Of a DNA stretch of 37,410 nt, positions 1 through 37,410 are shown in pieces; position 1 is the stretch's first letter; every line of letters starts with the position of its first letter. The notes under the pieces are model-generated. The model saw only the letters and a program-made list of their open reading frames with translations, searched no databases and was not told where the DNA came from. Where the stretch lies: contig JAJFVE010000188.1 of the NCBI GenBank assembly GCA_021371965.1, positions 1 through 37,410 of the forward strand, read 5' to 3'. The translations under genes were made by a program, and so were the position numbers. Source of the stretch: Planctomycetaceae bacterium (lineage in GTDB: Bacteria > Planctomycetota > Phycisphaerae > SM23-33).

Positions 1-66
1 GAGGACGCTGAGGGAAGAGGTTGTTTTGCTTTCTAATGTCCTCAGCGTCCTCAGCGACCTCAGCGG
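1..66. repeat. Tripartite 9-bp tandem repeat with inverted arm
   Basis: Three consecutive 9-mers, CCTCAGCGT, CCTCAGCGA and CCTCAGCGG, lie at 40-48, 49-57 and 58-66. The first 13 bases of the window are an exact reverse complement of 40-52, so the element can fold into a hairpin. A diverged relative with the same unit order (ending T, A, G) is at 18483-18509. The element sits directly upstream of the ribosome binding site of the next gene and may continue beyond the window edge. Confidence 0.7.
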
Positions 67-88
67 CTTAATAAAGGATCGTGCAATA

Positions 89-1213
89 ATGACATCGCTG
101 CAGCGCATGAAAGCCGCCATCGCCGGCCAGCCGTTCGACCGCTATCCGTTCATCAATCCGTATCCGGACTTTTCGCTCATGCCGTACTGGCCCGAAATGC
201 TGGGCCTGACGTGGCTGCATGTGCAGTTCGGCTCCGACGCCCAGCGCCTGGCGTGCTTCCGCGCGATGCACGAGCAGGTCGGTCTGGACTGGCTGATGGC
301 CGGCTGCGGACCCTGCGGGCAGGACAGCCGCTACAGCATCCGCGTCGATGACGGCGTGCCGGTTCTGATCGAACTGGCCAGCGGCACGGAAACGCCGTTC
401 CCGGAGTTCTGGAAGGATGAGCCCATCACCGAGCAGCGCTACCGCAGCGTGGCCGATGTCGAAGCCGAGCCGGCGCCGCAGACCGTAGAGGAACTGCTGG
501 CCGGGGGCAACTTCGACTTCACGCGCCTGCTCGCGCAGGAACTGGGCGACAGCGTTTTTCTCTATGGCAATGTCGGCGGGGCCTTCAGCAACACCTATCG
601 CGCCCTGACGTTCGAGGGCATCTACGAAGCGATCCTGGATAACCCCTCGCTGGTGCACGCCATCGCCCAGCGGGCCACGGCCGGCACTATCGCCTGGATC
701 AAGGCATTCGCCCGCTGCGGCATGCACGCCGTGCGCATCAATGAATATCCCTGCGGGGCCGAGCTGCTCAGCGACGCGCACTTCCGCACGTTCGTCCTGC
801 CGTACCTCAAGCAGATGGTCGACGCCATCCACGACGCGGGCATGATCGCCGTGCAGGAGTACCTTGGATGGGTCGGCCCGCGGCTCAAGCATTTAGCCGC
901 CCTGGGGATCGACTGCCTTGAGACCGAGTCGTCAATGAAGAACTACCGCAACGACATCGGCGAGATCCGCAGCATCATCGGCGAGGGCGTCTGCCTCTTC
1001 AGCAACAGCCAGATCCTCCAGGTCATCGAGCAGGGCAGCGAAGAGCTCTGGCGAGCCGACGCGGCCGAGCAGGCCCGCGGGATCGGCAAGCAGCGCCGCT
1101 TCGCCATCTGCGCCGGCAGCCCGACGACATGGGCGACGACGCCCCAGCGCCTCAAACGCTACGGCGAAGTCGTGGGCCAGACGCTGGCAAAGATCGTTCC
1201 GCCGCTGGGTTGA
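89..1213 (+). CDS. Uroporphyrinogen decarboxylase (URO-D) family protein
   Basis: This 374-residue protein has the length and overall pattern of the URO-D/cobalamin-independent methionine-synthase-like TIM-barrel family. The N-terminus (MTSLQRMKAAIAGQPFDRYP) matches the usual family opening, and the C-terminal half carries the repeated strand-helix pattern ending in a helix with a conserved arginine region. Phycisphaerae carry many URO-D paralogues that are not heme enzymes; several act as corrinoid methyltransferases. I do not see the His-x-Cys zinc signature of MtaA-type methyltransferases: the equivalent stretch reads QEYLG. The substrate is therefore unknown. The ATG at 89 was chosen over the one at 26 because AAAGGA (73-78) lies 10 nt upstream and the extra residues would only translate the 9-bp repeat. 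Confidence 0.8.
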   Translation: MTSLQRMKAAIAGQPFDRYPFINPYPDFSLMPYWPEMLGLTWLHVQFGSDAQRLACFRAMHEQVGLDWLMAGCGPCGQDSRYSIRVDDGVPVLIELASGTETPFPEFWKDEPITEQRYRSVADVEAEPAPQTVEELLAGGNFDFTRLLAQELGDSVFLYGNVGGAFSNTYRALTFEGIYEAILDNPSLVHAIAQRATAGTIAWIKAFARCGMHAVRINEYPCGAELLSDAHFRTFVLPYLKQMVDAIHDAGMIAVQEYLGWVGPRLKHLAALGIDCLETESSMKNYRNDIGEIRSIIGEGVCLFSNSQILQVIEQGSEELWRADAAEQARGIGKQRRFAICAGSPTTWATTPQRLKRYGEVVGQTLAKIVPPLG

Positions 1214-1247
1214 GCGAGACTGTCTGCTCCCGCCGCTTGCGGCTTGG

Positions 1248-1331
1248 CGGGACACCAAGCTCAAGCTGCTGGCCAAGGCCACCGACGACGGCTACCGCCG
1301 CGCGCTGGCGCTGATTGAGCCGCTGAAGTAA
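1248..1331 (+). pseudogene. C-terminal scrap of an unrecognised protein
   Basis: One frame reads as a plausible helical C-terminus (DTKLKLLAKATDDGYRRALA, continuing to LIEPLK and a TAA stop at 1329-1331). It has no start codon or ribosome site and follows the URO-D stop by about 35 nt. It looks like the tail of a lost gene, but the family is not recognised and a chance open frame is possible. Confidence 0.25.
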
Positions 1332-1348
1332 AAGGTTCCGACAAACGG

Positions 1349-1418
1349 CCCGGGCACGTGACAAAACGTTGGCCCGGGTGCCACGCACAACTCCGTTGTG
1401 CGTGCCAACGTGCCCGGG
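1349..1418. repeat. Nested inverted repeat (70 bp hairpin)
   Basis: Three nested arm pairs share one centre region: CCCGGGCACGT (1349-1359) with ACGTGCCCGGG (1408-1418), CGTTGGC (1367-1373) with GCCAACG (1404-1410), and ACGCACAAC (1383-1391) with GTTGTGCGT (1395-1403, loop TCC). The outer and middle arms overlap, so only one forms fully at a time. No U-tract follows, which argues against a terminator. It resembles a small dispersed hairpin element or a transposon end. Confidence 0.65.
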
Positions 1419-1439
1419 GCAGGAGACGCCGCTGGCGGG

Positions 1440-1511
1440 CATGAGAACCTCAACTACCAGACTCCCGCCGAGGTGTTCCACAAAACCTCCGCGTTGCGCT
1501 TGAGATGCTAA
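1440..1511 (+). pseudogene. Transposase C-terminal remnant (IS30/IS481-like)
   Basis: The frame reads HENLNYQTPAEVFHKTSALR and stops at TAA 1509-1511. An L-[GN]-Y-x-TP-A-E-V-F motif close to the C-terminus is typical of integrase-core (DDE) transposases of the IS30 and IS481 groups. Nothing upstream in this frame continues the catalytic core, so only the tail survives. Family assignment rests on one short motif. Confidence 0.4.
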
Positions 1512-1551
1512 TTCGCCCGGGATTGCCTTGAGGGGGCGGGACAAGAGCCCC

Positions 1552-1589
1552 AAAAAAGCGGGCAGCCCTGTTTCCAGGACTGCCCGCTT
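1552..1589 (-). terminator. Intrinsic terminator of the PEP-CTERM gene
   Basis: Read on the minus strand, a stem of AAGCGGGCAG and CTGCCCGCTT with a further CCTG/CAGG extension (one bulge, 4-nt loop) is followed by six U residues (1557-1552). It lies 22 nt after the stop codon of the minus-strand gene. Confidence 0.85.
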
Positions 1590-1611
1590 GTCTTGCTTGA
1601 GATCAACGCGA

Positions 1612-2691
1612 CTAACTGCGACGGCGGCGGATCAGGGCCGCCACGCCACCGATGCCCAGCAGCAGCATCGTCGCCGGCTCGGGGACCGAGCCGCTGGTCA
1701 GTGCGATGAAGCCGGGGTTGACCGTGTCCGACAGCGTGTAGCCGGTCGGGGCGACGAAGTTGCTCAGGTTCACCCCGCTGATGTTGCCGGCAAAGAGGTT
1801 GAAGGTCCCGGAGGCCGGCAGGGTGCCGAAGTTCAGAACCGTGCCCGGATCGACGGCCAAGCCGCCGCTGCCGATGGTGACCAGGTCCGTTCCCAAGTCG
1901 TTAAAGGTGAACTCGACGTTGGCGGTGCTCTGGAGCCCGACCAGGTTCATGTCGCCCACCGGAGCGAGATTGAGCATCGCGCCGGTGCTGACGACATTGC
2001 CAGCGCCCGAGCCGGTGATATTGCCCGAGAACGTGCCGGCCGTGCCCAGATTCATCGTCAGCAACCCGGTGAGGTTCGAGACCGTGCCCGAGCCGGAAAT
2101 GCTGTTGATCTGAGCGGTGGTCAGATTCCTGATCGTTCCGCCGCTGAAGGTCGTTGTAATGTAGGGCGTAATGGCGATGGCGTGGTTGGTGCCGCCGGCG
2201 CCGAGGTCGAGCGTGCCGCTGCTGACAATCACCGTGTTGCCGGCGACGGAGGCGCCCAGGTTGACGCCCGAGGAAATCAAGGTTCCGCCATCAATAACCA
2301 GTGAGCCGGTATTGCCCGGACCGTATTTGATCCTGCCCAACGCCACCGTGCCGGAAGTGAGAGTGCCGCTTTCCACCGAAAGAGTCCCGTTGCCGGCACT
2401 GCCGCCATAAACGGTGCCTTCGTACCCAAGTTGGATATTGCCCGCCGGGTTGTAGGGTGAGCCCGCCAAGTCTCCAGAACTGCCAACATAGTGTGCCGTC
2501 GAATAACCGGCTACAATGCCGGTCATGCCGCCCGGCCAGCAGTTCGGGTTGGACCAGTCATTGGCGACGTAGATCCCTTCGGCCGCATGCCCGGCCCACA
2601 CATAGACCAAGGCCGAACTCTGGCCGGCCGTCAGGAACAAAACGGTCGTGGCAGCAATCAACAGGGCTAACACAGGCTTGAATCGCGACAT
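1612..2691 (-). CDS. PEP-CTERM sorting domain protein, beta-repeat
   Basis: This 359-residue secreted protein begins with a signal peptide (MSRFKPVLALLIAATTVLFL) and ends with a textbook PEP-CTERM tail: PEPATMLLLGIGG, a short hydrophobic helix, then IRRRRS. Such tails are recognised by an exosortase, which cleaves and anchors the protein at the surface. The middle is rich in Gly, Ser and Thr with recurring SGTL, GNTGSL and SGGTI strings, like the autotransporter-associated beta-strand repeats of planctomycete surface proteins. The start at 2691 is preceded by AAAGGA 9 nt upstream on the minus strand; the longer reading from 2748 would place residues in front of the signal peptide. No exosortase gene is in the window. 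Confidence 0.88.
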   Translation of the reverse strand: MSRFKPVLALLIAATTVLFLTAGQSSALVYVWAGHAAEGIYVANDWSNPNCWPGGMTGIVAGYSTAHYVGSSGDLAGSPYNPAGNIQLGYEGTVYGGSAGNGTLSVESGTLTSGTVALGRIKYGPGNTGSLVIDGGTLISSGVNLGASVAGNTVIVSSGTLDLGAGGTNHAIAITPYITTTFSGGTIRNLTTAQINSISGSGTVSNLTGLLTMNLGTAGTFSGNITGSGAGNVVSTGAMLNLAPVGDMNLVGLQSTANVEFTFNDLGTDLVTIGSGGLAVDPGTVLNFGTLPASGTFNLFAGNISGVNLSNFVAPTGYTLSDTVNPGFIALTSGSVPEPATMLLLGIGGVAALIRRRRS

Positions 2692-2861
2692 AAATCCATC
2701 CTTTCTTTCCTCGTGCTTAAAAGCCGGGAATACGAGGTTGCGGCACAAAACCGCACCAAAAGCAAAGTTATGGATTAGCCTCGCCTCCGTCTCGTTCCTT
2801 CTTGATATGAATAGCCTAACGAGAACTTCGGGCCAAATCTAATCTTGTATTTATGGTACGT

Positions 2862-2890
2862 ACTATACCACAGGTTTCGAAAAAATCAAA
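2862..2890 (-). promoter_or_regulatory. Putative sigma-70 promoter for the PEP-CTERM gene
   Basis: On the minus strand, TTTGAT (2890-2885) and TATAGT (2867-2862) are separated by 17 nt, about 170 nt upstream of the ATG. The -10 overlaps a dyad (TTATGGTAC at 2851-2859 and TACCA at 2866-2870) that could be an operator. Confidence 0.4.
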
Positions 2891-3044
2891 CATTTCTTCT
2901 CAAAGGCAATCAAAAGGCAAGATAAAAAAGGCAATCCGGGGACATCCATTGAGCAAGTCTGTGTCAAGTCTCTTGAGGATCCCTTGCTGGAACTTTAGTA
3001 GCGGGAGAATGTTAGCGGGCATTGCCCGAAAAGAGCAAGCCATA

Positions 3045-3243
3045 TTCAGGGTCCAGATCGTCTGGGAAGTCCCCTCGGAAAATATGGTGACCGACGGCCG
3101 CCAAGTCATCACCGGCGCTCCGTACGGGATCGTCAACGACGGCACGTGGACGACTATTCAGGCCACCGGCAACATCCCGGAGCCGGCGACGATGAGCCTG
3201 CTGGCCATCGGCGCTCTGGCGGCCAATAAGATGGACCGATCCT
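3045..3243 (+). pseudogene. Decayed PEP-CTERM protein C-terminus
   Basis: One frame reads GTWTTIQATGNIPEPATMSL and continues through a short hydrophobic stretch (LAIGALAA). This is an unmistakable PEP-CTERM motif with the PEP codons at 3177-3185. After it the frame does not run into the expected Arg/Lys cluster and stop, but continues with unrelated sequence to 3347. Upstream there is no signal peptide or credible start. The gene therefore seems truncated at both ends, and is the third PEP-CTERM locus in 8 kb. Confidence 0.6.
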
Positions 3244-3434
3244 GCGTTGCCCCGGCCGCTCGCGACACGGCAACTTCTTCCCCGAGTCCTCTGGGCGGAA
3301 GAACGTCTCATTGTCCCAAAGGAATTCCCGGCTCGTGCCTCTCATAGCGGGACCGACGGCGGCGCACTATCAGTGACAGCGCGGCGCGGCGGCGCGATAA
3401 TGCCAATACACAGTCTGCATTAAAGGGTCTTCAA

Positions 3435-3528
3435 ATGCGCAACGTGATCAAGCTGGCCGCCGCCTGCCATCCTGGCGCTGGGGCTGGTTGCATCGTCGGT
3501 TGTGCTGGGCAACGAGACCAAGTTATAA
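3435..3528 (+). pseudogene. Frameshifted signal-peptide remnant
   Basis: An ATG at 3435, preceded by AAAGGG (3422-3427), starts MRNVIKLAAA. A shift of one base then gives AILALGLVASSVVLGNETKL and a TAA at 3526-3528. Joined, the two pieces form a normal Sec signal peptide with n, h and c regions. It is probably the broken 5' end of a secreted-protein gene whose body is lost. Confidence 0.4.
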
Positions 3529-3611
3529 TGGCGAACGCTGGAGAAGTCGGATTCGGACCATGTTCCCAGGACGTCCGTGTTTAGCGTGATAGCTTTCTTA
3601 GGCAAGTTTCA

Positions 3612-4853
3612 ATGAAAATGGCAACCATGCGATTGCTGGATCTGGTCTTGGGCATCCCGATCTGTGTGATCCTGACATGGACGCGGCGACTGACAGACTG
3701 CCTGAGACGAACTCCATGCACCCAGATCAAACGCATTGCCGTTATCAAGCTGAGTGAACAGGGTTCAACTGTCCTGGCCCTGCAGGGAATGAACCGACTC
3801 ATGGCCCGCTTTGGCCGAGAGAATGTCTACTTCGTAGTGTTCAAACAGAATCGGTTCATCTTGGATGTTACGGAAATCGTGTCTCCAGAGAACATCCTGA
3901 CCCTGTCGGCCACGGGACTGCTGCCCTTTCTTGTCGGGACGATCCGGTTGATTCTTCATCTGCGGCGGTTGCGTATAGATGCCGTAATCAACCTGGAATT
4001 TTTTGTCCGGTACGCGGCGGCGGTATCTTACTTGAGCGGCGCCTTGGTGCGAATCGGACAGCATTCCTTCGATCACCGCAGACGCTATTGCGGCAATCTG
4101 TTCACGCACCGCGTCAGGCACCGCCCAGACCTCCACACGTCCCAGATGTTTGATATTCTCTTCGACGCCGTGGGCGCCCCGGCAGGCGATTTGCCCGTCG
4201 CCGCTGCCGCCCGGCCCGTCAGCGACGACCTGCCCCGTTTCCATCCCCTCGCCGGCGATCTGGAGGCCGCCAAGGCTCTCCTGGGCTTGTCGTTGGGATG
4301 CGTGCCGACGGCGGGCCTGATCCTGATGAATCCCAACAGCAATGACGTGCTGCCTCAACGTCAATGGCCGGCGGAGAACTTCGTCGTGCTGGCCCAGCGT
4401 CTCCTGGTGGAGTTGCCCGATATCCATATCGCGCTGACCGGCACGGACAAGGAACAGCAGGTGACCGAGGAACTCGCGCATCGCATCGGCTCGGGCCGCT
4501 GCTGCAGCCTGGCCGGACTGACCACCATGCGTCAACTTCTGACGATCTATACGTTGGCGGACGCGCTGGTTACCAGCGACAGCGGCCCGGCCCATTTTGC
4601 CGCGTTAACTCCTGTGAACATTGTGGTGATTTTCGGCCCTGAGACCCCCAAGCGATTTTGCTCTCTCAGTCGCCGCTGTCACACCATCTGGCTGGCGATG
4701 CCGTGCAGCCCGTGCTTCAGCGCCTATAACAATTGCAGTTCCTCCTGCCGAGACAACCTCTGCATGACGCGCGTATCGGTAGAACAGGTCTTTGACGCGG
4801 TGCGACTGGCTTGCGCCCACGCGTCGGGTCCTTCGGGGGGAGCGAACCCATGA
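3612..4853 (+). CDS. Glycosyltransferase family 9 (heptosyltransferase-like)
   Basis: This 413-residue protein looks like a GT9 transferase, the family of ADP-heptose:LPS heptosyltransferases. GT9 enzymes transfer a nucleotide-activated sugar to a glycan acceptor at the inner face of the membrane. The N-terminal Rossmann domain starts with RIAVIKLSEQGSTVLA (residues 41-56), and the C-terminal donor-binding domain has the family hallmark SDSGPAH at 322-328. A cysteine-rich tail (CSPCFSAYNNC, then CRDNLC) is common in this family. Residues 8-25 form a hydrophobic segment that could associate with the membrane. Its stop overlaps the start of the aminotransferase gene by 4 bp, so the two are probably translated together in one glycan pathway. 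Sugar specificity cannot be read from the sequence. Confidence 0.85.
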   Translation: MKMATMRLLDLVLGIPICVILTWTRRLTDCLRRTPCTQIKRIAVIKLSEQGSTVLALQGMNRLMARFGRENVYFVVFKQNRFILDVTEIVSPENILTLSATGLLPFLVGTIRLILHLRRLRIDAVINLEFFVRYAAAVSYLSGALVRIGQHSFDHRRRYCGNLFTHRVRHRPDLHTSQMFDILFDAVGAPAGDLPVAAAARPVSDDLPRFHPLAGDLEAAKALLGLSLGCVPTAGLILMNPNSNDVLPQRQWPAENFVVLAQRLLVELPDIHIALTGTDKEQQVTEELAHRIGSGRCCSLAGLTTMRQLLTIYTLADALVTSDSGPAHFAALTPVNIVVIFGPETPKRFCSLSRRCHTIWLAMPCSPCFSAYNNCSSSCRDNLCMTRVSVEQVFDAVRLACAHASGPSGGANP

Positions 4854-6058
4854 TCCCCCGCCGGCGATTACCGATATGCTCCGCAGACTTGTGGCAGGGG
4901 TTCAACACCTTGCTGCACAGCGACCCGCGCCAGGATCGGCAAGACGTAGCGGCCTTCGAGGCGGCCTTTGGCGATTATCTCGGCTGCGCCTTCGCGCGGG
5001 CCACATCCAGCGGCCGCGACGCCATGGCCCTGGCGCTGCAGGCCGTTGGCTTGCGGCCCGGCGATGAGATCATCATCCCGGCGTATACGCTGGGCGAACT
5101 CATCAAGGACCTGCAGTCGAAAGGCTACAGGCCCGTGGCGGCCGATGTTGAGCCTGACACGTTCAATGTCGATGTGCGCAGCATCGCTTCGCACATCGGG
5201 CCTCAAACGCGGGCGATTCTGGCGCTGCACCTGCACGGGGCGCCGTGCGACATCTCCGCAGTCTGCGACCTGGCACGGCGTCATCATCTAAGAGTGGTGG
5301 AAGACTGCGCCCACGCACTGGGGGCCTCGGTAGGCGGACGAAGGGTTGGCACCTTTGGCGACGCGTCATTCTTCAGTCTCGAGACCAACAAGGCCCTGCC
5401 GACCTACGGCGGCGGAATCGTGGTCGTCAGAGATCCGCTTGCGGGCGAGTGCGTGGATTCGATCCTCGCCCAGCGCCGCGTCAGCCGCTGGCCGGTCCTG
5501 GCCAAGATGGCCTCGTGCTGGAGAGACGAGGCGCTGGTCCGCAGCCCCTTCTATGGGCTCCTGGCCCGCGTGTTGTTTGCGCCGGCCGTCGCAGGCGCGT
5601 TTGAACGCCTCTATCGCCGCTCGCATACGCGGCGTCGAAGGGCGGTCGCTTACAGCGGCCTTCAGGCCAGGCTCGGCCTGTCGAGGTTGGCAACGCTGGA
5701 CGAGCGGAACCGCCGCCTCAACGAGCGATGGACGGCGATGCAGACCCAACTGCCGGACGGTTTCGTGGCTCAGAAGCGCGACCGCGTGGGCCAACCGGCC
5801 TTTTACAACTTTACCGCCTTGAGCACGCGCCTCGCGCCGCGGGATCTTCGCCGGGCGCTGTTCCGCCGGGGTATCGACATCGGCATTGGCAGAGAGGTCA
5901 TGGATGACTGCGGCCGCATTCTTGGCGCAACCGATTGCCCCGTCGCCACTGACATCTTCGAGCGGGCGGTGATACTGCCTCTTTACGAAGGGCTCAGCGC
6001 TAAGCATTTTGCCCGTACGGTCGGGGCTTTGAAGGAAGCCGTCGTTGTGCCGCTCTAG
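4850..6058 (+). CDS. DegT/DnrJ/EryC1/StrS family aminotransferase
   Basis: This 402-residue PLP enzyme is of the family that aminates keto-sugar nucleotides for surface glycans. Visible landmarks are GDEIIIPAYT (71-80), the cofactor-pocket EDCAHALGAS (151-160) and the probable Schiff-base lysine K181 in SLETNKALPTYGGGI. The ATG at 4850 shares ATGA with the stop of the upstream GT9 gene and has a GGGGGAG ribosome site just before it. A longer reading from a TTG at 4811 would lie inside the GT9 gene and is less likely. It ends tail-to-tail with the radical SAM gene, both stop codons sharing the palindrome CTAG at 6055-6058. The likely product is an amino sugar used by the neighbouring glycosyltransferase; this is inferred from context. 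Confidence 0.87.
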   Translation: MIPRRRLPICSADLWQGFNTLLHSDPRQDRQDVAAFEAAFGDYLGCAFARATSSGRDAMALALQAVGLRPGDEIIIPAYTLGELIKDLQSKGYRPVAADVEPDTFNVDVRSIASHIGPQTRAILALHLHGAPCDISAVCDLARRHHLRVVEDCAHALGASVGGRRVGTFGDASFFSLETNKALPTYGGGIVVVRDPLAGECVDSILAQRRVSRWPVLAKMASCWRDEALVRSPFYGLLARVLFAPAVAGAFERLYRRSHTRRRRAVAYSGLQARLGLSRLATLDERNRRLNERWTAMQTQLPDGFVAQKRDRVGQPAFYNFTALSTRLAPRDLRRALFRRGIDIGIGREVMDDCGRILGATDCPVATDIFERAVILPLYEGLSAKHFARTVGALKEAVVVPL

Positions 6059-7191
6059 CGGCGGTACAGCCGCCACTGGCGGTAGGACTCAAAGGGGTGC
6101 CCCAGGAGATACGGCAGGTGGAAGCGGATGTCCGGTTCGGCGCTGCCCACGTCCCAGCAGGCGCGGCGACACCGGGCCGCTTCTCGCAGCAGCGCGCGAT
6201 ACCGCGGCGAAGCCACGATGCGATCCAGCGACATCTGCCGAACCGACAGCCCGGTGGGCAACTCGTAACAGGGCAAGACCTCTCCGCTGGACGTGATCTG
6301 GGCATAGAGCACCCCGGCGGTGCAGGGGATCGTTCGTCCTTCAACGTACGCCCAGTCGTAATGCCCGCAATAGCACGAGGAATTGGATTCAATGCCCAGG
6401 TCCCACAACCGCCGCGTGCTGCGCTCCAGGGCCTGCTTGATTGCCTCCAGGTCCCTGGCCGTGGGGATCAGGCCTTCGAAAGCCGACCGTGCCATCTCCC
6501 GATGCTGAAGGTGCGTGTGGATGGGAATGAACTGGAGTTTCTGCACGCCCCATTCGACGGCGCGGTCGACGAAAGCCTCGATCACGTCCATGTTGCGGCG
6601 CGAGAGCACGACGTTGACGCCGACCGGGATCGGCCGCGGCAGCGACCGCAAGAGCTTCATCGCCCGCACGGCTCGGTCGTACCCGTCGACGCCGCGCACG
6701 CCTTTATAGCCCGCCGGATCGACATGATCGCAGGACAGGTGCACCGCCGCCAGCCCCGCCTGCGCCAGAGATCGGGCCCGCGCTTCGTCAATGAGCAGAC
6801 CGTTGGTCACCATGTGCACGGAGATTCCCGCTTGCGAGAACCAGGCGATGCAGTCTTCCAGGTCGTCGCGGAGTGTTGGTTCGCCTCCGCCGATGGAGAG
6901 CATGCGGACTTTCAGACGCCGCATGGCCGGCAGCATGTCCTGGATCTCGGCCGTGGTCAATTCGTCACCGCAGGGACCGGGGTTTTGCCACAGATCACAG
7001 GCAAGGCATCGGGAATTGCAGCGGTTCGTAATACACAACTTCACCAGCGGCAGTTGGCGGATGGGCCGTCGCAGGAACCGTGACATCCACGCCGAGGCGA
7101 ACGTCTGCGACAACTGCGCCAGCGACGCGATGCCCGATAGAGCGGACTTCAGTCGAGTTTGTGATGGGGTGGGCTCCGTCATATCTGCCAT
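6055..7191 (-). CDS. Radical SAM/SPASM-like protein
   Basis: This 378-residue protein has the radical SAM cluster motif CNSRCLAC (C58, C62, C65) followed by SIGGGEPTLR, the SAM-binding GGE-type motif. The C-terminal part has several cysteines in a SPASM-like arrangement (SCYCGH, TIPCTAG, VLPCYE, then CRRAC), which would hold auxiliary iron-sulfur clusters. Such proteins modify peptides, or act on sugars and lipids. Gene order suggests co-transcription with the TMTC-like gene 36 nt upstream, so a role in surface-protein or glycan modification is likely but unproven. An ATG three codons downstream (7182) is an alternative start. Confidence 0.85.
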   Translation of the reverse strand: MADMTEPTPSQTRLKSALSGIASLAQLSQTFASAWMSRFLRRPIRQLPLVKLCITNRCNSRCLACDLWQNPGPCGDELTTAEIQDMLPAMRRLKVRMLSIGGGEPTLRDDLEDCIAWFSQAGISVHMVTNGLLIDEARARSLAQAGLAAVHLSCDHVDPAGYKGVRGVDGYDRAVRAMKLLRSLPRPIPVGVNVVLSRRNMDVIEAFVDRAVEWGVQKLQFIPIHTHLQHREMARSAFEGLIPTARDLEAIKQALERSTRRLWDLGIESNSSCYCGHYDWAYVEGRTIPCTAGVLYAQITSSGEVLPCYELPTGLSVRQMSLDRIVASPRYRALLREAARCRRACWDVGSAEPDIRFHLPYLLGHPFESYRQWRLYRR

Positions 7192-7227
7192 TCACTATAC
7201 CATGCCTCTCCAAATGGCAGGGGGCGT

Positions 7228-9444
7228 TTATTGCCGGTACGGGCGGTGTTGCCGGTAAAGGGCCAGCCGCTTCTGGATCTGCTGCGCCAACTCGCTCTCA
7301 CTCCGTGTGGCGGCGGCCTCCTGGGCCCTCTGGGCGGTGCTGACGGCCTCATCAAATCGTCCCGCGGCCGCGTATGCCGCCGCCAGCGTGTCCAGAACCG
7401 TCGGAACCTGACCAGACGTAATGCGGCAGGCCTCTTGGGCTGCAGCCACTGCCCGGACCGGATCGATTCCCGGCCCCGGTTCCCTCGTCGCCAGCAGCCA
7501 TGCGAGTCGATTGAGCAAAACCGGATTGCCGGGCTGTAGGCTGATGGCGTTTTCAAGACGCTCGGCGGCAGCCGCCGGTTGGCCCAGTGCTTCCAGCGCC
7601 TCGGCCCATCCCTCCTGCGCCTGCCAGAGGCCCTTTGCCGCCGCCAGCGCACAGCGGAATTCATCGATAGCGTCGCCGTATTGTTTCATCCCGTTCAGGG
7701 CCAGGCCCAGGTTCATATGCGCCTTGGGATTCTGTGGCTGAAGCCGCAGCGACTCGCGGCAGGAGCGGGCCGCCTCATCGAACCGCCTGGCCCCCAGCAG
7801 TGCTGCGGCAAGGTCATTGTGAGCCTTGCCCCAGTCCGGTTGGGCCGCCAAGGCCAGTTGCTGCTGCTGGATTGCCTCGTCGAACCTGCCCATCGCCGTC
7901 AGCGCCAGACCTAGATTGTTCCGCGCGGAAACGGCGCGACCCTGTCCCAGCCGGATCGCCTCCTGGAACAGCGGAATGCTCTGATCGTACTTTCTCTGCA
8001 TGCCTAGCGCCACGCCCAGTGAGTTCATCGACTCCTGGTAGCCGCTCTTGAGCTGCATGGCCGTTTGGAATTCGATGATGGCTTCATCGCAGCGGTTCTG
8101 CCCAAGCAATGCGTTACCCAGGCAGTGATGGGCGCCGGGAACGTCGGAATACTTCGCAATGTTGTCCCGCCACAGGGTCTCCTGATTGCCAAAAGCATCG
8201 GCTCGTTGCCAGGTCAGTCCTCCCAGGACGGCCAGAATGATCCCTGCCGCGGCCCACCCCCAGCGCCTCGCCGCGCCAAAGGGGCGAGTGTAATGTTCCG
8301 CCAGGGCTGCCACAGCGACCAGCGGCCCCAGCAGCGACACATAGTAAAAATGGTCCGACACCACCGAGAACATCATGAAGGAGGTGTCGACCAGCCCGAC
8401 GGCTGGCAGGAGGTTGACCACGAAGAAGCCCAGCCCCAGCAGGCACGTGCGTCCTGGCCAGGTGGCGCGCCATCGCCAGCACGCGACGAAGGCAATGATC
8501 AGAGAAACCAATGGGAGCCAATGATACCAAACGCCGGGATCCACCCGCCAAGCCGGATAGATCATCGCGAGCTTAACGGGCAGGAAGGTCTTATAAAGGT
8601 AGAACCATAGCGCCCATCCTGCCGTCGCGACCCGCTCGGCCATGCCGGCCTGGCGAACGGCCGCCCCGCCAGCGGCGTTGTTGTGATCGAACCAGATCGT
8701 GGCGGCGCCCATGGCCAAAGCCAGAAAGAAGAAAGGCGCAGTCTGGAGGGCGTCCCGCAGGCGCAGACGCCCTCGAAGGGCCCAGGCCATGCCCAGCAGG
8801 ACGATCGGCAGCATCACCCCGCCCGTCTTGGCCAACAGGCTTGTCAGGAACAGAGCAAGGGCCAAGGCATACCACCGCTTCCGCCCTTCCTGGAGAAATC
8901 GTGCATAGGCCCAGGCCGCCAGCAGGAAGGGCACCAACGAAAGCGTGTTCTTGAGCTCGCTGATCCATGCCACAGACGCCGTACACACCGGATGCACCGC
9001 AAACAACGCCGCCGCCAGAAACGCCCCGCCCACGCGCAGTCGCAGCAGCAGACGCCAGACAAGCAGCGCCGCCACAGCATGCAGCAGAATGTTGACCGCA
9101 TGGTATCCGGCCGGGTCGGCTCCCCACAACCGCCATTGCACCCAGAAAGCCGTGAACGTCAGCGGCCAGTAGTCCACGGCCTTGGCCGAGAACCAGAAGT
9201 CACGCAACCCGTCGCCGGCCAGCAGCATCCGGTTATGGACGCCGTCGGCGCGGATGGGGACAAAATAGTCATCGTCCCAAACGAACCCGCCCTGCAAGGC
9301 CGGCAGGTAGACCGCTACCGCCAGGGCAGCGATGAGTACTCCCTGCAGGAATATACCCCCGGAGGACGCCCCCGTGGTATGAAAGCGATATTGTCTTGAG
9401 GTTGTCGCAGTCAATCGGGGTCTCCTTGCCTGCCGGCGACGCAC
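7228..9444 (-). CDS. TMTC-like GT-C membrane protein with TPR repeats
   Basis: This 738-residue protein has a polytopic N-terminal half (about residues 30-425, roughly ten membrane segments) and a C-terminal half of about eight TPR units (about 440-720). The first extracytoplasmic loop carries WDDDYFV (56-62), the acidic motif expected of GT-C glycosyltransferases that use polyprenyl-phosphate sugars. The architecture matches bacterial relatives of eukaryotic TMTC O-mannosyltransferases. The ending, LDTLAAAYAAAGRFDEAV then a KRLALYRQHRPYR-type tail, is a form common in planctomycete homologues. It could glycosylate exported proteins, with the TPRs binding the acceptor; activity is inferred from family only. 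The start is a GTG with no strong ribosome site, so the exact N-terminus is uncertain. Confidence 0.8.
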   Translation of the reverse strand: MRRRQARRPRLTATTSRQYRFHTTGASSGGIFLQGVLIAALAVAVYLPALQGGFVWDDDYFVPIRADGVHNRMLLAGDGLRDFWFSAKAVDYWPLTFTAFWVQWRLWGADPAGYHAVNILLHAVAALLVWRLLLRLRVGGAFLAAALFAVHPVCTASVAWISELKNTLSLVPFLLAAWAYARFLQEGRKRWYALALALFLTSLLAKTGGVMLPIVLLGMAWALRGRLRLRDALQTAPFFFLALAMGAATIWFDHNNAAGGAAVRQAGMAERVATAGWALWFYLYKTFLPVKLAMIYPAWRVDPGVWYHWLPLVSLIIAFVACWRWRATWPGRTCLLGLGFFVVNLLPAVGLVDTSFMMFSVVSDHFYYVSLLGPLVAVAALAEHYTRPFGAARRWGWAAAGIILAVLGGLTWQRADAFGNQETLWRDNIAKYSDVPGAHHCLGNALLGQNRCDEAIIEFQTAMQLKSGYQESMNSLGVALGMQRKYDQSIPLFQEAIRLGQGRAVSARNNLGLALTAMGRFDEAIQQQQLALAAQPDWGKAHNDLAAALLGARRFDEAARSCRESLRLQPQNPKAHMNLGLALNGMKQYGDAIDEFRCALAAAKGLWQAQEGWAEALEALGQPAAAAERLENAISLQPGNPVLLNRLAWLLATREPGPGIDPVRAVAAAQEACRITSGQVPTVLDTLAAAYAAAGRFDEAVSTAQRAQEAAATRSESELAQQIQKRLALYRQHRPYRQ

Positions 9445-9514
9445 GGGAAAGAAGGCCCGCGCGTCGATGTAACCCGGTAAATCCGCATACGCACTTTTTC
9501 AAAGAGACTGCCCG

Positions 9515-9520
9515 ATTATA
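9515..9520 (-). promoter_or_regulatory. Consensus -10 for the TMTC/radical SAM operon
   Basis: The minus strand carries a perfect TATAAT about 70 nt upstream of the GTG start. No good -35 is present 16-18 nt further upstream, so it may need an activator. Confidence 0.4.
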
Positions 9521-9675
9521 CCCGAAGGTTCATTGGCATGATATAGAGGCGTTAAGTTCAGGAAAGGCAGTGTGTTCCTAAAACCTTTGACGGCAAAGGC
9601 AGATTCTGAGCCCGTAGCATTCTTAGGTAAAAGATCGTATAAAAAACCAGAAAATATGGTTGCTTTTTCCATGCA

Positions 9676-9687
9676 TTATGGTACCAT
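9676..9687. promoter_or_regulatory. Palindrome upstream of second PEP-CTERM gene
   Basis: ATGGTACCAT at 9678-9687 is a perfect 10-bp palindrome 64 nt upstream of the ATG. Its 9-bp extension TTATGGTAC (9676-9684) is identical to 2851-2859, within the dyad upstream of the first PEP-CTERM gene. The rest of the 307-bp gap (9445-9751) is relatively AT-rich and holds no gene that I can see; a six-base hairpin CCTTTG/CAAAGG lies at 9584-9599. Confidence 0.35.
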
Positions 9688-9751
9688 GCGTGAAATCGCT
9701 TCACATGTGTGGCAGGAAGATGCTTTAACCGTTTCAAAGGAGATAGAGGAT

Positions 9752-10582
9752 ATGCAGAAAACAGCAGCAGCATTTTGTGTCGCGGCCGTTTTGGCCATCG
9801 CAGCGTCGGCCCAGGCTGACGTATGGCAGTACGATTTTAACGATTTTAGTGTTTCGACCAGCTATGCGGACAGTTGGGGCTTCCTGTCCCAAGTGACCAC
9901 TACTGAAGGGTGGGCCACTGGCGGCAGCAGCACGACTACCCTTCAACGTGGCATGGTGGAAGTTGATCCGGCTAACGCCAGCAACAAAGTGATTACCTCA
10001 AACTGGGCAGGTGGAAACTACGTCAACGCCAGGATCAGCTATGCCGTCGGCGGCGGGCAAGGAACCCTGGCCACCATCACGGACATGGCCACCGCGCCCA
10101 AGGTTGTCTACACATGGGATGTTAAGACAGGTGACTATCAGAGCGGTAGCGGCCGCGGATTCCAGTGGGACGTTGGAGTGTACGAGGGCACTACACAGCG
10201 GCTGTCGCTGGGTAACAATTCAGCCGCCAACCCCGGCGGAGACGGTGTGTCGTCTTGGCTGTTCTACACTCCTAAGCTGCAGTATACAGCCACGAAGAAG
10301 CTGGTATACAACGAGTGGGTTGTCGTGAGTCTGGAAGTGGATCTGGACGCTGGCACGGGAACGGTTTATTTCAATGGCGTTGCTGATGCCAGTCTGACCA
10401 ACATCGATCTGGTCGGCACCACCGGCGTGGATCTGCGTAACGCCAAGAACATCTGGTTCGACGAGCATGGCGGCGCCACCCGTAGCCTGACGGTCGAAAC
10501 GATCACAACTCCCGAACCGGCGACGATGGCCCTGCTGCTCGTCGGCGGCATCGGCGCTCTGCTGCGTCGCAAGAGAAGCTGA
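9752..10582 (+). CDS. PEP-CTERM sorting domain protein, LamG-like
   Basis: This 276-residue secreted protein starts with a signal peptide ending ASAQA and closes with TPEPATMALLLVGGIGALL then RRKRS, a full PEP-CTERM tail. The body is strand-rich and contains pieces (VVVSLEVDLDAGTGTVYFNG, NIWFDEHGG) that suggest a concanavalin/LamG-like jelly roll, as in carbohydrate-binding surface proteins. Ligand is unknown. AAAGGAG (9736-9742) lies 9 nt upstream of the ATG at 9752, which decides this start over the longer open frame from 9572. A strong terminator follows, so it is probably a single-gene unit. Its tail type matches that of the gene at 1612-2691, implying the same exosortase located elsewhere. 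Confidence 0.87.
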   Translation: MQKTAAAFCVAAVLAIAASAQADVWQYDFNDFSVSTSYADSWGFLSQVTTTEGWATGGSSTTTLQRGMVEVDPANASNKVITSNWAGGNYVNARISYAVGGGQGTLATITDMATAPKVVYTWDVKTGDYQSGSGRGFQWDVGVYEGTTQRLSLGNNSAANPGGDGVSSWLFYTPKLQYTATKKLVYNEWVVVSLEVDLDAGTGTVYFNGVADASLTNIDLVGTTGVDLRNAKNIWFDEHGGATRSLTVETITTPEPATMALLLVGGIGALLRRKRS

Positions 10583-10612
10583 TTCTTTACTATAAATAGC
10601 TGCAAACCTTTG

Positions 10613-10641
10613 ACGGGCGGCCATCGGGCCGCCCGTTGTTT
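10613..10641 (+). terminator. Intrinsic terminator
   Basis: ACGGGCGGCC (10613-10622) and GGCCGCCCGT (10627-10636) form a perfect 10-bp stem with loop ATCG, followed by TGTTTTT. It lies 30 nt after the PEP-CTERM stop codon. Confidence 0.9.
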
Positions 10642-10725
10642 TTGGGTGTGCCAGGCATACATAACGCAGCCGAGTCGCGAAAATTGTGGTTCATCCATGC
10701 CAAGCGCACTTTGGCCATCAGCGTC

Positions 10726-10740
10726 TTCTCTGCGGTGAAC
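10726..10740 (+). repeat. Partial copy of the CTCTGCG 9-bp repeat
   Basis: TCTCTGCGGTGAAC at 10727-10740 matches the 3' end of the element at 18501-18514 (TCTATCTGGTGAAC) at 11 of 14 positions. It begins 2 nt beyond the stop codon of the minus-strand gene scrap, in the same position relative to a gene end as other copies. Confidence 0.45.
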
Positions 10741-10742
10741 CA

Positions 10743-10892
10743 TCAGGGCAGCGTCTTCTTCAGCCATCGCTGCACGGATAGCGGGTATCGCTGGGAGACG
10801 CGCTGGAGCGTTGCGGCGTCGAGCGTTTCCATGCGGCGGAGGGTTACCAGGGTCTGGGGAGCTGCCAGGCCTCCCTGAAATCGCTGTGAAAT
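10743..10892 (-). pseudogene. Unrecognised C-terminal gene fragment
   Basis: On the minus strand, a frame opens after a TAG at 10893-10895 and reads 49 residues to a TGA at 10743-10745. The end, TLQRVSQRYPLSVQRWLKKT, has the composition of a genuine helical C-terminus. There is no start with a ribosome site. I do not recognise the family; it may be chance. Confidence 0.25.
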
Positions 10893-11056
10893 CTACAACA
10901 AAGTGCAAGGTTCGCATTCTCGCTGGGAGGGGTCCTCCATGACTTCGACATGCGCACCAGAGGCCGCAGCGGCCTTGAGTATTTCCCATATCGCGCTTTA
11001 CGTCGATGGGATATGCAATACAATTGCGTGACAGGTCCGAAGAAAGGTTGGGATCC

Positions 11057-12436
11057 ATGATAAGACGTCCTGTCGGCCTCGGGATGACGTTGACGGAATT
11101 GCTCGTCGTGATAGCGGTGCTGGGGATTCTTGTGACGCTGCTCATCCCGGCCACGTCGAACCTCCTCGGTCGCGTCAATGAAACCGTTTGCGCCAGCCAA
11201 CTCCGCTCGATCGGTCAGGCGGCCGTGCTGGCGCGGCAGGATGCCGGGGCCAACGGGCAGATCGCCTCGGCCAATTGGCAGGTGACGCTGTATCCCAAGG
11301 TGGACAAGGCCGCCAAGGTGTTCCTGTGCCCGGACGGGCCGGTGCCGGTTAACGACTCAAGCGGCGAGGTCACGCCGCCCACGCCGGGCGGGGAGGACAT
11401 CGAAGGCAACTACGTGATCGTCCAGAGCTTCTACCCGTGGTCCGACCGGTGGGAGAGCGGCTACGACACGTACGCCCCGGGCGGGTACCCGCTGTCGGAC
11501 GACAGCCCGTGGATTCTGCACTTTTCGCAGCACCAGAAGGATACCATCACTACCACCGACAGCTACGGCAATCCCAATCCGCCGTGCTATTTCGGATACA
11601 ACAACGCCTTCTGGGCCCAGTGGGACCCGGTGCTCAATCGGTGGGCTCCGCCCAGCACGTACGTCTATGAGAGCGACGGATCGGGCACGTCGTACTGGGG
11701 CATCACGTTCGGCATTCACTGGGGCTCGGCGTACACCAACGTGTTCATGAAGGCCGAGCCGGCCGGCTCCGGCGGCGGCGTGCGGCTCTGGACCAACCAC
11801 GAGGCCATCTCGGGGACGTATTCCAGCACGTTCTCGGTGCTGACGACGGAGGCCTCCGAGTCCGTCGTGACGAGCAAGGGCGTCGGCCGTCTCGCGCCGA
11901 GCACCGGCTTTGCCATGCAGCAGCGTCACGATCTGCCGGGCTCTTACCACGTGCCCCAGCCCGGCCAGACGCTGGGCTACCTGACAACGGGCCCGGGCCC
12001 GATCCTCCAGACCGAGCGCTGCCACTCCAGCTCGATCTGCCCTAACGCGCCGGGCCAGTGCGATGGGCGCAACGACTGGATCATCATCGGCGAGGGCAAG
12101 GCGACCATCCCCGGCGCGCCGGGCGCCCCCGGCACGGCCGGCGGGTTCAACTGCACCAATTACGGCATGAACAGCCTCGCCGGCGGGATGTCGCGGCCGG
12201 AACAAATCTTCGCCCTGGACTACGCCGACACCATCGCCAAGCCGGAAGAAGACAACTGGTCAGCCGCGACGTGGGACGCTGACAGCGACGGGCGGCTGGA
12301 CTTCGCCCGCCACCGCGTGCGCGGCGGCCAGGGGAGGGTCAACGTCCTGTTCGTCGACGGCGTCGTGCGGTCCATGACCGCCGCCGAGATCGATCCGCTG
12401 TTCCAGGAACTGCGCGACCGATACTGGAAACCGTAA
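11057..12436 (+). CDS. Prepilin-type N-terminal domain protein, large
   Basis: This 459-residue protein starts with a type IV prepilin/pseudopilin leader. The cleavage motif is G9-MTLTE with the glutamate at mature position 5, then a hydrophobic helix (LLVVIAVLGILVTLLI). The body has no pilin resemblance beyond the leader, but the C-terminus (ARHRVRGGQGRVNVLFVDG) is the histidine-to-DG ending of planctomycete prepilin-like proteins. These paralogues are very numerous in planctomycetes and their role is not settled. AAAGG at 11043-11047 supports the ATG at 11057 over the earlier in-frame codon at 11006. The next gene begins 5 nt after its stop, so they are likely co-transcribed. Confidence 0.82.
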   Translation: MIRRPVGLGMTLTELLVVIAVLGILVTLLIPATSNLLGRVNETVCASQLRSIGQAAVLARQDAGANGQIASANWQVTLYPKVDKAAKVFLCPDGPVPVNDSSGEVTPPTPGGEDIEGNYVIVQSFYPWSDRWESGYDTYAPGGYPLSDDSPWILHFSQHQKDTITTTDSYGNPNPPCYFGYNNAFWAQWDPVLNRWAPPSTYVYESDGSGTSYWGITFGIHWGSAYTNVFMKAEPAGSGGGVRLWTNHEAISGTYSSTFSVLTTEASESVVTSKGVGRLAPSTGFAMQQRHDLPGSYHVPQPGQTLGYLTTGPGPILQTERCHSSSICPNAPGQCDGRNDWIIIGEGKATIPGAPGAPGTAGGFNCTNYGMNSLAGGMSRPEQIFALDYADTIAKPEEDNWSAATWDADSDGRLDFARHRVRGGQGRVNVLFVDGVVRSMTAAEIDPLFQELRDRYWKP

Positions 12437-12441
12437 GATCC

Positions 12442-13146
12442 ATGCACCCCTCCCGGCTCACGACTATCGTCCTGATCTGCGGCGGCGTCCTTGCGGCGGC
12501 CGCCATCGCGGTGCTGTGTTGGCCCGATTTGCCAAGCCCCGATCACCCGGACCTTTCGCAGGCCAGGGCGGCCATCGCGCGGAAGGACTATGACGCCGTG
12601 GTGGGCCTGGTGCGCGGGCAGCCGGCGCCGCAGGCCAAGATGTACGTTCAATGTCTCGGGCAGGAACTCGGCGCCGGCGCCGAGCCCGTCCTGACGCGCC
12701 TGCTGGACCGCCGCGTCGAGAAACGCCCCGACGTGCGGGCCTGGAGCGCCTCGGCCCTGAACGCGACGATCGCGCCCGAGCAGCCCAAAGACCCGACGGC
12801 CGGTTCGGTCAAGGCGCTGGTGACGGCGATGCGCGAAGACCCCGCGCCGGCCGTCCGCGCGTCGGCGGCCACCACGCTGGGCTACGTGCGGGCGTACGAG
12901 ACGATGAACGACCTGGTGGCTTCGCTGGAGGACCAGCAAGAGAGCGTGCGGCGGGCCACCTGCCGCGCGATCGAAAAGATCACCTGCATCCGCCTGAACT
13001 ACCGCTCCAACGCCCCCGAAAGCGAGCGGGCCGCGCAGATCGCCAAGATCAAAGCCTGGTGGGCCCATCCCGACACCCAGAACGCCGTCAGCGGCTACTA
13101 CCGCGGCGGGCGCTTCAAAGCCATCCAGAAGAAGTACTCGCGATAG
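12442..13146 (+). CDS. HEAT-repeat protein with N-terminal anchor
   Basis: This 234-residue protein has a single hydrophobic N-terminal segment (about residues 5-27), probably a signal anchor, and a helical body. Paired helices such as [20 protein letters not shown] (about 135-155) followed by [13 protein letters not shown] are HEAT-like repeats, which mediate protein contacts. The C-terminal part is basic ([11 protein letters not shown]) and contains a KAWWAHPD stretch seen in planctomycete HEAT proteins. With the prepilin-like gene just upstream, it may serve the same envelope structure; this is inferred from spacing only. No obvious ribosome site is present, which fits coupling to the upstream gene. 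Confidence 0.7.
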
Positions 13147-13237
13147 CCCGCTTTGGAGCGCGTCGGAGATTTGCCAAGACTTTTGTGCTGTCCATTCGTG
13201 CCGCCGGCGTTCTGCCGGTACAATCGCGGGACCTGGC

Positions 13238-14455
13238 ATGAACGCAAACCCCAACAAGCCCGTGACGCTTCGCCTGCGGCTCAAGCCCGCGGCCGAGGGC
13301 ATCGTGCGCGGCGGGCATCCGTGGGTGTTTGCCGACAGCGTGGCGCAGGCCAACAGGCCCGGCCGCACGGGAGAGTTGGCGGTGATCTATGACCGCCACG
13401 ATAAATTCCTGGCGGTGGGGCTCTTCGATGCCGACTCGCCCATCCGCGTGCGCATCCTGCACGCGGGCAAACCGCAGGCGATCGACGGGGCATGGTGGCA
13501 GTCGCGCCTCGAGGCGGCCGTGGCGCGGCGAGAGGGATTGTTCGACGAGCGGACCACGGGATACCGGCTCATCCACGGCGAGAGCGACGGCTGGCCGGGG
13601 CTCGTGCTGGACCGTTACGCCGACACGCTGGTGCTCAAGATTTATACCGCCGCATGGCTGCCGCGGCTGGACGAGACGCTGGCGATGCTGCAGTCGCGTC
13701 TGCCGCAGCGGCGGATCGTCCTGCGCCTCAGCCGCAACATTCAGCCCGTCGCGGCCGAACAATTCGATCGCTACGACGGGCAGGTGCTGATCGGCGAGGC
13801 GCCGCCCGAGGCCGTCGTCTTCCTGGAGAGCGGCCTGCGGTTCGAGGCCGACGTGCTGCGCGGGCAGAAGACTGGCTTCTTCCTCGATCAGCGGGAGAAC
13901 CGCCGCATCGTCGAGTCGCTGGCGGCCGGACGGCGGGTGCTCAACGCCTTCAGCTTTTCCGGAGGCTTCTCGGTCTATGCCGCCCGCGGCGCCGCGGCAG
14001 GCGTGACGGACTTGGACATCAGCCCCCACGCCCTGGCGGCTGCGGAACGCAATTTCGCGCACAACCGCGACATCGCGGCCGTGAGCGGGTGCCCCCACGA
14101 GACGGTTCAGGCCGACGCCTTCGAGTGGCTGGGCAACTCGCGCGAGACGTTCGGCCTTGTGGTGCTGGACCCGCCGTCGATGGCTCGCAGCGCCGCTCAG
14201 CGTGAAGGGGCCGTCGCCGCATACGAGCGGCTCAGTTCGCTGGGCATCGCGCGGCTGGAGCGGGGCGGGATTCTGGCGTCGGCCTCATGCTCGGCGCACG
14301 TGACGGCCACCGAGTTTTTCGCCGCCGTGCATCGCGCCGCCGCAGCCGGCAGGCGCAGCTTCTCGCAGCTCCAGACGACGCTGCACCCGGGCGATCACCC
14401 CGCGACGTTCAAAGAGGCCCAATACCTCAAGATGATCTATCTTCGGTTTGACTGA
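13238..14455 (+). CDS. Class I rRNA methyltransferase (RlmI-like)
   Basis: This 405-residue protein has the COG1092 architecture of RlmI, which forms 5-methylcytosine in 23S rRNA. An N-terminal PUA-like domain (about 10-75, with [10 protein letters not shown]) leads into a SAM-dependent Rossmann methyltransferase. Landmarks are [12 protein letters not shown] (210-221), the SAM loop [15 protein letters not shown] (237-251), the acidic ribose ligand region DLDISPHAL, and the catalytic-region VVLDPPS (308-314) followed by ASCSAHVT. The SCS cysteine is the expected position for the C5-methylation nucleophile region. Site specificity is not certain, because planctomycete homologues are only moderately similar to E. 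coli RlmI. Confidence 0.82.
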
Positions 14456-14517
14456 GCGGCGCGGGGGGCGCCGGGTTTGATCGGTCCCGCTTGGTGGCAG
14501 GGGGGTTCAAATTCCAA

Positions 14518-17500
14518 ATGATTGATCGCAATTCACACGGGTTTCTGATGGCGGTTGCAGCGGTCGTTTTCGTCGCCGCTGCGCCGGCGGCCGCGGACGA
14601 TGCCCCGGCTGCACAGGACTGTATCCCGCAGAACTGGGCGGCGGTGAACATCTCGTGGGCGGCCACCTGGGATGCGACCCTCGAGGCCAACAGCGACGCG
14701 GTGCTGGGCAAGCAGATTGCCGCCGACGCGACGCTGAATTCGGTAGCGGGCGAGGCCCTGGCGCTGCGGAAGATCGCCCTGCTCAAGGCGATGGCCCAGC
14801 GGTTCCCCGCCGAGAAGCAAAAGCACATCGAAGCATATCTGCAGATGGCCGCGGCCGGCGGCGAATTGCGGGACTTCTGCCTGCAGCAGATCGTGCGGGA
14901 GTTCCCCGCCCAGCCGGACCTGGCGGCCAAGGCCTATGCGGCACTGATCGCCCAGCCATTCAAGGACAGCGTCCGCCGCCCCTCAGCCCTGCAATGGCAG
15001 AGCATGCCCGAGAAGGTGCTGGCTTTCAATGCCCGCGGCGGCATCGCCGATAGTTCTCCCGTGGTGGCGGCCGCACTGGCGCGGCAGGGGGAATTGATCG
15101 GCGCCCAGATGCGCTACGACCTGGCTCCGGCGTTCTTCGCACACGCGGCGCGCCTGGCGAAGGCGAACCCCGCAGCCGCGGCGGCCGCGGGGGAATTGCT
15201 CGCTTACCTCGGCCACGGAAAGCTCGCCGGCGACTGGTTTGAAAAGGCCCGGGACAATCGGGCCAACGTGCTGTCGATCCAGGTCGGACGCGGGGTTCTG
15301 GCGGCGTTGCCGCGCGACGTCGATCTGCAGATGCGCTGGGAGGCGCTCATGCGAAGCCGCAGCGCCACGGAAGATTTCGACACGGCGGATTTGAGCAACC
15401 TGCTCGAAGCCGCGGCCAAGTCGCAGGCGACGGTGGCCCGCAGCGAGTCGCACTATCAGTCATTTGCGCGGGCGGTGGACCAGGAACTGCTTACCCACGG
15501 CGGCCAGTTGACGGCGCTGCGGCAGGCGCAGGACCGCGTCGCCGGGAACCTGGCGGCCGAGTTGGCGCGCGAGGACGCCCGCGACGAACTGCTCAAGCTC
15601 TTTCGCCGCTGTCCGTGGTCGGCGGGCGTGCACGAGGCGATGGCCGGCCTGGCCGAGAACGCCCTGCGCAGCGGACACTACCAATGGGCCGCCGCCACCT
15701 TCGCCGACGTGGCCTCGCACGCCGCGGCAGACAACCTGCGCCGCTGGGCGAGCGTGGGGTTCTGGACCGCCGTCGCCGCGCAGGGCGATGCCGGGGCGCT
15801 TGAGGCGGTCATGGCCGGCGCGGCCCCGGACGCGCGGCTGCCCTGGCGCGGCGCCGAGGCGACGGCCTCGCAGATCAAGAAAGAATTACTGCTGGGCTGC
15901 CGGGGCGTGCGGTCTGCACCGCCGGCGCCGCTCGACGCTTCACGCCTGGCGATTTCGCAATTGCCGCGGCGGCGAATCACGCTGCCAGCCGCCCCCGCGG
16001 GCTGGAACGCCGGCGAAGAAGCCTGGGATATGGCGCCGCATGCCCCCTGGCCGGCCGTGTGGGTCGCCGACCGCGGCCCAGAGATCATCGCCGCCACCAG
16101 CGAGGGGGTGACGCTGTTGGCCGGCGACGGTTCATCGCGGTGGACGCGGACGGTTCCCGCGGCGGCGGCCCCTGCGGTCAGGGCCGCCAACGAAGAGCCC
16201 GCCGTCACTCATCCGCCGCGGTTCTGGCCCCTTCGCCAGCGCGGCGCCGCGATGACCTCGCTGCCCGCCGGCCCGGGCGAAAAGCAGGCGGTCATCTGCT
16301 GCCTGATGAACCAGACACTGCCGCAGTCGCTGGCGGGGCTCGACGCCGCCGACGGCAGCGTCGTGTGGTCCAGTGCGGCGCTGGCCGACTGGAAGGGCCT
16401 GCGCGTGCTCAGCTATCCGGCGATCTTCGACGGGCGGGCGTACGTGCTGGCGGCCTCGGCCGAGGCGCAGACGCCGATGCTCTCGCTGGTCTGCGCCGAG
16501 GCGGTCGACGGGCGCATCGTGTGGCGGCGGACGATCGGGCGGGCGGTCGACGTGCCGGTCGAGCTGGCCCGCGCGTCGGGCGAGGTGACCGTCAGCCAGG
16601 GTAGCGTGTACAGCGTGACCCACGCCGGCAGCATTGCCCGCTGCGACCTGCGCGACGGTTCGCTCGAGTGGGTTCGCGGGTATGCTTCGGCGGTGCAGCA
16701 GGCGCGCCCGGCGATGCAGTTCTCGCGCAGCGGGCGCGGGCCCATCGTCTCGGGCACGACGCTGCTGGCGGCCCCGCGCGACCACAGCGGCGTCTTGGCG
16801 CTGGACTGCCGCAGCGGTGCGATTCTCTGGGAAGCGCCCATGACGCCGTCGGACCGGATGCTCGGCGTTGTCGATGGCGTGCTGATCACGATGGCGTCGC
16901 GCTGGCTGGCCGGCGTGGATGTCGCCGGCGGGGGCGTGAAATGGTGCCGCCCGTTTGAACGCGATATCGATGCGGCCGCGATCAGAGGCGGCGAGGTGAT
17001 CGTGGTCGCCGGCGAGCGGTTCTATCGCGTCGCGGCCGATACGGGCAAGACGATTGAAGAGGCGTCGATAGACGGCCAAGCCGAAACGCCGATGCAAGGG
17101 CGGGGCCTGTCCCATGGGAACGCTCATGCCACACAGCCGGCGGTGCAGCGCGTCTTTCTGGGCGACGGGTCGCTGTTGGAGATTGCCGCGCCGGCCTTTG
17201 CCGCCGCCCAGGCGGCGCCGGTAGCGATACCCGCCAGGCTTTCCCTGCCGCTGGCGCAGGCGTGGTCGGCGGCGGCGCCGCAGGCGACGGTCATCGTGCC
17301 GCCGCCTGGCCAGGCGGACGACCGATTCTATGTGATCAGCGGGCGGCGACTGGCGTGCCTGAGCGCGCGAGAGAATGCGCCTTCTTCTGTGCAGACGCTC
17401 TGGGAATGCGTTCTGCCGGCCGCGGCACAGCGCGGGCGCGTCGCGGGGGGCAAAGTGCTCGTCAGCGGCGGGTCCGACGTGACGGCCATCGATGCCGCCG

Positions 17501-18408
17501 GCGGCAAAGTGCTCTGGAGCGCCACGCTGCCATTCTGGGCGGAGCACCTTGATGTCGGCGGCGCGGTGGCCGCTGCCGCCTCGGCCGGCGGGGAGTGGGA
17601 GCCCTGGGCCGCGGCCATCGATATGGCGAGCGGGCGCCTGCTGTGGACGTGCTGCCTGGGTCGGTCGATTCGCGTGGGAAATCAGAGCATCAAGTCGATC
17701 GCCGTGGGCGCCGGCGGCGAGGTGAACGTCTATGCCAGCGCGCTGTTCAGCGGCGAGGGCGGGGCCGTGCCCGCACAGATCGTGTTCGATGCGGCGGGGG
17801 GCATGAAAGATATCCGCCGCATCCTGCCCAAGGAAAAGGCCTGGCCGCGGCATTACGATCTGGCCGACCAGACCATCTGCTACGTCGCCGCGACCTCCAC
17901 CGCCCGCGAGGCGGCGCTGGCCGACCAGCGACCGCTGTCGCCCTGGCAGAGGCCTCTGGAGACCAGCAGGTTCTACAAGACGCCAGTGGACCTGCTGATC
18001 AAGACCTCGCCCGGCGGGTCGTTCGCCACGTGCATGGAAAAGGTATACGCCTTCGACCGCGCCGCCGGAAGAGAAACCCTCTACGAACTGCCCGCCGGAC
18101 CGACGGCCTGGAACTGCGTCGTCGTCGAGGCCGCCCACTGCGGCGACGTGACAGCCGTGGCGTCCTTCCTGCACGGGCGATACCTTCGCAAGAACGACCG
18201 CACGCCCGAGACACGCTGGGCGATGTTCTCGACGTCGAAACCCGCGCTCTACATCGACCTGTTCGACCGCGCCAGCGGCCGCCACCTCGCCCGCCAGGAA
18301 CTGCCCGGCGTCACGTTTGAAGAAGAAACCGCGCAGGTGAAGATTCTCAACCGCATGATCGTCGTCGCCGACGCGCAGAGCGTGCAGGTCTTTGCGGCAA
18401 AGCAGTAG
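14518..18408 (+). CDS. Large secreted PQQ-like beta-propeller protein
   Basis: This 1296-residue protein carries a signal peptide (VAAVVFVAAAPAAADD) and two distinct halves. Residues about 30-470 are alanine-rich and helical, resembling TPR-type solenoids. From about 500 to the end the chain has repeated blades with the D-G-x-x-x-W signature of PQQ-like propellers (LDAADGSVVW, AEAVDGRIVW, CDLRDGSLEW, IDAAGGKVLW, IDMASGRLLW). Such propellers often act as extracytoplasmic scaffolds like BamB rather than binding PQQ. The ATG at 14518 was preferred because it keeps a compact signal peptide; AGGGGGG lies about 12 nt upstream. A TTG at 14491 also opens the frame. The stop codon sits inside a CAGTAGCCGG repeat. 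Confidence 0.8.
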   Translation: MIDRNSHGFLMAVAAVVFVAAAPAAADDAPAAQDCIPQNWAAVNISWAATWDATLEANSDAVLGKQIAADATLNSVAGEALALRKIALLKAMAQRFPAEKQKHIEAYLQMAAAGGELRDFCLQQIVREFPAQPDLAAKAYAALIAQPFKDSVRRPSALQWQSMPEKVLAFNARGGIADSSPVVAAALARQGELIGAQMRYDLAPAFFAHAARLAKANPAAAAAAGELLAYLGHGKLAGDWFEKARDNRANVLSIQVGRGVLAALPRDVDLQMRWEALMRSRSATEDFDTADLSNLLEAAAKSQATVARSESHYQSFARAVDQELLTHGGQLTALRQAQDRVAGNLAAELAREDARDELLKLFRRCPWSAGVHEAMAGLAENALRSGHYQWAAATFADVASHAAADNLRRWASVGFWTAVAAQGDAGALEAVMAGAAPDARLPWRGAEATASQIKKELLLGCRGVRSAPPAPLDASRLAISQLPRRRITLPAAPAGWNAGEEAWDMAPHAPWPAVWVADRGPEIIAATSEGVTLLAGDGSSRWTRTVPAAAAPAVRAANEEPAVTHPPRFWPLRQRGAAMTSLPAGPGEKQAVICCLMNQTLPQSLAGLDAADGSVVWSSAALADWKGLRVLSYPAIFDGRAYVLAASAEAQTPMLSLVCAEAVDGRIVWRRTIGRAVDVPVELARASGEVTVSQGSVYSVTHAGSIARCDLRDGSLEWVRGYASAVQQARPAMQFSRSGRGPIVSGTTLLAAPRDHSGVLALDCRSGAILWEAPMTPSDRMLGVVDGVLITMASRWLAGVDVAGGGVKWCRPFERDIDAAAIRGGEVIVVAGERFYRVAADTGKTIEEASIDGQAETPMQGRGLSHGNAHATQPAVQRVFLGDGSLLEIAAPAFAAAQAAPVAIPARLSLPLAQAWSAAAPQATVIVPPPGQADDRFYVISGRRLACLSARENAPSSVQTLWECVLPAAAQRGRVAGGKVLVSGGSDVTAIDAAGGKVLWSATLPFWAEHLDVGGAVAAAASAGGEWEPWAAAIDMASGRLLWTCCLGRSIRVGNQSIKSIAVGAGGEVNVYASALFSGEGGAVPAQIVFDAAGGMKDIRRILPKEKAWPRHYDLADQTICYVAATSTAREAALADQRPLSPWQRPLETSRFYKTPVDLLIKTSPGGSFATCMEKVYAFDRAAGRETLYELPAGPTAWNCVVVEAAHCGDVTAVASFLHGRYLRKNDRTPETRWAMFSTSKPALYIDLFDRASGRHLARQELPGVTFEEETAQVKILNRMIVVADAQSVQVFAAKQ

Positions 18409-18423
18409 CCGGCAGCCGGTAGC
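18403..18423. repeat. CAGTAGCCGG-type short repeat at a gene end
   Basis: CAGTAGCCGGCAGCCGGTAGC overlaps the last codons and stop (TAG 18406-18408) of the PQQ-propeller gene. Related strings occur at 24092-24123 and 21141-21153. Confidence 0.45.
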
Positions 18424-18449
18424 GCGGTTGGGTGGCATGGCGGCCCGCT

Positions 18450-18514
18450 GCAGAGAACGTAAAGAATCTCCATCTTCCAAAATCTCTGCGTTCTCTGCGA
18501 TCTATCTGGTGAAC
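18450..18514. repeat. Tripartite 9-bp repeat with inverted arm, second copy
   Basis: Units TCTCTGCGT (18483-18491), TCTCTGCGA (18492-18500) and TCTATCTGG (18501-18509) repeat the T, A, G unit order of the copy at 40-66 with different core bases. GCAGAGAACG (18450-18459) is the exact reverse complement of 18489-18498, again giving an upstream inverted arm. It follows a large gene by about 40 nt. Confidence 0.65.
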
Positions 18515-18532
18515 TATTTCTTGTACTGCGGG

Positions 18533-18561
18533 GGAATAAAGGGGTCAGCGGAATAAAGGGG
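18533..18561 (+). repeat. GGAATAAAGGGG direct repeat
   Basis: The 12-mer GGAATAAAGGGG occurs at 18533-18544 and again at 18550-18561, separated by TCAGC. GGGGTCAG also occurs at 22519-22526 close to another copy of the 9-bp repeat. The string resembles sequence commonly seen around REP elements and their transposases; that link is from memory and unverified. A 7-bp hairpin (GCACCGC/GCGGTGT) follows at 18598-18615. Confidence 0.45.
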
Positions 18562-18646
18562 CCGGCGTTCCGCTACCTCTGGGATCTCCTGAGGGATGCA
18601 CCGCCGATGCGGTGTGTCCTTCCGGCCCTACAATCCAGCCATGAGC

Positions 18647-19411
18647 TCATCGTATCCCCATAAGAGGTATGGCAACGATAGCCAGAAAATCCTGCATGAA
18701 GTGCATCACGATTGGCGCCAGGAGGCTTTTCCTCCACAGAAACACCATTGCGAAAACGAGTCCCATGAACCCCACGGTCACCACGCCCGCTGAACCCTCG
18801 TAGCCATGGCCCAAGGCAAAGATGAAGGAGGACAATAGCACGGCGGCCACGCCGCTGCCGGTGATCTCGGCAAAGCGCAGGATCAGGTAACCTCGGAAGA
18901 TGGTTTCCTCGGCCAGGGCGACAACCACCACCATGACCGAGGCGAGCGCGAGTTCCACGCCTCCGTGCGGCGTGAGGTCAGCGGGCAACGATTTGGGGCC
19001 GGGGGACAAGCCGACAAATTTGGCAGCCTGTTCAACCCATCCGGCGGCAAAGAACGTCGGGATAAAGAGCATCATGCCCAGGCCGACGTCGCGCCAGCAG
19101 CACCGAAAGCTCCATCCGATCCGGCGTATCGGTTCACGGTTTCTCCAGATGAAAAACAGCACCAGGCTGACTAGGGCCATGTCGCGAAAGATGATAGCGG
19201 TTCCGCCCAGGGCGAAGCTCATGCCGCCCGGCCCTGCCACCCCGACCGAGACAAACGACAGCAGCAAAGACGGAAGGATGAGGAACACGAAGACGGAGAC
19301 TTCGAGCAATCGCTCCATCCTGCATCGACGCGTTCCATGCGGAGATAAGTCCTCATCGGCCTTGACCGTAAACCCGAATACCTTAAAGAGCGTAGCGGTC
19401 TTGCCGAACAT
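18647..19411 (-). CDS. CPBP family intramembrane glutamic protease
   Basis: This 254-residue polytopic protein belongs to the CPBP (CAAX protease and bacteriocin-processing, Abi) family. The three conserved motifs are visible: EETIFRG (E168, E169, R173), FALGH (H202) and HFMQD (H237, D241). These residues form the active site within the membrane. About seven hydrophobic segments are present, with a 35-residue soluble N-terminal extension. The ribosome site AAAGGAG (19425-19419, minus strand) is 7 nt from the ATG. It diverges from the HtrA gene, sharing a 115-bp control region. Substrates of bacterial CPBP members are mostly unknown; processing of a small membrane peptide is possible. Confidence 0.87.
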   Translation of the reverse strand: MFGKTATLFKVFGFTVKADEDLSPHGTRRCRMERLLEVSVFVFLILPSLLLSFVSVGVAGPGGMSFALGGTAIIFRDMALVSLVLFFIWRNREPIRRIGWSFRCCWRDVGLGMMLFIPTFFAAGWVEQAAKFVGLSPGPKSLPADLTPHGGVELALASVMVVVVALAEETIFRGYLILRFAEITGSGVAAVLLSSFIFALGHGYEGSAGVVTVGFMGLVFAMVFLWRKSLLAPIVMHFMQDFLAIVAIPLMGIR

Positions 19412-19430
19412 GTGTAATCTCCTTTGCTCT

Positions 19431-19478
19431 AATTCTATTGATGCCCCCGGTCTGCGGAGCGTTATCCTGCATAGAATT
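19431..19478. promoter_or_regulatory. Inverted repeat between divergent protease genes
   Basis: AATTCTAT (19431-19438) and ATAGAATT (19471-19478) are exact reverse complements 32 nt apart. Each presents TAGAAT, close to a -10 box, to the gene it faces. No clear -35 accompanies either, so an operator role is equally possible. Confidence 0.3.
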
Positions 19479-19526
19479 CCCGGCGTTTGGAGCTTGGTGT
19501 AGCTGAAACGGAAAAGGGGATATCCG

Positions 19527-21050
19527 ATGAAAGCGATTAATCGATGGTTGTCGGCGGGAGTGCTTGTCGCCGTAGTGGCTTATGCTGCAATCGACGGGCC
19601 GCGAATTGCCACGCGAATCGCCTTTGCGGTCACCCAGGGCCAAAATCAGGCCGCTCGCGAGCATCTGGCGACGCTGGCCAAAGGTGATACGTTGTCGCCT
19701 CTCTTCGTCGAAGTGGCCAAGGTGCTCAGGCCGGCTGTCGTCGAGGTCCGCGTCACCAAGAAGGTCAAGATGCAGGAGACCCCGGACATCAACCAGTTCT
19801 TTCAGCACTTCTTCGGAGATGAAGCGCCCTTCGGCCTGCCGCAATCTCCCGGCAAGGGTGCCAAGCCCCAGCCGCGGGAATACCTCCAGCGTGGTTTGGG
19901 CAGTGGCGTCGTGATCGATGCCAAGAATGGATATATCCTGACCAACTACCATGTCGTCGGCGGAGCCGATGAGACCCAGGTCGTATTGCCTGACGGGCGG
20001 ACGCTGAAGGTGGAATGGGCTCGTACGGACCCGATGACCGATCTGGCCATCGTTAAGGTGGGACCTACGGATCTGATCGAGGCCCCGCTGGGCGACAGCG
20101 ACGCGATGCAGGTGGGTGACTGTGTGTTGGCAATCGGTGCGCCTGAGGGACTGGAGCAGACGGTGACGGCCGGGATCATCTCGGCCAAGGGGCGCGTTAC
20201 CGACCATGCCAAAACGTATCAAAGTTTCATACAGACCGATGCTGCCATCAACCATGGCAATAGCGGTGGGCCGCTGGTTAACACCAAGGGCGAGGTTATT
20301 GGCATCAACACGGCCATCGTTTCGGAGAGCGGCGGCAATGAGGGTATTGGCTTTGCCATCCCCTCCAACATGGTCAAGAGCGTGATGACCCAACTTATCG
20401 AGAAGGGCAAGGTGACGCGGGGCTATCTGGGTGTAGCCATTCAGGGGGTGGACGAGAAGTTGGCCAAGAGCTTCCATCTTTCCAGCACCAAGGGCGCGCT
20501 GATTGCTTCGGTGACGCCCGACGGCCCGGCCGCCAAGGCGGGCTTAAAATCAGGCGATTTCATCGTGTCCGTGGCGGGCAAGCCGGTCGAGAACTCCAAC
20601 GAGTTGAGGAACCTGGTGGCCGGCCTGGAGGTTGGCAAGAGCGTTCCGGTAGAGTTCTACCGTGACGGCAAGAAGACCAGCGTAAGCGTGACCATAGAAA
20701 CTCAGCCAGCAAACATGTTCGCGGCTGGCGAAATGCCCGAAGGCGGGGAGACGACGGCCGGAAAGTTCGGCCTCCAGGTGCAGACTGTGACCAAGGAGTT
20801 GGCCCAGCAATACGGATACAAGACCACCCCCAAGGGCGTGGTCATTACGCAAGTCACTCCTGGTTCTTCCGCCGACAGTCAGGGTCTCAAGGAAGGCATG
20901 GTGATCACGCAGGTCCAGGACAAGGACATCGACACGGCCGAGCAGTTCAAGGAAGCGGTCTCAGCAAAAGAAGCGGCCGAGGGCGTGCGTCTACGAGTGA
21001 CCGATCCTTCAGGCATGACGCGGTTCGTGTTCCTGCCGCCCTCGAAGTAG
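19527..21050 (+). CDS. Do-like (HtrA/DegP) periplasmic serine protease
   Basis: This 507-residue protein has an N-terminal signal or anchor (about 6-22), a trypsin-like domain and two PDZ domains. The catalytic triad is H142 in TNYHVV, D172 in TDLAIVKV and S246 in GNSGGPL. PDZ1 starts near RGYLGVAIQGV (about 298-308) and PDZ2 near FGLQVQTVTKELA. HtrA proteases degrade or refold misfolded envelope proteins and switch activity through PDZ binding. The linker between strands carries the FFQHFFGDE region typical of the regulatory LA loop. AAAAGGGG shortly before the ATG is a good ribosome site. The gene diverges from the CPBP protease, so the two could respond to the same envelope signal. Confidence 0.93.
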   Translation: MKAINRWLSAGVLVAVVAYAAIDGPRIATRIAFAVTQGQNQAAREHLATLAKGDTLSPLFVEVAKVLRPAVVEVRVTKKVKMQETPDINQFFQHFFGDEAPFGLPQSPGKGAKPQPREYLQRGLGSGVVIDAKNGYILTNYHVVGGADETQVVLPDGRTLKVEWARTDPMTDLAIVKVGPTDLIEAPLGDSDAMQVGDCVLAIGAPEGLEQTVTAGIISAKGRVTDHAKTYQSFIQTDAAINHGNSGGPLVNTKGEVIGINTAIVSESGGNEGIGFAIPSNMVKSVMTQLIEKGKVTRGYLGVAIQGVDEKLAKSFHLSSTKGALIASVTPDGPAAKAGLKSGDFIVSVAGKPVENSNELRNLVAGLEVGKSVPVEFYRDGKKTSVSVTIETQPANMFAAGEMPEGGETTAGKFGLQVQTVTKELAQQYGYKTTPKGVVITQVTPGSSADSQGLKEGMVITQVQDKDIDTAEQFKEAVSAKEAAEGVRLRVTDPSGMTRFVFLPPSK

Positions 21051-21135
21051 CGCATGGTTACGCCGTGATCAGGAGACTCAACAGGTGAGACACTGCGTTG
21101 AGGGAGGCGGTCAAAGATCCCGCAATTGTGCCGGC

Positions 21136-21169
21136 GCCTACGGCAGCCGGTAGCTGGAATCCCGTAGGC
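21136..21169. repeat. Inverted repeat downstream of htrA
   Basis: GCCTACGG (21136-21143) and CCGTAGGC (21162-21169) form an 8-bp stem, with CAGCCGGTAGCTGG in the loop. There is no U-tract, so it is not a typical terminator. Part of the loop resembles the CAGTAGCCGG repeats. Confidence 0.4.
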
Positions 21170-21191
21170 ATCGCCAAAGATCTGGAACTGG

Positions 21192-22037
21192 ATGACGACC
21201 ATGACGCCGCTAGAGTTCATTCTGGCCACGTTCGCTGTATCCGTGGGGGCTGGGATCTTTGGGGCAGTGCTGGGGTTGGGCGGGGGAATCATCGTCGTGC
21301 CCGCCTTGACGCTACTGTTGCACGTTGATATCCGCTACGCCATAGGCGCCTCGATCGTCTCTGTGATCGCCACCTCTAGTGGAGCCGGCGCTGTATATGT
21401 GAAGGAAGGCTTGACCAACATCCGCGTCTCAATGCTTCTGGAAACTGCCACTACCAGCGGGGCCATCCTGGGGGCCTTTGTTGCGGGCATAGTACATCCG
21501 AAATGGCTATTCTTATTATTCGGCCTGATACTGAGCTATTCGGCGTTCCAGATGTGGCGCGGACCCCGCCATGTCACCTCGGGCGAAAGTCATGCCGATC
21601 TCTTGGTGCAGCGACTGTCACTTGGCGGATCGTACTTCGACCAGGCAGGGGGGGCGGAAGTTGTATATCATGCCAGACGGCCGAAAGCCGGGTTGCTGGT
21701 CAGTTCATTCGCCGGCGTCATCAGCGGACTGCTGGGGGTCGGAGGCGGCGTCATCAAAGTGCCTACCATGAATCTTATCATGGGCCTGCCGCTGAAGGTC
21801 GCCTCGGCCACCAGCAATTTCATGATCGGTGTGACGGCCGCAGCCAGCGCGGGCGTGTATTTCTATCGAGGGGACATCAATCCAATCATCGCCGCCCCAG
21901 TGGCCGTCGGCGTAGCCGCCGGGGCACTGATCGGGACGATTATCCTGCGGAGAATGCCGACGAAGATATTGCACATAGTCTTTACGGCCGTACTGCTGGC
22001 AGTTGCCGCCCAGATGCTGTGGAGGGGACTGACATGA
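21192..22037 (+). CDS. TauE/SafE family membrane transporter
   Basis: This 281-residue polytopic protein belongs to the TauE/SafE family, exporters or importers of sulfite, sulfoacetate and similar anions. The tandem glycine-rich motifs are visible: VGAGIFGAVLGLGGGIIVVP (18-37) in the first half and GVISGLLGVGGGVIKVPTMN in the second. This gives the two-fold repeat expected of about eight membrane segments. An ATG three codons downstream is a possible alternative start. The stop overlaps the start of the next gene by ATGA. A sulfatase gene lies nearby, so sulfur-anion handling is conceivable, but the substrate cannot be deduced. Confidence 0.87.
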   Translation: MTTMTPLEFILATFAVSVGAGIFGAVLGLGGGIIVVPALTLLLHVDIRYAIGASIVSVIATSSGAGAVYVKEGLTNIRVSMLLETATTSGAILGAFVAGIVHPKWLFLLFGLILSYSAFQMWRGPRHVTSGESHADLLVQRLSLGGSYFDQAGGAEVVYHARRPKAGLLVSSFAGVISGLLGVGGGVIKVPTMNLIMGLPLKVASATSNFMIGVTAAASAGVYFYRGDINPIIAAPVAVGVAAGALIGTIILRRMPTKILHIVFTAVLLAVAAQMLWRGLT

Positions 22038-22453
22038 GTCACCCCCCGCCGCTGCCGAGGGACATTAAGCCGCCCTTCAGGCGTGTCGAAATCTTCTTGA
22101 GCTATCTGCTTCGTACAGGCGTAGCGTTAAGCATGATGCTGGTACTGACTGGGGTGGTGCTCCTTTTCGTCAGGCACCCGGACGACCTGTCGCAAGCACG
22201 GAATCTTCCAGGACTCGTGGCTCCAGGCGCGGAATTCCCGCATACCGTCGGCCAGGTAATCCGCCAGTTTGACGGCGTCTCAGGGCGAGCGGTTGCGTCG
22301 CTGGGCCTTCTGGTGCTTATCGCCACACCGGTACTGCGTGTGGCCGTCTCTGTAGTGGCCTTTGCCCTTGAACGAGACTGGACATATGTCGCACTGACGA
22401 TGTTGGTACTGATCCTGCTCCTGTTATCTTTCCGTGTGGGCGGGGCAGGGTGA
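22034..22453 (+). CDS. DUF1634 membrane protein
   Basis: This 139-residue protein has three hydrophobic segments (about 26-46, 86-105 and 115-133) and the length of DUF1634 proteins. Members of this family are typically found next to TauE/SafE permeases, as here, where the genes overlap by 4 bp. It probably forms a small accessory subunit of the transporter. The ATG at 22034 is set by the ATGA overlap. The identification rests on topology and context more than on a sharp motif. Confidence 0.7.
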   Translation: MSHPPPLPRDIKPPFRRVEIFLSYLLRTGVALSMMLVLTGVVLLFVRHPDDLSQARNLPGLVAPGAEFPHTVGQVIRQFDGVSGRAVASLGLLVLIATPVLRVAVSVVAFALERDWTYVALTMLVLILLLLSFRVGGAG

Positions 22454-22535
22454 GCGAGGTTTCGATCAAGAATAAGGCCGCATGCGCACCATGCGAGAAA
22501 TCCGGCTGGGAGACAATGGGGTCAGGTGGCCAAGC

Positions 22536-22553
22536 GCTCAGCGGCCTCTGCGG
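22536..22553. repeat. Two-unit copy of the 9-bp repeat
   Basis: GCTCAGCGG (22536-22544) and CCTCTGCGG (22545-22553) both fit the N-CTC-N-GCG-N unit of the elements at 40-66 and 18483-18509. It lies between the convergent DUF1634 and sulfatase genes, 4 nt from the sulfatase stop codon. Confidence 0.45.
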
Positions 22554-22557
22554 CGAA

Positions 22558-24033
22558 TCATTCCTGATGTACGTACTGCCCCCAGCGGGCTTGGCCGAAG
22601 TGCATCTTCATCGCGGGCGAGTCGTACAGCGCCGGGCCTTGCACCGCGTCGGTGGCGTAGCTGCTTTCGGTCCGGTAGTTCAGCGTGAACAGGAGCAACC
22701 GCTCCATCAAGTCGGCGCGGACGGCCGCGTGTGCCGGGTCCTCGAACAGGTTGTACATCTCGCCCGGGTCGGCCTGCACGTCGTACAGTTCGTGCGCGCC
22801 GCAGTCGGCGTTGACGATCAGGCGGTGCTGCCGCGTGCGGACGGCCGAGACCTTGCCCGTGACGCAGAACTCGCAGAAGGCGGCGTCTTTGCCGGGCCGC
22901 TGCCCCGCGGCGATGGGCAGCACGTCCACGCCCTCGCGCCCGGGCGGTACGTCCACGCCGCACAGGCCGCACACCGTGGGGTACCAGTCGATGGTCTCGA
23001 TCAGCTCGTCGCACGTCGCGGCGGCCGGCCCGCCCGGCCAGCGCAGCAGGAACGGCACGCGGTGGAGCGACTCGTAGAGGCTCAGCCCCTTGAACAGCAG
23101 CCCGTGCTCGCCGGCGTAGTCGCCGTGGTCGGCGGTATAGAGGATGATCGTGTTGTCCAGTTCGCCCGAGGCTTCCAGGGCGGCGATCACGCGGCCGATC
23201 TCGTTGTCGATCTGCGTGATCAGCGCGTAGTACCCGCACAGGCCGCGCTTGAGCCGCTCCTGGGTGGCGGCCAGCGGATACCCGCTGCCGCGCAGCACCG
23301 CGTCGCGAATCGCCGCGGGCTTTGAAGCAAAACCGTTGACGAACAGGTCGGCGGCGCTGTCGGGCAGCACGATGTCCTTCGGATCGTACATGCGGAAGAA
23401 TTCCTCGGCCGCGTAGTCGCATCCGTGAGGGCGCTGGAAGCTGACCTGCGCGAAGAACGGGCGCGAGCGGTCGCGGCTGCCCAGGAAGTTGATCGCCTCC
23501 TGGCCGGTGAAATATTCGCACGACTGCTCGTAGGAGAGAAATGACGGCCGCGACGCCGGCTCGCCGGGGGTGGTCATCTCACGGTCCATCAGCTCGGCGG
23601 CGCCGGACTGGACGATCTGGCGGAAGTAGTGGCAGGACATCGGGTCGCCCGGGGCCACGTCGCCGAGGTTGTCGTAGCGGATGTGCTCGAAGCCTTCGCG
23701 GTCCCACAGCGGCACCATGTGGGCCTTGCCGAAGATCGCCGTCTGGTAGCCCGCGCGGCGGAACACGCACGCCAGCGTGTCGGGATTGCGCCGGTCGTAG
23801 AGATTGTTCATATTGCCGAAGAGCCCGTGCGTATGGCAGTACTGGCCGGTGATGAAGCTCAGCCGCGACGGGGCGCAGATGGGGTTGACCGTGTACGCGC
23901 GGCGGAAGTTGACGCCCGATGCGGCCAGGCGGTCGAGGTTGGGCGTGCGCACGTTGGGGTTGCCGCTGTAGCCGGTCGACTGCGTGTTGTGCTGGTCGCT
24001 CATCAGCCACAGGACGTTCGGGCGTTTGGCCAA
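22558..24033 (-). CDS. Sulfatase (formylglycine-dependent, S1 family)
   Basis: This 491-residue enzyme hydrolyses sulfate esters. The activation motif is CAPSR (C53-R57), in which the cysteine becomes formylglycine, followed by LSFITGQ. The N-terminal metal-site strand reads NVLWLMSDQHN, with D13 followed by Q rather than a second Asp, as in choline-sulfatase-like members. TADHGDYAGEHG (near the middle) provides further calcium ligands. No signal peptide is seen, so the enzyme is probably cytoplasmic. The TTG at 24033 was chosen because AGGAG lies 7 nt upstream and the protein then starts at the family's usual point; the open frame continues to another TTG at 24087. Confidence 0.87.
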   Translation of the reverse strand: MAKRPNVLWLMSDQHNTQSTGYSGNPNVRTPNLDRLAASGVNFRRAYTVNPICAPSRLSFITGQYCHTHGLFGNMNNLYDRRNPDTLACVFRRAGYQTAIFGKAHMVPLWDREGFEHIRYDNLGDVAPGDPMSCHYFRQIVQSGAAELMDREMTTPGEPASRPSFLSYEQSCEYFTGQEAINFLGSRDRSRPFFAQVSFQRPHGCDYAAEEFFRMYDPKDIVLPDSAADLFVNGFASKPAAIRDAVLRGSGYPLAATQERLKRGLCGYYALITQIDNEIGRVIAALEASGELDNTIILYTADHGDYAGEHGLLFKGLSLYESLHRVPFLLRWPGGPAAATCDELIETIDWYPTVCGLCGVDVPPGREGVDVLPIAAGQRPGKDAAFCEFCVTGKVSAVRTRQHRLIVNADCGAHELYDVQADPGEMYNLFEDPAHAAVRADLMERLLLFTLNYRTESSYATDAVQGPALYDSPAMKMHFGQARWGQYVHQE

Positions 24034-24091
24034 AGCAGTTCTCCTGAATAGGCTCTCGACTCTAACGCCGCAGCTGCGGTGGGTCAAATGA

Positions 24092-24123
24092 CAGTAGCCG
24101 GTGGTCAGTAGCCGGTAGCCGGT
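24092..24123. repeat. CAGTAGCCGGT short tandem repeat
   Basis: CAGTAGCCGGT occurs at 24092-24102 and 24106-24116, followed by AGCCGGT (24117-24123). It lies upstream of the sulfatase start and resembles the string at the end of the PQQ-propeller gene. Confidence 0.55.
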
Positions 24124-24270
24124 GAGGAATCAGCCGCCTGAATGACCGTGGGCATGCCCACTGCTAGAATTACACCAGGAATGTTGAAGACAGGCGGCGC
24201 GGTGATGTTGTGTGTGCTGATTGCCATTACAGACGCTCCCGTCGTCTTATATGCTGGAAAGGGCTACCTT

Positions 24271-24744
24271 GTGAGCATCGTCGTCAAGAGCACCGCGTTC
24301 GAGAACGGCCAGCCGATCCCCAGGAAGTACAGCCAGGACGGTCAGAACATTTCGCCGCCGCTGGAGTGGCAGGGCCTGCCGGAAGGCACGAAGGAACTGG
24401 CGCTGATCGTGGATGACCCCGACGCGCCGACGCCCCAGCCTTGGGTGCATTGGGTCATGTACAAGATCGCCCCCGGCGTCAAACACCTGCCCGAGGGCGT
24501 GAAGGCGGCCGACAAACCGCCTGAGCTTCATGGAGCGCTGCAAGGCGTGAATACGTCCAAGAACGCCGGATACGACGGCCCGGCCCCGCCCAAGGGGCAC
24601 GGCGTGCATCACTATCACTTCAAGCTCTACGCGCTGGATGCGCCGCTGAATCTGCCGCCGCGCCAGACCAAGGAGCAACTCCTGACCGCGATGAAGGGCC
24701 ACGTCCTGGGCGAGAGTGAGTTGATCGGCACGTACGAGCGATGA
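24271..24744 (+). CDS. YbhB/YbcL family PEBP-like protein
   Basis: This protein belongs to the bacterial phosphatidylethanolamine-binding (Raf kinase inhibitor-like) family, of unclear function. Typical features are DGQNISPPLEW, ALIVDDPDAP followed by WVHWV, and the later GPAPPKGHGVHHYHFKLYAL, which together form the anion-binding pocket. The GTG at 24271 gives 157 residues, the same size as E. coli YbhB, with GGAAAGGG 7 nt upstream. The frame also opens at ATG 24142, 24154 and 24178, and the extra residues include a hydrophobic stretch (VMLCVLIAITDAPVVLYAG). A secreted version is therefore possible. It is coupled by ATGA to the ribonucleotide reductase gene. Confidence 0.78.
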   Translation: MSIVVKSTAFENGQPIPRKYSQDGQNISPPLEWQGLPEGTKELALIVDDPDAPTPQPWVHWVMYKIAPGVKHLPEGVKAADKPPELHGALQGVNTSKNAGYDGPAPPKGHGVHHYHFKLYALDAPLNLPPRQTKEQLLTAMKGHVLGESELIGTYER

Positions 24745-26696
24745 TCGTCGACATCGACAAGTATGGCGTCTTTCAGTTGGACGAGGAGTTTTTGCAGGCA
24801 TACGTCGCCCGGCCGGTGCGGTGGGGCTTTGGCCCGCTGTCGTGGGCGACGTACAAGCGGACGTATAGCCGCGATGGCGAGAGCTGGTGGCAGACGTGCC
24901 GGCGCGTGATCGAAGGCATGTTCAGCGTTCAGAGGGCCCACTGCATGCGGGCGGGCCTGGCGTGGGACTCTGCCCGCGCGCTCCACGAGGCGCACGAGGC
25001 GTACGAGCGACTGTGGGCGTTCAAGTGGACCCCGCCGGGGCGCGGGCTGTGGATCATGGGCACGCCGTTCGTCTACGAGCGCGGCGGGGCGGCGCTGAAC
25101 AACTGCGGATTCGTCTCGACCAAAGATCTTGCGACGGACTTTTCCGGACCGTTCCTGTGGATGCTCCAGATGTCGATGCTTGGCGTGGGCGTGGGCTTTG
25201 ACACGCGCGGGCGAGGAAAGCTGGCCATTGTTGCCGCGCGGGTCGCCCAGGACGTACACATCATCGGCGACAGCCGCGAAGGCTGGGCCGGCGCCCTCGG
25301 ACGCCTGCTCAACGCGTACGTGGGGAAAGGCTCACTGCCGGCCGGCTGGGATTTTTCGCAGATCCGCCCGCACGGGTCCGCCCTGCGCAGCTTCGGCGGA
25401 TTCGCCAGCGGACCGGGGCCTCTGTCGAGAATGCTCGCCGACCTGCAGACGCTGCTGGGCAGCTACGCCGGCCGAAGGGTCGACTCGCGCTTGATCGTCG
25501 ACGCGATGAATCTCATCGGGCGCTGCGTGGTGGCCGGCGGCATCCGCCGCTCGGCGCAGATCGCCTTCGGCGAGGCCGACGACGAAGAGTTCATGGACCT
25601 CAAGCAGGACCGCAACAAGGTCCTGGAGTATCGCTGGGCGTCGAACAACTCCATCTTCGCCAGCGCGGGGATGGACTACTCGGCGGCGGTGCGGCGAACG
25701 GTGGCCACCGGCGAGCCGGGGTACATGTGGCTGGAGAACGCCCGAGCGTACGGCCGCATGGGCGACGAGCCCAACTGGCTCGACGCGGCGGCCGAGGGAT
25801 CGAACCCTTGCGTCGAGCAGACGCTGTGGGACCGCGAGCTGTGCTGCCTCGTCGAGACCTTTCCCGCCCACCACGAGAGCTTCGAGGACTACCAGCGGAC
25901 GCTGGCCGTGGCGTACAGGTACGCCAAGGCCGTCACGCTGGTGGAGACTGAAGACGCCGCCACCAACGCCGTCATGCTGCGCAACCGCCGCCTGGGCTGC
26001 TCGATGACCGGCGTGGTGCAGGCCATCGACAAGTTCGGCTACGGGGAGTTCTTCCGCTGGTGCGACCGGGCATATGCGTTCTTGCGGCGGCTGGACGAGG
26101 AGCATTCGGCCGCCCTTGCCGTGCCGCGGTCGATCAAGCTCACGTCGGTCAAGCCCTCGGGCACGGTGAGCCTGCTGGCGGGGGCGACGCCGGGGGTCCA
26201 CTGGGAGCACGCGCCGTATTACATCCGCCGCGTCCGCGTGACGATGGGCCACCCGCTGGTGGAGATGTGCCGCCGCAGCGGCTATCACGTTGAAGACGAC
26301 GTGTATTCGCAGAACACCGTGGTGGTGTCGTTTCCGGTTCACGTCGAGCGGCTGGGCCGCTGCAAGAGCGACGTGCCGCTGCTGGAGAAGGTCGACCTGG
26401 CCGCGCAGATGCAGCGGTTCTGGTCAGACACCCAGGTGAGCATCACCGCCGAGTTCGACCCCGATCGCGAGGGCGGGCAACTGCCCGGCCTGCTGCATGA
26501 CTACGAAAACCGCCTCAAGGCCGTCGTGTTCCTGCCTTCGCGCGGGCACGGGTACCAGCAGCCGCCGTATGAGCAGATCACCCGCAGCCAGTATGAGCGC
26601 ATCGCCGGCGGCCTGCGCCCGCTGCGGGGAGATCTCGATCACGAGCAGGAACTCGAAGCGCGCTTCTGCGACGGCGACCTGTGCGAGATGCCATGA
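24741..26696 (+). CDS. Adenosylcobalamin-dependent ribonucleotide reductase (class II, monomeric)
   Basis: This 651-residue enzyme reduces ribonucleotides (triphosphates in the best-known member) using B12. Landmarks match the Lactobacillus leichmannii enzyme: NNCGF (C122, like C119), NPCVEQ (C357 and E359, like C408 and E410), C368 at the same +11 spacing as C419, and a C-terminal redox pair C643/C648 in FCDGDLCEMP, like C731/C736. The chain is about 90 residues shorter than the Lactobacillus enzyme (739), with 54 of these missing between C122 and C357, where the known enzyme has its dimer-mimicking effector-binding insertion. It starts within the stop codon of the PEBP gene. Oxygen-independent chemistry would suit a facultative or anaerobic lifestyle. 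Confidence 0.88.
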   Translation: MIVDIDKYGVFQLDEEFLQAYVARPVRWGFGPLSWATYKRTYSRDGESWWQTCRRVIEGMFSVQRAHCMRAGLAWDSARALHEAHEAYERLWAFKWTPPGRGLWIMGTPFVYERGGAALNNCGFVSTKDLATDFSGPFLWMLQMSMLGVGVGFDTRGRGKLAIVAARVAQDVHIIGDSREGWAGALGRLLNAYVGKGSLPAGWDFSQIRPHGSALRSFGGFASGPGPLSRMLADLQTLLGSYAGRRVDSRLIVDAMNLIGRCVVAGGIRRSAQIAFGEADDEEFMDLKQDRNKVLEYRWASNNSIFASAGMDYSAAVRRTVATGEPGYMWLENARAYGRMGDEPNWLDAAAEGSNPCVEQTLWDRELCCLVETFPAHHESFEDYQRTLAVAYRYAKAVTLVETEDAATNAVMLRNRRLGCSMTGVVQAIDKFGYGEFFRWCDRAYAFLRRLDEEHSAALAVPRSIKLTSVKPSGTVSLLAGATPGVHWEHAPYYIRRVRVTMGHPLVEMCRRSGYHVEDDVYSQNTVVVSFPVHVERLGRCKSDVPLLEKVDLAAQMQRFWSDTQVSITAEFDPDREGGQLPGLLHDYENRLKAVVFLPSRGHGYQQPPYEQITRSQYERIAGGLRPLRGDLDHEQELEARFCDGDLCEMP

Positions 26697-26716
26697 ATAA
26701 TTTCCGCCGGGCCGAT

Positions 26717-26745
26717 TTGAGAATGGCGCCGTGCGATCCTATGAT
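26717..26745 (+). promoter_or_regulatory. Near-consensus sigma-70 promoter for a small RNA
   Basis: TTGAGA (26717-26722) and TATGAT (26740-26745) are each one mismatch from consensus and separated by exactly 17 nt. The predicted start (about 26752) coincides with the first base of the long hairpin below. It begins 21 nt after the reductase stop codon, and the next plus-strand gene is 3.7 kb away. Confidence 0.6.
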
Positions 26746-26751
26746 AGTAAT

Positions 26752-26893
26752 GGAGCAGGTGAAAGAGGGAGGGAAATCGACCCCTCATTCACATGAGGAT
26801 CGATCTCAAGCACCTGTTTCCACGAGGCCAAGGTTCTCCTCGGTTGATCAAGGTAAAACTTGGTCAGTCCTAATCCACCTTGGCTGCTTTTTT
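26752..26893 (+). ncRNA. Candidate structured small RNA, about 142 nt
   Basis: Domain 1 (26752-26821) is a long imperfect hairpin. GGA pairs with TCC at the base, CAGGTG (26756-26761) with CACCTG (26811-26816), then ATCGA with TCGAT, and CCTCAT with ATGAGG around the loop TCAC (26789-26792). The two stems are separated by an asymmetric internal loop, purine-rich on its 5' side (AAAGAGGGAGGGAA, 26762-26775) against six bases on the other side. Domain 2 (26827-26893) is a two-tier stem ending in a U-tract. An alternative pairing CGAGG (26823-26827) with CCTCG (26838-26842) would disturb domain 2. I find no SRP, 6S, tmRNA, RNase P or familiar riboswitch signature. A 65-codon frame crosses the region, but no ribosome site supports it. 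Confidence 0.55.
26827..26893 (+). terminator. Two-tier intrinsic terminator of the small RNA
   Basis: GCCAAGGT (26827-26834) pairs with ACCTTGGC (26877-26884). Inside, TGATCAAG (26845-26852) pairs with CTTGGTCA (26859-26866, one G-U). The outer stem is followed by TGC and six T (26888-26893). Confidence 0.65.
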
Positions 26894-26992
26894 GCGCGCA
26901 TGTCGCGGGGAGAGCGGCGGGGAGTGTCGGTCTTTTGATGAATCTTCAACTCAATGCAGAGCGTCCTTCAACGTCTCGTTAGATTTCTTTGT

Positions 26993-28624
26993 TTAATCCT
27001 CCAATATCGCACTGCCTGAGGTCTTGACGACGTTGGCGCGGATGGCGGCTAAGAGGTCTTCGGCTGGACCGCCTTTGCTGACGTAGGCCTTGGCGCCGGC
27101 GTGGCGCATCTTGGCGGCCATATCCGACTCATCGTGCATCGACAGGCCGATGATGCAGATCTCCGGCTGATGGGCGATGATCTCGGCGGTGGCCTCGATG
27201 CCGTTCATGCCGGGCATCGATATGTCCATGATGATCGCGTCGGGACGCGCGCTTTGGGCCAGTTCGATAGCGGTCTTGCCGTCGGCGGCCTCGCCGACGA
27301 TTTCGATATCGGGCTCTTCGCCCAGCAGGGCGGCCAGGCCTTCGCGCATGACCTTGTGATCGTCGACCAGCAGCACGGTGATGCGCTTGCCCTGGCGCTG
27401 CGCCAGGGTCGACGTCTGAGGCGCCGCCGAGGTTGGCGAAACCACGACCTTGGCGGCGGGGTTCTTGGCCAGCGGGGCGGTCAGCACGACGGTACTGCCG
27501 CGGCCGGGCGAGCTGTCGATGGTCAGCGAGCCGCCCAGCAGTTCGATGCGCTGGGCGATGCTGAAAAGACCGAACCCGCCCGTCGAACCGCCGGCGGCGC
27601 GTGTGGCGGCGACATCGAACCCGACGCCCCGGTCGGTGACGGTGACCATGATGACGTCCCCGGTGCTTCGCAGCGAGACGTCGGCCTGCTGGGCCTGCGA
27701 GTGCCGCGCGACGTTGAGCAGCAGTTCGCGTGCGGCCGTGAACAGAAAGACCCGTAGCGGCTCGATGGGCTCGGCCAGAACGCCATCGGCGCGAACCTGC
27801 ACGTCGACGCCATGCATGGTCTGCATCTGGCGGGCGAGCCACCCCAAAGCCGCCGCCAGATCGGCTTCGTAAACGATGAGCGGGCTGAGATCCATCGCCA
27901 GGACGCGCGAGGCCTCGATCGAATGGGCCAGGAGGGCGTCGACCTGCGAGAGAGCGTCTTTGACGGGCCGGTCGTGGGCGCGGTTTCGCGCGGCCGTCAG
28001 GCTGAGCTTGGCCCCGACGAGGGCCTGCTGGAGGTTGTCATGAAGGAGGACCGCCAGGCGGCGGCGTTCACGCTGCTCGGACTGGTGAACCTCCAGGGCC
28101 ATCGCCTGGAGATGGCCTGCGCGGCAGTGGAGCTGGCAGTTGAGAGCGGCCAACTGGCGCTGGGCCTGGTGGAGGCGCGTGACGTCTTCCAAGGCGAACA
28201 ACAGCAGTTCCACCTGTCCGCGCTGGTCGATCAGCGGCGTGAGCGTCCAGTTCCAGTACGTCGTGCCCCACTCGGGATGGTCGGGAAAGTCGAACGGCTT
28301 GGCGTCGGTGCGGAAGGGCCGGCCGGTGCGGACGACGTCGCGGAAGATCGCCTCGTTCTCCTGGTGCGGGTAAAGGGCGAAGTGGTTGAGTCCGGCAAAA
28401 TCCTCCACATCTTTCTGACAGGCGTGGGCGTAGGCGTCGTTGACGCGGACGAAATTGAAATCGCGATCGAGGATCACCAGCGGCGTCGGTGAATGCCCAA
28501 AGAACCCCTCCAGGGTGCGCGACTGGCGGCGCAGCGACGCGAGGTCTTGGCCTGATTCGGTTTTGCGGCCTGCTCGGACCTCCCCTTTCCGGGTCTTAGG
28601 CCTGCCTCGGTTAGGGGTAGGCAT
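26993..28624 (-). CDS. Hybrid histidine kinase: PAS, HisKA_3, ATPase, receiver
   Basis: This 543-residue protein has a PAS sensor (about 40-150, with PTPLVILDRDFNFVRVNDAY), a NarL-type dimerisation domain with the phospho-acceptor motif LLHDNLQQAL (H195), an HATPase domain (ARELLLNVARHSQ, DRGVGFD, GGFGLFSI) and a C-terminal receiver domain with D467 in IIMDISMPGMNG. HisKA_3 kinases normally signal to receiver/LuxR-HTH partners. Here the receiver is fused, but no DNA-binding domain follows, so a separate output protein or phosphorelay is needed. No membrane segment is present, implying a cytoplasmic signal. The ATG at 28624 has AAGGA 5 nt upstream; the codon at 28639 lacks one. The gene converges on the small RNA. 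Confidence 0.88.
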   Translation of the reverse strand: MPTPNRGRPKTRKGEVRAGRKTESGQDLASLRRQSRTLEGFFGHSPTPLVILDRDFNFVRVNDAYAHACQKDVEDFAGLNHFALYPHQENEAIFRDVVRTGRPFRTDAKPFDFPDHPEWGTTYWNWTLTPLIDQRGQVELLLFALEDVTRLHQAQRQLAALNCQLHCRAGHLQAMALEVHQSEQRERRRLAVLLHDNLQQALVGAKLSLTAARNRAHDRPVKDALSQVDALLAHSIEASRVLAMDLSPLIVYEADLAAALGWLARQMQTMHGVDVQVRADGVLAEPIEPLRVFLFTAARELLLNVARHSQAQQADVSLRSTGDVIMVTVTDRGVGFDVAATRAAGGSTGGFGLFSIAQRIELLGGSLTIDSSPGRGSTVVLTAPLAKNPAAKVVVSPTSAAPQTSTLAQRQGKRITVLLVDDHKVMREGLAALLGEEPDIEIVGEAADGKTAIELAQSARPDAIIMDISMPGMNGIEATAEIIAHQPEICIIGLSMHDESDMAAKMRHAGAKAYVSKGGPAEDLLAAIRANVVKTSGSAILED

Positions 28625-28731
28625 AGCATTCCTTCGCATACAACGTACAAACTTTCCAAAATTGTATACACGCCCCTATGTTCATCTCAGAAAATTCCGG
28701 GCGTCTTCATACGACCAACTTGATCGGAGGA

Positions 28732-29757
28732 TCACAACAACTTGTGCACAGGGGCCTTATCATTGCCGGTGGCATGCAGGAAACGCCGGACGATGAGGCG
28801 GTCGAGTTTGCTCTGCGCCGTGCCCTCGGGCAAGGGCATGGCAATCTGCCCGCCGGCCATGCTGCGATGCCCGCCGCCGGTGCCCTTGTGCAGGACGATG
28901 TGGCGAATGACGACATCGGCGCGGCCGTCGGGCAGGATCGTGCGAAGACTCAGCAGCACTCGCGAGCCATCGTATCCCCAGCACAGCGACCACTCGGCCT
29001 GTTCGTGGCGCAGGAGCAGGTCGGCCACTTCGGCGATCATGTCGGCGTTGTCGACCGTTCCGAGATTGCTGTAGATGCACTTGCCGGCCAGGTTCGCCCC
29101 GGCCAGCGCCGTCACCAGCACGCGGTAGTATTCGGTGGGCTCCTCGCCGCGCTGGATGGTGCCCAGGATGCGCTTGTTGGCCAGGGGGTACAACTCGCCA
29201 TAGGCGAGTTTGTCCGCTGCGGTGGCCTCGCGGCCGAAGTCTTGGGTGTCGCTCTGGATCCCGTACAGCAATGCCGTGGCCAGCGGGGCCTCGGGGGTCA
29301 GACCGGCGGCCTTGAGATATTCCCAGAGGATGGTGGAGGAGGCGCCGTAACGGCTTCGGATATCGAAGAACCGGGCGCGTCGCGTTTCGTCGTGCAGGGG
29401 ATGGTGGTCGATGACGATCTGGGGGACGATGCCCTGGGGCAGGGAGTTGTTGCCCAGGCCCGGCTGCGTGTCGACGGTGGCGATGACGTCGAATCGCGAG
29501 GGCTCGATCTGCGCGATGGGGCGCACGTTGGCGTCGAGGTATCGCATCAGGGCGCGGTTCTCCGCCCGGCCGACGCTGCCGCCGCTGGTCAGCGTGCACT
29601 GCACGTTGGCGAGGTGATGCCCGAGCTTCCGCAGCGCCATCGCCGCGGCCAGGGCGTCGGGGTCGGGGTTGTCCTGCAGGACGATCATCAGCGAAGTCTT
29701 GCCCGCCAGCAGGCTTCGCAGATCGACCAGCTTTCGCGATGTTTGAGTCGGGCGCAT
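28732..29757 (-). CDS. DHH/DHHA1 phosphoesterase (NrnA-like)
   Basis: This 341-residue protein has the DHH phosphoesterase core: DNPDPDALA (29-37), VDTQ (95-98) and VIDHHP (115-120), which provide the two-metal site. A C-terminal DHHA1 domain follows, with GTGGGHRSMAGG. NrnA-type enzymes degrade short oligoribonucleotides and dephosphorylate pAp; others in the family cleave cyclic di-AMP. The first motif lacks the usual leading histidine (QDNPD in place of HxNPD), so the metal site may differ. AGGTGA precedes the ATG. It lies between the kinase and a DUF5661-like gene, all on the same strand with gaps of about 110 nt. Confidence 0.82.
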   Translation of the reverse strand: MRPTQTSRKLVDLRSLLAGKTSLMIVLQDNPDPDALAAAMALRKLGHHLANVQCTLTSGGSVGRAENRALMRYLDANVRPIAQIEPSRFDVIATVDTQPGLGNNSLPQGIVPQIVIDHHPLHDETRRARFFDIRSRYGASSTILWEYLKAAGLTPEAPLATALLYGIQSDTQDFGREATAADKLAYGELYPLANKRILGTIQRGEEPTEYYRVLVTALAGANLAGKCIYSNLGTVDNADMIAEVADLLLRHEQAEWSLCWGYDGSRVLLSLRTILPDGRADVVIRHIVLHKGTGGGHRSMAGGQIAMPLPEGTAQSKLDRLIVRRFLHATGNDKAPVHKLL

Positions 29758-29871
29758 GGCTTATGTCACCTGGGCGCCATGGCGGCCGGCGCGCAGCCGC
29801 CGTGTCCCCGAAGCTTTCCGCGAGATGGCGGTTGGGGAACGGCCGCCAGGGCACCCCTCGTGGACGCGACT

Positions 29872-30312
29872 TTATCCGTTGGACAGCTTCTTGGCTTCGC
29901 GCTGGGCCAGGTCGATCCGGGCCTGGGCGAGGCGCATGGAATAATCCTGCAGTTTGGCGGCGCCGGCGGCCGTGATCGACTTCATCAAGTCGCCCTCGAG
30001 TTCGGCGATCTCGAGTCGGCTGTAGTAGTCGAGCGTTTCCTTGAGGTGGGCCAGCACGATCTTGCCGGTGAGGATGGGGTGGTTGTTGGTGACGTTGGCG
30101 TCGGGGAATCGCGTGCCGTGTTCGAGCTCGACTTCCAGCCCGCGGCGGAAGTCTTCCGGGTCGATGCGCTCTTCGACGCGCATCTCGCCCAGGATGATGC
30201 GGGCCTCGTCGAGGGTCACTCTTCCGTCGGCGATGGTGGTCCAGTCGCGGATCTTCAACTGCCTGCAGACGCTGGCGACTTCCTCGGGCGTGATGTATTG
30301 CGGCAGATTCAT
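29872..30312 (-). CDS. DUF5661-like protein
   Basis: This 146-residue protein resembles the DUF5661 family, whose function is not known. Recognisable pieces are EDFRRGLEVELEHG, VTNNHPILTGKIVLAHLKE and a C-terminal charged helix (ARIDLAQREAKKLSNG). The conserved glutamate/histidine pairs could bind metal, but this is a guess. The ATG at 30312 has AAAGGA five nt upstream, deciding it over 30348. It is soluble with no signal peptide. It precedes the DHH phosphoesterase on the same strand. Confidence 0.6.
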   Translation of the reverse strand: MNLPQYITPEEVASVCRQLKIRDWTTIADGRVTLDEARIILGEMRVEERIDPEDFRRGLEVELEHGTRFPDANVTNNHPILTGKIVLAHLKETLDYYSRLEIAELEGDLMKSITAAGAAKLQDYSMRLAQARIDLAQREAKKLSNG

Positions 30313-30376
30313 GCGTGTCCTTTCAAATGGCTGCGACATTGTATCCATAATAGCGCCGCGGTGGGAAGAGTGTGTG

Positions 30377-30404
30377 ACCTATTACGGCGGCGACTAAAAT
30401 AGGT
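30377..30404. promoter_or_regulatory. Inverted repeat abutting the RND operon ribosome site
   Basis: ACCTATT (30377-30383) and AATAGGT (30398-30404) form a perfect 7-bp inverted repeat with a 14-nt spacer. The downstream arm touches the ribosome site AGGAG (30405-30409). It could be a repressor operator or a hairpin that hides the ribosome site. Confidence 0.35.
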
Positions 30405-30414
30405 AGGAGCTTAT

Positions 30415-31638
30415 ATGCGTCGGAAGAAACTTCTTTGCGGCGGGCTGCGCTTGCATGTCGGCGGACTTGTGACCGCAGCCGTCCTGGCCGCGGCAGGATG
30501 CAGTCCTCGCCAGGCGCCGTCGCCGCCGCCGGCCGTGCCGGTCAGCGTGGCCACGGTCATGGTGGCCGACACGCCCGTGCAGGTGCACACCATCGGCACG
30601 GTTACGGCGTATTCGTCGGTGGTGGTCCGCTCGCAGATCGCCGGGCCGATTGTCGAGGTGCACGTCGTCGAGGGATCGCTGGTCGACAAGGGGCAACTGC
30701 TCTTCGGGGTCGACCCGCGTCCGGCGCAGGCGTCGCTGGCCCAGGCGCAGGCGGCATTGGCCAAGGACAGCGGACAATTGGAGTTCGCCAAACGTGAGTT
30801 GCAGCGCACAGTCTTGATGAATCAGAAGGGGGCGGCCACGCTGGATGAGGTCGATACCGCCAAGACCGCCGTGCGCACGCTGACCGATTCCACCAAGGTG
30901 GACCAGGCGGCCGTGGAAAGCGCCAAGCTGCAACTGGCGTACTGCTACATCTATGCCCCCATCGAGGGGGTCGCCGGCGAGGTGACGATCAAGACCGGCA
31001 ACGTCGTGGCGATCCACGACACGGCGCTGCTGACGCTTAACCAGATCCATCCGATCTATGTCACCTTCACCTTGGCGCAGCGGCATCTCGATGAAATCCG
31101 CCGCTACCAGCACTCCAGCGGCGCCCTGCCGCTGCAGGCGTACATGGCCGACCGCACGCAGCCGCCGTCGCTGGGGGCGCTGACGTTCATCAACAACACG
31201 GTCGATCCGGCCACGGGAACCATCCTGCTCAAGGGGACCTTCGCCAACACCGACAACCGCCTCTGGCCCGGTCAGTTCGTGGACGTGGCGCTGACGCTGA
31301 CGGTCCAGCCCGGCGCCGTGCTGGTTCCCTCGCGGGCGGTCCAGGCCGGCCAGAACGGCACGTTCGTGTTCGTCATCGACAGCCGTCTCAAGGCCCGCAT
31401 GCAACCGGTCGAGGTGGACCGCACGCAGGACGATCAGAGCATCATCGCCAAGGGTCTCTCCGGCGGAGAGACGGTCGTAGTCGACGGGCAGTTGCGCCTG
31501 GTTGACGGCTTGACTGTGCGGATCCTGCCCGAGGTGATGCCCCAGGGCGCCGCCAGCCGGCCCGGCGCCTCCAGCCGGGCAGCGTCGTCTGCGGCGGCAT
31601 CGAGCCTGCCGGCGCCGGCAGGCGGAGGCGAGAAATGA
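30415..31638 (+). CDS. RND efflux periplasmic adaptor (MFP) lipoprotein
   Basis: This 407-residue protein is the membrane-fusion subunit of an RND pump. A lipobox LAAAGC places the acylated cysteine at C29, so the protein is probably tethered to a membrane. The biotinyl-lipoyl-like hairpin region (SQIAGPIVEVHVVEGSLVDK, about 73-92), a coiled-coil section (about 100-155) and a beta-barrel with TVDPATGTILLKGTFAN follow the MdtA/AcrA order. The tail is a low-complexity Ala/Ser/Pro stretch. It is translationally coupled to the permease gene by an ATGA overlap. No outer-membrane TolC-type gene is nearby. Substrate is unknown. Confidence 0.92.
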   Translation: MRRKKLLCGGLRLHVGGLVTAAVLAAAGCSPRQAPSPPPAVPVSVATVMVADTPVQVHTIGTVTAYSSVVVRSQIAGPIVEVHVVEGSLVDKGQLLFGVDPRPAQASLAQAQAALAKDSGQLEFAKRELQRTVLMNQKGAATLDEVDTAKTAVRTLTDSTKVDQAAVESAKLQLAYCYIYAPIEGVAGEVTIKTGNVVAIHDTALLTLNQIHPIYVTFTLAQRHLDEIRRYQHSSGALPLQAYMADRTQPPSLGALTFINNTVDPATGTILLKGTFANTDNRLWPGQFVDVALTLTVQPGAVLVPSRAVQAGQNGTFVFVIDSRLKARMQPVEVDRTQDDQSIIAKGLSGGETVVVDGQLRLVDGLTVRILPEVMPQGAASRPGASSRAASSAAASSLPAPAGGGEK

Positions 31639-34600
31639 ACCTGCCCGAGCTGTGCATCCGCCGGCCGGTGATGACCACGCTGATGATGGCCGGACTGCTG
31701 CTGGTGGGCGTGATCAGCTACCGCGACCTGCCCGTCAGCGACTTGCCCAACGTCGATTTCCCCACCATCCTGGTTTCCGCCGCGTTGCCCGGGGCCAGCC
31801 CCGAGACCATGGCCTCGGCGGTCGCCACGCCGCTCGAAAAGCAGTTCACCACCATCGCGGGGCTGGCGTCGATGTCCTCATCGAGCCAACTGGGCAGCAC
31901 GCAGATCACGCTGCAGTTCGACCTGTCTCGCAGCATCGACGCGGCGGCGCTGGACGTGCAGGCGGCTATTTCGCAGGCCGGGGGCCAACTCCCGCCCGAG
32001 CTGCCCAATCCGCCCTCGTTCCGCAAGGTCAACCCGGCGGATCAACCGATCCTCTACATCGCCCTGACCAGCCCGACGCTGCCGGTCTGGACGCTGGACG
32101 AATACGGCGAGACGCTGATGGCCCAGCGCATCAGCACCATCTCCGGCGTGGCGCAGGTGGTGGTTTTCGGCGCGCAGAAATACGCCGTCCGCATCCGCGC
32201 GAATCCCTCGCTGCTGGCCAACATCAACCTGAGCATCGACGAAGTCGCCCAGGCGGTGCAGGAGGGAAACGTCACGCTGCCCACCGGCGTGCTCTACGGT
32301 CCGCACAAGGCCTTCACCATCGAGGCCACCGGGCAGCTCAACGACGCGGCCGCCTACCGACCGCTGATCGTCGCGTATCGCGGCGGCGCCGTCGTGCGGC
32401 TGCAAGACGTCGCCACGGTCTTCGACAGCGTCGAGAACGACACGACCGCCGCCTGGTACTGCACGCGCCAAAGCCAGCAGCGGTCTGTGATCCTGGCGAT
32501 CCAGCGCCAGCCGGGCACCAACACGGTCGAGGTGGCCGGCGCCGTCAAGAAACTGCTGCCGACCTTCCAGGCGCAACTGCCCACCTCCGTCTCGCTGCAC
32601 ATGCTGTATGACCGCTCGCAGGCGGTCGAGGCATCGGCCAACGACGTGCAGGTCACGCTGCTGCTGACGCTGGCTCTGGTGGTGGCGGTGATCTTCCTGT
32701 TCCTGCGCAGCGTCGCCGCGACGATCATTCCCAGCCTGACGCTGCCGATGTCCATCATCGCGACCTTCGCCGTGATGTACCTGCTGAACTACAGCCTGGA
32801 CAACCTCTCGCTGATGGCCCTGACGCTGTCGGTGGGGTTCGTCGTCGACGACGCCATCGTCATGCTCGAAAATATCGTCCGCCACATGGAGATGGGCAAG
32901 CCCCGCCTGCAGGCGGCGCTGGAGGGCTCGCGAGAAATCGGCTTCACCATCATCTCGATGACCATCTCGCTCTCGGCGGTCTTCATCCCCGTGTTGTTCA
33001 TGGGCGGTATCGTCGGGCGGCTGTTCCGCGAGTTCGCCGTCACCATCGGCGCGGCTGTGCTGATCTCCGGGTTCGTCTCGCTGACGCTGACGCCGATGAT
33101 GTGCAGCCGCTTCCTGCGCCCGCCGCAGAGCGGTCGCCGCGGCCGCCTGTACGCCGCCGGCGAGCGGGCCTTCGAACGCATCGTCGGCCTCTACGGACGC
33201 ACGCTCAGGCCGGTGCTGGCCCACCGCCTGATCACCGTGCTGGTCTCGCTGGCGGTGCTGGCGGGCACCTTCTGGCTGTTTGTGGCCGTGCCCAAGGGCT
33301 TCCTGCCCAGCGAAGACCGCTCGCAGGTGTTCTGCTACGTGCAGGCGTCCGAGGGCATCTCGTACGAGTCGATGTTCGCCCACCAGCAGGCCGTCAACGA
33401 CGCCATCCAGCAGTTCAGTTTCGTCGACTCCTTCATGTCCAGCGCCGGCGGGCGAGGGGGCTTCGGCGCGCTCAACACCGGATTCATCTTCATCCGCCTC
33501 AAGCCGCCCAGCCAACGCGAGGCGTCGGCCGACCAGATCGTCCAGGTGCTTCGCCGCTCGCTGTCGGACGTTCCGGGGGTCGAGGTCTTTCCCCAGAATC
33601 CGCCGATCATCTCCGTCGGCGGGCAGCTCACCAAGAGCCAGTACCAGTACACGATCCAGGGCCCCGACACCACCGCCCTGTACCAGTACGCCCAGAAGCT
33701 CGAGGCCCGCCTGCGCGGACGCCCCGGGTTCCAGGATGTCACCAGCGACCTGCAGATCAAGAATCCGCAGGTCACCGTGCAGATCGACCGCGACAAGGCC
33801 CGCGCGTACGGCCTCAACGCCCGGCAGATCGAGACGACGCTGTTCAACGCCTACGCCTCGCGCCAGATCTCGACCATCCTGGCGCCCAACAACCAGTACC
33901 AGGTGATTCTCGAATCGCTGATCCCGTACCAGCAGTACCCCAGCGACCTGCGCCTGATCTATACTCGCTCGTCCAACGGGCCGCTGGTGCCGCTGTCGGC
34001 CGTCGCGACGCTCACCGAGGGCGTGGGCCCGCTGACGATCAACCACCTCGGGCAATTGCCCTCGGTGACGATCTCGTTCAACCTCCCGCCGGGAAGTTCG
34101 CTGGGCCCGGCCGTGGCGGAGGTGCAGCGGCTGGCCAGCGACCTGCCGGCGACGATGTCCACGAGTTTCCAGGGGACGGCGCAGGCGTTCCAGTCGTCGC
34201 AGTCGGGCATGCTGCTGCTGATCGCCGTGGCGGTCTTGGTGATCTACCTCGTGCTGGGCATCTTGTACGAGAGCTTCATCCACCCCATCACGATTCTGAC
34301 GGCCTTGCCGTTTGCGGGCTTCGGCGCGCTGGCCGCCCTGGCGCTGACGGGGACCGACCTGTCGCTCTATGCGTTCGTGGGCATCATCATGCTGGTGGGC
34401 CTGGTGAAGAAGAACGGGATCATGATGATCGACTTCGCCATCGAGGCCCAGCGCCGCGAGGGAAAGAGCCCCCACGACGCGATCTACGAGGCCTGCCTGA
34501 TCCGCTTTCGCCCGATTATGATGACGACGGTGGCGGCCCTGATGGCCGGACTGCCCATCGCCCTGGGCGGCGGGATCGGCGCCGACAGCCGCCGCCCGCT

Positions 34601-34748
34601 CGGCATCGCCGTCGTCGGCGGGCTGATATTCAGCCAAACCCTGACGCTCTACGTCACGCCGGTCTTCTATCTGTTATTTGAACGCCTGCGCACCTGGCGC
34701 CGACGGGGAAAGCAACCCCAAGGCACGCTCCAGGGAAAAGAGCTCTGA
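31635..34748 (+). CDS. RND efflux permease (AcrB/MdtB-like)
   Basis: This 1037-residue inner-membrane pump has the size and duplicated layout of hydrophobe/amphiphile RND permeases: TM1 near residues 10-30, a large periplasmic loop, TM2-6, a second loop and TM8-12. The proton-relay aspartates lie in LSVGFVVDDAIVMLENIVRH (TM4) and the lysine in VGLVKKNGIMMIDF (TM10). PAVAEVQRL and the funnel-like loops fit the porter domains. It works with the preceding adaptor to export drugs or lipophilic compounds using the proton gradient. The pair stands between divergent or convergent unrelated genes and looks like a two-gene operon. Confidence 0.93.
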   Translation: MNLPELCIRRPVMTTLMMAGLLLVGVISYRDLPVSDLPNVDFPTILVSAALPGASPETMASAVATPLEKQFTTIAGLASMSSSSQLGSTQITLQFDLSRSIDAAALDVQAAISQAGGQLPPELPNPPSFRKVNPADQPILYIALTSPTLPVWTLDEYGETLMAQRISTISGVAQVVVFGAQKYAVRIRANPSLLANINLSIDEVAQAVQEGNVTLPTGVLYGPHKAFTIEATGQLNDAAAYRPLIVAYRGGAVVRLQDVATVFDSVENDTTAAWYCTRQSQQRSVILAIQRQPGTNTVEVAGAVKKLLPTFQAQLPTSVSLHMLYDRSQAVEASANDVQVTLLLTLALVVAVIFLFLRSVAATIIPSLTLPMSIIATFAVMYLLNYSLDNLSLMALTLSVGFVVDDAIVMLENIVRHMEMGKPRLQAALEGSREIGFTIISMTISLSAVFIPVLFMGGIVGRLFREFAVTIGAAVLISGFVSLTLTPMMCSRFLRPPQSGRRGRLYAAGERAFERIVGLYGRTLRPVLAHRLITVLVSLAVLAGTFWLFVAVPKGFLPSEDRSQVFCYVQASEGISYESMFAHQQAVNDAIQQFSFVDSFMSSAGGRGGFGALNTGFIFIRLKPPSQREASADQIVQVLRRSLSDVPGVEVFPQNPPIISVGGQLTKSQYQYTIQGPDTTALYQYAQKLEARLRGRPGFQDVTSDLQIKNPQVTVQIDRDKARAYGLNARQIETTLFNAYASRQISTILAPNNQYQVILESLIPYQQYPSDLRLIYTRSSNGPLVPLSAVATLTEGVGPLTINHLGQLPSVTISFNLPPGSSLGPAVAEVQRLASDLPATMSTSFQGTAQAFQSSQSGMLLLIAVAVLVIYLVLGILYESFIHPITILTALPFAGFGALAALALTGTDLSLYAFVGIIMLVGLVKKNGIMMIDFAIEAQRREGKSPHDAIYEACLIRFRPIMMTTVAALMAGLPIALGGGIGADSRRPLGIAVVGGLIFSQTLTLYVTPVFYLLFERLRTWRRRGKQPQGTLQGKEL

Positions 34749-34760
34749 GCCCCGCGCCGG

Positions 34761-35837
34761 TTACCTGGCGGGGGACACTTCCTTGCCGGCCTTGGCGGAG
34801 GCGTTGATGGCCGTCAGCACGCGCACGACGTCGAGGCCTTGCTCGGGCGTGGCGGGCACCTGGCCTTTGCCGCGGCAGGCGGCCGCGAACAGGCGCGCCT
34901 GGCGCGTGAAAAATTCTTCGGTGGAGATCACGGGCACTTCGACGTTGGCGGGCTGATTCTTCTGCTCGGTGAAGATCGTGACCTTGTCGCCGCCGGGGGT
35001 GAAGACGGCTCCGCCCTTGGTGCCGTTGAACTCGATGAAGCCCGCATCGGGACCGTTGACCGCCCAGGCGATGTTGAAGTTCAGCGTGGCGCTCTTGCCG
35101 AAACGCACCAAGCCGGTGGTGTAATCTTCCACGTCGAACGTGCCGTCGTAGCGCGGCGGACCCGCCCACATGCCGCCAAAGTGATAGCCCTTCATCAGCG
35201 GGCCGAACTTGGCGTAGTTGGCGGCGCTGACGGCGGTGGCCTTCCACAGGCCCGAGACGTACATCGCCAGGTCGATCCAGTGCACGCCGATATCCATCAC
35301 GGCGCCGCCGCCGGACTTCTTGAGCGTCGTGAACCACCCGCCCAGGCCCGGGATCCCGCGCCGGCGGATCAGCGTGGCGCGGACGTGATAGATCTCGCCC
35401 AGCTTGCCGCTGTCGATGAGCTTCTTGATCGTCATCGCACGGCCGTCCTGACGCCAGACCACGCCGATCTGCAGGGCCAAGCCTTTCCGACGCGCCCTGA
35501 CGGCCGCGGCGACCATCGCCTTGGCGTCGGCGACCGAGACGGTCATCGGCTTTTCGCACAGGACGTGCTTGCCCGCCTCCAGGGCGGCGATCGTCACCGG
35601 GGCGTGGAGATAGTTGGGCAGGGGGACGACCACGGCGTCCACATCGGCGCTGCTCAGGAGCTTTCGGTAGTCTGTGTAGGTCTGCGTGATGTTGTACTTT
35701 TCGGCCGTGCGCTGCAGTGCGGCTTTATCGATGTCGCACAGGGCGGTGAGCTGGAAGTCAGGATACTGGGAGAAATTGCCCGCGTGGCAGTTGCCCATCG
35801 TGCCGGTGCCGATAACGCCGATCTTGATCTTGTCCAT
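34761..35837 (-). CDS. Gfo/Idh/MocA family oxidoreductase
   Basis: This 358-residue NAD(P)-dependent dehydrogenase has a Rossmann nucleotide-binding start (IGVIGTGTMGNCHAG, GxGxxG at 10-15) and the EKP motif (E95, K96, P97), whose lysine is catalytic. GGGAVMDIGVHWIDLA supplies the C-terminal-domain Asp and His. Such enzymes oxidise or epimerise sugars and inositols. No signal peptide is seen. AGAGGA lies 4 nt upstream of the ATG. It follows the sugar-isomerase-like gene by 27 nt, a pairing frequent in planctomycetes and suggestive of a sugar catabolic step. Confidence 0.9.
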   Translation of the reverse strand: MDKIKIGVIGTGTMGNCHAGNFSQYPDFQLTALCDIDKAALQRTAEKYNITQTYTDYRKLLSSADVDAVVVPLPNYLHAPVTIAALEAGKHVLCEKPMTVSVADAKAMVAAAVRARRKGLALQIGVVWRQDGRAMTIKKLIDSGKLGEIYHVRATLIRRRGIPGLGGWFTTLKKSGGGAVMDIGVHWIDLAMYVSGLWKATAVSAANYAKFGPLMKGYHFGGMWAGPPRYDGTFDVEDYTTGLVRFGKSATLNFNIAWAVNGPDAGFIEFNGTKGGAVFTPGGDKVTIFTEQKNQPANVEVPVISTEEFFTRQARLFAAACRGKGQVPATPEQGLDVVRVLTAINASAKAGKEVSPAR

Positions 35838-35864
35838 AGAATCCTCTTTCGTTTGCTGTCGGTC

Positions 35865-36752
35865 TTACGAATTCTTGAGCAGGTCGGTCAGAAACTTGAC
35901 GGCCAGTTCGATGTCGGTTCGCGGTTCGCGGCCGACCTCGCGTTCGACGGTCAAATAGTAATCGTACTTTGCCGCTTTCAGCGCGGCCAGGTACGCCGCC
36001 CACGGCACTGCCCCCTGGCCCAGCGGCACTTCGCGGATAAACTCGCTGACATCGAATGCCGCGATGCCCGCCTCGGCGAATGCGCCGTAGAGTGCTTCGG
36101 CGTCGCAGGGCTTGAGGTTGAGCCCGTCCTTGGCGTGCGTGTGGACGATATAGGGCCCCAGGGTCGTCGTCGCGGCGGGAATGTCCTCGGCGATGACCAT
36201 CGCCAGATTCGCCGGGTCGAAGTTTACGCTGATGCCCCCGCCGACGGCGACTTCGTCGAGAAAGCTTTTGAGAACCGCCGCGGGTTCGGGGCCGGTCTCG
36301 ATGGCGAAGGTGGCGCCCATGTCTTTTCCGGCGGCAGCTAGCTTGCGGCAGGCGTCGAGCATGACGCCCCATCGCGGGTTCTTGCGATCCGGTTCTCGGT
36401 CGGGGCGGGGCATGCCGACCGTCGGCAGCACACCGATGTGCGTGGTGACGACGCGGCAACTCAGGTCCAGGGCGAGTTCCGCGACGCGGCGCGAGTCGTC
36501 GACGCGTCTGGCGTTGTCTTGTGCGATCTCGAACCCGTGCCCGCCGAAGTCGCCGCAGATCGCCGCGAACTCGAGACCCAAGTCCTGCGTCTTCTTGAGC
36601 AGGTCGCGCCTTCTGGTTCCCTTGAGCGTGCGCGGATGCGTCTCGCCGGCGGTGGCGTACATCTGCACGCCTTGCGCGCCGATGTCCGCGGCGGCGTAGA
36701 GTCCGCCGTCGAGACCTTCGCGGAATGATTCAACCATCACGCCGATTTTCAT
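35865..36752 (-). CDS. Sugar phosphate isomerase/epimerase (TIM barrel)
   Basis: This 295-residue protein belongs to the AP-endonuclease-2/xylose-isomerase-like TIM barrel group. Metal-binding residues expected at strand ends are visible: FAIETGPEP (Glu), NFDPANLAM (Asp), VHTHAKDG (His) and LTVEREVG (Glu). Members isomerise or epimerise keto-sugars or inositols. AGGAG precedes the ATG by about 8 nt. It is the first gene of a two-gene unit with the Gfo/Idh oxidoreductase and lies just downstream of ffh's terminator. The substrate cannot be deduced from sequence alone. Confidence 0.88.
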   Translation of the reverse strand: MKIGVMVESFREGLDGGLYAAADIGAQGVQMYATAGETHPRTLKGTRRRDLLKKTQDLGLEFAAICGDFGGHGFEIAQDNARRVDDSRRVAELALDLSCRVVTTHIGVLPTVGMPRPDREPDRKNPRWGVMLDACRKLAAAGKDMGATFAIETGPEPAAVLKSFLDEVAVGGGISVNFDPANLAMVIAEDIPAATTTLGPYIVHTHAKDGLNLKPCDAEALYGAFAEAGIAAFDVSEFIREVPLGQGAVPWAAYLAALKAAKYDYYLTVEREVGREPRTDIELAVKFLTDLLKNS

Positions 36753-36787
36753 TGTGCCTGCTCCTGAGGTGGGCGTGAGATTACATC

Positions 36788-36819
36788 AAAAGCCCCTGGG
36801 TTACAACCCAGGGGCTTTT
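36788..36819. terminator. Bidirectional-looking intrinsic terminator after ffh
   Basis: AAAAGCCCCTGGGTT (36788-36802) and AACCCAGGGGCTTTT (36805-36819) form a perfect stem with flanking A and T runs. On the minus strand it lies 17 nt past the ffh stop codon and ends in UUUU. Confidence 0.9.
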
Positions 36820-36836
36820 ACCGGAAGAATCGGCGC

Positions 36837-37410
36837 CTACCGGCGTTTGCGTTTGTTTCGTTTTTCGCGATCCTTCTTGGTCAGACGCTTGGAGCGCTGC
36901 TTGACCTTGAATCGCGGAACCCCGCCGGCGCCGGCGATTTGGGAGAACTGCTGCGCCATCTTCATGCGCCCCGCCTGATCTTTGCCCGCCATCTGTTTCA
37001 TCATGGCGGCAGCCTGTTCAAAGCTCTTGACCAGACCGGAGACGTCCTGTGGGTCGGTGCCGGACCCTCGAGCGATGCGGCGGCGGCGCGAGGCTTCGAT
37101 CGTGCTGGGGTCTTCCCGCTCCTTGACGGTCATCGAGTGGATAATCGCCTCCATCGACGCCAACTCGTCCCCGTCCATCTGCATCGCTTCCATCTGCTCG
37201 CCCATACCGGGCATCATCTTGAGCAGTTCCTTCAGCGGACCCATCTTCTGCATCTGCTTGATCTGGGCCAGGAAGTCCGTCAGGGTGAAGCGGCCCTTGG
37301 CCATCTTCTCCTGCATCTTGGCGGCCTGTTCGGCGTCGAACTGCTGCTGGGCCTTTTCGACCAGCGTGACGACGTCGCCCATGCCCAGGATGCGCCCGGC
37401 CATCCGGTCG
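36837..37410 (-). CDS. ffh: Signal recognition particle protein Ffh, C-terminal part
   Basis: This is the end of ffh; the gene continues past the window edge, and the visible 191 codons start in [12 protein letters not shown]. This is the methionine-rich M domain that binds signal peptides and [36 protein letters not shown], and the conserved RNA-contact helix [20 protein letters not shown]. The C-terminal tail is highly basic ([19 protein letters not shown]), which is common. It guides membrane-protein ribosomes to FtsY. The N-terminal GTPase domain lies outside the window. Confidence 0.96.

Follow-up and report, generated by a model that had tools for sequence, protein, structure and literature searches.

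The window, that is, the whole stretch of 37,410 nt that was analysed, contains a 296-nt intergenic gap (51% GC) which runs from the stop of a B12-dependent ribonucleotide reductase gene (26696) to the stop of a convergent hybrid histidine kinase gene on the minus strand (26993). The predicted RNA discussed here sits between these two genes (Table 1). The reductase scores 324.8 bits against TIGR02505, just below the curated cut-off of 340.05, and after the identical P0121, a protein whose record names a Phycisphaerae MAG, its next nearest relative is P0122, with 86% identity. The kinase is identical to P0001. As P0122 and P0003 appear to lie on one 5,399-bp contig, the reductase-kinase pair has apparently been kept in a relative. 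Reductase relatives at 63-71% identity carry record names of the Brocadiaceae, Gemmatimonadetes, Myxococcota, Opitutaceae, Gammaproteobacteria and Acidobacteriota, a spread drawn from four loci of related reductases together with the best 120 of 7995 proteins; judged by these sequences, the compact B12-dependent reductase seems to form a subfamily distributed across phyla.

Table 1. Predicted features of the reductase-kinase gap and the genes on its two sides (positions in the window).
Feature	Position	Strand	Basis or remark
Upstream gene, compact (651 aa) adenosylcobalamin-dependent ribonucleoside-triphosphate reductase	24741..26696	+	Pfam RNR_Alpha, RNR-II insertion domain
Sigma70-type promoter, -35 TTGAGA (26717-26722), 17-nt spacer, -10 TATGAT (26740-26745)	26717..26745	+	10/12 consensus match
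Predicted small RNA, 142 nt	26752..26893	+	Position relative to promoter and U-tract; fold energy against shuffles
5' domain, two-stem hairpin with CAGGTG/CACCTG base, CCTCAT/ATGAGG tip and partly open purine-rich side loop	26752..26820	+	
Purine-rich loop AAAGAGGGAGGGAAA with two ANGGA motifs	26762..26776	+	Unpaired probabilities 0.2-1.0
3' domain and terminator stem, with an outer stem of 9 bp (core GCCAAGGT/ACCTTGGC) enclosing an inner hairpin	26826..26885	+	
Exposed CU-rich loop UCUCCUC, Shine-Dalgarno-complementary, proposed seed	26835..26841	+	Unpaired probability 0.9-1.0
Second open loop UAAUCC, on the opposite side of the terminator domain	26871..26876	+	
U-tract (six T in DNA), predicted 3' end	26888..26893	+	
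Downstream convergent gene, PAS / histidine kinase / receiver hybrid	26993..28639	-	Pfam; relatives P0002 (79%), P0003 (73%)

The original prediction had described a promoter with each box one base off the consensus and a 17-nt spacer, a start at the foot of a hairpin and a second domain ending in a U-tract 142 nt further on, with promoter, folded body and terminator in register in the convergent gap, and analysing the sequence it is possible to see that all of these positions agree. Both boxes are present, the 5' hairpin begins exactly at 26752, the start predicted from the promoter, and the U-tract closes the element at 26893. Scanning both strands of the whole window with spacers of 15-19, we located two promoters of this 10/12 quality, at 26717 and 3373, the expectation at spacer 17 being about 0.13 per window in 30 first-order Markov sequences; a 10/12 promoter appeared on the + strand in 1.8% of 4000 Markov copies of the gap. 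Promoter-like sites matching 9/12 show a mild excess over shuffles, both in positions 1-19000 (5 against 3.0, sd 1.5) and in positions 18500-37410 (6 against 2.3, sd 1.4). The sequence would thus provide a promoter of its own in register with the RNA start, as expected of an intergenic bacterial sRNA gene.

The other 10/12 promoter-like site, 3373-3401 (GTGACA-17-GATAAT), lies ahead of a glycosyltransferase gene at 3612. The promoter region in the gap is complementary to the 5' hairpin at two places, 26709-26718 with 26774-26783 (10 nt at 90%) and 26734-26740 with 26796-26802 (7 nt at 100%). Pairing of this kind could have an effect only when transcription reads through from the reductase gene, and in the minimum-energy fold of 26601-26893 it is the 5' hairpin that is kept and not the promoter-region pairings.

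The 142-nt body has a fold energy of -55.3 kcal/mol, and for 26752-26900 (-56.5 kcal/mol, z -3.37) none of 200 shuffles was equally stable. In a rougher test, in which tiles of 142 nt were taken every 47 nt on both strands with 30 shuffles each, 5 of the 1586 tiles had a z at or below the -4.48 obtained there for the element, which was placed exactly while the tiles were not; these are the tiles at 36755, 1552, 5077, 36708 and 4983, all on the + strand. Pair probabilities reach 0.99 in the CAGGTG/CACCTG stem, 0.93-1.0 in GCCAAGGT/ACCTTGGC and 0.63-0.82 in CCTCAT/ATGAGG, with eight pairs at probability 1.0 in the inner hairpin of the 3' domain, and both domains are nearly unchanged in the minimum-energy fold of the longer transcript 26601-26893. 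The opposite strand of 26752-26893 folds nearly as well (z -3.22, 0/200 shuffles), so that fold energy alone cannot choose the strand; the promoter and the U-tract do. Cofolding of two copies of the RNA gives -119.3 kcal/mol, compared with -110.6 for two single molecules, a gain which is expected of a hairpin able to open into a duplex and from which we draw nothing further.

Elsewhere in the window, the lowest tile fold z belongs to a perfect inverted repeat at 36788-36819, with 15-nt arms AAAAGCCCCTGGGTT / AACCCAGGGGCTTTT, which is perhaps a two-way terminator. The second lowest comes from a hairpin at 1556-1589, also with 15-nt arms (AAGCGGGCAGCCCTG / CAGGACTGCCCGCTT), and a strong fold signal at 4983-5218 falls within an aminotransferase reading frame (4811-6058).

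At the 3' end of the element the outer stem, whose 8-nt core pairs with a probability of 0.93-1.0, is followed by GC and then by six U, and this arrangement points to a Rho-independent terminator such as an sRNA gene is expected to carry. The terminator scan allows loops of 3-8 only and for this reason omits the 3' hairpin, listing instead a weaker site at 26915-26929; around the gap it returns 3 terminator-like sites against 2.9 in shuffles, which is no excess. In the interval from the reductase stop (26696) to the RNA start (26752) the scans, with these loop sizes, listed no terminator-like site, and consequently the same 3' hairpin probably ends the reductase mRNA too. A small RNA gene, as first proposed, is still the best reading of the locus, but the description of that gene as stand-alone holds only in part, its terminator hairpin being probably common with the reductase mRNA.

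The main alternative follows from the same hairpin: the gap might hold nothing else than a terminator for the reductase mRNA, at 26826-26893, with the promoter match and the 5' hairpin being due to chance, and no separate RNA would then be made. It is in keeping with this view that the 3' domain contributes most of the fold signal, with a z of -4.20, or -5.51 once trimmed to its stem, compared with -2.65 for the 5' domain; when the latter is trimmed to 26757-26814 it refolds differently, its z becomes -1.34 and 19/200 shuffles are equally good. The lack of a listed terminator-like site in 26696-26752 and the presence of strong terminator-like hairpins elsewhere in the window, e.g. 36788-36819, also speak for it. 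Nevertheless, such a promoter is met in just 1.8% of the simulated gaps, its predicted start coincides with the first base of the 5' hairpin, and the full 5' hairpin is equalled by only 1 of 200 shuffles. We consider it unlikely, on balance, that the terminator is all that the gap contains, and likely that the promoter gives rise to a separate RNA.

A frame on the + strand stays open between 26597 and 26938 and offers four ATGs, at 26693, 26723, 26741 and 26750. The ATG at 26693 overlaps the reductase stop (ATGA), and the frame 26693-26938 spans the whole RNA element. An overlooked gene for a small protein of up to 81 aa could be imagined here, in an arrangement resembling a coupled operon, its ATG lying over the reductase stop. 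The codon usage of this frame is, however, non-coding from every start: log-odds from the four ATGs are -0.36 to -0.41 per codon, and the longest of the gap's minus-strand frames, with 68 codons, gives -0.38, while 2000 pieces of 82 codons, drawn from eight genes of the window that had also trained the table, were never under +0.07. Furthermore, the 62-aa part of the + frame had no candidate homologue in a large protein collection that includes both flanking proteins, and the 81-aa form gave no match in NCBIfam and in Pfam only a 9-residue repeat at E 0.063. A protein gene is thus highly improbable, and the element is non-coding, with a small reserve; the earlier view that the gap holds no supported protein stands despite the open frame.

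The original prediction had further suggested that an alternative CGAGG/CCTCG pairing and the purine loop might form a switching or binding surface. For the pairing this was not borne out, since its probability is 0 in the full RNA. In the modelled growing transcripts it amounts to 0.29 at 26845, 0.12 at 26855 and 0.23 at 26865, rises to 0.66 at 26875, the highest of the lengths sampled, remains at 0.60 at 26880 and falls to 0 at 26885, once the 3' arm is complete. On this model CGAGG/CCTCG is a folding intermediate, and a stable switch is rejected. The next gene lies on the opposite strand and a switch would consequently have no downstream gene to control; with the alternative pairing at 0 in the full RNA, a riboswitch or attenuator is likewise rejected.

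The purine loop, which is only partly open, contains two ANGGA motifs (26766 and 26770). Through these GGA motifs the RNA might be thought to sequester a CsrA/RsmA-type protein. Known CsrA sponges display many GGA in hairpin loops. The 142 nt of the element have just four GGA, two of which are mostly within stems, and the many exposed copies typical of such sponges are not seen; we regard sequestration of this kind as very unlikely.

In the 3' domain, the UCUCCUC loop is exposed and complementary to an AGGAG-like Shine-Dalgarno sequence. In Staphylococcus, RsaE and RNAIII pair with Shine-Dalgarno sequences by means of C/U-rich loops. The element is like them in presenting UCUCCUC exposed in a stable hairpin domain, and unlike them in the absence of an Rfam match and in that its targets are only predicted. 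Possible targets were examined at the start regions of 24 genes, that is, 25 predicted genes minus one whose upstream region is cut by the window end, with starts taken from the longest frames and hence uncertain. GGAG, GAGG or AGGA is present in 9 of these 24 regions and AGGAGA in one, and the full 7-nt loop complement GAGGAGA in none of them. Analysing duplex formation, the binding of UUCUCCUCG has a mean of -4.84 kcal/mol at the 24 starts and of -3.57 kcal/mol at 2000 random places (one-sided p 0.0098), and values at or below -7.5 kcal/mol are reached at 7/24 starts, compared with 7.9% of random places. For the second open loop, CCUAAUCCA, p at the starts is 0.0017, yet none of the 24 reaches -7.5 kcal/mol, and the 16S anti-Shine-Dalgarno control behaves similarly (p 0.031). 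With the purine loop, tip loop, AU loop and reverse complement there is no enrichment at the 24 starts (p 0.997, 0.28, 0.999 and 1, respectively); seven sequences were tried in all, and none of the p values given for them is corrected. The enrichment at starts is weak and generic, and the duplex results would fit, without proving it, an RNA that hides ribosome-binding sites.

The original prediction had been unable to match the element to a known RNA family, and the Rfam covariance-model search, now run, is in agreement: there was no match at the gathering cut-off, and the best sub-threshold hit in the gap, on the opposite strand, scores 16.7 bits where the cut-off is 49.1. No match of the gap was obtained by blastn against phages and plasmids, and three DNA patterns searched in viral contigs were not found there. 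The kinase was found neither in viral contigs nor, at 1e-60, in plasmids, and in a search of 194 genomes it gave hits in 6, with at best 42% identity. Related reductases (63-66% identity) occur at four loci, in records named Paceibacterota, Opitutaceae, Gemmatimonadetes and Bradymonadaceae; when the gap was compared with these four loci by blastn, only matches of 11-16 nt appeared, that is, no similarity.

A single-sequence model of the element served as the RNA model in the further comparisons. In the window and 22 loci it found the element itself, with 179.9 bits, and one match of 9.5 bits (E 1.9) inside the reductase gene of L004, which is a chance match; six viral loci with distant reductases (44-47%) gave no match. 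Among relatives of G002 there was one match in 189 (E 0.037), a bare inner hairpin of different sequence, and in a comparison with seven further loci this hairpin (L023) was the only match to the model (22.3 bits) and stands alone. In the phylum of G003 the model matched 0 of 150 genomes. None of the bacterial groups compared is planctomycete by record names or 16S signatures, and absence of the RNA there therefore says little about its conservation. The 16S pattern matched in 37/61 genomes of the phylum of G003, all with the ordinary GGCAGCAG form, and in 9/40 genomes among the relatives of G001; six 16S pieces from the latter we take, from their signature, to be Kiritimatiellae-like. G053 is found among the relatives of G002 and also in the phylum of G001. 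PSCyt2, as a planctomycete marker, was present in 10/40 genomes and is not decisive.

The promoter, the folded body, the U-tract terminator, the non-coding codon usage and the absence from Rfam make a small RNA gene the best reading of the element. Thus, we propose that RNA polymerase with the housekeeping sigma factor would start at about 26752 and that transcription would end at about 26893, past the GC-rich 3' hairpin; the resulting RNA of 142 nt may have its 5' end protected by the 5' hairpin. The RNA would most likely act in trans, the exposed UCUCCUC loop pairing with Shine-Dalgarno sequences and blocking translation. From the features of the locus we infer all three of these elements, transcription, the terminator shared with the reductase mRNA and the action in trans. 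To this explanation, with the locus read as the gene of a small non-coding RNA in a member of the Phycisphaerae, we assign a probability of about 0.58. The seed mechanism, when considered on its own, is doubtful.

The element is like the intergenic sRNAs treated in PMC9438474, which are 100-200 nt long and non-coding and have their own promoter and a U-tract terminator; unlike them, it has no known homologue, target or chaperone. The same review (PMC9438474) names sRNAs that share an mRNA 3' end and have their own promoter, and the element resembles this type in lying directly after the reductase gene with a terminator that is probably common, although its promoter is placed after the stop codon and not inside the coding sequence. 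A far more speculative possibility, to which we attach little probability, is that the element represents a new family of small RNAs in the Phycisphaerae, built of two domains and co-terminal with the B12-dependent reductase gene, which would lower the translation of many mRNAs through the CU-rich loop and so, for example, tie translation to dNTP supply. Until conservation, expression or a target emerges, the element has to be seen as a gene of an ordinary kind. Nonetheless, planctomycete small RNAs have been little charted, and with its exact predicted ends this candidate lends itself to direct testing. No planctomycete sRNA was named in the titles or abstract openings turned up by a literature search, and Table 1 of PMC9029176 gives 8 distinct annotated sRNAs in the whole PVC group against 345 in Proteobacteria.
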